A DNA stretch of 64,000 bases from Steromphala cineraria (lineage: Eukaryota; Mollusca; Gastropoda; Trochida; Trochidae): contig OU744735.1 in assembly GCA_916613615.1 (NCBI GenBank), forward strand, positions 39,071,468 to 39,135,467. The letters run 5' to 3'. Numbering within the stretch: position 1 is the first letter of the stretch; every line of letters begins with the position of its first letter. The notes below the pieces were generated by a model. It worked only from the letters and a program-made list of their open reading frames with translations. It had not been told where the DNA came from and did no database searches. The translations under genes were made by a program, and so were the position numbers. Below, in pieces: positions 1 to 64,000 of the stretch.

Positions 1-1859
1 GACAAATACGATCATTTAATGTGATAACAACTCGTCATTATTGCAAAACGTGAAAGAAAAGGTTAAACGACACTAGCTTTCACTACGATTGACAAGTCAC
101 ATGTTTTCACGTCAAGTTAGATGACGTCATAAAGCTATGAAGTAATGACTTAAATTTTAACTGGCGACTCTCGAATCCTGTGTGCGAATTGAAAAGACTG
201 TTATTCCAATGATCTTAATGGAAAAATGTTTATATACTACCTTTCCATGACCGCCTTGGTACGAAACCCTTTTTCTTTCATAATCATATCCCCTCATACT
301 TAAGCAATTTTATTCACCTAGCCTATTAGTGACCTTCTTTCAACTTTTTAACAAGAAGAATTAAGGCATAGGTGCAATTCATATTTCCCACAGGGATAAT
401 CTGAAAACCGTAAAAATAAACAATATTTTTTTTATAAACGTAATTTTTATTTAAACCACAAATATTGAGGCAAAACAGACACATCAACAAACGTTTTACA
501 TTATGTCCATTGTCCTGCAAAGATTTTATTGTTCTTTAATTTATACTACCTAAATATGAGTGGAATAAAACTGCCAAATTAAAACTTTCACAAGTGTTAA
601 CTATCACATAAACATTTATTATTTTAGCAGCAAATCCACATGAAATTACATCTGAATGCAAATATACTCAATGATACAAATATGATTCAAATCACTGGAT
701 TGAAAGTAATATCAGTTCTTAGAAGATTTCATGGATCTCTAAGCAAATCATCTTCAACTACCATCTATCAGAAGCTGACTACGTCAATAATGGGAGTCTT
801 TTACATCGGGTTGATTTAACGACAGTGACAAGACTCATGAAAGCAATAATAAGTTTATCGATCAGCACCTGTGAAAGGGCCAGTGTTTGAACCACAGAGA
901 ACAATTTTCCATCTCAGAGCACTGGGTTAACTCTTGGTCCAGTGGAATAAAATAGACAGACCTCGGTACTGAATGGTCAATAAATTATTTTCCTGCTTCC
1001 CTACATTCTGTGCTCTTTTGTGTCCTTGCACTAAAAACTCAATGTGCAGTAGAAAGTTCCATAACATACTTACAACCAATGTCACTAAGATTATGTGGTA
1101 AATTGTGATCTGAATCCCATTTATTACAGATGCTTTCATGTTTATAATTGCTGACAATGATGAACTAGGGAGAGGGACGCAACCACACTACTTGATCTGG
1201 ACGTTGCTATGTTGTTACTTACCATTATGCATTTGAACTTCCGGGGAGTGTTCATTGAAGCAAAGTGTTCATTTTAGCAAAAATCATAATCATAATTATC
1301 ATTAATCATTCAATTAACATATACGACAGATTCACATCCCATTGTTATGTTCACTATTTCTTAGCGCTGCTTCGATATCTTATGACTTCTTGTTCAGATG
1401 CAGACTATCTGTTTATGTTTATAATAATAATGAGGTTGTGGATTTTAATTTGACATTGATTTTCAATGCTTCCTACTAAACTATTATCTAATTTAAATAG
1501 AGTTACATGAAAATTGTCAGCCATTGCACTGTTAAAACACAATACAATTCACACACAAATTTTAAAAAGCAAAAATGAAGATCGTACGTGCCAGATAACA
1601 TGATTACTTCTTCCAACTTGGATCAATATCGGGCCTAACTAATTCTGATATATGGGGGATTGCTCAAATAAGAGTAAATGGGGAGAAATCGTGATAGACA
1701 AACATTAATAGGAAGCCAATCGCTCACCTTCAGTTGATGGGCGTCTGAAGCTGATGATCAAACCACAGTGAGCAAATTGATTAAAATAGGTTAATAATAC
1801 ATTCAATCAGCATCTTAACAAACAATTAACAAACATTTTTTTAGCTATGATATCATTAT

Positions 1860-2150
1860 GCTTACAGGATTCGGCGATTGATAAAAAGGCCGATGAACAA
1901 ACATCAGCAAATTAATTAAAATAGGTTTAATAATACATTCATTCAGCATCTTAACAAACAATTAACAAACATTTCATTAGCTATGATATCATTATGCTTA
2001 CAGGATTCGGCGATTTATAAAAAGGCCGATGAACAAACATCAGCAAATTGATTACAATAGGTTAATGCTACATTCATTCAGCATCTTAACAAACATTTCC
2101 TTAGCTAGGATATCATAATGCTTACAGGATTCGTCGATTAATAAAAAGGC
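1860..2150. repeat. Tandem repeat, ~110-120 bp unit, three degenerate copies
   Basis: Three successive copies of a unit carry 'GCTTACAGGATTCGGCGATT', a 'AAAAAGGC' stretch, 'CATTCATTCAGCATCTTAAC' and 'CAATTAACAAACATTT'. The unit recurs in copy B (56,440-56,690) with fewer copies, so unit number differs between the duplicated segments. Confidence 0.75.
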
Positions 2151-3423
2151 ATGGCATCATTTATCTAAGAGACCAATATATAGTCCCATTATCACAATAG
2201 AGAAAAATGACTTATCATGTTTCAAAGAAAGACAGTGAATATAAATAAGAATGCGTGTACATACATGTATGTACAATGTACATCAGTATATTGCAATACA
2301 GGAACATCGTAGATATCGTTACGCACCTCTGAGACTTGGGCAAACAATAGGATATGATTTTAAAGAAAGTGTTAACTCGGGTGGAGAAGTTTATAACAAT
2401 CTATTGTAAATCTCCCCTTTCCTAAACAGAAGACAGCTGAGCAATTACTGCTGTTCTCGTTTCTGTTATTGGTCTGGAGAGCATGCACAATGTTAAATTT
2501 GAAAAGTACCAATATATTGAAATTTGTGTCGCAATACGCTTTTCTATGTTGAATTATTTTACAATGCAAGAATACTAAACGATTTCCATCTTTAGAAATG
2601 GAAATGGTCTAAATATATCTTTACTACCAAGACAATAAAACACTTTGAAATATTTCCCCAAAGTGTTGTTAGGTTGCAAAGGGAAGCATTCTTAATACCT
2701 CAGACAATTAAATAGTGCGAGTTGAACAAATTAGATTTGAAATGCGCCACGAAAGAATCGATACCATGTCTAAGTCAAACCAACAACCACTCATGGTGCT
2801 TGTGTCGAAAGAAAGCTGGTCCGGTAAACGTTTTAGTGTTTATTTCCAAGATGAAACCATGCACTGAAATTTTGTCCTTGGTAAGTTGAATGCCATTGGG
2901 CCAATAATTGTGTTAAGAATTTTGTCCCAACTACATCTATGACCTTTGGATAAGGTGGATATTGAAACATGCCCAATGGGAAAATCACCAGGACAATACA
3001 AGTATTTTTCAGAGCGTTCTGGTACTTTAAACATTAACTAACCTCGACCTTACCACTTCTCGATTTTCGTTCAAAGATTTTTCCAAAAAATTAAAGCTGG
3101 ACTTAATTTTTGTTAATTTGTCCAATAAACACCTTTATTAGCCTTTCATTTAGACAGCGCAATTATCGGCTGTGAAAAACCCACCTGGGTTAGGGGCCAT
3201 AAAACTCGCGCAGGTGTAACGTAATAAGCAGACTATACAGAGTAACGCTTCATTATTTCAACTGAAATACCGCCTTAATGATTGTTTAATTACCATGGAT
3301 GTGGATATCTTTTTTACACCAAATGCTTAGTAGTGTTACGTCGTCAAATGATTTATCTAACTGAGTGGAAAACATTTTCTGAAAATCGTTAATTATTAGC
3401 TTTTCCCCCCTGTGTTATTGTTA

Positions 3424-3460
3424 CGATAGATAGATAGATAACAAAAGATAGATAGATACC
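3424..3460. repeat. (GATA)n microsatellite
   Basis: GATAGATAGATAGATAAC followed by a second short GATA run. It lies in the part of copy A that is missing from copy B. Confidence 0.9.
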
Positions 3461-3610
3461 GAGACTGATTCTGTTTATGACGTCACCAAATGGGGGCGTG
3501 ACCAGTCATGCATTCACTTGTTTGTTGTCAGATAGGTCTAAGCGGCCCATCACAAGTGGCTTTCAAAAACGGCTTTCATTACCAAACTAAACATATTTAA
3601 GTAGCGACCT

Positions 3611-3974
3611 TTAAAGGGGCAGTAGCACGTTTTTTGATAATTTTACATTTTAAATAGTTCACTTATAATTGTAAGTAAATGCTAAATGCATCATATTGAC
3701 AGTGTCAACAATCTCATTACACAAGCCAATCACCCATAGTCAGAGGACAAAGTATGAGGCTTAACATAAAATCCATTGGCGGCCAGTTTTGTGTGAACAC
3801 CTTTAATTCATTTTTGTAAGAAAAATTAATCTCATGGCTGAACTTTACGTTATATATTTGAATTATTACTGCTTCATTTAGTTTGTATACATTGTCTTTC
3901 AATTGGAACTATTTATTTTCATTTTCCTGACATCACCTTAATTTCCCCCTAAAAACGTGCTACTGCCCCTTTAA
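3611..3974 (+). mobile_element. T2/Kolobok-like MITE, copy 1
   Basis: A 364-bp element bounded by TTAA with inverted ends TTAAAGGGGCAGTAGCACG...CGTGCTACTGCCCCTTTAA. The TTAAAGG start with a TTAA target duplication is the hallmark of T2-type MITEs, assigned to the Kolobok superfamily in Xenopus; the assignment here is by end sequence only. It has no transposase and is non-autonomous. Four other copies lie in the window. It sits in the copy A segment missing from copy B. Confidence 0.85.
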
Positions 3975-4050
3975 CGCACTATACAATATTGTAATCAGAT
4001 TTTCTATATTTCAAAGATAATAGTGAAATATGTTTGTGGTTATGTGAACT

Positions 4051-4796
4051 TTAAAGGGGCAGTAGCATGTTTTTTTCTTATTATTCTATATCTTTAATTT
4101 GTCACTGATAATTGTACGTTGAAAGCTGGATGTCTTATGTTTTAAGTGTCATAAATCTCATTACACAAACCAATCATCCATAGTCAGAGAACAAGTTATG
4201 AGGTTTCACTCAAAGTCTATTGGCTGCCATTTTTTGGGTACACCTTTAATTCATTTTATTATATGATGGACGAGTGATCTGTTTTCTGATTGGCCGAGAC
4301 AGCTGGTCATCGACAGTGATCAAACCTTATGTTGACCGCGGGAAACGTCACGCGAGGTTAACATATATAACAATCCGATGACCTGGAGCTAAAAATAGAT
4401 CGCCACTACGAGGAGCGCCGTAAAGAAATGCTTAAAAAAAAACCTTAAAATAATTGAATAGTTTTCAAAATAATTGAAATTTCATGAATCATATAATAAA
4501 ACAGTTGTTGACTTCAGTTATCGGTGAATCCAATGGTTTATTGACCTCGGAAACTTATGTTCCGAGGTCAATAAACCATTGTATTCACCTCAACTGAAGT
4601 CAATAATTGTATATTGTGTATTAAAAAGGAATCGCATGGCTCAACTTTACATTATAGATTTAATTTATTACTGCTTCATTTAGTATTGATACAGTGTCTT
4701 TCAATTGGAACCATTAATCTTCCTTTTTCTGACATCACCTTATACTACCTCTAAAACGTGCAATATTGCACCTAAAAACGTTCTACTGAGCCTTAA
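4051..4796 (+). mobile_element. T2/Kolobok-like MITE, copy 2, interrupted
   Basis: Same family as 3,611-3,974. The 5' end is clear (TTAAAGGGGCAGTAGCATG); the 3' end is degraded and partly duplicated (two CTAAAAACGT-type blocks before CCTTAA). It is split by a further insertion at about 4,258-4,615. Its counterpart in the duplicated segment is the uninterrupted copy at 57,763-58,126, so the nested insertion came after, or segregates between, the copies. Confidence 0.8.
4258..4615. mobile_element. Insertion within MITE copy 2, ending in a long hairpin
   Basis: This segment interrupts MITE copy 2 and is absent from the equivalent site in copy B and from the other family members. Its right part (4,505-4,607) is a near-perfect inverted repeat with ~47-bp arms and an 8-nt loop; each arm contains 'CAATGGTTTATTGACCTCGG' in opposing orientation. 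I cannot define a target-site duplication with confidence. It is probably a small non-autonomous DNA element of unknown family. Confidence 0.6.
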
Positions 4797-5959
4797 AGCT
4801 CACTTTTTTGTTAAATGGATAAATATTGAATATATATATGTAAGGCATGATATCTGAAACATTAAGCGCCAGGCGAAAATGTTTGAGTATGATGAATTAC
4901 GAATCTTGAAACAGTCAACACATTATTATGGAAAATGTAATTACTGAGGAATTCATTTCGAATTAACAAGAGGATATAGAAATTAAGATACTCTGTTCTA
5001 AAACTTCCTAAATGGCAGACACACTTACCTTCTTCTTGTAACTGGAAATAAGATCAGCTGTGTAGTTGAGAATTAATTGTTGCAGAAAAGAAGAATATTT
5101 TATCAAGGTTTTGTCCTTCAGTCTAGATAAGTGACTTTTTGAAAAACAAAACAAAAAACGATTAAGTTCAAACATTGCATTAAGATTGAATGTTGTGATG
5201 AGGTCTAAGTCGTATCTCAATGTACCCTTACATAAAAATCATTGAGAAGGACTTTCCACCCCCCTTTCCATCTTTGGAAGATTTTGATATCTATTTTGGA
5301 CCAAGTTGAAACTGTAAGATTTTTTTTACAGAGGGAATATACCATTATGTACTTACATAGAGTAATCCATTCCTTTGCAGTTATTATTTTCTGAGGTTAC
5401 ACTATTGTTATTATTGTACTGTAAATATGATATTCCACCATTTGTTGTAGATTTTATTCCAAGAGTCAATAATGCTAATCTGATCAAAGGCTTTTCTTAT
5501 TATTTTCTTTTTCTTTGTTTAAAACCCAAAGATCCTGTGTCCAGTCCTTCAGTTTTGTCTAAGGGATCTCCTTCATTTTGGGTATCTTCATTTAGAAAAT
5601 ATATTTGATTGCCCATCTGTACCTTATCTTAAAAAAATCATTTTATCCACATTGATTATTTATCAAAACCTAGTGTTTTAGATATGAATTCACTTACTAG
5701 GTTCAATGATGGCTTCTGTTACAACTGACCTATGCACACATCATAATCAGATAATTGCCTTTGTAAAACTAATTCTTTATTTTTATTTAGTTGAAACAAA
5801 TTGAAACTTTATTAAGAATGAACTACTAATGATTTGAAAATATTTTCCATATGTGCCAAGTAGTTAAAGATTTTCATACAATAGAGGTTAAATCAATTGT
5901 GATAAACAAACAATACATGTACCTCTGACATAAATCTGTATCATCAATATAAGTAAAAA

Positions 5960-6830
5960 ACACATCTCCAAAAATACATATATTTTAAGTATCGTAATTG
6001 CAAACATGCTGAGTTTGAATTGTGATTATGACTCCACTAGAGATAACAATTGTTAAACTTACCAAATTTGAATTGTATGTTTGAGGCCACTATGGTATCA
6101 CAATTGTAAACTTTCTGAAGTTTAATTTTATGGATGAGGCAACACCTACTTTCATACTGCTTCCGTCTATGCATGTATAACACCTAGTAATTTAGTTCTC
6201 ATTATGCTCAGCCGTTACAACTTAAAACGTTCAAAGTTAAATGTTTGGCAGACAAATAGTTTTCGTAGTGAGTGGGCGACTGTGAAATGATCATTTAGTT
6301 TCCAGAAGTCTTTATGTATGAGGCCACTTTAGTATGACAATTGTAAACATGCTGAATTTGAATTAAATGTATGATGCCACTTTCGTATGACAATTGTAAA
6401 CTTTCTGAATTTGAATTGTATGTATGATGCCACTATAGTATCACAATTAGTCTGATTAAAATCGACCGTGTTTCGAGGAGGAAGCAGGACAAATATGTAT
6501 TAAGGCTTCCCTCTCCACAACGAGAATGAGAGGAAAGCCGGGCTGATGAGGTTCGAACCCCACTAGAGATAATATTTTTACAAGTTTTTCCTCGTAGCAC
6601 AGTCGATTTTAATCCGACTTGTATCACAAATGTAGACTTACTGCATTTAAATTCTATGTATGAGACATCACCAAATTCCAAACTCCTTCCATCTATGCAC
6701 GTATAACACCTAGTTATTTATTTCTCATTATGCTCAACCGTTACAACTTAAAACACGTTCAAAGTTAAATGTTTGGCAGACAAATAGCTTTCGTAATGAG
6801 TGGGCGACTGTGAAATGACATTATTATATT
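5960..6830. repeat. Tandemly repeated region (~56-bp units inside a ~545-bp duplication)
   Basis: The phrase 'ACAATTGTAAAC' followed by 'TTCTGAATTTGAATT' and 'TATGAGGCCACT' or 'TATGATGCCACT' recurs near 6,050, 6,110, 6,320, 6,370 and 6,420. A larger block (6,110-6,300) is repeated at 6,645-6,830, sharing 'AAATGTTTGGCAGACAAATA' and 'GAGTGGGCGACTGTGAAATG'. Copy B keeps only one unit near 58,680-58,860, so the array expanded in A or contracted in B. Confidence 0.7.
6460..6620. repeat. Inverted-repeat insertion in the tandem region
   Basis: The segment begins 'GTCTGATTAAAATCGAC' near 6,449 and ends 'GTCGATTTTAATCCGAC' near 6,602-6,618. These are imperfect inverted repeats of about 17 bp bounding roughly 170 bp. 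Inside are 'GGTTCGAACCCC', which resembles a tRNA B box, and the pair 'GAGGAAGC' and 'TTCCTC'. It is likely a short MITE or SINE-like insertion. The evidence is the inverted ends only. Confidence 0.45.
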
Positions 6831-8583
6831 GCATTTGAGTATTGTGCAAGCATAAACCAGTTTTCTGAATTCATATTCTGACATAGTTTTAACCTTATCT
6901 AAAATTGTTGGCCAGAATTGATGAATTAAAAAAACTTTAATGGCACGACCAACTATTTTTGAATCATTTAGAATTTATTGTTAACTGTATTTTTTAAATG
7001 TCGTTCTTGAATCTGCCTCTTGCAACATTTACCAATTAGATTAAGTTATTTCTCATTTTGGGTGGAAACTCTTTGTATGATTAGATTAAGCACTAAACGT
7101 GTGCACAAAGCAGTGTTTAAAAAACCTGATGATGTTAAAGAGAACAGACAATCTACATGGTGAAACGATTATAGGAGCTGTAAACGTTGTAAAGCTAATA
7201 TTTCAAAATTTCTGAGAACCTTGTTGAAATTAGAAATGACAGAACTCATTAAATATAAGCTTGAAGTTTCAAATATAGCCTTAAATCAAAATCGAATATG
7301 GCAGTACACTTCAAAGTCTTAATGTCATATTTTATTCTGCCAGCGTGATTAGAATGAAAGTGAAAATCGATTACAAAAACAGAACACATATTAAGTAACA
7401 TAAGCCGTTGAATAAATTGATGCAAAATTGATATTTTGGGATAAAAGTATAAACACAGGCTGAAGATATACTATCAAGCGATATTGATCAGCCGACAGGT
7501 TAAAGGTTAGACTGAAGTAATACTGTCAATGAATATTATACAGATGAGTACAGAGAACAGACATTTTTTTTTTAGAAAATCATTTGAGGCGTAGAGGAGC
7601 TTAGTCACTGATCGAATTTTAGAAAACTCAAATAATGTTATAAATAATGCGGAGGTTTAAATCAAGACCAGGATGATTCACAATCAGATAACATTACACA
7701 CCGCAGCAAAAATGTTCAAAAGATCAAAAAAGGTCGTCCTTATACATTGTAAACACTCTCATATCATGGCATTAGGTTCATAATGCAAGTCGATGTATGT
7801 TTTCTCCACATGGATCTATCGAATCAACTAGTTCTTTGCAGGTATTGACGGCTCAAGAGATTGTTTGTTTGTTTTTCTGGAGATCTAGACATAACCTTAA
7901 AATGTATTTGGAATAAAGGTCTTTCGGTTTTGCTTTCTTTCCATGCAAACAGATTCCGTTTTATTGAAAGAGATATAGCGTTTGAATGGTTATGTTGGCA
8001 AGATAAGGCCTCTGTCCTTGCCTTAATGTCAGTTAATTTAGAAAAGATTATATAAATGAAATACAATGTTTTATAATGAGAAAATAATATAGAAAACGTA
8101 AAATATACCTTAAAAATATGTTCTTTTGATATTGATGGTATTGGTAGCTCAAGTATATCTCATAAAAGAAATACAAAAGTTGAAGAAAAAATTGGGATTT
8201 AAATAGTTTCTTATCTTCAAAAAAAGTGAAAATGAATAGAATGGTTTTAGCAGGTGGGATGAAAATGGTAAAAAGAGTATTTAGGAACCGGAAATTGTGA
8301 GATGGCCACAATTGATTCGCTTTCATGTCAACATGCCGGGTCCTACGTTTTGGTCATTTAAAAATTTCTCCTTATTAAAGAAGGGCTGCATAACCTTTTT
8401 TAAATATATTTTTGAAAAGATATTGGTCAAATAACTATATAACAGAAATATTAGGCTAAAACAGCAACGATACACAGTTTCTCAATGAAGCTACAGCTAA
8501 GTAAACATTGCATAACAAGGCGTCTGCTTGTCGTCGTCCAGCGACAAACCAAAACAAGGCTGAGAGGCCACGGGCAGGGGATA

Positions 8584-8596
8584 CCGGAAGTGACGT
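8584..8596 (+). promoter_or_regulatory. Composite ETS/CRE-like promoter motif
   Basis: CCGGAAGTGACGT joins an ETS core (CCGGAAGT) to a CRE half (TGACGT), a combination typical of housekeeping promoters in animals. It lies in a locally GC- and CpG-richer patch (about 8,520-8,630), about 85 bp before the start of the THAP-like frame at 8,680. That position suits a promoter for that gene, but no transcript evidence is available here. Confidence 0.4.
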
Positions 8597-8679
8597 GGCA
8601 GTAGGCGAAGCGTTCGTCTGCTTATGTGGAAAATGATAGGCAGAATCCGAAGTTCTGCCTTTTCAAAGCGATTAACAGT

Positions 8680-8885
8680 ATGCTATTTCATTGTATTGCT
8701 GTCAACTGTCCTAGAATATCTCCTGATGAAGTCTCCGTAGACAAATTCCCATCATATTGATGGTTTCACGCCAAATTGACCCGCTGTGTTAGGTCAAACA
8801 GAGCAAAGTGACAATCTACATCGAACTCACGTGTTCCCATCACTACACCGGTATTCTGCTTCGAGTTCGCATTTTCACTGAATGA
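8680..8885 (+). pseudogene. THAP-like zinc-finger domain remnant
   Basis: From the ATG at 8,680 the frame reads M-L-F-H-C-I-A-V-N-C, then S-V-D-K-F-P-S-Y, then a TGA, then W-F-H-A-K-L-T-R-C, a second TGA and S-T-S-N-S-R-V. This follows the THAP plan: an early C-x4-C, a (H/K)-(R/K)-F-P motif ~20 residues later, and an S-R-V-C-S-x-H-F segment near residue 60. After S-R-V the frame shifts by one and continues as F-P-S-L-H, as if the second Cys of the C-x2-H pair were lost. THAP domains bind DNA in cellular regulators and in P-element and related transposases. Two nonsense codons and a frameshift make this copy non-functional. It lies in the part of copy A that has no match in copy B. It could instead be a chance resemblance over a short span. 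Confidence 0.45.
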
Positions 8886-8889
8886 ACAG

Positions 8890-10299
8890 TTTGGCATGCA
8901 GAGAAAAGGGAGATTAGTAAAATATAAAACATAGAACAAAGTATTGGGCTGATTTATGGTAATAATCCGAATATACAATGCTCACATTTAGATTTGAACG
9001 TTGTGTAAAAAGGTTGAATAACCACTGACATTGGTCTGCAGGTGTTACTTACTTTCTTTAGATCAGATACTCACTTATTACACAATTACTTTACTGTCTA
9101 TCGTATTTCCTGTCTGTTTCCTAATTAGATGATATCAAATGATGACTATAGCAGGTAGGTTATATAATGCACAATCATCAACACCTGGCTATTTTATGAC
9201 ATCAGCTAATTAGGTAACATCAAATAGCAATTGTATTCCTTAACATCCCTTTTTTCTCCGATTGGTAAATTATAACCTATTAACCTGAAATTAGGAATAC
9301 CGTTTTTGCTCTATCTGATAATTATTTTGGATAAGGTTCATTTAATAAATCTTCATTCTGTTTGGCCATGTATCGGCTATTGTTGTGGAAAATATCACCT
9401 CTATGTACAAGAGTGAAAACATTAAGATTTTCAGTGAAATGCCCTATTAAAATGATGTTTTAACAAGACATCAGTGATCATCCAATACATGTCTTTCATT
9501 GAGAATTGTAACTTGTCCATCACTAATTGAAATAACTAAGAAAAACGTATATATTTTTTATCCTTTTACAAAATGAAGTCAAAGGCAATTCTAAAAAAAT
9601 GGTTTAAATGTAAAAATAAAATAGTATTGTATAATTACATCCTTTCTGCTGTGCTACTAAAGTAATATTCAATAACAACCAACAACTGTGCACGAAGATA
9701 AAACAGTTCACACGGGAGCAATTGTTTAAATATACATCCGGGTTCTCAGCGCAGTCTTATGACAACATTGCGCAAAGCGAGACCATCTAGGCCTACATGC
9801 TGTAGCATTATGCGCACAACTTCGTTTTTAATCAGGGTCTTACGTTTTCATCAATACAAATTGCCAGTTGAATAAATAAACAACCGATTTATTGAAGGTT
9901 TGAGATGTTTGGATGTTGTTTAGGGTGTTTAGTCAACGGTTAAACATCGAGCTGTACTGTTAACTTGTGTTGTTTTACATAACGAGGGCACACAAGGGGG
10001 TATCACATCACCTACTAAAACGTCACGAGGCAGTCACGCTTCAGTGCGTTTTATTCTGTTCGCCGGCCTAATTAGGCGGTGTTCTTTATACAGTCGTAAT
10101 TAAGCCGTTTCTAGGTCGATTTCAGAAATTTAAAGTTGAGTCCATGTGAAAGTGTTATCACTATTTCATGAATCCCGAAAGTTGCCATATAGCATTTCAG
10201 TCCCTCTTTAAGAAATGTTTGTCCGATCTTCTTATGGTTGGTCACAAATATTGCTACAAACAACATTAACATTTTTAAATATTGCAGTGTGAATATGGG
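8890..10299. other. No recognised feature
   Basis: This is the interval between the duplication blocks. It is AT-rich with only short random ORFs. A somewhat CpG-richer stretch occurs near 10,010-10,090. I see no gene, RNA or repeat boundary I can support. Confidence 0.5.
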
Positions 10300-10830
10300 T
10301 CTTTAAGGTACGCAGCTGTATCTATGAAACCGTATCTACACTCCACGCCTGTCATCGTTATTGTCTGTAATAAATTTCACTTATTTTTTAATAATTTTAC
10401 TGGTAAAATACGTATGTGTTTTCTCTTGAGTATCAAAGTTCTTTGTGACATTATCAAATAATTATGTGTTGCACTTAATTTCAGTTATACTTGAAGTAAT
10501 TTGCAAATAAGAGATGCAGTTATGGATTCAAATTGCTGACAAATAAGAAGTATATTGCCTTTTTAATTAAAAAGGTGTCATTGCATTTCGACACTCAATC
10601 TCTTTGTACAGTCGAAACGACAAGAACAGCAACATTACACGCCCAGGAGACCTGAAACCAAGGTATAACAATGCTGTTAGGGACAATCAAATTTAACACA
10701 CGTTCCTTGTATGTAGTCAATGCTCGTTTTACTTTATTTGATCTCACTTAAGCGCTGCGTTTCTTATGCATTCATATAAAAATAAAAGTCCCAGATATAT
10801 ACATACAGATTTTTTTAGACACCAATATTA
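10300..10830. repeat. Segmental duplication, copy A (second block)
   Basis: This stretch matches 61,262-61,781 in the same orientation. It starts at the shared 'TTTAAGGTACGCAGCTG' and ends around 'GACACCAATAT'. The DNA between the two blocks (8.3-10.3 kb here, 60.5-61.26 kb in copy B) shows no evident match, so one or both intervals were replaced or inserted. Confidence 0.85.
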
Positions 10831-11219
10831 CACATGTACATGGTTCACTCGAATAGATATCATGTTTTTAAAAACGTATTTGATACATTTTACATTATAT
10901 TGTTGTTCTATAATTATTGACAAAGTGTTTCATGCTCTCTTAAAGCCATGAAATTGTTGTAATAAATTAATCATCTGAATCGTCTGAATCTGTCAAAATC
11001 AACAAGATGGGGTCATCAAATTAATCTTTCTTGTAAGGGATGAACTTAACATTAAAACAATAAATTGTTTTCATTCAATATGATAATCCATTTACCTTAA
11101 TTAGTGGATGAAGATTTAACTTTTAGAACATTCATGCTTACTTTAAATTCTTGAGCTACAAAAACGAATCTTCCTGTGAAGGCGGTGACACTATGAGATG
11201 TTAATAAGATAAGACAGGT

Positions 11220-11303
11220 CCCTGTATCGACCGGGAAGGTGATTGTCGGTAGAAATGAGAAAATTGCTACTTTGTGTTCCGGACGAGTCGTCTGGGAAAC
11301 CTC
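11220..11303. repeat. Dispersed sequence (host DNA left of the foldback element)
   Basis: The stretch from 'CTGTATCGACC' through 'GAAATGAGAAAATTGCTACT' to 'CCGGACGAGTCGTCT' matches 50,560-50,632 with a few differences. The relation continues across the foldback insertion: DNA to its right ('GCGTCCACC', ~19,109) has its partner near 50,673. Both reading directions have short ORFs, but the frame is not conserved because of a small indel, so I do not call it coding. Confidence 0.75.
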
Positions 11304-11312
11304 CAATTTCTC
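11304..11312. repeat. Target-site duplication, left (CAATTTCTC)
   Basis: Nine bases CAATTTCTC abut the left end of the foldback element and are repeated directly at 19,072-19,080 beyond its right end. A 9-bp duplication is typical of Mutator-type elements, including Drosophila FB foldback elements. Confidence 0.85.
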
Positions 11313-11396
11313 GGCAGTGTGAAGTTGGTTACTTATTCCTTATTCCTTATTCGATATTCAGTTTTTCCAGTTACTTATTCAGAAAAGTCGACCTAG

Positions 11397-12406
11397 GGTA
11401 CCAAGGAATACGTGCACCACCTTCTAAGTATACTCAAATTAAAGGTAATTCAATTGTCCATCCAATGAGGTATCATACGTTATATTACATAGAGGCGGTC
11501 ATACCGTAATGTCCCAAAAACCAACACTAAGTAACCCTTTTATTCAAACAAAAAATTCTGAAGGTACCAAGGAATACGTGCACCACCTTCTAAGTATACT
11601 CAAATTAAAGGTAATTCAATTGCCCATCCAATGAGGTATCATACGTTATATTACATAGAGGCAGTCATGCCGTAATGTCCCAAAAACCAACACTATGTAA
11701 CCCTTTTATTCAAACAAAAAATTCTGAAGGTACCAAGGAATACGTGCACCACCTTCTAAGTATACTCAAATTAAAGGTAATTCAATTGCCCATCCAATGA
11801 GTATCGTACGTTATATTACATAGAGGCGGTCATACCGTAATGTCCCAAAAACCAACACTATGTAACCCTATATTGTAGTTCTTTCAAACAACAAATTCTG
11901 AAGGTACCAAGGAACACGTGCACCACCTTCTAAGTATACTCAAATTAAAGGTAATTCAATTGCCCATCCAATGAGGTATCATACGTTATACTACATAGAG
12001 GCGGTCATACCGTAATCTCCCAAAAACAAACACTAAGTAACCCTTTTATTCAAACAAAAAATTCTGAAGGTACCAAGGAATACGTGCACCACCTTCTAAG
12101 TATACTCAAATTAAAGGTAATTCAATTGCCCATCCAATGAGGTATCATACGTTATATTACATAGAGGCGGTCATACCGTAATCTCCCAAAAACAAACACT
12201 AAGTAACCCTTTTATTCAAACAAAAAATTCTGAAGGTACCAAGGAATACGTGCTCCACCTTCAAAATATACTCAAATTAAAGGTAATTCAATTGCCCATC
12301 CAATGAGGTATCATACGTTATATTACATAGAGGCGGTCATACCGTAATCTCCCAAAAACCAACACTAAGTAACCCTTTTATTCAAACAAAAAATTCTGAA
12401 GGTACC
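11397..12406 (+). repeat. 166-bp satellite-like tandem array, left arm
   Basis: Six units are counted from one GGTACC to the next (11,397; 11,563; 11,729; 11,903; 12,069; 12,235; 12,401). The period is 166 bp except for one 174-bp unit, in which TTTTATTCAAACAAAA is replaced by a TATATTGTAGTTCTTTC variant. Neighbouring units are ~95% identical or better. Unit landmarks are 'GTGCACCACCTTCTAAG', 'GGTAATTCAATTGCCCATCC' and 'GAGGCGGTCATACCGTAAT'. Confidence 0.95.
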
Positions 12407-12414
12407 AAGTCATT

Positions 12415-12910
12415 CATTTTCCTTGAAAAATCTGTACTTTTGGGATTCTCAATATACCATGCAGCATAACCATCAGTGAACTTATCTTGAAATCATATTA
12501 ATGATTCACTACAAAACAAATGTAAGTGGCCACCATCCTGTAAGTAATGAATGACAATTAAATGGATACACCTAAACCAATCAAGATATCATAATGAAAT
12601 TAATACGGATGCCCACATAAAAGTAGCATTTTGAAGATTAAAAAGTACAAGATGGTCACCAATTCAGCCATAGATATACAAAAAAGTTATACAAAAACCT
12701 ACTGCTTGTTAACTTAACATGATTATATCATTCGTGTATTAATGTTTGTTCAAGCTCTAGTCGTTTCCAAAAGAAGACTAGTATTTTAAAAGATAAAAAA
12801 AACCATGATGGCAGCCATAATCAATTATATAAAAGATGGTTAAATGTATAATTAAACCATTTTACCACATCATTCATTTTAAGGTGAGCTTCTGTACCCT
12901 CGGTACTTTT
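12415..12910. other. Left-arm segment without a partner in the right arm
   Basis: About 500 bp between the array and the tRNA-like block. The corresponding place in the right arm holds a different ~135 bp (16,815-16,948). It has no ORF of note and no repeat I recognise. It could be an insertion into the left arm or a loss from the right. Confidence 0.6.
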
Positions 12911-12919
12911 ATTTTTATC

Positions 12920-13075
12920 TGCTTTGGTCAGTTTGTAGATGGTATACCAACTCAAAACAAAGGGCTTTGTGAAACTTTAATTGTATCATGTATGAACATG
13001 AGTTGGATTCGAACCCGGGACCTCTACATTGTATATATTCAAAGTGATTCGGTTATGCCATGCCAGTATTGCGTG
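12920..13075 (-). repeat. tRNA-like segment (SINE head?), left arm
   Basis: Read on the minus strand there is a B-box-like 'GGGTTCGAATCC' preceded ~45 nt upstream by 'TGGCATGGCATAACCGAATC', which could be a decayed A box. No complete cloverleaf can be drawn. The inverse copy is at 16,650-16,805 in the right arm. It is probably a tRNA-derived remnant captured by the foldback element. Confidence 0.35.
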
Positions 13076-13559
13076 TTTATTTGTATATAATTATATATCT
13101 ACAGCAAAATTAAATACTCTATGACTATTTAAGGAATCAAGTTAATACTTTTGAAAGCTAACTCAGATTTGTAATATAAATAAATATGTTGTCCTTCAGT
13201 CAAGACATATTAGACCCGCAAAGAATGTCAGAGCAATGAGTATGCATAGGAAATAATGTTTATATGTAACTTAGTTAGAAAACAGGATTATCGGTGGGAG
13301 TGTAAACCAAATAAATACCCAGATCGCCTAGAAAAATATGGATACGAACTCTATTCGGGCTACGCCTTTGTGTATATTTGCCATAGCCTCTCGTCATCGG
13401 CCTGTTTTGTACTAAATAACCTCCTGTGTGCCATAAACTCTACTCTTTTCTCGTTTCAATACCGTACTTTTAATTTTAATTTCCAACTTAACCCTCTAAG
13501 TAACCCTTGTTTCTCTTACCTCACCTAATGCTATACCGAGTAAATGATAACACGCTACA

Positions 13560-14443
13560 GAGAGGTAATAGAAAATAGACTCGTATAGGCCCTCTTGGTA
13601 TTATTTGATTTGATAACCCTAATTTTACCGTATACCTTACTCTGACCCTCTTGTTGTCCTATCCCTCTACGTTACCGTCGTTTCCATAATTCTCACATTA
13701 CTGTCTACCTAACTGTAACTCGTGTTGTAACCTATTTCCGTGCATTACCCTTTTTTGTGGCCCACACTTGACTGTTGATATAAATCCCTCTCTAATCTTC
13801 TACGTTACCCTCGTTATTGTAACCCTCGTTTAACCATCAACTTTACTGTGATCCTCACTCTTCCCTATCGTTTTACGCTTTACTTTTTTTCATAACCTTG
13901 CTTTGCAATAACACCTACGTAACCGTTTCCATAACTCTCACTCAGAGTATTTATTTCAGTAACCATCGCTCTTACCCTCTACGTAAGCCTTGCTTCACAA
14001 TTTACCTTACTGTAACCCTCATTCTGCCTTATCTGTCTATGTTTTACTCATTTTCGTAGCCCTAACACTACCGTTTACTTAACTGTTACCCTCCGATTGA
14101 CCTTACCCTATATAACCCTCTTGTCCATATCCCTGGCTTTACAGTATATCTCACTAATCCTACTGTTACCCTCGCTTTGCCCTTACTCCCACGTAACCCT
14201 CCTTTTTATAACCATTGTTATTCTGTTAACATAACTGTAACCCTTGCTTTTCCCAATCCTCCTACGTAACCCTCGTTTCTATAAACCTTTCATTGCGAAT
14301 ACATAACTGCGAGTATTTATTTCTGTAACCATCGCTCTTACCCTCTACGTTAGCCTCGCTGCACCATTTACCTTACTGTAACATTCATTCTGCCTTATCT
14401 GTCTATGTTTGACTCATTTTCGTAGCCCTATTACTACCGTTAC
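13560..14443 (+). repeat. Degenerate AACCCTCGTT-rich block, left arm
   Basis: Almost 900 bp made of irregular phrases such as 'TAACCCTCGTT', 'TTACCCTCTACGTTA', 'ACTGTTACCCTCGCTTT' and 'TACGTAACC'. They recur every 20-40 bp with strong strand asymmetry (C- and T-rich on this strand). TAACCCT is the complement of the animal telomere motif, but spacing and flanks are too irregular for a telomeric array. The reverse complement forms 15,145-16,170. Confidence 0.75.
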
Positions 14444-15144
14444 AAAATTATTGTTGATGTAGTTATAAACTTGTAATGCGAGGGTTATGGACACGATGGT
14501 TACGTAAAGGGTTAGGGCAAAGTGACGGATTCAGCTAGGTATATGGTAAAGCAAGGGAAATGGAACCAGGTTTACGTAGAGGATAAGGGCAAAGCGATGT
14601 TTACCCAGAAGATAATAACCAGGTACCGAGAGATTAAGCACAACAACTGCGATCTAAGTGTATTGTAATAACCCGAGGCAATTTGTTGTTTTTCATTTGG
14701 CTTAAAAACTAGAGGATCACTCTTGACTACACAGAGATGCCCGGTTCGAATCCCACTTTCAATGTTGAAAAATCTTAACTTCCCTGTTTGATAAAAAATA
14801 AAATTCTTAGTCAAATTGTTTGGTTGTTTTAATCATTTCAAAACCAACCTACGCGGATGCTCCTTTGAATAAACCAAAGGCAATAAATTCATGAGGGTTT
14901 GACAAGTGAACACCTGAGGATGGTAGTTAGGAGTTAAAACATATTGAAAATAGATATATCCACCCAAGGGGTGTATAAACTCTCTCAAAAAAGAAACGCA
15001 ACCCCTCTCTCATTTTCTGACAACCTCTGAACAAAAATGGTGAATGTGAATTGGATTTTTTTGTCATGTGTCACGTGAACCAATCAGAGATCGAGATTCT
15101 TACATGAGGTAGGATAAATGGTTAGGTCAAAGTGAGGGTAACAG
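14444..15144. other. Central spacer of the foldback element
   Basis: About 700 bp with no inverted partner. It contains a B-box-like 'CCGGTTCGAATCCC' at ~14,740, and a promoter-like A-box candidate 'TGGCTTAAAAACTAG' at ~14,697, so another tRNA-derived remnant is possible. No ORF resembling a transposase is present. Confidence 0.6.
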
Positions 15145-16170
15145 TTAAGTATACGGTAGTATTAGGGCTACGAAAATGAGTAAAACATAGACAGATAAGG
15201 CAGAATGAATGTTACAGTAAGGTAAATGGTGAAGCGAGGCTAACGTAGAGGGTTAGAGCGATGGTTACAGAAATAAATACTCGCAGTTATGTATTCGCAA
15301 TGAAAGGGTTATAGAAACAAGGGTTACGTAGGAGGATTGGGAAAAGCAAGGGTTACAGTAAGGTTAACAGAATAACAATGGTTATAAAAAGGAGGGTTAC
15401 GTGGGAGTAAGGGCAAAGCGAGGGTAACAGTAGGATTAGTGAGATATACTGTAAAGCCAGGGATATGGACAAGAGGGTTATATAGGGTAAGGTCAATGTG
15501 AGGGTAACAGTTAAGTAAACGGTAGTGTTAGGGCTACGAAAATGAGTAAAACATAGACAGATAAGGCAGAATGAGGGTTACAGTAAGGTAAATTGTGAAG
15601 CAAGGCTTACGTAGAGGGTAAGAGCGATGGTTACTGAAATAAATACTCTGAGTGAGAGTTATGGAAATGGTTACGTAGGTGTTATTGCAAAGCAAGGTTA
15701 TGAAAAACAGTAAAGCGTAAAACGATAGGGAAGAGTGAGGATCACAGTAAAGTTGATGGTTAAACGAGGGTTACAATAACGAGGGTAACGTAGAAGATTA
15801 GAGAGGGATTTATATCAACAGTCAAGTGTGAGTCACAAAAAAGGGTTATGCACGGAAATAGGTTACAACACGAATTACAGTTAGGTAGACAGTAATGTGA
15901 GAATTATGGAAACGACGGTAACGTAGAGGGATAGGACAACAAGAGGGTCAGAGTAAGGTATACGGTAAAATGAGGGTTATCAATCAAATAATACCAAGAG
16001 GGGTATGGCAAGGCAAGGGTTAAAGTTTGCATCGTTATCTCATGTCCACCTTTGCCGGAGTGTTCCTCGTGAGTGTAGGCCAACACATAACCTGATTGTC
16101 TCGGGTTATGGCAATAACTAAGCTCGGGTGACGCCTATACGAGTCTATTTTCTATTACCTCTCTGTAGCG
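15145..16170 (-). repeat. Degenerate AACCCTCGTT-rich block, right arm
   Basis: Reverse-complement partner of 13,560-14,443, read here as 'GAGGGTTACGTAGG'-type phrases. Long stretches match base for base, for example 'GTAAAACATAGACAGATAAG', which occurs twice within this arm (~15,180 and ~15,545). That shows an internal duplication of roughly 365 bp. Confidence 0.75.
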
Positions 16171-16948
16171 TGTTATCATTTACTCGGTATAGCATATGGT
16201 GAGGTAAGAGAAACAAGGGTTACTTAGAGGGTTAAGTTGGGAATTAAAATTAAAAGTACGGTATTGAAACGAGAAAAGAGTAGAGTTTATGGCACACAGG
16301 AGGTTATTTAATACAAAACAGGCCGATGACGAGAGGCTATGGCAAATATACACAAAGGCGTAGCCCGAATAGAGTTCGTATCCATATTTTTCTGGGCGAT
16401 CTGGGTATTTATTTGGTTTACACTCCCACCGATAATCCTGTTTTCTAACTAAGTTACATATAAACATTATTTCCTATGCATACTCATTGCTCTGACATTC
16501 TTTGCGGGTCTAATATGTCTTGACTGAAGGACAACATATTTATTTATATTACAAATCTGAGTTAGCTTTCAAAAGCATTAACTTGATTTCTTAAATAGTC
16601 ATAGAGTATTTAATTTTGCTGTAGATATATAGTTATATACAAATAAACACGCAATACTGGCATGGCATAACCGAATCACTTTGAATATATACAATGTAGA
16701 GGTCCCGGGTTCGAATCCAACTCATGGTCATACATGATGCAATTAAAGTTTCACAAAGCCCTTTGTTTTGAGTTGGTATACCATCTACAAACTGACCAAA
16801 GCAGATAAAAAAACCCACCAAGAATGACGTCGGTTAAAGCATACATTGTATATCTTTAAATTTCACTAAACAAGCTCTACAAATGTTCCTTAATAACTAA
16901 ACATGAATCTGAAATGTGGTGTGCATACTGAATGTTATATGATATTTA

Positions 16949-18989
16949 CCTTTAATTTAAATATACTTAGAAAAGGTGAGCATATTCCTTATTGGGTTAA
17001 TTAGTGTTGGTTTTTGGGACATTACGGTATGACCGCCTCTATGTAATATAACGTATGATACCTCATTGGATGGGCAATTGAATTACCTTTAATTTGAGTA
17101 TACTTAGAAGGTGGTGCACGTATTCCTTGGTACCTTCAGAATTTTTTGTTTGAAAGAACTACAATATAGGGTTACATAGTGTTGATTTCTGGGACATTAC
17201 GGTATGACCGCCTCTATGTAATATAACGTATGATACCTCATTGGATGGGCAATTGAATTACCTTTAATTTGAGTATACTTAGAAGGTGGTGCACGTATTC
17301 CTTGGTACCTTCAGAATTTTTTGTTTGAATAAAAGGGTTACTTAGTGTTGGTTTTTGGGAGATTACGGTATGACCGCCTCTATGTAATATAACGTACGAT
17401 ACCTCATTGGATGGGCAATTGAATTACCTTTAATTTGAGTATACTTAGAAGGTGGTGCACGTATTCCTTGGTACCTTCAGAATTTTTTGTTTGAATAAAA
17501 GGGTTACTTAGTGTTGTTTTTTGGGAGATTACGGTATGACCGCCTCTATGTAATATAACGTATGATACCTCATTGGATGGACAATTGAATTACCTTTAAT
17601 TTGAGTATACTTAGAAGGTGGTGCACGTATTCCTTGGTACCTTCAGAATTTTTTGTTTGAATAAAAGGGTTACTTAGTGTTGGTTTTTGGGAGATTACGG
17701 TATGACCGCCTCTATGTAATATAACGTACGATACCTCATTGGATGGGCAATTGAATTACCTTTAATTTGAGTATACTTAGAAGGTGGTGCACGTATTCCT
17801 TGGTACCTTCAGAATTTTTTGTTTGAATAAAAGGGTTACTTAGTGTTGTTTTTTGGGAGATTACGGTATGACCGCCTCTATGTAATATAACGTATGATAC
17901 CTCATTGGATGGACAATTGAATTACCTTTAATTTGAGTATACTTAGAAGGTGGTGCACGTATTCCTTGGTACCTTCAGAATTTTTTGTTTGAAAGAACTA
18001 CAATATAGGGTTACATAGTGTTGGTTTTTGGGAGATTACGGTATGACCGCCTCTATGTAATATAACGTACGATACCTCATTGGATGGGCAATTGAATTAC
18101 CTCTAATTTGAGTATACTTAGAAGGTGGTGCACGTATTCCTTAATACCTTCAGAAATTTTTGTTTGAATAAAAGGGTTACTTAGTGTTGGTTTTTGGGAG
18201 ATTACGGTATGACCGCCTCTATGTAATATAACGTACGATACCTCATTGGATGGGCAATTGAATTACCTTTAATTTGAGTATACTTAGAAGGTGGTGCACG
18301 TATTCCTTGGTACCTTCAGAATTTTTTGTTTGAATAAAAGGGTTACTTAGTGTTGTTTTTTGGGAGATTACGGTATGACCGCCTCTATGTAATATAACGT
18401 ATGATACCTCATTGGATGGGCAATTGAATTACCTTTAATTTGAGTATACTTAGAAGGTGGTGCACGTATTCCTTGGTACCTTCAGAATTTTTTGTTTGAA
18501 AGAACTACAATATAGGGTTACATAGTGTTGGTTTTTGGGAGATTACGGTATGACCGCCTCTATGTAATATAACGTACGATACCTCATTGGATGGGCAATT
18601 GAATTACCTTTAATTTGAGTATACTTAGAAGGTGGTGCACGTATTCCTTAATACCTTCAGAAATTTTTGTTTGAATAAAAGGGTTACTTAGTGTTGGTTT
18701 TTGGGAGATTACGGTATGACCGCCTCTATGTAATATAACGTACGATACCTCATTGGATGGGCAATTGAATTACCTTTAATTTGAGTATACTTAGAAGGTG
18801 GTGCACGTATTCCTTGGTACCTTCAGAATTTTTTGTTTGAATAAAAGGGTTACTTAGTGTTGTTTTTTGGGAGATTACGGTATGACCGCCTCTATGTAAT
18901 ATAACGTATGATACCTCATTGGATGGGCAATTGAATTACCTTTAATTTGAGTATACTTAGAAGGTGGTGCACGTATTCCTTGGTACCCT
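16949..18989 (-). repeat. 166-bp tandem array with higher-order structure, right arm
   Basis: About 12 units on the minus strand. Unit marks fall at 17,129; 17,304; 17,470; 17,636; 17,802; 17,968; 18,143; 18,309; 18,475; 18,650; 18,816; 18,982. Periods are 166 bp with a 175-bp unit every third unit on the right. Variants alternate regularly (CGTACGAT or CGTATGAT; GTTGGTTTTTGG or GTTGTTTTTTGG; TTGGTACC or TTAATACC). They give a 332-bp dimer repeated twice (~17,345-18,008) and a 507-bp trimer repeated twice (~17,991-18,985). This is satellite-style higher-order organisation inside a transposon arm. Confidence 0.93.
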
Positions 18990-19071
18990 AGGTCGAATTT
19001 TCTGAATAAGTAACTGGAAAAACTGAATATAGAATAAGGAATAAGGAATAAGTAACCAACTTCACACTGCC

Positions 19072-19080
19072 CAATTTCTC
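19072..19080. repeat. Target-site duplication, right (CAATTTCTC)
   Basis: Direct copy of 11,304-11,312, immediately outside the right end of the foldback element. Confidence 0.85.
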
Positions 19081-20480
19081 TCTGTGTCACCGTTAACCAC
19101 AATTTTGCGTCCACCTACTCTGTATTCTTGTGATTTATTCTCTTTTTTTGTATTGCATAGCATAGAAATAATTAGGTGGTGGAATAGTATTTGTTATACT
19201 AAATATACTTATGTCATATACAAATGTCTGCTTACTTACTCGTTATAAAATATTTTGAATTTAGATACGAATATGTTCTATTTCAACAAAGAAGTTAGTG
19301 GTTGTGTGAATTACAAATTCAGTTTGTCCAATATATGATCAAGAAATACCTGTTTCAATCTGATTTTATGATGATACTAATATATCTGAGATTCTCAAAG
19401 TGTAATGATGAAAATTTTAAAACAACAGCAATACTGACATCTATATACGTGAATTGATAAAAAAAAAATTTCACGGTTAATTATTGTTATGCTCTTACTA
19501 AAGATTACACATCGATCTTCAGAATAATTTAACGTTCAAAAAGATATTTGGTTGTGGAGAAGAGAAATGACGTGCTGAATCGTAATGTTCAAAGCAAAAT
19601 TAACAAACCAAAATTCAAATATGTCGTGTGTCAAAAATAAGGTCGGGCCCTATAAAATTTAGATAAATATAAGTCTAAGAAAGAATGCAATACAATATCA
19701 AATTTTATCCTGCATGTCATATGTTGTTTAGCTGGTGTTGTTATATTTTTATCTTAAACCATGGGTCTTTACTATGGATTTTTACAGAAGTTTCTTGATT
19801 TTGGTAGAACTTCCATTGTATAACGACCATGTACAAAGAAAAATCCAAAAACGAAATCATCTCAAACATTACATTAATTGCTTGATGTTATCATACAAAT
19901 CTCGAAACACTCAGTAAACATGCAAAGTTTGCAGTTAATTTTGACAACTCATTATACTGAATAAACTTCGACCGTATTGCTATGACATGATATTTCGCCT
20001 TGAAGAGTAAATTATACTATGGAAGGAAACAGCTGAACTAACGAAACTAGAATATGGTTAAAACAACAAACCATAACAACTGGTCTTGATAATATGTAAC
20101 AACGTCTTTAAAGTATTAAAAGTACCTGCCTGATAACGACACAGGAAATCAAAACGTTGCATGCCAGCAATAAGTTGTTATGAACAAATTTCTCTCGATT
20201 CTCCTCGGCTGTGATTTTAAATTTGCAGCTTAAGATGTTAATGCAATTGATGCAACTTTATTAACTTCATAAGATATGAGTACATAATTTAAACCTCTTT
20301 TGGATGAAATTCGAATACTAACATAGTTTCCCTATGGTTTTGACTATCTTAAATATGTCAATATAAGAACTGCCACTTAAAGAGCCTCTACCATTTCTTC
20401 TATGTGGGATTATGTCGTCCCTATTCTACTTTAGTTAAAGTGGCAGGATACTTTGTGTTGTCAATTTCCGGTGGGTCAGC
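19081..20480. other. No recognised gene
   Basis: AT-rich sequence with short ORFs only. The first ~45 bp continue the host sequence interrupted by the foldback element (partner near 50,640-50,690). Otherwise I see nothing I can name. Confidence 0.5.
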
Positions 20481-20504
20481 TGGTCCTGATGTGTCCAGCT
20501 GCTA

Positions 20505-20595
20505 CACCATCATGTCTAGTCTGGAAGCCAAATACATATGAAGAGAAATAGTTTCAATAAGGTGGTGGGAATTTGCTTTAGTACCATTGTTACGA
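20505..20595 (+). repeat. Dispersed repeat preceding the GCGGTAAA array
   Basis: 'ATCATGTCTAGTCTGGAAGC' and the following ~75 bp, ending 'TAGTACCAT', resemble 35,805-35,885. Here it abuts the GCGGTAAA-type array, so it may be the terminal part of the same element. Confidence 0.55.
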
Positions 20596-20848
20596 TGTAA
20601 GATGTAATAAACGCGGTAAGATGTAATAACTGCGGTAAATTGTAATAAACGCGGTAAGATGTAATAACCGCGGTAAATTGTAATAAAAACGCGGTAAAAT
20701 GTAATACTGCGGTAAATTGTAACAAAATTGCGGTAAAATGTAATAAAAATAGGTGCGGTAAAATGTAATAAGGGGGTGCGGTAAGATGTTACTAAAAGGT
20801 GCGGTAAATTGTAATACAATATGCGGTAAAATGTAATAACCTTTCCAC
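20577..20848 (+). repeat. Array of GCGGTAAAWTGTAAT motifs, plus orientation
   Basis: Eleven copies of a ~15-bp core (GCGGTAA, then AAT, GAT or AAA, then TGTAATA) are separated by variable 2-10 bp spacers. Core bases are far better conserved than spacers. The same motif occurs in the opposite orientation at 27,514-27,683. A run of in-frame 'FYR' and 'TIYR' residues on the minus strand is a by-product of the repeat, not a protein. Confidence 0.85.
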
Positions 20849-21699
20849 AGTCTTTGATAACTTTTTTCAACAATATTTGTTCATTTTTGGTCTATGCTGG
20901 TACATGTGATGATATGTTTAATTGTTTTTTGATTGAGGATGACACAACGAAATATGTTTAGATTTGAATTACGTACACTTGAATGTTATTTCACTTTCAT
21001 GAATGATTGTATTTTATTATCAGTAATGTTATTAAGATATATCACATCTCTGATTGGTCCACGTGACCCTGGTTAAATACTGATATCACCCTGTTGAGCG
21101 GGAAGGTAAATTATTTATACCCCGGCACAAACAAATTTACAATGTATGTTACCTCGAACACATGGTTAAGCTAGTTTCTTTTGATCAACCGATATGTAAC
21201 TTTGAGCAAACTATAGTCAAAGTGTTGACGCAGTTAACGTTTTCCTTTATCTTCATATTAAATGCGTTATGTTTAAACATTCGGTAAGATAAATTCCTTA
21301 TACCATTCAAAGGCGGGGTATATGGGCTCGTCGCATAACACAAAGTGAGAGGTTGATATCTCCCTAAAAACCACGCCTCTGAAAGGCATAACTTATAATT
21401 GATTTGGACGACTCATATTTCATGGTTTATATCTATGAATGTTAGATTGGATGGCTTTTAGTTTTATTTAGTTTGCTTAAGAATGGTGTTCTAGTTTCAT
21501 AAATGTTTTTTTTATATTTTGGAAAATCAATATTTGTTTTTTGTTTTTAATTATAAGGGGTAATCATTCATTTTTGAGAAAACAATTGAGCAATCTTTAA
21601 TTTTCAAGAATGGTTATATCTATTATGATTACCAAGAGGGTTTGTGATACATTTCAAAATGCACACTTATATATATATATATATATATTATATAATTGT

Positions 21700-21760
21700 T
21701 AAAACTCCACACTGTTGAAAAGACTTGTTAACAAGTCGAAATGCGACGCATCCAGTCATC
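21700..21760 (+). ncRNA. Decayed hammerhead-like hairpin
   Basis: CTGTTGA (one change from CTGATGA) is followed by a palindromic stem (GACTTGTTAACAAGTC), then GAAA, then a short hairpin ATGC-GAC-GCAT. That is the hammerhead order of elements, but one invariant base is altered and no stem I can be formed, so it is probably inactive. It lies in the extra segment of repeat unit 1. Confidence 0.4.
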
Positions 21761-21848
21761 ATTAAAATGATATCTACAGCAAGTGTCGTCTGAAGTATTT
21801 TATTTTCAAATCTACATTTACTTCACGTGAGACCCCTTAATCTTTATA

Positions 21849-21850
<2 letters not shown>
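21757..21850 (+). repeat. Inverted repeat partner of 23,355-23,445
   Basis: From 'ATCATTAAAATGATATCTAC' through 'TTCACGTGAGACCCCTT' this is the reverse complement of 23,355-23,445 with only a few mismatches. Together the two bracket the rest of the duplicated region, suggesting an inversion or a pair of opposed element ends. Confidence 0.8.
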
Positions 21851-21889
<39 letters not shown>

Positions 21890-22171
21890 CTCACATAAAC
21901 CAGCCCCGAAATCGAACTATTCCTCTTAGTGAGCATTTAGATAAATGTGGAAATGGCAAGTTCAAAGTTTTCCCGATATATAAACTCAATTATCATAATG
22001 ACAATGATTTACTTTTGAAGGAATCATATTTTATTCATAAATATGCGCCAAAATTGAATGGCAAAACATGATATTGTTTACATTATGATCAATTGTTGTC
22101 AAGTTTATTGTGACGTCATAGGTTCCTGTGTGACGTCATAATACTATGTACTGTGTGTCAGTTACTGCATT

Positions 22172-22227
22172 AAACGGCCTGATGAAGCAGGTACAGGATG
22201 TACCTGCTGAAAACGTTTGCCAAACTT
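22172..22227 (+). ncRNA. Hammerhead-core-like hairpin, copy 1
   Basis: CTGATGA (22,179-22,185) is followed by a perfect 9-bp stem (AGCAGGTAC / GTACCTGCT) with loop AGGAT, then GAAA (22,209-22,212). A stem III can be drawn with one bulge (GTTT-GCC-AAAC). No complementary stem I is found: the flanking AAACG pairs instead with CGTTT after GAAA. The catalytic segments are those of a hammerhead ribozyme, but the overall fold is incomplete. Confidence 0.5.
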
Positions 22228-22276
22228 AATTCAACTTCATCTTCTTCTTTTTAATATGTACTACCATAGAGTTTGA

Positions 22277-23190
22277 TTAAGCTAGTTTCTTTTGATCAAC
22301 CGATATGTAACTTTGAGCAAACTATAGTCAAAGTGTTGACGCAGTTAACGTTTTCCTTTATCTTCATATTAAATGCGTTATGTTTAAACATTCGGTAAGA
22401 TAAATTCCTTATACCATTCAAAGGCGGGGTATATGGGCTCGTCGCATAACACAAAGTGAGAGGTTGATATCTCCCTAAAAACCACGCCTCTGAAAGGCAT
22501 AACTTATAATTGATTTGGACGACTCATATTTCATGGTTTATATCTATGAATGTTAGATTTGATGGCTTTTAGTTTTATTTAGTTTGCTTAAGAATGGTGT
22601 TCTAGTTTCATAAATGTTTTTTTTATATTTTGGAAAATCAATATTTGTTTTTTGTTTTTAATTATAAGGGGTAATCATTCATTTTTGAGAAAACAATTGA
22701 GCAATCTTTAATTTTCAAGAATGGTTATATCTATTATGATTACCAAGAGGGTTTATGATACATTTCAAAATGCACACTTATATATATATATATATATATA
22801 TATTTATCTCACATAAACCAGCTCCGAAATCGAACTATTCCTCTTAGTGAGCATTTAGATAAATGTGGAAATGGCAAGTTCAAAGTTTTCCCGATATATA
22901 AACTCAATTATCATAATGACAATGATTTACTTTTGAAGGAATCATATTTTATTCATAAATATGCGCCAAAATTGAATGGCAAAACATGATATTGTTTACA
23001 TTATGATCAATTGTTGTCAAGTTTATTGTGACGTCATAGGTTCCTGTGTGACGTCATAATACTATGTACTGTGTGTCAGTTACTGCATTAAACGGCCTGA
23101 TGAAGCAGGTACAGGATGTACCTGCTGAAAACGTTTGCCAAACTTAATTCAACTTCATCTTCTTCTTTTTAATATGTACTACCATAGAGT
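22277..23190 (+). repeat. ~1 kb direct repeat, unit 2 (Penelope-like?)
   Basis: Second copy of 21,166-22,276, lacking the ~190-bp segment between the (TA)n runs. Near-identity across ~910 bp indicates a recent duplication or an LTR-type arrangement. Confidence 0.85.
23089..23144 (+). ncRNA. Hammerhead-core-like hairpin, copy 2
   Basis: Identical in core, stem II and loop to 22,172-22,227, carried by the second direct-repeat unit. The same limitation applies: no clear stem I. Confidence 0.5.
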
Positions 23191-23294
23191 TTGAACATTA
23201 TTTGTGATATTTCTATATATATATATATATATATAAACTGCTTTGCTTCGTTGATAACGTTGCATTGCTGAAAGTTCAACCATGTTCCACACAC

Positions 23295-23342
23295 ACCATG
23301 CTGATGAGGTCCGAAAGACCGAAACAGCTGGCTGTTCATGGT
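23295..23342 (+). ncRNA. Complete type I hammerhead ribozyme
   Basis: All elements are present in order. Stem I 5' strand is ACCATG (23,295-23,300) and the core is CTGATGA (23,301-23,307). Stem II is GGTC/GACC closing the loop CGAAA (23,308-23,320), followed by GAAA (23,321-23,324). Stem III is ACAGC/GCTGT with a 2-nt loop (23,324-23,335). The cleavage-site residue is T at 23,336, and stem I 3' strand is CATGGT (23,337-23,342), fully complementary to the 5' strand. The invariant bases CUGANGA and GAA and the A-U pair next to the cleavage site are all intact. The short stem III and open stem I match the minimal type I hammerheads known from Penelope-like retroelements and retrozymes. Cleavage would follow a GUU triplet, which is allowed (NUH) though usually slower than GUC. 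Confidence 0.85.
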
Positions 23343-23354
23343 TATATATATAGG

Positions 23355-23445
23355 TATAAAGATGAAGGGGTCTCACGTGAAGTAAATGTAGATATGAAAA
23401 TAAAATACTTCAGACGACACTTGCTGTAGATATCATTTTAATGAT
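23355..23445 (-). repeat. Inverted repeat partner of 21,757-21,850
   Basis: Lies directly downstream of the hammerhead. It is the reverse complement of 21,757-21,850, including the 'AAGGGGTCTCACGTGAAG' landmark. Confidence 0.8.
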
Positions 23446-25138
23446 ATATACTTAATCAGTAATATAATTAACAAATGATGATCTTAAATAACTGATAATA
23501 ATTGATCTATGTCCGTGTAAAGATATACTTCTAATGCTGAGTTACTTGTCAATATTTTCTACCCCTTAAGTGAAAAGGATGCATTTAAAAGTTCTATATG
23601 AACAAATATACATTTTTGCTATACTATAGTAGGTTTGATCAACATTAATTTTTCTGTAACATTTATGGGTTTACAATGATGTTCGTTGGTCGATGAAGAT
23701 GTTTATAGGAAGTATGAAATCGTCCTGATGCAAGTTGCATGTTCTTTGTTATACATGGTGTGGAAAATACCCTTACTGTGACGCTATCGGATAAAGTACA
23801 ATTTCTTTATTTTTTCTACAATAACCCACTGCCTTATTGTCAGGATCAAATCACTCCATTGGCTGTGAAAAAAACCTTATCCATCAATCAACTGAGACTT
23901 CGACAAAATCGAGTTCCAATAAGGTAGTAAGGTGTTTGCTACCAGGAACGCCTTCTTGTGACAACCAAATATAGTTGTGTGATTCTAATCGGTTCTTTGG
24001 TCGAGTCTTTGTTCAATTTAATCATTTGTACTTGTACCTATGCTATAAACCAAATCAACTCTATGCCTCATGTTTATCATGTTCTTTATAAGAAATACGA
24101 TACACTGTTTTGAAACATATAAAAGAAGATATCATTTGACAAGAAAAATGTTTACATATAAATCACAGACGTTTTGATTTTTAATTGTTTTAAACAGTAT
24201 GCTAAAGGTTATTTTCCCCAAAGATTGCTGATAATTCTTGTTAGTCTTTTTTTAATTCTGATTTAGTTATTGTTGTCCAATCCAATGTTTTCTTTACAAT
24301 AAGGCTACACAATGAAAATACAACTATCATCATTTTCATAACGTTCATGCAATTCGTTATTTGATAAATACAGTTGCTCAAACCATCACGAGCTTTGCAT
24401 TATATTATTTACCTGCACTACAATAGTATAGCTCGAAATCTAAGACCAGAACCCTTTCAAGTGATGTCATAGTATAGTTTTATATTAACTTCATGAACCA
24501 TTACTTCATGACGTCATTCAAAAATTACAACGGAATAAATGGTAACAGTGCCTTTGATCTTTATAAAACGCTACTAAATATGGTTAAAACTATTTGTTGG
24601 TTACATGCCTACTAACATATCTAGAAAAAATACGCCTTAACTTTAGCTCTTTACTGCCAATAAATATTGAACTAGTACCAATGACTATGCAGCTTATCAG
24701 TACCAATGACTATGCAGCTTATCAGGCTTTACATTTAACTTTGCTTTAGGGTTTCTAATTTCTAATTATCTAATGAGTCTATAAACAATATTGAATCATT
24801 CTATACCTTGTGGTGTTAGAGAAGAAGATGACAAAAAGGCTTTAGTAGGGGCCACAACATCAGAAATGCTAAAGTTTAGTGTGTATCAATTCAAAAATAG
24901 AATTTGTTCAAACATTCAAGGAAATGTAAAATTGGTAAACGGAGTGACCCTCAATTGAGTTAGACTTAAAATAATTAAAAATAATTTAGGGCTTAAGTTC
25001 CAAAGGTTCACCGATGCCTAATACAGGCCACATGATCTTTAAAAGAGATAAATTAGTCCCCATTGCATAAAGATTGTGTCTACAAGGTTTCAGCTTTCTG
25101 GACCTCATGTTTGTTTAAGTAAAAGACGTAAATAGGTT
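23446..25138. other. No recognised gene; one small tandem duplication
   Basis: AT-rich with short ORFs. At about 24,674-24,723 the 25-bp phrase beginning 'TACCAATGACTATGCAGC' is present twice in tandem. Nothing else can be supported. Confidence 0.5.
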
Positions 25139-25498
25139 TTAAAGGGACAGTAGCACGTTTTTTAATAATTTTATATTTTAAAATTACACTGATAAGTGTA
25201 AGTTAATGCTAAATGTATTATTTTGACACTGTCAATAAATTCACAACACAAGCCAATCATCTATAGTCAGAAGACAAAGCATAAAGATTCACATAAATCC
25301 ATTGGCGGCCATTTTATGTGAACACCTTTAATTCATTTTGTGTATGAAAAAGGAATTGCATGGCTAAACTTTAAGTTATCTATTTTAATTATTACTGATT
25401 CATTTAGTTTAATACATTGTCTTTCGATTGGAACCATTAATTTTCATTTTCCTGACATCATAATATATTCCCCCTAAAACGTGCTACTGCCCCTTTAA
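25139..25498 (+). mobile_element. T2/Kolobok-like MITE, copy 3
   Basis: A 360-bp member of the TTAAAGGGGCAG family (here TTAAAGGGACAG at the left end), bounded by TTAA on both sides and lacking internal coding potential. Confidence 0.85.
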
Positions 25499-27185
25499 TG
25501 GCATGGTCCCTATGGTCCTTATAAGGGGACTCAGGGTCACCATAGATATAAATGATAATCCTCATTAGTCAAGGAGTTTGTACAGCAAGTTTCAGTCTTC
25601 AAAGCTTCAATTTTTTAATAAAAATATGTCCAAAATGGACAACAATTAACGGATGGACTAACTGACTGACGGATGGATGGACAGACGCCGGACACCATAC
25701 CAAGCCATAAGCCCATCGGCTGTCGGCTAATAGGGCATATATTACACACAAGGTCGTATTAATTGAATTCAAAGACGTACTGCATACCTGACAAGCGTCG
25801 TAATGTATTTTTAAAATTCAATTCTTTAAGTTTATAGCGTGCGGTTTATATCAGTTTTAAATGTTTCATTTGAAGAATTGACTAGCAGTTCAAGAGAGTA
25901 AATAGTTGCAGTGTACACAAACGAAAGTAACAAAAGAAGATTTATACCAAACGTCTTTATTCCTATTGCACAGATTGTCAATTTTTGAGATGTAAATGTA
26001 TATCGAAAATACACACTTCGTCTCATCAGAAGTTTTAGTCTATCCATTTGACTGTCCGAGTAACTTAATAAGTACTCTTGAAGTAAACCCACAGATAAAT
26101 CAGAGAAAAACATAAAACAATTGCTTTGTCTTTGTTCGTCTTAACGACACTTTATTTGTAAAAAAATACCGCGTCCTTATACCAGCTTAACATGGCTTAT
26201 TGCCAGGGTTATGTCTGATTGTTTTGTCAAAAAAGTACAACGTTTTTCGTACAAAACGGTACTCATATGTATTCATATGTGAAGAATGTTGAGCTTTAAT
26301 AATATGCATGCAGGAGAAATATCAAACTGAATGAAATGCAATCGTAGTTCATTGTAAGTGCCGTATGAACACTATATGACACATCATGCACAAATCACCT
26401 TTGTCGAGCAGAAATTGTTGTTGTAAAAATGTAATAGATTCGGTTTTAAAGCGGATTATTGAACTCTTTTCCTTATGTGTCATGTGCTCGTTCGTACAGT
26501 GATATGCAATATAAAATCATCATTGTTCATTAGTAAAAACCTACTCTGGTATAGTTTCGTTTTTAGATTATGCATCAATCGTCAACCAAGAGACATGTCA
26601 AGCATGCACGATGTCTGTTTAAAGTTTAAGTTTGGTACGCGTGTGCAAGAAGCAAACAAATGCTGCTGAACAGGCAAGAAGCAAACAAATGCTGCTGAAC
26701 ATTAGAAGGTTGAGAATATACACATGTGACCAGTGAGATTTTATCAGTTGATATAGGGTAGATCAGGGCAAAGCGCGCCCTAGGGGCAAAATGGCCAAGC
26801 ATTATTTCTTCTTAATGATCGACAAATGGCGTATAATTTGTTATGACCAACCAATGAGAGTAAACGACATGAAGCACTGTGACACATGCTTGTGTCGTTT
26901 GCGGGGGTTGGGGACGTATGATATCAATTATTCTAAAAAACATGATTTTGCAATAAGGAATGGATGTGACTAGATATACCATAAAAACACAAAAGGGAAG
27001 TTTGAATCTAATGCACCTATGATGCACATTGGTATCATGTTATCAATGACTAAAGAAATTCGTAACTATTTGCCTTAAGTACCTATGATTTACATATCGA
27101 ACACTACCCTCAATGGGGCAAAAAAAGGCCGGGGAGCGCATTGTCCCGTGTGATCTAAAATATATCCTTGTTGCTAACTAATCGG
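25499..27185. other. No recognised gene; one 30-bp tandem duplication
   Basis: At about 26,645-26,700 the phrase 'GCAAGAAGCAAACAAATGCT' plus ten further bases is present twice in tandem. ORFs up to 93 codons occur (25,832-26,113 minus, with a hydrophobic stretch), but I recognise no family and see no support for coding. Confidence 0.5.
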
Positions 27186-27234
27186 TGGCTTTTTGTATTT
27201 CTAAGGCATACACGTATGACGTAAAAGAGTGCTT

Positions 27235-27442
27235 TTACTTATTTTGTGTCCATTGGCAAGGCACTATATCCACAATGCACTCAGTGAAGCCTGAAATAAT
27301 GGGTGTAGGTTGATTCCTTGCGCCTTCGGCATAGTACAATCACCGTCAGGGTATTAATATGTAACGCTTTGTGCAACTGCGAAGCAGATGATAAATGCGC
27401 ATCATAAGGGGCCTATCATTATCATTATTATTGTATACAGAC
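27235..27442 (+). mobile_element. SINE-like 3' domain
   Basis: The stretch 'TTGGCAAGGCACTATATCCA', then 'AATGGGTGTAGG', then 'TTGCGCCTTCGGC', ending in an 'AAATGCGCATCAT' and (TCATTATTATT)-type tail follows the plan of a conserved 3' domain seen in many marine-invertebrate SINEs, which ends in an ATT-rich simple tail. The tRNA-like head cannot be identified, so the element is probably 5'-truncated or decayed. Confidence 0.4.
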
Positions 27443-27513
27443 CTTAGCATAATGATTCTAACTTGTTTGGCGAATCATACTCATAATCATTTTCTATGGT
27501 TTATATGAACCAA

Positions 27514-27683
27514 TGTTATTACAATTTACCGCGCATCGCATTACAATTTACCGCACACTGAGTGCTAACATTTTACCGCACCCCCTATTACAATTTACCG
27601 CACCTGTGTTTACATTTTACCGCATTTTTATTACAATTTACCGCAGTATTACATCTTACCGCGTTTTGATTACATCTTACCAT
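27514..27683 (-). repeat. Array of GCGGTAAAWTGTAAT motifs, minus orientation
   Basis: Eight copies of the same core as at 20,577-20,848, read here as ATTACAATTTACCGC or TTACATTTTACCGC, with variable spacers of 2-15 bp. Orientation is opposite to the first array, ~6.7 kb away. Confidence 0.85.
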
Positions 27684-27689
27684 TCCAAC

Positions 27690-28957
27690 CTTAGGCACCC
27701 TAAGATATTGAAAACTCCCATATTTAAGTGTTCATACACACTTACTGTCGATTGTATTCTCTCTTGTATTGAAAAACACTTTTGTGATCCCTAGGTCTGT
27801 GAAAGTTGAGAAATGGCTAAGTTTGCGGGGAATCAACTAATGAAGCAGTTAACAAATTCATTAAAAAAAACTAATTCGTGTCACATAATTATTTTTTTCC
27901 AAGAACTTTAAGTGTAATTAGTGTACTGATGTAATATGTTATCGCATATGATAATGTAATATATTTTTGAAAGACACAAAATTTCATATTGTTGTGTACA
28001 AACGGGCAGAATGAAAACATAATGATAATGATTTATCTAAAGGAAAGAAAAGTGTTTGATCAACAAGTTCAACTCAAGGAATCTCAAATTTACTTACAGA
28101 TGTTTAGATTGTAGGCATTTTATAAATTTTTGATGGAACAAGTACTGATAATTCAATGTCATGCTAGCCTCTTATCATGCATGATAAAAAAGGTTTTAGC
28201 GTATGAATGTCAACTATTTAATTCATAACATCCAAAGTTTAATGTGTAGTTTTCCCCCTTTGACAATAGTTATATTTGGCCAAATTTCAGTAGTCTCACA
28301 GTTTTTCTTATATTTTCATTATTTTTGCACATAAGCGATTTTAGTACAATAAAATAATCAATAACAAAGCAATTGTTATATCTGGAGTGGTCAATACATT
28401 AAAATAATCCAAATAGTCCAAGAGCACCCAAGTTTATTTTACAAAATAGGGGGTGCTTAATTAAGTTCTTTGTGTATATATACAAAATATAGTAGTGTAT
28501 AAAGTATGACATTTGATTAAGTAATCTTGGTTAAGCTCCAAAGATTGCAATGTTGACCTGTATACGAAAGCACTTACAATCGATTCTTGCTTAAGGCGTA
28601 CATTCAAAGTGTCCTAACATGGCTCTAATCACTGCAAATGAAGTCATCCCAACAGGGATGGAACTAATGCTTACTTGTAAAACCTAGTGGCCAAAATACT
28701 TTCATTTAATGTGTAACTACATATCCTCAACACTTAAACAAACTCTGCTGTCAAGGAGTGAGATCTTGGTCAAATTGAGTCTATTGGGTGAAAGTGCTAC
28801 CAGTTCTTTAAGGCAAATGAGGTTAAAGATTGTGTGAAATGCTTTCAACAATCTCGTAGAATAAAATGAATATCAAGACATATTATAAAATCCTTCATTT
28901 GTGGTGATTACCAAAAATTTCTTTACTTCTGGTTAGCTTGCTTTGATGGTTGAGGTT
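27690..28957. other. No recognised gene; one dispersed repeat
   Basis: The stretch 28,610-28,720 ('AACATGGCTCTAATCACTGC', 'AATGAAGTCATCCCAACAGG') resembles 36,839-36,945. Otherwise it is AT-rich with no feature I can support. Confidence 0.5.
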
Positions 28958-29087
28958 TTAATGATTATGACAAGATTCATAACATTCACATATATGATAG
29001 CCAGATCCTGTAGGTGTTGTATACAAGATTGACAGTGACTGCGGGGAATCCAATGTAGGAGAAACATCACGACCACCCATCAGGCCT
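28958..29087 (-). CDS. Possible terminal exon of an unknown gene
   Basis: On the minus strand a strong acceptor (CATTCTTTTTTTACAG) precedes an open stretch of 43 codons ending at a TAA. Its residues include G-L-M-G-G-R-D-V-S-P-T-L-D and, near the end, H-I-C-E-C-Y-E-S-C-H. The amino-acid composition is less AT-driven than in the surrounding ORFs, with three Cys in the last ten residues. I recognise no family. There is no clear poly(A) signal close by and no partner exon that I can join to it. Coding status rests on the splice site and composition only. Confidence 0.25.
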
Positions 29088-29926
29088 CTGTAAAAAAAGA
29101 ATGACTCAAAATCAGCCATTGCAAAACATACAAACGTCAACCAAAAATTATCTGATATGACACATTTCAAAGGATTAACGAAGGTTTCTCATAAATTGCA
29201 GAATTCTACACATTCCATTCTATACTCCGTTCTCGAGTGAAGAAAGTAAGGTGTCAATTTCAGAAGTTGTTTGGATTTATACTTTACTCGACTTAACACC
29301 AGACAAAGCTTCAGACTGTAGTTCCGAACAATAAAATAAGTATGGTTCCCTGAAAATAGGTATACAATTATCACGTTTGCTTTTAATGTGTCTGATTCGA
29401 CTTATGGCAACCATCATTGTATAATAAAAAATATATGACATAAGTCAATCCAACTAACATGTACATATCAGACCAATTTAGAGAATCATTTTGCAGCATC
29501 ATGTAGGTTATCGCACGTAGCTCTTAAGATGTTTTACTTATTCATTCATAATCTCTGAGTTACAAAAGCTGATTTCATAAAGATTTCCACATGAAGACGA
29601 AATTTGTTTTTACAGAATCTCGGTTTCTTTCTAGGTCAACACAACAAGTAAAGATAAAATGCTCTTATAAACATTGTAATTTCCCACAACTGCAGACGTT
29701 TCAGTTGTTTTACATTCTTCTTATTGGTAAACTTGATTTCATTTTAAAGTGAATAAAACAATTTGACACAATGTTTGCTTTTGATTTGTTTTCTGTTATT
29801 CATGCTCTTCAGCTTACTCTCACATAAATTTGATGACATAATTACTAAATTATGTTCTTTTCAACATTTCAAATGCTCCTTCAACAGAAGAAAAGGTTAA
29901 CATTGTCACGTTTGTACAGTATATCC

Positions 29927-30148
29927 ATCCTGTCTCAGTGTACGAATGTAACGCTCACTCCACTAATCTACACCCTGGGTTCAGAAGCTAGATTCACTCG
30001 CGCGGCCTGACTTTCAATATAGCCAATAAAATCATTATCTCGTTGAAATTTTATCGAGAAAGTGGCAAGAAAATGATCTGAATCTAGCTTTTGAGCCCAG
30101 GGTACAGATTAGTGGAGTTGCCATAACGTTCGTACCCTGAGACAGGAT
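29927..30148. mobile_element. Small inverted-repeat element (MITE)
   Basis: A 222-bp element whose ends are ATCCTGTCTCAG...CTGAGACAGGAT. The inverted arms extend ~70 bp, including 'CTCCACTAATCTACACCCTG' opposite 'CAGGGTACAGATTAGTGGAG'. No target-site duplication longer than two bases is evident. No internal coding. Confidence 0.8.
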
Positions 30149-30397
30149 GCAGTATACCAGGCATCATTATGATTTAGCAAAATGCATTCCTCATTTATAG
30201 TATCCACATCACGTTTTCATCGTGTGCAATGGGGCGAGTAAAGCAGAATATATTGGGGAAGGTCCGGAATGTCCAAATACTCTGGTCAGAAAACGTCTGT
30301 AGATATTCAACAATTTACATATGCAATAACATCGATACAGTTTAATGAGATTTCAGCTTGGTAAAAGATAGATCAGGTTGAATGAGAATCTAGTGAA

Positions 30398-30490
30398 ATG
30401 GGCGAGTTGGTAAGCTGCTGGTTTTGTCAAACCTGGAATTGTTGCCTTACTCTGAGGGTCTGGGTTCGAATCCTGCAATAATTTGTACTA
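30398..30490 (+). repeat. tRNA-like SINE head
   Basis: 'GGGCGAGTTGGTAAGCTGC' resembles an A box and 'GGTCTGGGTTCGAATCC' a B box, ~60 nt apart with a long variable region of the Leu/Ser type. Acceptor-stem pairing is not evident, so I call a tRNA-derived SINE remnant rather than a tRNA gene. Confidence 0.4.
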
Positions 30491-33400
30491 TTGCAGATTG
30501 TGATCTCAAATATACAAAAGTAAAATCAAACAATCGCAAGTTATCAACCATGTATGTCAATCAATCAAGTTACCTGCAACTTAAGCTGAAAGCTAGATCG
30601 TGCAAGGTGCATATGATTCAACAACCTGTTTCATAAGAACGGTCGCGTAATCGGATAATTGTCAAAATTTAATGTTTTTTCACATTTCTGTTGATACCAA
30701 CTCAAGTTCAGTTGATAAATGTTTTTAACTGGTCCTGTGACGTCATTGTCATCTAGAAAAAAGCCATATAAATGTTGAAGTCCTTGTGCATGAGCCTATT
30801 AACAATACATCTCTTGTAACACGTTATAAGATATATTTTATGAAGTGTATTATGCACGAAGGGGTGAGTGTTCATGTCTACCACTCTTTGCATGTATAAG
30901 AATATATATAAGAAAAAAATATTACGATTTATTATTTCAATGTTTTGATATTCTCACTTTCTACAGGTACACATTATAAGTGGGGTGTCTATGCAATCTG
31001 TGTGACGCTCGTGGATAACATGATTGTTGTTTCATCATACTTTTAACCTTTCATATCTGAGATATTCTTAATACTATGATATTGACAAGGGATAATTACT
31101 TACCTCAAGTAAATTTGGCACAAGCCAGACCACGGGATCTACGATCCTTAATTTTGAGATATTTGCAAAAAAGGTTTTCTTCTATCACATTTTATTGGCT
31201 TTTATTGCCAGCTATATAAGCCAAAAGAATAACAGGGTACTGCAAGAGCTTAGCCGATACAGTATGATGATTGCACAATTAAATGATTTTACTGACTACA
31301 CAAACCACAAGTAGCTTAGCATATCCAATCGCCATGACACTTATTAACCATTTGAATTCAAATCAATCTCTTACATAGAAAACATGAATGGTTATCATGA
31401 ATTTAGAAAAGGCAATTATGCTTATATAATAACATATTAAGTACAAAGGGTGCAATAATGTCAGAATGATAACAACCCTTAAGAGTGGCAAGTTCTATTT
31501 AATTTCGAATAATCCCTAAAAAATAGGTATTACATGATAGCAGAATATATCAGTCTATAATACAAATTGTATTAATGTACTTTTTAATGACATCTATCAA
31601 CTGCAATCAAGTAAGATATTTAAAAGAACGCATTTGGTTTTGGTAAGAACATTTCTTGAAAGATATGTGTATATATATATTATTTGGGATTTGTTGCTGC
31701 CTTGCAATATCACATTTTCATATTACATATTACTTATAAAAAAATAGGTCAAGTTAATTTCATACAAAAACAATTGAAACAATGCAAGCGCTAGCATTAC
31801 GACCTTTCTGCACAGCCTGTAATCCATAGACATGGAATTAGAAATAAAAGACAAACACACTGACACATCATTGACATCAAAAGATAGATAAGAAAGATGC
31901 CCATTATACCAAGTAGCCACAAGGGTTCTGAAACTTCGTAATCTTTCCCATAAAGCCAAGCCCAGAAGGGATTGAGCTAATGTCCTGTGTTTATTGGATT
32001 TGAATTTCCTAGGCAATCTATTAGAACCACCTATTTGTTTTCATCACGAAGGGTAAGTGCCTCTGAAGTACAAGAAGACCTCTCTGGGATTCACATCTGA
32101 GAAGCAAGTCTTGTTTTATTTTGGAGATATGTTAAGATTGTATACTAAGAAAACAACATTGTATGTAAACACATGTCACTTGTGTTTTGAAAATAACACA
32201 TATATAAGATTAAATATGTATGTCGAGACCTATAGGAACTGCTGCAGACTTTGAACATGGATTTGTTGATGTGACAAGTCCACTTCCCGAAGCAAGTCTA
32301 CATGTCAGTCTGGAGAGTAGATACACCTTCCATTATTTTGTACATTCTACGTCCAATAAGGAATAGTTGCAATGCTATATTGATTTAATTGCAGCAATTT
32401 CGTTTGTATTTATTTTTTAGTAATGCAGCAAGCCTTTGTTTATATTCACAACAGTTTTAAGGAGTGTTCAGGGTGTACCGCTATTTTTTATAATGAGTAA
32501 ATGCTCCCTCATTAGGGTTATTTTGAGCCAATTCTATGTGCTGTTAGTAGCACTCCAAGCACCAAGGTGGTAATGCCTGGAAACCTGCTCCACGCTGGGC
32601 GCCAATTACCTTCCAGTGACGGGATGACATGTTCAATCTAGAAGCACATCACCTAATGATTTAGAAACTTCTTCACTGCCCGACTGGAACTGATCTTGAT
32701 GGGTGGAGAGTTGATTACAATTGATTTCTGAGATATTTAGATTTACGAGAACATAATTATACTAGCTTGAAAGTTTCATTTTTAGACATTCTCTTATTCT
32801 ACATGTAACCTTAAAGTCGACATCTGACAAGTAACATTACATCAATCGTTTTTGCTGATTGTCAGTTTCACTTCAGCTACTTGATGCAACATTAACTTGA
32901 ATCAATATGAAGAGAAAGTTATCTATCCCTGAACAGTATTAACATAGGTTAACAACATATCTCCCTTAAGTCCACGTCTAGCACTACTACTTGGGACCTA
33001 AGACACTACCTCCAAGTTGGTGGTAAATGTCTTATATATAACTTAACAGATGGCTCTCCTCACGAATTAATTGTCTGGACGTTTGGCTGTTACACTTTGT
33101 ATAAGGCCGGCATTCCATATGTCTGTTGTGCCTAATGCGTAGTGGGCAATGTGTAGTGCGCATTCAACCCTCTACACTTAAAAAGTATAATTAATTTCGT
33201 TTCTGTGTATATCACAAGGTATATCATCAAGGTATATGTTGACACAAAGTTTTAATCGATTGAAGGTCACATAAGCGTAGCAGTTGACAAAATAGGCGTT
33301 GGGGTTAGGTGCACGCAGCCTGCCTTCTTTATACTAGGTAAGTTTAATAAGGCGTTGAATTAAAGAGGTCGTCCAATTTATTTTCTGTTTTATTTTGTTG

Positions 33401-34864
33401 GGGTTTTTTTTCAGCCTGGCCAATTTGGGATTTTAATGATCCAGGGGCCTCTGCTTAGACCCTGTACCCAACAGACGCTGTGCATTAGACCCATTACCCT
33501 TATGACGTCGACAGAGGCACAGATAACCAGCTTAAATGCCTTCAAGGGAGAACTTTGAGTGAGGTGATTTCCCCCTGACACTGACATTATACTTCAAAAA
33601 ATGTTTTTTTGTAATAAATATTTAATATATTTAACCATTTATATCTTCAGATTAAGTGCCATGTAAAAATGTTATCAATATGATGTAATATTCGATTAAA
33701 AGTCATCTTCGCTAGAGGGTCTTTAGTACAGAACGTAGCTAAATGCTCAAACAATGCCTATTTACCATGTTCTGATTTAACATTCCAACTGATGGGCGTA
33801 TCGTTATAACAACTATTTCTGCTTTTGTTTGAGAAATACTGGTCAGAATAACCTATAGCTAATGGAAAATTCTTTAACTTTCTCACACTTCTGGGGCCGA
33901 TTGTAACTTCTTTGTAATTTTCTTGTACCTTTAATATGTAAGCTGTCAATAGACTGTGCAAATATATTTTGTCAATTGAGAAGCCATCACGCTATTAATT
34001 ATGCAACAATATAACAGGCAGTTGTGGATATGCAATTATATGTATATATAGATAAGCGTAGGTTTTAAATTCATTGTCTCATATTAATATTCCTAATAAT
34101 GCAGGCCAAATCTTTCGCGGATTTTAATAACAATGAATGTATTTTTCCCATTTTACAGTTCACGTCATATTATAATTTATAAATATATATATAATGTGTT
34201 GTTTAGTAATGTAACATAGATTAAATATGAATAATGATTCCATTACGATTGTACATATCTTACAACTGTAAGATTACTTGCCACGTGGTTGATTTAAGTT
34301 ATAATAATGCCAATACAGTACAGCACAAAAAGGTTCATATATAAAGGATCTCAATTAATCATTCTATCTAATCATTATAGTGATTTATTGATAACCATCA
34401 AAAGAAGGAATAGTATAGGAGTTTATGATAAAATCAAGAAATACTAATTTGAACATATTAAACGGATATGTTAAAGTAAGTTATTTTGTAAACGAAGGGC
34501 ATCATATTCTCTCATTCTTTACATCTCCTCAAACGCCTCTTAAGACAGTAATGACTCTACCTTAAGAGCTAGCATGGGTAAAACCTATTACTTCAGTAGC
34601 ACGAAGTAAACGGGATGAAATCCCAATAGTGCAGCCGTTAGCCTTTGGCAAATTTATTATCTGAACTTGACTAGCTTTTCTGAGATTAAATAGGATAGTA
34701 TCACCCCAATGTTACGGTGTACATAAGGCCTGAGATTGGAAAAAGCTAAAACGTCTTTAAAGCTGAATGAGGGGCTTGCCTCGATATCTTGCTGTGAGCG
34801 CACAAAATGTTATTACACCTATGTTGATAGATATTTATACGTGAATGTGTTGGTCAGGATACTC
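30491..34864. other. No recognised gene
   Basis: AT-rich with scattered short ORFs. A minus-strand stretch at ~31,860-32,000 reads N-P-F-W-A-W-L-Y-G-K-D-Y-E-V-S-E-P-L-W in one frame, which looks protein-like. It has only a weak acceptor and no family I recognise. Near 33,405 a pyrimidine-rich acceptor-like run (TTTTTTTTCAG) occurs on the plus strand without an open exon after it. Nothing firmer can be supported. Confidence 0.4.
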
Positions 34865-35220
34865 TTAAAGGGGCAGTAGCACGTTTTAGGGGGAATATAG
34901 ATGATGTCGGGAAAATGAAAATTAATGGTTCCAATTGAAAAACAATGTATTTAAACTAAATGGAGCAGTAATAAATAAATAAATAAAGTTTAGCCATGCA
35001 ATTCCTTTTTCTTACACAATATGAATTAAAGGTGTTCACATAAAATGGCCGCCAATGGATTTTATGTGAATCTTCATACTTTGTCCTCTGACTAAGGATG
35101 AATGGCTTGTGTAATGAGATTTCTGACGCTGTCAAAATAATACATTTAGCATTAACTTACAATTATCAGTGAAAATTTTGAAATATAAAATTATCAAAAA
35201 ACGTGCTACTGCCCCTTTAA
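34865..35220 (-). mobile_element. T2/Kolobok-like MITE, copy 4 (reverse)
   Basis: A 356-bp member of the TTAAAGGGGCAG family in reverse orientation relative to the others: the 'AGGGGGAATATA' end is on the left and 'TTATCAAAAAACGTGCTACT' on the right. Flanked by TTAA. Confidence 0.85.
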
Positions 35221-36599
35221 GGTCACATTTTGCTGGTCTAGCCGTCTCTGGATATGACATTAAGTAGCAGTTGTCTTATCACAATCAGCAACAAGCCCTG
35301 GTCGATATCCACTCAAATCATGATCAGGAGAATGTTTTGAATTTGAGTTGAGTTCAAAAGACAAGTCAACTTCTAAAGAAATGAATCACCTTCATACGTT
35401 GTCTTTCTTTGGAACACTCTTTATATAGGTTGTTATAAATATTTATGTTTAAATGATTAAATTTTGTTTTAGTTTCTAAGTTTCGACAGTTGAGAATGCT
35501 TCAACTCAGTTACTTGTCCCGTTTTTCAAAATGCTTTGAAATTTGGTTGGAGGGGCAACTTCGACGTATCTTCTATGCATTGTATATCAAACAACTTCGT
35601 ATCATGACATACATTAACTTGCATAAACAGTGCATATTTATGGAGTACTAGATCTAAATATACATATTTGAATATATGAGAATCACACAACATTGAACAT
35701 GTCTATATAAATGGATGGATTGTGGTTCGAATGTATGTTTTTATAAAACTATATTGTAAAAGTGACAGAATACTTCAACTGATGATATAAGCTGATGAAC
35801 GATCATGTCTAGTCTGGAAGCCAATTAAATGTTTTTAGAAATTTGATTTGTAAAAGTGGTGCCATTTCTTATAGTACCATAATACCAAGTTTAAAAACTA
35901 TATTGACTATACTAAATATCCAGATATCTGAGTGTTCATTAACGCTTATTTAAACTCTCACTATCTCTTGTAGTGCAAAACAATAGTTTTGATCATTCGG
36001 TCTTAGTAGTTTCAAAGGCCAATTTGGGGTTACCGAAACGATTGGTAAAACCACCAATTTCGATACTTCCATTGGAATTGCAAAATACTTCGAACCAATT
36101 CATACGATAAAAATCTTCAGTTTGTCATTAATAAAGACAAAATATGTTTTCTTCTACACAAGTAAACATCCCGATTGGCATGTTTCCTAAGCTTTGCACA
36201 TTTTAAATGAAATATTTAAGTTTTAATCAGCAGATACATTAATGTTATATTCGGGATCAAACTATTTTCAATAGTACAGATTCTTGTGCTTTTTCGGGCT
36301 TAGCCCCATTATTGCATTTGTTCACTATCTAAATGGCATTTATCTCTGATCAGCAGATGTTTGTCAGTTTGCCGCTATTTGTAGTTATTGTTCGCAACGA
36401 TATTTGATTCACAAGGCTTCGTTATAAAATTTAAAAAGATTGTTTACTTATAATGACTTAAATGTATTGAAGAAACTTGCTAAATTTATCAACGTCATTT
36501 TTAAGAATTGCTAAACACTTTATTTTGAGATAGAATTTATAATGTTTTGATACCTGTAGTTCTATATGTATGTGGACACGACATATATATCTCCATCTC
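35221..36599. other. No recognised gene; one dispersed repeat
   Basis: 35,805-35,885 resembles 20,505-20,595, the segment beside the first GCGGTAAA array, but no array follows it here. Otherwise AT-rich and featureless. Confidence 0.5.
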
Positions 36600-36748
36600 C
36601 GTATGTTTATATATATTTTATCAATTACGATTCTATATGTAATTCTGACTGTCTCTGCTACCTTGATCAATTTGTATATATATTGTATCATTTTATGCTC
36701 TTGTACCACCGTTGGTGGCGATTTGAGTAATAAATGAATCTGAATCTG
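36600..36748 (+). mobile_element. Probable 3' end of a non-LTR retroelement
   Basis: 'TTTTATGCTCTTGTACCACC', 'GTTGGTGGCGATTTGAG' and the terminal 'AATAAATGAATCTGAATCTG' form the kind of 3' tail (poly(A)-signal-like AATAAA followed by a short tandem repeat) found on LINEs and SINEs that end in simple repeats. No coding part remains upstream. Confidence 0.45.
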
Positions 36749-38319
36749 AAAGGACTGCAACGGCATCATGTATACAACTCACCATCGAAGCTGTGCTTAA
36801 AAACCATGCTTACGAAAGGCATACGGCCCCGAGATTCCTAACATGGCTCTTACCACCACAAATGAAGTCATCCCCACAGGGTAAGTACTAATGCTTGGTT
36901 GTTCAACAGAAGCCCGAATACTTTAACTTTATTTGTTTGCTTTTCTAAAAGCAAGCCCCCAACACTTAAATATACCTTAGAGTAGAAATTGTCCTCAATT
37001 TGACTTTATTGGATGGAAGTGCTTGTAATTCGCTTTATAGTAAATGCCACTAAAAGTTGCATTGCCCAAAACAGCTTATATGTGTACACAATTGCAAAGA
37101 AATGTACTTTTCAGAAGACTCTAAGGAACATTTGTGATGTTTTTTCAAATAATTATTTCAATTAAATTTCCAATTAAGGAATAGGGTTCCTGTAATAATC
37201 TTGGTGTCAGAAACAGAGCAGAGATTGAACTTATAATTCACATGTTAGACGGTTCGGGTTCAATACTGCTATTGATTTGGTCTTGTCGTATGCGATTTCA
37301 TTGTTTGATTTCAAAACAACAACAATTTGCAACAACTTGCCTCTAATTGTAATTTGGCAAATATTGAATTTTAAAATTGTATCAATATATGAATGCTACC
37401 TGGATACCCCATTGCGTTTAATGAATGATTCTTATGAAATTTATCAACGAAACTAACTATATAGTAGGGTCTTTCATAAATCAAATTCATTTTATCCAAT
37501 CTAATATATCATAAAGGAAAATTATAAGGGTACAGGTATTCTTGTTTTCTCATGAGATAAAGTGAGGAAGGTTTAACTGATAATGTTAATATTTAAAAGA
37601 AAATTTTAAATATTTAACGGTTTCTTTAATTTGAATTTTAAAAAATGAAACTGAGTACAAAATTATTTTTATAAGGATATCCTGCCCTCTCCAACTTTTA
37701 CTTACTATAGCGCATTCAGTACTAGATACTAGTTTATACAAACTTGTAACCTTTTGAATGACCCTATTAAAAGTTTTCTAGCACTTATATTCCAATAATG
37801 TCACAAACTTTTGCTGAGCAGCTGTATATTTCAAATTGACTTTTTTTCGCAGTCAGTTTCTAGAGATACCATGGGCTTTCTTAAAGAATCACCGAGAGTT
37901 ATGAATCGAATGCAAATGTGCGATTTTGATGATTTAAAGTTTTCTTCTCAATAAATACCATCCTTATAATAATATTATATCACAATTATGAAGTTTTCAT
38001 GTCAGATTTCATTCTCTAAAGCGTTTCCTTTCTAAATTGGCAGTATTACGAACTACAGTAATAGTTATGATTCTCTGTAGTTGGCACCATTTTTATTTCC
38101 TCGAGATTAAAGCAGAGTTAGTGGTACATGGATGTAAAACAAGTTCTGATAGGCCACTTGCACCAATCACATTCGTCCTTTCAGTAGTAAATATTTATAT
38201 CGTGTAAATGCTAAATATTAGAATTTTTAAAATATATCTTTTTATCAATTAAAAAATGAATTTTCTTCAGCCTTGGATGCTGTCCTGGTCTTCGACCTTG
38301 TCAAATTTCCCTCTGCTTT
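36749..38319. other. No recognised gene
   Basis: Starts with a copy of the dispersed repeat also at 28,610 (36,839-36,945). The rest is AT-rich with no supported feature. Confidence 0.5.
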
Positions 38320-38322
38320 AAA

Positions 38323-38505
38323 CTAACTTGCTGCAAAGTCCTTGGGTCGTTTTCTTGAAAATGTATTGTTGGGTCTTCGTTGAATCCTAAGAAACTCTTC
38401 AAATGTCAACCGGTTGTCTTTGTTCTGGAGTGATAATCCAATCAACAAGCATTTCAATAACATTAGACGTTCGGAAAATGTAGGTGAAATTTGATTAGAT
38501 TTCAT
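38323..38505 (-). CDS. Possible 3'-terminal coding exon, unknown gene
   Basis: A 60-codon minus-strand frame with protein-like composition: S-E-R-L-M-L-L-K-C-L-L-I-G-L-S-L-Q near the start, R-L-T-F-E-E-F-L-R-I-Q-R-R in the middle, and a basic end (F-S-R-K-R-P-K-D-F). It lies 335 bp downstream of the better-supported exon at 38,840-38,914 on the same strand and could be the last exon of the same gene. A stop just before its first ATG and the lack of a clear acceptor weaken the case. I recognise no family. Confidence 0.25.
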   Translation of the reverse strand: MKSNQISPTFSERLMLLKCLLIGLSLQNKDNRLTFEEFLRIQRRPNNTFSRKRPKDFAAS

Positions 38506-38839
38506 TTAATTCAATCTAGGAAATGTAGATGGAATTCAATAACATACCATGATATTGATGCTGTAACAACCTTTAAGAGGATAAAATGAGCCACTAATAG
38601 AATTGCCTTTACGTCAACTATTGAATAAAGAGACAGACCATCAGAGGTTCTCAATGTGCCGATCGGATCAAAAGGAGTCTTATTTCTCTCATATCAGTCT
38701 TGTATATATATGAGACAAGCACACCATATACGTCCTCAAAAATACAAAACTGACTTCAATGAATTATATTCACATACTTTATTATCTTATTCAAACTCTT
38801 TTTAGTTCTATTTGCATATTCACTCAACAGGGATATTAC

Positions 38840-38914
38840 CTTATCCATGGCTTCGAATACTAGAATTTCCTGTTTCCTGGGGATATTTTCCTTTATGGGA
38901 AGTTTGACCAATGC
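38840..38914 (-). CDS. Candidate internal exon, unknown gene
   Basis: A 75-bp minus-strand segment with a good acceptor (TTTCTTTTTTCCAG) and a good donor (GATAAG then GTAATA). Read in phase 0 it gives 25 residues beginning A-L-V-K-L-P-I-K-E-N and ending F-E-A-M-D-K, with no stop. Upstream on the same strand (38,940-39,250) are further protein-like pieces (C-E-E-A-L-T-N-S-E-T-F-F-D-S-W; S-I-L-E-I-L-C-I-N-G-D-I), but they are separated by stops and frame changes. This may therefore be one exon of a functional gene with unrecognised introns, or part of a pseudogene. I recognise no domain. Confidence 0.4.
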
Positions 38915-38939
38915 CTGGAAAAAAGAAACTTTAATTTGG

Positions 38940-39255
38940 AAGTATCTAAGTGAAAACCATGAATCAAAAAATGTTTCTGAATTTGTTAAGGCTTCTTCAC
39001 ACTTCAATGATTTTGCAGCAATTAAATCTGACAGGACTTTTCCTCATTTTGAACACAGTATTTTTCTGGCATATTAAAGTGATACAGAGAATCTTTCTTA
39101 AAATTTTATTGGTTTTGGTAAGCTACAAAATATCTAATTATGCTGATGGAAGTTCATATCTCATCACTGGACTTGCAATATCTCCATTTATGCATAATAT
39201 CTCTAAAATGCTTGATTTGATTGAAAAATCGAGAAAAAATCTGAAATACGTTTAA
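38940..39255 (-). pseudogene. Possible coding remnants upstream of the candidate exon
   Basis: Three minus-strand pieces look protein-like in different frames: 39,140-39,240 (S-S-I-L-E-I-L-C-I-N-G-D-I-A-S-P-V), 39,015-39,090 (Y-H-F-N-M-P-E-K-Y-C-V-Q-N-E-E-K) and 38,940-39,020 (V-L-S-D-L-I-A-A-K-S-L). No splice sites join them cleanly. They suggest a decayed gene or unrecognised micro-introns; chance is not excluded. Confidence 0.2.
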
Positions 39256-39259
39256 TATT

Positions 39260-42200
39260 CGAAATTATGCATCCAATTAATCTACCTATTAGCTACAATA
39301 CCTAATAAACACTATCGAATCGAATATATCTTCCTGTCAGCTTATGACAAGTTTTCAAAATTACGTTTGGCGAATTTGCATACGCGACTCGAGCCACATT
39401 GTCCGGTTTTCGATCAAAATCCCGACTTTGAATGGCCGTATTTTCGGTCTAATGTACTGATTGACATTTAACTTGTTATTTTCAGTAACAGTTAGTGGTT
39501 CCCGATGTAATAACATCGATTTCAAAATTTGACATATATGATCCTATCAACATACTCTGTGTCTCTTTAAGATATCAATGTTATGATTTTCAGATGACAT
39601 TCCTCATACAAGTCGAGTTGACAGACAAGATTATGAACCATAATTATTTAGGATTCCTTCAATGTATATGAAATGTTTGTAGATCTACTAATAATTGTGC
39701 AATGAAACAAGTCAGACAGTTTGGTAAATCAAAAATCGAACAGTCTTTACTACGCATTAACTTGCAATTGACCTACCATGAAGATAAATCTTGCTCACCA
39801 GTTCTGCAAAGTAAACAGGCCAGACCAGTTTGTTAGTCATCTTGGCCCCTTGCCCTATCCAAGATAACTGGCTCTATTCTAGTTGCTAGCAGCTATTTCC
39901 ACTACAATGTCACAGTTTCAGCACCAGTCTATTGATCCACTGAACCATTATTTATCACTTTGTCAAACAAACCTGACATTGTCTTGAAACACAGGAGCTA
40001 ATAACAAGGGGCCACAACAGATATGTAAAGCGTATATTCTAATATGGATATTTTCCAAAGAAGAAGTTGTTTTGGATGGTTAATATTTTATACAGAATAG
40101 CATAGGTTCTTTAATGGTGAGTAAAATGTCCTAAAGATTTTATGTTAGTTGTAATAGTTGTTGGAATATAGCCTTAAAGAGATTGCGTTAATGATTACAC
40201 TAAGAGGCAAAAGCAACAATACAAACTTTTCAAGAGGGTTAAAAGTATGCGAAATTAACTTCTTTACGAATATTCCTTGTATCGGCTAAAAAACTATTCA
40301 CTATTCCATCACATCTAGTTGAGGAGGTTTTAAAACAACAAATTTTTAGGTTTTTAAAAAAACAAAAAACATAACTTAGTTCCAATGGCCACTTATGAAA
40401 CGAAATTGCCAAGTTTAACCAAAAGGACCAATCGTGGCTTAAACTATCCTGCATTCTATATGGCATCGTTTCTTTTCCCCCTGAGTGTATGTGATAATTT
40501 GCTATGTTGGAATATTCCATGGTTTCATAGACAAGACGGGTTCGTAGAGGGGATGTTTTCGTACACATGATGGGTTCGTAGAAAGATGAAACGGTATGTT
40601 CCTAGACAAATAAAAAGATAACTACCTATCATGTACAATTATCGTGTAGATAGATTATGAAGAGTATAAAGAAATAAGTTTTTGTTTCACTGTGATAATT
40701 ATTCCCTTCCTCAAAGTTGACAAGTTTGTTTAAAACGTAATTGTCGTAGAGTTTGATAATATTGACCCAGTGTTAGTACTTCTTTTCCCGCTGCCCTTTG
40801 TACAAAATTGCTGATTGCAGTTTGAGGCTTTTTCGAAGATGTCCGAATCAAGTTAACAGTTTTGTGATGAGAGTTCGTCGGTTTATGTGTAGTTTTCGTT
40901 GCTTTTAGTTGCTTTTTGCATCATATTGATTTTTCTTTGGTAGGCCTATGACATGAACTTGAAAAGTTGAATATTTGACATAATATTATGCAGATATTTT
41001 TGAGTACCCTATTGTAATTTGGTAATTGTTATTAATTAATTAATATTTGACATCACGATCATAGTTGTACTGAAGAAAAGGAAATCTGCATCACATTTCT
41101 CACATGTAAGTGACTCTGACACATTGTAAGAAAAACGTAACGCGGCAACGCTATTCTCATATATCATATTTTAGATGAAAAAGTTAATGACCAAGTAATA
41201 TCATGTATATGTATTTAAAAATAATTTTATTTTACAAAAACATAAACATATTTTTTGGTCTTTCTCTTTAAGCATTAGTTCTTGTTATAACGGAGTTGTT
41301 AAACAAATATAAAAATAAATATCTTATTGGCAGAAATGCTGCTTCTAATTGGAAAGTTCAATTTCAAAGACCAAATTGGGAAATCTAAAGTAAAAAGCTC
41401 AAATGATACTTTAATTATAGCTTGTCTTTAAGAGGAGAAAATCAATGACAATAACTGAATGACAAGTTTACTCTTCTGATTGGATTCTGAATTTAGAAAT
41501 ATATCTAATATTTCAAAATTTGATAACAGTTTTGAAGTTATGCTGATTAGTCATTGATTTAATGCATCTATGAGTCTAACAGGCATCAATTTCATTTTAA
41601 GATGCTTTATTTGGAAAGTTTTTCTGTTTGATTTCTTAAGCACTGTACTGTAAAACTAGTTTAAGCACTTTACCCTTGCAATGCTTTGTCTACGCTTCAA
41701 AAGAGTTCTGTGAGCATCCTCAAGATCACAAAATTTCAATAACAAATCAAGCGTTTTGTCCCTTTATGGCTTATTTTGATTTTAAGTTTTGTATGTTGGT
41801 ACCTTTTTTCATTTATGTTCTGTTACTACGGGTTGTATTTCTTATACATGTATGTAGAATCGCCCCTGCATTCTAAATTTGTACCTTAAAAAAATGCGTA
41901 TGAAAACGAAATTATGATTTCTGTGATTTCTTGGGTTACTTTTATGTGCTTAATTTCCCTCCATGTACTAATCAGCAAGAGGATTATCAATAACATTTTA
42001 ATGCGTTTCTGTCAAGTGTTAAAGCTTGAACACGTACTATGCAAACAGCAGCACTTTGTTTAAGAAATCTCTAAGGTGATGCACGTGTATGTTAGGAAAG
42101 CTGTGAAAGGGTCAATGGACAATCAATAGTTTATGTGAATTGTCATTATCCTAAAAGTGAATCGTGAACATCCATTTATCATACTTTAGCTAGACGTAAC

Positions 42201-43640
42201 AGTTTTGGCAGGTCAAACTTTCATTAGTGATGAACAGCCGTGAGTCCCAGTCATATTTGTTCGTAAGTCAATGTAATCCTGCTGATTAACTTCGCAAAAA
42301 ATCGACTTTTAGTATTCAATTTGAAATTTCAGAAAACTAGAAATAAAAAAGTTTTTTTCATCATACCAAAACTCACAAATCGGCACGAAAGACCACACGA
42401 TCCATATACATAAGTTAAACCACTGTTATTATACACTTGGACAGCTGATTGAACCTTTGTAAGATATAAGTGAAGTACAATCTAAACTCAAATTACTTGA
42501 CATTTGCATGAAGAGACACTCACAACAGAGCAAGCTTAAATTTAATAGCAGTCCATGAATTGTAAATAAAAGTAAATCAACATTTGAACACAGTCGCTTG
42601 TTAGACAGCAATTAATTAAACTTGGATGCCTGTTAAATGAAGTCTCATAATGGAAACGAATAAAAGTTTTTACAACAAACATATGCCCTTTTGTGACAGA
42701 AGGTGAATTTAGTATTTTGCCAGACAACTTGCCCAGGACACAAAGTTATAATTCTATCAATTCCATCTTCAAATACCTTTCTGCTTGATATAGAAGATTA
42801 AACTCATTAAACTCAACAGCAATTATCACAACAATCAGAGTTACACTGTTGGATTCATAGAGGGTACCACTTGATTCATTTTTTATTAAACGAGATAATG
42901 ATTTTTTAAAAATAAAATGAGCGAAAGCAAGTCTTATTACACCAAATCATTCACGAGTTTGATAAAATAGTATTAAATGGAAGGAAGTTTACTTTTCGGT
43001 TTAAAAACAAGAAAAATTTGCTGAAACTAACAATTCCGTGACCTGGTAACTATTGTGATGGCATGCTTACATCGTAACGTCACACCAACGCACTACTGTG
43101 ACGTCATACTTGCATTGTGATGTTACACTCGTTTCATATTTTAGTATAAATATTACACTGCAGTATCTTGTAAGGGCTACTAGTTATGTGCAGTCTCTTA
43201 GTTCAAGCTACAAACTGGTCATGTGAGTACTGCAGTATAAGTTTTTCATTGTTGATCAAACTAGATAAATATAGAGAGAATTAATGAAAAAAATGAAATA
43301 TAAAAGGAATATGTGTAGAATACTAGTTTTAAGTTCCAGAACATTCCAACTGTTATTGTTGTAAAAGGAAAGGTACAAAATCTCCTTATTTATTTGACCT
43401 TTTCTGATCCAAAAATGTTTCAGCATCAGCAAAGAGTATTTGTAAGATGGAGTTTTAGAGTCACATCATGGAAGTTGTCCTTATCAAAACAAACCATCTT
43501 TATAGAACTAACCTTCATAAGTATTAGGTTTCCAGACTGGATGTGATAGAATAGCAGCTGGAATCTTCAGGGTCAGTTGTTTACCCGGAAATTGATACCA
43601 CAAAGTATCCTGCAAATTTAATGAAAGTAGTATAAGGGGA
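39260..43640. other. No recognised gene
   Basis: Long AT-rich interval with short ORFs. A 109-codon minus ORF at 40,239-40,568 has no recognisable family and competes with an ORF on the other strand. Several TGACGTCA-like sites cluster near 43,075-43,110, in repeats of 'GTGACGTCATACTTGC' type; this may be a minor repeat rather than regulation. Confidence 0.5.
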
Positions 43641-43647
43641 CAATGCT

Positions 43648-43653
43648 GAATAC
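43648..43653. repeat. Target-site duplication, left (GAATAC)
   Basis: Six bases GAATAC immediately precede the left end of the 5.7 kb inverted-repeat element and recur at 49,374-49,379. Confidence 0.75.
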
Positions 43654-44211
43654 TATGGAAGGGGATGTGTGCCAAAAATGAATTCATGTGCACTCGTAAC
43701 TCGCAAGATGTAACATGTCGTTCTCAACCATGCAATTCTCGAAAAGACAAGTCCAAGCGTGCAAAACTAACATTTCAATCCTGTAAAACTCAACTTGCTG
43801 TTCTCAACTTTACAAAGTTGAAATGTAATTCAAGAAATGTGTAAAGACAAAACCGGATTTTCTATTTTGAATAAGAGTAATATTCACAATAAGCAATGCT
43901 GTAAGTTACGTTTCACATATGGAAAATGGACAATGGAAAATAAAGAGTTGTAAAATCAGCTTTTTCAAACAGACTTTTGCATTTCGAGTTTTACACGATT
44001 GCAATGTACATGATCTCGCATTGACGGGGGATGTGTGCCAAAAATGATATGCTATGCTTGATTCGTTAAAGCAAACATTAGACCGGCGCGCTGATTCTGC
44101 AACAGGCACGAGAAAGGAACAAATTTACTTTATGTAAGCGGCTGACCTGCCTAACCGAAACAAATACCCAAATGACAGAATAACTGACCAATGTACGTTT
44201 TAAGCATAAGC

Positions 44212-44402
44212 GGGAGTATAATATATAGCGTTCATTCTTTCCGTTCATCTTCTGTCTGGCCGTCACAAAATTTGTCCGTAGCATATCTAAAAAAATATAC
44301 CTGCTAGTTTCACCAAATTTCAAACACTTATCAACCATGATCCCTAGATGTGCCTTAACGAGGTTAGACTAAAAAAAATTTTTTTTGCAGTTTCCATGGA
44401 TA
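44212..44402. other. Internal DNA of the 5.7 kb element, left of the LINE
   Basis: Contains 'ATCAACCATGATCCCTAGATG' in shortened form ('ATCAACCATGATCCC', ~44,331). Related 40-bp phrases lie at ~47,620 and ~47,735 on the other side of the LINE. On the minus strand two of these read M-V-D-K-C-L-K-F-G-E and M-I-D-M-C-R-K-F-G-E, a similarity that might reflect repeated coding pieces of the element. Too short to name. Confidence 0.4.
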
Positions 44403-44578
44403 TATGACTAAAAAAGTTTTTTTTAAATTTTTTTTTATTTTTTTATTTGTTCCCAATGGTAACATCGTACATGTATACATGAAGTAAGTGTTACAATACA
44501 ATAAAGTACAGATATACAAACTGGTACAGATAATATAACTGTAGTATATAAATCACGAACATGGAGCTATGGAGGAGG

Positions 44579-44989
44579 TTATTTATCCAATTTATTCACT
44601 AGAGTTTTCCATTTGTTGTCAAATTTATACATTTCATCATTTCTTTTGAAAATAAATTTTTCAACATGATAGATGTCCTTTAGGATATTCAAATAGTTGC
44701 TGAAATTAAATAGCAGATTCTTAATATTACATAAATTTATATATTTCGTCGCCGTTAAAACAATTTGATTGATCAAAATATTGTTATCAAAAGTAACAAA
44801 CCAGATTGAAAACTTTGAAAATTTTATTTTATGATGTAAATTGTCATTTAACCATAGCTCCAGATCGTTCCAGAATTGTTTTGTTATACAGCATTCCCAA
44901 TAGACATGACAGAGGCTTTCAGGTTCAACGTTACAAAAACTACAAATATTCTTATCAGCAAGATTCATTCTTAACAGTTCTCTTTTAGT
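44579..44989 (-). pseudogene. LINE ORF2 C-terminal zinc-binding region
   Basis: The last part of the L1-like ORF2. C-S-F-C followed by H-V-Y-W-E-C gives the C-x2-C...H-x4-C zinc-binding (zf-RVT) pattern, then an F-W-N-D-L segment typical of this region in L1/Tx1 elements. The frame opens upstream as K-R-E-L-L-R-M-N-L and is offset by one from the preceding segment (44,971-45,702). A single-base change near 44,985-44,990 has broken the reading frame. Not functional. Confidence 0.85.
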
Positions 44990-45734
44990 GTAACTCTTTG
45001 CAGGAATCTATATTGAAAATCTATCAGTTTCACATCCTTCAATCTATATCTATATGAGCTGAAAATATTTTTCCAATCTAATTGATAATCATCAAAAACA
45101 GATTCCCATTTTTTACAAATTTCAATGTTTTCATCGTTGTTAATCAACCTATTATAATAGATTTTTGAACCTTTTGTACATTTAATAATATTTCTTTGGT
45201 AAATACTGGTGTATAAATTATAAATCGGAATGCTTCTTGTATTATTAATAATATCTTTCCAGCCGTTGGGGATAATATGAAGTAAATAATGATAGTCCAA
45301 TATTTTCCCTCTAATCTTATATTTTGATTTGAGTTTCTCAAATGTCATGATTCCATTTTCATCAGATAAGTCTTTTATTATCAAAATGTCATTTTTTGCC
45401 CAATTTCTGATAATGTGGGAAGAATTTTTATAATTATCATTTAGCCATAGCGGCTCTGCAAGAATATCATCAATATTGTCCCGGTCAACACTGAATTTTC
45501 TACAATAGCTATTCCATGCTTTCATAACATCTTTCCAAAATGGGTTTTCAGAAATAATTTTTTTATCAATATTTGCCCCATAATTGAAAATATCATGATA
45601 TGGTATATTACCGGGGTTACTATTAGATGATCTTTTAATATAGAGTCTTAGACAAGATAATTTTAGAGCTTCAATAAATGTTTTTATATCAACCATATCC
45701 AAACCCCCTTTTGTCTTTAATCTTTTAAGAGTAC
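44971..45734 (-). pseudogene. LINE ORF2, region between RT and zinc domain
   Basis: About 250 codons of the connecting domain of L1-like ORF2. It starts at the edge of the insertion (T-L-K-R-L-K-T-K-G-G-L-D-M, the usual 'GGL.MPD' position in L1) and runs to W-K-N-I-F-S-S-Y-R-Y, then F-Q-Y-R-F-L-Q-R. It is separated from the RT by the nested insertion at 45,739-46,571 and from the C-terminus by a frameshift. Removing the insertion still leaves a one-base frame difference at the junction. Confidence 0.85.
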
Positions 45735-45738
45735 GTAA

Positions 45739-45846
45739 TAGTTACCGACTGAGACCGAGGTGTTCAAGTTAGATGAACCCTCGCGCACGTGAATCATGAC
45801 TTCATTTCATCTAACTTGAACCCGAGGTCGAGGTTGGTAACTATTT
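45739..45846. mobile_element. Hairpin element inside the LINE
   Basis: An inverted repeat with ~42-bp arms: TAGTTACC...GTTCAAGTTAGATGAA on the left, and the complement TTCATCTAACTTGAAC...GGTAACTA on the right, around a ~30-bp loop. It abuts the next element and both together split the LINE. GTAA occurs at 45,735-45,738 and at 46,572-46,575, so the whole block may have arrived as one insertion. Confidence 0.7.
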
Positions 45847-45848
45847 TA

Positions 45849-46572
45849 CACACTAGCTCAAAGCTAAATCAATCCAAATTCAACATGACATCAGTTTTGA
45901 TATTGCGGATAAGTTGGGTAAAGCATAATTGTCTTAGATATGGTGAGAAGATAAAACATTGACTCTAATTGGAGGAACAATGTCTATTTCAAGTAGCTGA
46001 CACTGGCATGAGCCTCTCGTGCTGCACGTGCAATCCGTGCGGAACCGTACAACCAGCAACAATAGATAGTTTACCCATATTGATAAGAGAACAGCTTACA
46101 AAAACTTTGATATGCGTACATTTGGTACCAATGGTTTTTTCATTAATTGATAAAATATTAACAATAATTAACGGTTATGTTTCCTGTCAGGAAAAATGTG
46201 AAACTTAATCATGTTCTCATGAAAAACTTGCTTTATTTTCATCTGCCTTCCGTGGTCTAATGGTTAAGTCACTGGGCTTGAAATCAACAGGACGCAGGTT
46301 CGAACCCATGTTTGAAGTGCAAAATTTGTAAATGTATTGTATTTGAATATTGTAATTTTAATGGTTGTATTTAATTTGCAAAGCAAACTTTGAACTAAGA
46401 TAAATGTCCGAAATACAAATAAATAATTGTTTCACATCAGGTGTTCATGGCAATACCGGGTGTTCATCATGAACACCGGATTTGTCTGATGAACACCTCG
46501 GCACGTGCATTTCACAGACATATGAGTTGGTATGAAAAATGAATACTCGAATAAAACAAAGGAGCTAGTGTG
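45849..46572. mobile_element. Non-autonomous DNA transposon inside the LINE
   Basis: A 724-bp segment ending in perfect 11-bp inverted repeats CACACTAGCTC / GAGCTAGTGTG, each flanked by TA as in Tc1/mariner-type insertion. A further palindromic cluster (GTGTTCAT / ATGAACAC repeats) lies at 46,439-46,500. An internal 79-codon ORF (45,969-46,208) is Cys-rich at the start but matches no transposase I know. Confidence 0.6.
46247..46420 (+). mobile_element. tRNA-Ser-like SINE
   Basis: A tRNA-derived head with A box 'CGTGGTCTAATGGTTAAG', a serine-type anticodon region 'GGGCTTGAAATCAAC' and B box 'GCAGGTTCGAACCC'. The variable arm is shortened and the acceptor stem does not close, so it is not a tRNA gene. 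The unrelated AT-rich tail ends near 'AAATACAAATAAATAATTG'. It is the innermost of four nested insertions. Confidence 0.65.
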
Positions 46573-46575
46573 TAA

Positions 46576-47523
46576 TTCTTTTTATTTTGTCCTTTTTATC
46601 ATTCCAAATAAACTTAAAAAAGGATTGTTCAAGAGTTTTGATAAAGTCATCTGGGGGACTAGGTAATGAACTGAAAATATGTACAAGTTTAGAAAGGGAT
46701 ATGGTCTTAATGACAGTGATCTTTCCAATTAAAGTTAGATTTCTTTTTCTCCATACTGCTAATAATCTATTTATTTCTTCTATTCTCTTTCTTGTATTGA
46801 TTACCCATAAATCCTCAAGGGTTGGAGTGAATTTAATTCCTAAAACCTCAAATTCTCCATTGTACCATTCAATTTTCAAATCAGAACATAGCTTGTTTAC
46901 ATTGCCTGCCATTGAGCCAATCCAAATTGCTTTAGTCTTATCTATATTCATTTTTAGACCTGACATCTTATAGAATAAATTGAGAGTTTCAATAGCTGCA
47001 TATAAACTGTCTTCAGTACCGTCTAGAAATAAGTCTGTATCATCTGCATATTGACCTAATATATATTCTTCGTCATCAATAACTATACCTTTAATCTTAT
47101 CATTCTTTTTTATCATACAACCTAGGATTTCAGCTACAAAGAGGAAGAGGTAGGGTGACAAAGGGTCACCTTGTCTACAGCCCCTTTCATTATTAAAAAA
47201 TTCAGATAAATAAGCATTTTGTATCACACAAGAGGTTGTTTGATATGTAAGAGAGTTAATCCATTGTATCATTTGTGGACCAAAACCAAATTTTTTAAGA
47301 ATTATATTAATAAAATATTTTGAGACTGTATCAAAGGCTTTTTCAAAGTCAATTAAAATAAGTAATCCAGGGATTTTCTTAGCCTTTCTTTCAAACATGA
47401 TATCATATAATAGTCTTGTGTTTTCACTAATAGTTCTACCTGGGATGAAACCGGTTTGATTCCCATTAATAAGTGTGTCCAAAGTTTTTTTTAAACGATT
47501 TGCTATACAAGTACTTATTATTT
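46576..47523 (-). pseudogene. LINE ORF2 reverse transcriptase (L1/Tx1 type), 5'-truncated
   Basis: About 315 codons of reverse transcriptase, which copies the element's RNA into DNA at the target site. In order: K-I-I-S...A-N-R-L-K-K; G-F-I-P-G-R-T-I-S-E-N; I-D-F-E-K-A-F-D-T-V (first catalytic Asp); G-C-R-Q-G-D-P-L-S-P-Y; Q-Y-A-D-D-T-D-L-F (catalytic YADD); S-G-L-K-M-N and V-L-G-I-K-F; then the thumb (L-I-G-K-I-T-V-I-K). The catalytic residues are intact. The start is lost to 5' truncation: the residues upstream of H-K-I-I-S are read from flanking poly(T) and host sequence. The end is lost at the nested insertion. The clade is inferred from 'RQGDPLSPYLF' with an Asn-rich following loop and from the zinc-binding C-terminus. 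Confidence 0.9.
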
Positions 47524-48009
47524 TATGACTAAAAAAAAAAAAAAAAGAAGAAAAAAAAAAAAAGTTATTCGATGTTAAATTTCTTTGAAATATACATCTC
47601 AGCTTCACCAAATTTTCTACACATGTCAATCATGATTTTGGATATGCCCTTTGAACGTTAAACAATATGTGAATTTTCTTTTCTGTGTTTTTTAAACATG
47701 ACTAGCAAAGTGACTCAAAATATCAAAAGATCAACCACTATTCCTAGATGTACCCTTTTAATGGTAAAATCTATTAATGAAGATAGTTTTGTGGTTTCAG
47801 TTCAAAGGAGACTTACACAATGACTTACCTTTAAAACTGTATACTAAACTATCATACAACATTAAACAATGTTTATCAATTCTACTGTTTGAAATTCGTT
47901 GAACAAAGTTGGAAGCGGGGCTATGTGAACTCTGCTCAGTTTCTTACTTGTTGATTAAAGTAATCCAAAAATATGTTTATTGTTGTGAGGGTAATATTTG
48001 TATGCCACT

Positions 48010-48262
48010 ATTTTGGCATTCTCTCCCCACAGAGGCAGATCAAGTCATGAAATATCAATACAGCCTCTGTTCTATTATGCCGACTTTGTGGGATAAAATG
48101 GGAGATGCCTGATGGAGAAAATCAAAGTTATATTTATTATTTGTGTAATCAGCGAATTATTTTGTGCCGGGCAAAACTACCAGAACGCACGGATTTCGGC
48201 TAGTTAGAACAGAGGTTGTATCAACATTTCATGACTTCATTATGTGGGGAGAGAGTGCTATA
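48010..48262. repeat. Imperfect hairpin inside the 5.7 kb element
   Basis: 'CTCTCCCCACA' with 'AAGTCATGAAAT' and 'CCTCTGTTCTA' on the left (48,020-48,080) is mirrored by 'TAGAACAGAGG', 'ATTTCATGACTT' and 'TGTGGGGAGAG' on the right (48,205-48,257). Arms are ~65 bp with mismatches, around a ~110-bp loop. Probably a small MITE. Confidence 0.65.
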
Positions 48263-49373
48263 CTGGTACTTTATAAGATATCAAGTTGAATATCAAATGA
48301 ATAAAAAATGAGATTTTTATGATGACTGGCTCTTGCTTTTATATTTGAAAGTGAGAAGCACAACCACGTAATTTGTAAACGTTACCAAATCAGGTTAAGT
48401 ACATTTAAGTGAATGTAACTTAAAACTGAATAAACTTTCCACGAAACTAAATCCTAAATTTATTTTGGTATATAATATCGCAATGAAGAAAATGTATGCA
48501 TTTTTTTGATATTTTCACTCTTACTTAAAGTGGTTTACAAAATAAATATATGTCAAAATCGGTGAGGTAGGAAGAGTATTGCATTCATTGCTACTTGTAT
48601 GGCATTAAAGTTCAAAGGTATTTTACATATATACACCAAACTATACATAGTTATCGCTTCAATTTCGAATAATCACTAACATTTATCGTTGATAAGAATA
48701 TTCAATGCAGTCTTACATTTACTGTCATTTAAGTTGAATATTTGTGTTTGATTTTTGATGTCCATTTTATATAAAATTCAACAATGGTCAAGCTAGCAAT
48801 ATCTGGAATGAAGATATGCTTTAAATGTAAATTGGCCAGTTATTCTGTCATTTAGGTATTTGTTTCGGTTAGGCAGGTCAGCCGCTTACATCAAGTAAAC
48901 TTGTTCCTTTCTCATGCCTGTTGCAGAATCAGTGCGCGCCGGTCTAATGTTTGCTTTAACGAATCAAGCATAGCATATCATTTTTGGCACACATCCCCCG
49001 TCAATGCGAAATCATGTACATTGCAATCGTGTAAAACTCGAAATGCAAAAGTCTGTTTTAAAAAGCTGATTTTACAACTCTTTATTTTCCATTTTCAATT
49101 TTCCATTTTCCATATGTGAAACGTAACTTACAGCATTGCTTATTGTGAATATTACTCTTATTCAAAATAGAAAATCCGGTTTTGTCTTTTGACATTTCTT
49201 GAATTTCAAAATTGTAAAGTTGAGAACAGCAAGTTGAGTTTTACAGGATTGAAATGTTAGTTTTGCACGCTTGGACTTGTCTTTTCGAGAATTGCATGGT
49301 TGAGAACGACATGTTACATCTTGCGAGTTACGATTGTACATGAATTCATTTTTGGCACACATCCCCTTCCATA

Positions 49374-49379
49374 GAATAC
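49374..49379. repeat. Target-site duplication, right (GAATAC)
   Basis: Direct copy of 43,648-43,653, immediately outside the right end of the 5.7 kb element. Confidence 0.75.
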
Positions 49380-50555
49380 GTGTTGGGCTGAAGCTGCGGT
49401 AGTCAGTTCCTTCATTTACAAAGTTTTTTGTTTAGTTCATTATCTTGGAAATAACTTTAACATGTAACCTACACAGGTGATAGCTGGACGATGTGTGCAG
49501 TGTGGAGTCATTATAGTGGTTTATAGATATTATATGCTAAAATCCTTTATTCCATCTATCATAAGAAATTTTGTTTTATTAAGCATAATCTTGTTTTGTT
49601 ATTATAAGTTAGTAATAAAGACTGTTGTATGTACAAAAATGAAATTATCTTAAATTATGAAGCACATTAATGCAGTGCATTCTATGGAGAAGAAACTCCG
49701 TTTTGAAAGTGAAAGCAAATGATAAGACCACTTCCGGTAAAGGAACCCCTTTTCTCACTTCCATCTGCTATGACCCCATGCCCTCTGCTGGTAGAGTCTT
49801 GATGCACGACATTCTACAAACAATCTAAGTAATCAAGGCATTGATAATAAAATCTGGTTATTTAATTCAATGTGTTAAGATAATATATTAATCCAACCCC
49901 TCTTTAAACAAGGTTTTGATTCGAATACTAAATTCGTAACCGTTTGAAGCGGTACAGAGAAACCTGGAACATAAGAAATAGTTCTCCGTGTATCAGAAAT
50001 TGAGAATAAGGAACATGTTTCTGCTACTGCCTATCTAGTTATGAAATAGGAAAACAAACCCATAGGATCTAACCATGCATGTGAAGTAATAACCTTCAGG
50101 AACATTTTCACAAGAAATTATCTGTATTGTGAAGGTCAAGGAAGTCAATTTTCTATTTCACACTTACCAGTTAGCACATTCAACAGACAGACACTGAATT
50201 TAAAGATAATCTGGTTGCTCATAATATTCGTGTTTTCATATAATATTACAGAAAAAATCTTATTCAATAAGGTTATACATTTTTGAAAACGGTCATAGTC
50301 ATTGGTACATTGTGTAGTGAAGATGTAACGTTGTTAGTCTGTAGCCTATAATGCAAACTTGCTTAATAGAAATAGAAATAGAAATTCACTAAATAAATTC
50401 AATACATTACCTACATGTAAGCCTATTGAGAAACACTTTATAAACACTTGACCCTGTAATGGCATGTTGAACTCATCTCTACAAATCCGAGCTCAACCAA
50501 GTAACTCAGGTTGCCTATGTAGTTATATTGAAGTTGGCTGCTGATAAAACAGTGC
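49380..50555. other. No recognised gene
   Basis: AT-rich, short ORFs only. Nothing supported. Confidence 0.5.
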
Positions 50556-50690
50556 GTCTGTCTGTATCGACCAGATAATTGCAGATGGAAATGAGAAAAT
50601 TGCTACTCTGTGTACCGGACAAGTTGTCTAGCAAGCTGTTAGATCCCGCTCATATCAGAGGTTTATACAATTGGCGTCCACCCACGTTCA
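50556..50690. repeat. Unoccupied homologue of the foldback insertion site
   Basis: 'CTGTATCGACC', 'GAAATGAGAAAATTGCTACT' and 'TGTCT' match the left flank of the foldback element (11,220-11,295), and 'CAATTGGCGTCCACCC' matches its right flank (~19,100-19,115). From GTCT to GCGTCCACC the distance here equals, within one base, the distance in the flanks after removing the element and one copy of CAATTTCTC. It is therefore a diverged paralogue without the insertion. Confidence 0.7.
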
Positions 50691-53600
50691 TTTCCTTGTT
50701 AAAGATAGGAGTTTGGCTTTTCTGCATTGGAACATTTGTTAGTTGTCGGTGTAATATCTCTGCACTGGTAATGTCTCTTTTAAGCCGAAACCATAATGTT
50801 GTAACTGGTATATGCGTAAAACAATGTTCTATTTTAAGTATAATTCAATATGTTAGGTAAATAACGCTCATCAGCCTGAGTTGAACAAGCTTGATACTGA
50901 CAATGTACAATTTGCATATAATTTTCTGATTGGTTTACTTACAATTTCCCTTTTTTACAATGAGAAGGTAGGTGGCATTACTGATACTTTGACTGAACGT
51001 TGTTCAGGTATTTAAATGGGAATGGTAAAAACGAATCATCCTGACACAGAAATGGCAACTTGACATTTACATTGTTGAAAAATTCATATCCAGAAGAAAC
51101 AATAGAATTGATAAATTTGTTGACAAATGGTGTCCATTATTCCCAATATTACAATACTAAGGCTTAACTTATTTTGATTCAAACCCTGTACCTAAGGATT
51201 ACTTTATTGATTGCCCATTACCGTTTGATCTGTTATATTCTATTATGTATGCATGTATTGCTGAAATGTTTATAAAACTGGGAACAAATAAAAAATACAA
51301 AAAAAACCTTGTTGTCTTGCTTGTAGCAAGGAGAAAATGACATATCATTAAATATAATAACAGCTACAGAAAGTAACTTATGTATTTCTTTAATACACAT
51401 GACATCTCACTTAATATATTATTGGCATAAATTTACTGTTATCATGATCAATTCTATCAACGAGTTGTCTGTCATGCAGACAGTTTCCACGATCTGCTAG
51501 AAGGGGGTCTCCTTATAACTGCGATACGTGGTTTTGGCAGCAATTTGGGGGGCTGGTAAAGGGTGTAGCCTTATACCAAGTAATATATGATAATCTAAAA
51601 ATGGTGTGATCATCATGTTGAAGGAACCCCACTACTGAATGACATTTAATGATATAGTACTCCTCTGAAGTAGCTCGTGCCGTGGTATCGGAATCATATA
51701 CAGTTGAACAGTAGTCTCTGAATCTAACATTATTGCTTTGATCAAGCTTTCAGGGCTGCAAAGTGGTTATAAAATGCCAATAACCCAATGACAATCAATG
51801 AAAGACGCTGCAAAACGAGCTAATCAATAAACAAATCGAAGTTATTTGCCTTATCATTATTCTGATCACGTGTTCTCCAATGAAGCATGAAGAGGCACTG
51901 CATTGATACTCAGCCGGTAATGATCTCTTGTCCTCAAAGACGATCTAGTTTCTTTCATAAAGTATTTGCAAAAGTGATCTGGAGAAACAATTAAAAGGAA
52001 AGTGATTTTCCAAAGACAACAGCTTTTAACAATGCCATGATCCCTTTGATTTTGAACGGGAAAAAATCAAAAAATCTATTTGTAACACTGAATGAAGTGG
52101 AATGGAATTTTAACATTATCCTCCTGTAATCCATTCTGTAATTCAATCAAGTCTAAACATTGTATTGTAAAACAAGCGGAAAACCTTTCCATGAAATAAT
52201 CCGTTCTTCAAATAACTGTAGGAAAAACATTGGAAAGGTGAAAGCAAATGACAAATGTTAAAGCTTTTCTCATGATGTAAAAATTGATGATTCGATCGGT
52301 GTATTGATCGTGGAAAAAAAAAAAGTATATATATATATCTTTTCACTGGGAATATCATACCATTAGTGTCGTAGTCAATATTTGATAAATAGAAATAAAC
52401 TACCTTCCAAAATTTAATCTTGATCCATGTATAAATATCATCAAAATGTTACACAAAATGTCTGCCTTTGGACACGCAAACGTCAGAGGTAAGCTAAAGG
52501 ATATACAGTAAGTTCTTTATTTAACAATTATGAACTGCGAATTTCGAGCTCAGTGTAATGAAGTCAAGGACCTTTGTTATTTAGACAAGCATGAATAGAA
52601 CGAAATGGTTCTCTTGCAGCAACACCTAGATTACACGTTATAGCGGTTAAACATGTTTGTCTCAAGATTAGATGTTAATTAACGAGAAAAATACTAAAAT
52701 AGGCAATCAAACGATTTATTTTATCATTGTTCTTATTTCATACATTTAATACCTGTGATTGCTTATTGCAAAAGTAACTGATTTGACATGTTAACATGGA
52801 TTTACATAAAAACTTCGAACTGCTAATGTCATAATGAGAAATGGTTACCTTAAGATTTATCAAATGGAGGGGTCTTTCCATGTATATACACAGTCTAATA
52901 GAAGACATTGAATCTAAAATAATGACTTTGGTAGTTCGACTGTGAAGCGGTACAAACCGCCCTTGATGTAATGAGTCGATGTCAGGCACTACAGATATGA
53001 AATAAAGTCGAACTTATTCTTTTATGACAATCATAAGTAAATGAAATAATTTCTAACTTTACCCCAATAACTTAAACCTGACCAAAAGTCTTAACCATTT
53101 AAAGGCAACGAATACCAACTATTTTGTTTTAAATTCCCCCTGGAAAAATGTCCAATGTAGAATCCTGTTATTTGTGTGTGACAAAATTTAAGTAATGAAT
53201 AAAGCTGCATCAACTGCCGATCACCATCAACACAAGTGGATCTGTTTTCCATGAGCAAATCACCAAGTGCATTTTTCCTTTCAAGTTGAAAATTCAATAA
53301 GTGAACTTTGCCACATCTTTAATAATTCTTGTGATCGAGTTGACAGCAATCTTTTTATTGAGCTACAAATTGAATAAAGATCATCCAGTGGCACATACAA
53401 ACACCAAAAGGACTGAATAGAGACCATCGAGCATAACATACAAACAACGTCACGACTTTGACTTCTTTTATTTATTGAACATTATTGGAACATAAAAAGG
53501 AGCTGTAATCTGTTCAATTTTTACAAGTGGCATGCCTAGCAAAATTCGCAGGAGAGAGATGCCTCATGCTCTAAAGTAGTAGTGAAAGGGGAGGAAGAGT

Positions 53601-54303
53601 GAAGGAAGTAATATACTCTGGGAACCTCTATATCATTTGGGTCAACCTATATCTTAGCAAGATGGCAAGTCTAACAAACATTTTTTATTAGTTGTGTTTA
53701 TAATGCATCATTTCGTTGCAAAACGAGTCACTATCGAAGCAATGGCTAATTAAGGATAGCTGATTTTATTTTGTATTCAAATTGACCAAAACACTTATAA
53801 TTATATCTGAAAACTTTAATTGTATTGCTGTTCTTTCATAATTGGCTTATATATAAGGAGTCAACGCATGATTCTACACCAGGACACTATAAATCAAAGT
53901 CAAAGGTGAAAATTGGGAGGTTCTCTACATTTTACTGATAAAGCTGTGTTGGCAAGACTGATGAATCTGTGATTACTTCATTGATTGACGACTAGTGGGG
54001 TTTAAATGTTAATCTGCAGGTCATTTAATCCTTTTGAATCCTTATTAACCCTAACGAAAATAAATTTTCTAATTGTCTGCATCTATTTGAAGGCTAATAT
54101 GTTGTGTGGCATTTCACGTATTTATGGTACAAATTCTTAAAAAAGAAGAGGGCCAAAAATGCCTGAAAATGGAAAAGAAACTGTTAAACTAAAAAATACC
54201 CGGCATAAATTGTACTCCAAAGCAATTCATAAATGTTTTCACTCCTTCATTATTAGCGGCTCTTCATAATTCTCTACTTATATAACTTTTGCTATCGCAC
54301 TTT
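50691..54303. other. No recognised gene
   Basis: AT-rich interval with short random ORFs and a short (TA)n run near 52,325. I see no gene, RNA or repeat I can support up to the start of duplication copy B. Confidence 0.5.
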
Positions 54304-57300
54304 ATCACAAATACGATCATAAAATGTGATAACAACTCGCCACTATTGCAAAACGTGAAAGCAAAAGTTAAACGACACTAGCTTTCACTACGCTTGACAA
54401 GTCACGTGTTTTAACGTCAAGTAAGCTGACGTCATAAAGCTATGAAGTAATGACTTTAATTTTCAACTGGCGACTCTCGAATCATGTGTGTGAATTGAAA
54501 AGACTGTTGTTCCAATGACCATAATGAAATTTTTTTAATATACTACCTTTCCGTGACCGCCTGGGTACGAAACCGTTTTTCATTCATAATCATATCCCCT
54601 CATACTTAAGCAATTTTATTCACCTAGCCTATTAATGACCCTCTTTCAACTTTTTAACATGACGATTTAAGGCATAGATGCAATTCACAAATATTGAGGC
54701 AAAGCAGACACATCAACAAACGTTCTCACTATCATAAATTACATTATGTCCATTGTCCTGCAATCCTAAATATTAGTAGAATAAAACTGCCAAGTTAAAA
54801 CATTCACGAGGGTTAATTATCACATAAACATTTATTATTTTAGCAGCAAATACACATGAATGGTTATATGAATGCAAATATACTCAATGATACAAATGTG
54901 ATTCAAATCACTGGATTGAGAGTAATATCAGTTCTTAGAAGATTTCATGGTTCTCTAAGCAAATCATCTTCAACCACCATCTATCAGAAGCTGACCAAGT
55001 CAATAAAGGCAGTCTTTTACATCGGGATGATTTAACGTCAGGGACAAGACTCTTGAAACCAATAATTAGTTTATCGATCAGCACCTGTGAAAGGGCCAAT
55101 GTTTGAACCACAGAGAACAATTTTCCATCTCAGAGCACTGGGTTAACTCTTGGTCCAGTGGAATAAAATACACATACATCGGTACTGAATGAACAATAAA
55201 TAATTACCCTGATTCCCTACATTTTGTGCTCTTCTGTGCCCTTACACTACAAACTCAGTACTCAGATGTACTTACAACCCATGTCACTTAGATTCTGTAG
55301 TAACTTGAGATTTGAACCCCATTTATTACAGATGCTTTCATGTTTATACTTGCTGATAATGATGAACTAGGGAGAGGGGTGCAACTTACCATAATGCATT
55401 TGAACTTCCGGGGATTGTACATTGTAGCAAAAAAAATGAGTAATCATAATTATCATTAATCATGTGGATTTTCATTTGACATTGATTTTCAGTGTTTCCT
55501 ATCATGAATAAAACTTGCTCTGAATAAACTATTATCAAGTTAAAATAGAGTTACATGAAACTTGTCAGCCATTGTAATCTGGAAAAAGGTAAATTAACAT
55601 TTAATACAAAATAAAATGTTTTATCGTTATTTATGATTTTGGATAGACGTTAAAACGCAACTGTTAAATAGTTTTCTCTTAGTATTAATCAAATTAAAGA
55701 AATAGCTTTGTATATGGAAAATGGGCATTACGATTGCTTACAAACATGTGCATTGATATCATTGAGGAAAGGGAAGTGAAAATCAATATTTGAGTTTATC
55801 GTATGATCATTTATAAGTAGCTCTCTCATATATCTAATATGAATGATCAATAGTTCAAACTAGAGAAAATAATTTGAATGCTGAAATGGCGTGCACGTGG
55901 TATGCTTTTCGAAGTAGGACGTCACTTTTGAAGAAAATTAAGAATGTCAAGATAGCCCAATATCAAATTCAAGCTTAAAATTTGAATGTGGAAGTATATT
56001 ACATACAATGGCAAGCAAAATGTCACCAACAGATTAGAGTCGTTTTTGACTATATAATCAACTAAGAAAAGACCGTAGCAAGCTTATACATAGTTTTAAA
56101 TATGAGGCTATTTTAGATATAAGTGATTTTCATATGATATCTCCTTAAAAATAAGTTGAAACTTCCGAATGCAATGTTAAAACACAATGCAATTCACACA
56201 AAATTAAAAAAAGCAAAAATGAAGATCGTACGTGCCAGATAAGCTGATTACCTCTCCCCACTTGGATCAATATCGGGCCTTAACTGATTCTGATATATGG
56301 GGGATTGCTAAAATAATGGTAAAGAGGAGAAATCGTGATAGACGAACATTAATAGGAAGCCAATCGCTCACCCTTAGTTGTGGGGCGTCTGACTTTGATG
56401 AACAAACCACAGTCAGTAAATTAAGTAAAATATGTAAATAGTACATTCATTTAGCATCTTAACAAACAATTAACAAACATTTCCTTATAACTATAATATT
56501 TCCTCAGCTATGATATTGTAATGCTTACAGGATTCGGCGATTGATAAAAAGGCTGATGAACAAACATCAGCAAATTGACTAAAATATGTTAATAATACAT
56601 TCATTCAGCTTCTTAACAAACAATTAACAAACATTTACTTAGCTATATCATTATGCTTACAGGATTCGGCGATTTATAAAAAGGCATGGCATTACTTATC
56701 TAAGAGACCAATAAATAGTCCCGTTATCACAATATAGAAAATAGCTTATCATGTTTCAAAGAGAGAAAGTAAATATGAATAGGAATGCGTGATATTATCG
56801 GTATAAAGGTACATCGGTATACAGTATTGCAATACAGGAACATCGTAGATATCGTAACACACCTCTGAGAATTGGGCAAACAATAGGATATGATTTTAAA
56901 GAAAGTGTTAACTCGGGTGGATAAGTTTATAACAATCTATTGTCAATCTCTCTTTCCCAAACAGACAGCTGAGCAATTACCGCTGTTCTCGTTGCTGTTA
57001 TTGGTCTAGAGAGCATGCACAATATTACATTTCAATTTTGAAAAGTACAAATATTGAAATTTGTATCCCAATACGCTTTTCTGTGTTGAATGTTTTTACA
57101 ATGCAAGAATACTAAACGATTTCCAGCTTTAGTAATGAAAAAGATCTAAATATATGTTCGCTACCAAGACATCAATAAAAAAACTTTCAAACATTTCCCC
57201 AAAGTGTTGTAAGGTTGCAAAGAGAAGCATCCTAATACCACAGACAAATAAATAGCGCGAGTTGAACAAATTAGTTTTGAAATGTGCCACGAAAGAATCG

Positions 57301-57399
57301 ATACCATGTCTAAGTCATATCAACAACCACTCATAGTGCTTGGTGTCGAAAGAAAGCTGGTCCGGTAAAACGTTTTATTGTTTATTTTCAAGATGAAAC

Positions 57400-57584
57400 T
57401 GTAACCGGGTCTTTCCGGGGCAAGAAGCAACAACCAACAAGGGGTCACAGGTGCGAGGATTTATTCGTCTCGTGCTAAGCTAGCACACTATGGATATAAG
57501 ACACCCTGCAAAACACAATTGCATAAATATAAAATCTATCACAACATTGCATAAACATACATAAAATATATTGCTCACTCATCA
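57400..57584 (+). mobile_element. LTR-like insertion in copy B
   Basis: A 185-bp block, TGTAACCGGG...CTCATCA, present in copy B but absent at the matching site of copy A (GATGAAAC then CATGCACTG). It starts TG and ends CA and is followed by AAC, which also precedes it, so a short target duplication is possible. Its GC content is above the surroundings. It could be a short solo LTR or LTR fragment; the family is unknown and a few extra bases remain on the right. Confidence 0.5.
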
Positions 57585-57762
57585 AACCATAAAACATGCA
57601 CTGACATTTTGTCCTTGGTAAGTTGAATGCCATTGGGCCAATAACTGATTTAATAATTTTATCTCAACTATATGTATGACCTTTGGATAAGATGGATATT
57701 GAAACATGCCCAATGGGAAAATCACCAGGACAATACAAGTATTTTCAGAGCGTTCCGGTTCT

Positions 57763-58126
57763 TTAAAGGGGCAGTAGCACGTTTTTTTTATTATTCTATA
57801 TCTTAAATTTGTCACTGAGAATTGTACGTTGAAGCTGGATGTCTTAAGCTTAAAGTGTCAAAAAATCTCATTACACAAACCAATCATCCATAGTTAAAGA
57901 ACAAGTAATCAGGTTTGACACAAAGTCCATTGGCTGCCATTTTTTGGGAACACCTTTAATTTATGTCGTGTAAGAAAAAGGAATCGCATGGCTCAACTTT
58001 ACATTGTATATTTCATTTATTACTGCTTCATTAGTTTTAATACATTGTCTTTCAATTGGAACCATTATTTTTCATTTTTCTGACATCGCCTTATATTCCC
58101 CTTAAAACGTGTTACTGCCCCTTTAA
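57763..58126 (+). mobile_element. T2/Kolobok-like MITE, copy 5
   Basis: A 364-bp TTAAAGGGGCAG family member, orthologous in position to copy 2 in duplication copy A (the shared right flank continues 'AAGCTCACTTT' in both). It lacks the nested hairpin insertion. Confidence 0.85.
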
Positions 58127-59726
58127 GCTCACTTTCTGGCTAAATGGATAATTATTGAATATATATATATGTAAGACATGATATCTTAAACATTAAGCGC
58201 CAGGCGAAAATGTTTGAGCATGATAAATTACGAATCGTGAAACAGTTTTATTATGTAAAATTTGATTACTGAGGAATTCACTTCGAATTAACATGAGGAT
58301 ATAGAAATTAAGATACTTTATCTTAAAACTTCCTTAATAGTAGACACGCTTACCTTCTTCTTGTAACGAAAAATAAGAGCAGTCGAGTGGTTGAGTATTA
58401 ATTCTTGCAGAAAAGCAGAATATTTTATCAAGGTTTTTCTCGTTCACCGCTAAGTTAAAAAATTGCATTAAGATTGAATGTTGTGATGAGGTGTAAGTCG
58501 TATCTCAGTCTATCCTAGGTTTAATTACCTTAAGTTAAATTACCTTAACATAAAAATCATTGAGAAGGACTTTCCATCCCCCTTTCCATCTACAATTTGA
58601 AAGATTTAAATCTATTTTGGACCAAGTTGAAACTGTAAGATTTTACAGAAGGAATATATCATTATGTACGAGACCACTGGGGTATCGCAATTGTAAACTT
58701 TCTGAATTTGAATTCTATGTATGAGACATCACAAAATTTCATACTGCTTCCATCTGTGCACGTATAGCACCTGGTAATTTATTTCTCATTATGCTCAACT
58801 ATTACAACACTTGAAAACGTTCAAAGTTAAATGTTCAATGTTAAATGATCATTTAGTTTCCAGAAGTCTTTAAACTGTTGCATTGGAGTATTGTGCAAGC
58901 ATAAACCTTTTTTCGAAATCCATATTCTGACATAGTTTTAACCTTATATAAAATTGTTGGCCAGAATTAAACTTCAATGGTACGATCAACTATTTTTGAA
59001 GCATTTAGAATTTATTGTTAAGTGTGATTTTTAAATGTTGTTCTTGAAACTTCCACTTGGAACATTTACCAATTAGATTAAGTTCTTTCTCATTTTGGGT
59101 GGAAAGACTTTGTATGATTCGATTAAGCACTAAACATGTGCAGAAAGAAGTGTTTAAAAATTGTCGATGTTAAAGAGAACAGACATTGTACATGATGAAG
59201 CGATTACAGGGGCTGTTCATGGTAAAGCTAATATTTCAAAATTTCGTAGAACCTCTTAACTTGCAAAATGACAGAACTCATTAGATATAAGCTTGAAGTT
59301 TCAGATATAGCCTTAAATGAAAATCGAATATGACAATACACTTTAAAATCATAATGTAATATTTATACTGTCAGCGTTATCAAAATGAAAGTGAAAATCC
59401 ATTAGAAACACAGGACACATATTGAATAATATAAGTCGTTGCATAAATTGATGCAAACTTGATATTTTATAGAAAATCATTTGAGGCGTAGAGAAGCTTA
59501 TTAGCTGATCGAAGATACAATTTTAGAAAATTCAAATAAGAAGATCTTTGTTAAATTTATTATACAGGCGGAGGCTTAAATCAAGACCAGGAAGATTCCC
59601 AATCAGATAACATTACACACCGCAGCAAAAAGGTTCAAAAGATCCAAAAAGGCCGTCCTTATACATTGTAAACACGTCTCAGATCATGGCATCAAGTTTC
59701 TTTATGCAAGTCGATGTATGGTTTCC

Positions 59727-60020
59727 GCCCGCGTCAGTTTCAAATCCCCGCATCAAGCCTTTTTTCAGATGTTGGAGGAAATTGTAAATGTAGTACTCAG
59801 GCCAAGAAAAAACATTGAAACTTGAACTTTTACTCGTTTTTGTTTGTGTAGGCCTTCAAAGACACAGTTATAAAGTGATCCAAATGATATATTTATTTGT
59901 TCAAATTCCGTTAAATAATTTTCATCTTCAATGATTAAAAAAAATGGAAATAAAAAAATCCGCGTCATCGCCTGTATGCAGAGACCAGAAACAAAGTTTT
60001 TGACCTATGTATAGTCCACT
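59727..60020. other. Copy B-specific insertion
   Basis: About 290 bp between 'CGATGTATGG' and 'CTCCACACGGATCTATGG' have no counterpart in copy A, where the flanks are adjacent (~7,795-7,815). It contains a weak B-box-like 'GTTTCAAATCC' and no inverted ends that I can find. Confidence 0.55.
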
Positions 60021-60482
60021 GTTACTCCACACGGATCTATGGAATCAACTAGTTCTTTGCAGGTATTGACGTCTTAAGTGATTCTTTGTTTGCTGCTCTG
60101 GAGACATAACCTTGAAAATGTATTTTGAGTAAAGGTCTTAAGAGAGGTTTGGGTTTCATGCTCTCTTTTATGCTGAAGAGTCGGTTTCATTTCTTATGGA
60201 ATAAAATTGGTTATATCTATGCATACAGATTCCTATCTATTCAAAATATAGGCCTTTGTCCTTCCCAAAAGTCAGGAATGTCAATAATGAAACATTTAAT
60301 AATTGTTATACAATGAGAAAATAATATAGAAAACGCATAAAAACTAAACAATTGTGCTCTTTTGATAGCGATGATATTTGTAGCTAAAATATGCCCCCTA
60401 AAAATATGTTAAATGAAGGAAACATTAGAGATTTACATTTGTGGTTTATGGAGGTGAGATGAAAATGATAAAAAGAGTTTGA

Positions 60483-61261
60483 ATATTCAGAAAATAAGTT
60501 GATAAAACACAAAATGTATAAAACTATACATTTTTTATCTAGCCATCAAATGTATGTTTTTATTTTCTAATAGTTAAAAGAATAAACCTTTGTCTAGTTT
60601 CTTTTTTAGATCATACAGCTGCGTACCTTAATTTTTTTCAATTGCTTTTGTGTCATTATGTAAATATTATGTAATTTTGGTTTCGTTTGGCCGTCAATCA
60701 AATACCTCCAGCAGCACTGACAAAGGATCACCAATTGTTCATGTGTAAAATAACTATATATTATATTATATATTATATATTATATTATCGTCTGGTCACT
60801 GGTAAATAATTTCCAAATTTGGCATGGTTGAAATAGACAGATGGTGTCATATTTTAAAAATTCCTATTTACTTAAGTTTCGATTAAAATATTCCATATAG
60901 ACTCGCTGAGACGAAAAATGGCACAATGACATTGACAATGCAAATTATCATTATGACTTAAATAGATCCAAAGCTGTTGTCACTTATGAAGGATTTTGTA
61001 CAAAAAAATAAAAAATGGTGATTTCGAAACATTGTCACTTTGATGACATGCCCAAATTGTTTCGCATAACTGCAAGGTATGACATACGGATATGTTAATG
61101 CAAATAAATCTTATTTAGTGAAATTTTGAACATAATCTGGTTTTTTTTTGCAATGCTAGTATATTGCCCAGGCGGCGCTAAACAATAACTCACTCGTAAT
61201 GCTAGTATGCCTCAAGGACAACCAAAATTACAAATTGAACTAGAATACGCAGGCAAGTGAA
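60483..61261. other. No recognised feature; AT palindrome
   Basis: The part of copy B that does not match copy A. It contains a (TATAT/ATTATA) alternating run at 60,757-60,790 that would form a cruciform-prone palindrome. No gene. Confidence 0.5.
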
Positions 61262-61781
61262 CTTTAAGGTACGCAGCTGTATCTATGAAACCGTATCTAC
61301 ACTCCACGCCTTCTGTATGTATCCTTATCATCGTTGTTGTTTTGTAATAAAATATACTAGTAAAATACGACTGTGTTGTCTCTGAGTATCAAGGTCCTTT
61401 GTGACAATAGCTAACGAACATTATCAAATAATTATGTGTTGCACTTCAGTTCAGTTATACTTGAGGTAATTTGCAAATAAGCGATGCAGTTATGGATTCA
61501 AATTGCTGACAAATAAGAAATATATTGCCTTCTCAATTAAAAAAGTGTCATTTTATTTGGACACGTACATTCTCTTCGTACAGTAGAATGGACAAGAACA
61601 GCAATATTATGCCCTGGACCTGAAATCAACGTATACCAATGATATGAAAGACAATAACATTTTACACACGTTCCTTGCATGTAGTCGATGCTTGATTTAC
61701 TTTTGATCTCACTTAAAGTTTTATTCATATACAAATTAAAGTCCTAGATGTATACATACATATTTATTTAGACACCAATAT
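61262..61781. repeat. Segmental duplication, copy B (second block)
   Basis: Counterpart of 10,300-10,830. The match stops exactly after 'GACACCAATAT', where the 3' end of a minus-strand LINE begins. The LINE therefore inserted into copy B after the duplication (or is absent from the other haplotype). Confidence 0.85.
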
Positions 61782-61873
61782 CAATTCTTTATTTCTGAAG
61801 TGTAGGCCATCGGCCCATAACTACAAGATTGTACATGACAAACTGGTGTGTATACAATAAAAGGTTTTCAGCT

Positions 61874-62760
61874 TTAACATCTTATGTACATTGCATGGTA
61901 AATAAAGCATGCTAAGTTATTAATAAGTTTACAATCTGATGTCAACATGAGAAATTTGAATTTAGCTTCATTTGGATTTGTACAATATATCTGAGGTAAA
62001 TATTTAGAACGGAGTTGGTGGAATTTGGAACATACAAGGAGAAAATGGTACTCATCCTCAATATAACCTTCATCACATTGTAAACACAATCTATCATATC
62101 TATTTATATTAAAATGCCTTCCTGTTTCGATACGTAAATGATGTGAGAAACATCTCAATTGAGCAATAGCTACTCTAAACTTCTTGATATTAACTGCAAT
62201 TAAGTATAATTCCTTTGAAAATGATAGTTTGAAATAAGAATAAGCGATAGATTTGGTGCCAATTTGAAGAGAGCTATGCCAATTCTGCTCATGAATACAT
62301 TTCAACCGACTCATAAACTCGGATAAGAACGACGTAGGAAGACTAACAAATTGCTGTTCCCAGACATAACCAAAGCCTAAACTGTACAACAAATCCCGAC
62401 ACCTCGAAGCCCAATTAATTTTATTATGTTCTAAAGCCCCTAACATCATATAGTAACATTTCTTGGGATGGCGGATTCGGGCATAGATAATAATTTTAGC
62501 CAATATGTTATTGCCTTTTTGTATGCAGATAAAAAGAGAGGGTAACGCCCACATTCGCCTCTAGCTATATTATTTGGGGTAGAAATCTTAACACCTAAAT
62601 ATCGTTTGCAAGCTCAAGTATGTACCGATTCCATAAAATCATTCTGCCAGAACCCCCGGACTTCGGAACCGTAAAGCAGAATAGGAGCTATTTTCATATC
62701 AAATATCTTAAAATACAATTCATATGATATATTCCCAAGCTTACTTAATATTTTAAGAAC
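61874..62760 (-). pseudogene. LINE C-terminal domain
   Basis: Post-RT region of the second LINE. It begins K-A-F-L-G-V-L-K-I-L at the deletion junction, continues F-D-M-K-I-A-P-I-L-L-Y-G-S-E-V (the usual end-of-thumb 'P.LLYG.E.W' motif), then L-L-Y-S-L-G-F-G-Y-V-W-E and a Cys/His cluster near the end (C-L-Q-C...E-Y-H-F-L-L-V-C). A stop near 62,610 separates the first ~50 codons from the 226-codon open stretch. It is one or two frames away from the upstream RT piece. Not functional. Confidence 0.8.
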
Positions 62761-62762
62761 GC

Positions 62763-64000
62763 CTAAAAAAGCCTTTTTACCTTGTCAAATTTAACACAAG
62801 CCTTGACTGATGTATAAATAGACTTATTGAATTGAGAGACACCTTTTGACTTTAGAACTGACCATAGTTTCAAACGTTTGACACTATCAAATGCCTTTGC
62901 AAAATCAACGAAAAGACAATAAAGTTTAACCTTTTGTTTACTTAGATATCGTTGTATTATTGACTGAAGAATAAATATATTATCTATTGTTGAAGAGTCC
63001 TGACGAAACCCGGCCTGAGACTCTGCTATTTTACCATAAGCGTCACACCAGTAAGTTAACCTCCCGTTTAGAACAGACACATAAAGCTTACTAAAAACAC
63101 TAAGGAGAGAGATACATCTATAATTAGACGGAGTGTGGATATCACCACTTTTATATATAGGAACAATGACAGCTTCCGACAAAGATTCTGGAAAGTAAGC
63201 ATGTTCAAACATAACATTGAAAAGCACTGTTAGATAAGGTACAAGTATATCTGTTGTATATTTAAAGAATTCTGAAATCAATAAATCAAGGCCAGATGAT
63301 TTGCCACATTTCAGTCTTTCAATTGCAAATATAATCTCATCTTGTGTGATACGAGAGTCAAGAATAAACCGTGTCATATCATCACTGTTGTCACGGTCAT
63401 TATCGCTGTCACCAGTGTCTAAAACAGTTCCATCATCTGATAAAAATAAGTTTTTGGAATGTTCAGCCCATTCTTCAATGGTTATCGTAGGAACACGCTT
63501 AGTAGCGTTATGAGACAATCCTTTTAAAGTAGACCAATATGATTTACTATCATTGAGGCTTGTTGATATTTTATCACTCATGAGTTCAAAATATGCTTTC
63601 TTCTTCTTTCTAAGTAGAGATGTGTAAGTATTCCTAGCTTGAATATAGTTAGTAAGGTTAAAGTCATTTTTATCACAACGAAACATTCTTAAAAGTCACT
63701 CCCTTTCCGATCTGTAGAAAGTACATTCTTTGTCAAACCAGGGTTCGGTGTGTGCGAGTCTAGTTTTCCTGTAGCGTTTCATACTGTCTACTGCACTGTA
63801 TATAGCTTCGGTGAACTGAGTGACAGCTTCATCAATGTCATCAATGAGCAATGTACATTTCTCCAAAATGTCGACCACTGCAGGCAACATCAAATTCTCC
63901 CTTAACTGTTGCATGTACTTGATGTCCCATACATAGCGGTACGTCACACGTGTTGCACGGGCTTCGTCTTCCTCGCTGTCGTCGATAGCAGTGTCACGTG
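62763..64000 (-). pseudogene. LINE reverse transcriptase, N-terminal half, partial
   Basis: Read from the window edge (open at 64,000): an acidic linker (D-D-S-E-E-D-E), the pre-RT region, then one in-frame TGA at 63,696-63,698 before L-L-R-M-F-R-C. The RT follows: L-K-C-G-K-S-S-G-L-D; F-P-E-S-L-S-E-A-V-I-V-P-I-Y-K-S-G; N-Y-R-C-I-S-L-L-S-V-F-S-K; E-S-Q-A-G-F-R; and the first catalytic motif F-V-D-F-A-K-A-F-D-S-V. The frame stops at K-V-K-R-L-F, where the second catalytic motif (F/YADD), the GLKQG-type motif and the thumb should lie. It is joined instead to the C-terminal domain. Only one nonsense codon in over 400 codons suggests a fairly recent element apart from the deletion. As residues upstream of 63,947 are also open, the ORF extends to the edge. 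Confidence 0.88.

Follow-up and report, generated by a model that had tools for sequence, protein, structure and literature searches.

A foldback element with satellite arrays in its arms, and its larger relatives, in the genome of Steromphala cineraria

Foldback (FB) elements of Drosophila melanogaster have long inverted arms of tandem repeats and 9-bp target duplications, features shared by the element described here from the gastropod Steromphala cineraria, although FB repeat units are much shorter and the elements smaller. The length of the target duplication differs among transposon groups: Mutator-like elements (MULEs) generate duplications of 8-11 bp, usually 9, P and hAT elements generate 8 bp, and Tc1 enzymes produce TA duplications. 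Helitrons are not known to have long terminal inverted arms or a target duplication of this type.

The closest known kind of element is Tetris, a foldback transposon of Drosophila virilis proposed as a member of Mutator (PMC4079207), of which the family reported here, the TIR84 family, is a much larger variant by the structure described for Tetris. The likeness lies in the long inverted ends, composed of an outer domain, tandem repeats of ~220 bp and an inner domain, in the lack of coding capacity and in the 8-10-bp duplications; the Tetris repeats have also been proposed to have seeded satellite arrays (PMC4079207). In that account, the inverted ends measure at most 1,735 bp, three copies are structurally complete, and the longest arrays (up to 66 copies) are described as satellite-like arrays (PMC4079207). 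In contrast, the arms of the TIR84 family are approximately six times longer, reaching about 11 kb, and one copy that is flanked by a perfect duplication carries 61 + 62 units; the family further has 17 end pairs with perfect duplications, arms in two lineages and arrays private to each copy.

Other described systems share individual features. Tm1 of root-knot nematodes (Mutator/foldback) differs in its 13-15 bp repeat unit, its element size of ~1 kb and its known Phantom-type transposase, according to its description (PMC3169594). Galileo, a Drosophila element of the P superfamily, has long inverted ends, which in one subfamily contain a ~210-bp tandem repeat that varies in number independently between the two ends, whereas its ends are reported to reach ~1.26 kb with at most three repeats, its duplications are 7 bp and its transposase is known (PMC3573991). 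The oyster Cg170/BIV160 satellites, likened here by description, also form arrays of 160-170-bp units on mobile elements, yet are borne by Helentrons, another element class (PMC8268682, PMC5139131). Among the matches listed, literature combining foldbacks with molluscs, bivalves or satellites gave no recognisable account of the TIR84 family, and literature containing any of three short end strings appeared unrelated by title.

Structure of the element and its shared arm plan

The window, which denotes the whole stretch of 64,000 nucleotides analysed, corresponds to C42:39071468-39135467 of the 1.27-Gb genome. An initial annotation of this stretch had described a foldback transposon with exact inverted ends, a perfect 9-bp direct duplication outside them, colinear inverted arms of 3.1 and 3.9 kb and 166-bp tandem repeats within the arms, and each of these structural features was recovered. 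The element occupies positions 11313-19071 (7,759 bp). Its 16-bp end, GGCAGTGTGAAGTTGG, occurs once per strand in the window, at 11313 (+) and 19056-19071 (-), exactly at the element's two ends. String counting and the pair test placed CAATTTCTC exactly twice in the window, at 11304..11312 and 19072..19080 (both +), and the chance of such a nine-of-nine match at a fixed place is ~1e-5 given this base composition. The left arm (11313-14440, 3,128 bp) and the right arm (15153-19071, 3,919 bp) lie where they had been annotated, show 97-99% complementarity in their longest matched blocks and carry 6.1 and 11.8 units, respectively, at a period of 166 bp. Long inverted arms with tandem repeats are present in this and in other copies, and the target duplication, perfect in the window copy, marks the inverted unit as having moved.

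The left arm, on the forward strand, begins with TIR84, the 84-bp outer end starting with GGCAGTGTGAAGTTGG (11313..11396; string match and arm alignment), followed by a satellite array of 6.1 units of 166 bp, one of them of 174 bp (11397..12409; repeat analysis). Next comes a 502-bp segment (12410..12911; copy comparison) that is confined to the left arm of the window copy and was not seen in the other copies examined. Arm alignment then defines a 569-bp inner arm with a B-box-like motif (12912..13480) and a degenerate TAACCC-rich block (13481..14440). The central loop (14441..15152, +; 712 bp; copy comparison) is ~2.3 kb shorter than that of the copy C1b, at one junction. On the reverse strand, the right arm comprises a TAACCC-rich block (15153..16002; arm alignment), a 130-bp segment (16003..16132), an inner arm with a 679-bp matched block (16133..16811; arm alignment), the outer 569 bp of which (16243-16811) match 12912-13480, and a 124-bp segment (16812..16935). 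Copy comparison showed that the 130-bp and 124-bp segments, absent from the left arm of the window copy, are present in other copies. The right satellite array of 11.8 units (16994..18987; repeat analysis) contains repeated blocks of three and of two units, and the right TIR84 (18988..19071; arm alignment) differs from the left one at 2 of 84 sites. In the other copies read, TIR84 is represented over 84-100% of its length at 88-100% identity.

Four large copies, C1a (C1:16571293), C1b (C1:16606619), C1c (C1:81373533) and C3 (C3:23626415), and two smaller ones, L023 (C35, 5.0 kb) and L027 (C4, 9.4 kb, without the duplication), were read whole. Together with the window copy, these seven larger copies, all outside the B type introduced below, have one arm plan in common, which occurs on several chromosomes and runs from outside to inside as 84-bp end, satellite, 124-bp segment, inner arm, 130-bp segment, TAACCC-rich block and loop. 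Copies depart from this plan by losses and expansions. Among single arms, the C3 left arm lacks the 124-bp segment, the C3 right arm lacks a match to the 130-bp segment, and L023 lacks parts. Unit numbers per arm, counted by BLAST, are 6 + 12 in the window copy, 34 + 47 in C1a, 27 + 18 in C1b, 21 + 25 in C1c and about 61 + 62 in C3, a 29.2-kb copy with a perfect duplication. From these comparisons, the window copy looks like a shortened relative of C1b.

Two further labels of the initial annotation fared less well. The proposed tRNA-like remnant reduced to a B-box-like motif, GGTTCGANNCC: ARAGORN with the bacterial code returned no tRNA, Rfam returned nothing at gathering thresholds, and at E<=1 on the element it gave a single sub-threshold match, which was unrelated. 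The telomere-like degenerate block kept its degeneracy and its enrichment, with TAACCCT, counted on either strand, occurring 41 times within the element, including 17 instances that fall one to each satellite unit, versus 5 times in the rest of the window, and lost its telomere label; since TTAGGGTTAGGG has zero occurrences in the window, it is better described as a degenerate minisatellite-like block than as a telomere array. Six-frame Pfam scans of the window element, with stops as X, detected no transposase and no MULE match; the sole match, an 11-residue leader peptide (Leader_Erm), was taken as spurious. The window as a whole contains few long open frames, with LINE-type reverse transcriptases, which we read as a eukaryotic character.

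Target duplications and the mobilising enzyme

The check proposed with the annotation, a genome search for GGCAGTGTGAAGTTGG ends and for relatives, located the exact 16-bp end at 137 places (67 forward and 70 reverse), compared with 0 for a reversed-pattern control. Neighbouring inverted ends were joined by eye, yielding 31 pairs from 62 of 100 listed places (of the 137), in addition to the window copy. Among these 32 end pairs, the 9-bp duplication is perfect in 17, carries a single mismatch in 2 and is absent from 13, whereas 0 of 992 swapped pairings showed a 9-bp duplication. The 17 perfect pairs span 5,002 to 29,201 bp (median 17,423). The 13 pairs without duplication comprise seven B-type copies (3.4-5.4 kb), which have inverted flanks instead, and six with none; one of the six is 261 bp long and shows a direct repeat of 10 bp that is offset by 2 bp, and some of the others may be mispaired. 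B-type copies contain the same modules at lower identity, and one locus with two of them forms a palindrome of >23 kb whose ends lie beyond the stretch read. A satellite 21-mer had 0 matches in genome_contigs and 0 in viral_contigs, and a 26-bp end pattern had 0 in viral_contigs.

We consider it likely that the element is a non-autonomous DNA transposon of the foldback type, shortened relative to the large foldbacks of its family, which is probably Mutator-like and whose arrays re-amplify in each copy. A transposase made elsewhere, somewhat more probably Mutator-like than of any other kind, would recognise the 84-bp ends and, through a staggered cut of 9 bp, would have inserted the inverted structure as one piece; the duplication is observed directly, and the enzyme is one that we infer. 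Against this explanation, an autonomous partner did not emerge from the copies and loci examined, and 13 of 32 pairs lack the duplication.

No MULE transposase was detected between the TIR84 ends of the window element or in the scanned parts of the C1b and C1a loops, translated in six frames for C1b and, for C1a, in six frames over one stretch and in the three forward frames over the other; a check of long open frames alone gave no transposase in C1c, C3, L023 or L027. We therefore do not file the element as a member of the Mutator superfamily. Loops of the large copies contain a broken Tc1-like remnant, with a DDE_3 match that exceeds its cut-off in C1b and falls short of it in C1a; C1a, C1b and C3 also share a similar open frame of 126 aa. 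As a Tc1 enzyme would give TA duplications rather than the 9 bp seen here, the remnant was rejected as the family transposase and is read as a passenger.

MULEs are present in the same genome, with at least 144 matches (150 of 276 candidates scored), and by eye none of the 32 pairs contains one among the matches listed (100 of 137 ends, 150 of 276 candidates); an autonomous copy may lie elsewhere. In 24 MULE loci inspected, most with ~1.5 kb per side, the best delimited elements (L046, L047, L097 and L098) have inverted ends starting with GG and 8-bp duplications. L040 has GGGCAGT/GGCAGT ends, a sequence that recurs within its locus, and a palindromic duplication of 8 or 10 bp, depending on how it is delimited. 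L039 holds two nested candidates with 9-bp duplications each, the outer with ends CAATCTAG (20/20) and the inner with GG ends made up of short tandem repeats (17/20). L099 and a second candidate at L097 are weak, and the other 17 loci showed no candidate ends in the stretch inspected. L099, which carries the end-like GGCAGAGTGAAG, was considered as the autonomous partner and dropped after wider flanks revealed neither a second end to match nor a duplication. Both L098 and L099 encode FLYWCH + MULE, the Phantom arrangement described for Tm1 (PMC3169594).

The foldback reading of the annotation is thus supported by the ends and duplications; its Mutator class stays indirect, because the copies examined yielded no transposase for the family and the best delimited MULEs have 8-bp duplications. 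The 9 bp of 17 of the 32 pairs matches the duplication length of MULEs; at four of the MULE loci inspected, the duplication measures 8 bp. A MULE is our best guess for the mobilising enzyme, and these 8-bp duplications speak against a close match. We give a modest chance to a foldback that generates 9-bp duplications and belongs to another superfamily, whether P/Galileo-like, Merlin, hAT or an undescribed one, a reading favoured by the same two observations. Against it count the 8-bp duplications of P and hAT elements and the 9-bp duplications of candidate ends at the MULE locus L039; all 17 perfect pairs have 9 bp rather than the 7 to 8 bp of the P superfamily (Galileo). The foldback shape itself is described as arising in different superfamilies, for example in P with Galileo, whose duplications are nevertheless 7 bp (PMC3573991), whereas Tm1, a MULE foldback, is reported to make 9-bp duplications (PMC3169594).

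Arm lineages and turnover of the satellite arrays

To compare arms, each was named P or D by loop orientation, and distances were measured on the 569-bp block. The D arms of C1a, C1c and C3 cluster in the arm tree (supports 0.984 and 0.983): C1a_D and C1c_D differ at 4 sites and C3_D has 12 differences from each of them, whereas P and D arms within one copy differ at 24 (C1a), 19 (C1c) and 17 (C3) sites. A 400-bp piece of the next block concurs, with 6 differences between C1a_D and C1c_D versus 34 and 15 within copies. Because these D arms cluster, the inverted pair moved as a unit in these copies; the two arms are shown to be separate older lineages, copied together and not rebuilt from each other per move. 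The pattern is less clear for WIN_D, which in the 569-bp block has 7 differences from WIN_P and 9 from C1b_D; in the 400-bp piece, the window copy and C1b differ at 3 sites between D arms and 2 between P arms, versus 7 and 6 within copies. L027 presents the opposite of the two-lineage pattern, its arms differing at 2 of 564 sites, which suggests arm-to-arm correction in that copy.

The satellite arrays are largely private to each copy. Across 204 complete units from six copies, units of one array lie on average 2.65% apart, compared with 2.95% for units of the opposite arm and 3.63% for those of other elements. The nearest neighbour is in the unit's own array in 135.9 cases, in the opposite arm in 30.4 and in a different element in 37.7. 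With C3 added, 142 distinct types make up 319 units; 10 of these types are found in at least two arrays and 5 in at least two elements, and exact runs of as many as 10 consecutive units are repeated, confined to one array. The left inner arms of the window copy and C1b differ at 1 of 569 sites, yet their left arrays have no identical unit in common, and their right arrays have one unit type in common. Aligned in register, the two left arrays show 23 mismatches together with 37 gap columns in 1,125, little improvement on the 24-28 mismatches in 1,041 of out-of-register alignments. Near-identical left inner arms beside left arrays with no common unit lead us to read the arrays as having probably grown and turned over after the copies separated.

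Under the preferred explanation, both arm lineages of C1a, C1c and C3 were copied together, and once copies have separated each arm's 166-bp array would grow and turn over alone by local block duplication, for example through unequal exchange or replication slippage, a mechanism and timing that we infer. Scoring units by exact identity is stringent, and errors in array assembly or exchange among copies could give the appearance of private arrays. Accordingly, the arrays could have moved at their present size, with no growth per copy and private units arising from exchange or error. We regard this as unlikely: block repeats of up to 10 units stay within one array, and the left inner arms of the window copy and C1b are almost identical beside left arrays that share no unit, even though arrays are in general hard to assemble and nearest neighbours lie partly outside a unit's own array, so that units are not fully private. 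A bolder and distinctly doubtful extension of per-copy growth would couple it to transposition: fold-back pairing during excision, repair or insertion might force block re-amplification, each insertion gaining new private arrays in its two arms and the family acting as a factory of free satellite.

That the structure is an ordinary palindromic rearrangement or an assembly artefact, rather than a transposon, is very improbable. Long inverted repeats do trouble assembly in general, and the B-type palindrome of >23 kb fits such an origin. The arms of the window copy, however, differ by 10 substitutions in the 679-bp inner block and, in the next matched block, by 17 substitutions and 2 one-base gaps (the alignment of that block prints 26 substitutions, of which 9 fall beyond the arm end at 14440 and were left out). 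The left arm also lacks the 130-bp and 124-bp segments of the right arm and has its own 502-bp segment. These substitutions and indels argue against an assembly palindrome, as do 17 independent perfect duplications, absent from all swapped pairings, and an arm plan common to copies on several chromosomes. A satellite-carrying Helitron or Helentron, suggested by oyster Helentrons that are described as bearing short arrays of 160-170-bp satellites (PMC8268682, PMC5139131), has a negligible probability and is already contradicted by inverted ends that match exactly, by inverted arms of kilobase length and by the 9-bp duplications, which do not suit that class.

The family as a possible setting for satellite birth

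How satellite DNA originates and why its turnover is so rapid are long-standing questions. This genome contains foldbacks approaching 30 kb in present-day size, with intact ends and duplication. The TIR84 family, whose unusually large elements have arms made mostly of satellite, could serve as a natural setting in which to observe the birth of satellites, as each copy seems to grow private arrays. It offers 17 perfect-duplication insertions with common ends and seven larger copies with from few to about 62 units per arm. Copies can be dated from their unique inner arms and later growth is recorded in the private units, so that the birth, expansion and loss of arrays could be counted insertion by insertion.

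An inverted minisatellite pair beside the foldback element

A minisatellite composed of GCGGTAAAATGTAATAA and its variants occupies window positions 20597–20843, with an inverted counterpart at 27512–27681. The two blocks lie 6.7 kb apart in opposite orientation and are approximately 85% alike, and together they possibly represent a second foldback-like element, neighboring the foldback transposon at 11313–19071. A search for inverted ends with a matching duplication around this pair found none.

Additional repeats within the window

The foldback element itself is positioned immediately past the left copy of a colinear direct duplication, in which positions 2–10828 correspond to 54307–61781 in pieces at 70–92% identity. 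The region 21163–23445 carries direct repeats in a nested arrangement, 531 and 416 bp long and matching each other at 99%, together with a 103-bp inverted repeat (98%). Additionally, an interspersed repeat of approximately 365 bp was identified in at least four copies, at positions 3606, 25138, 34864, and 57761, which are 81–89% alike. A further inverted repeat of 560 bp (43650–44208 and 48815–49377; 94% alike) encloses approximately 5 kb containing a LINE-type reverse transcriptase on the minus strand (46568–47629).

Unusual loci elsewhere in the genome

At the MULE-domain locus L039, the candidate inner inverted ends (1211–2272) consist of tandem repeats of approximately 17 bp, accompanied by a 9-bp duplication; this inner candidate is nested in a longer one with different ends (1131–2596). 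In the stretch C32:17104500–17128650 (loci L051, L021, L052, L022, and L053), a palindrome exceeding 23 kb contains two B-type copies, that is, foldback end pairs with inverted flanks in place of the 9-bp duplication, and features an extra array of approximately 71 bp outside the 84-bp ends. Among the foldback copies, one end of L089 (C39:48764539) displays a tandem doubling of its first 27 bp. Another copy, L027 (C4:21500436), lacks the duplication, and its inner arms, the blocks between the satellite and the TAACCC-rich block, differ at just 2 of 564 sites, a near-identity that possibly reflects arm-to-arm correction.
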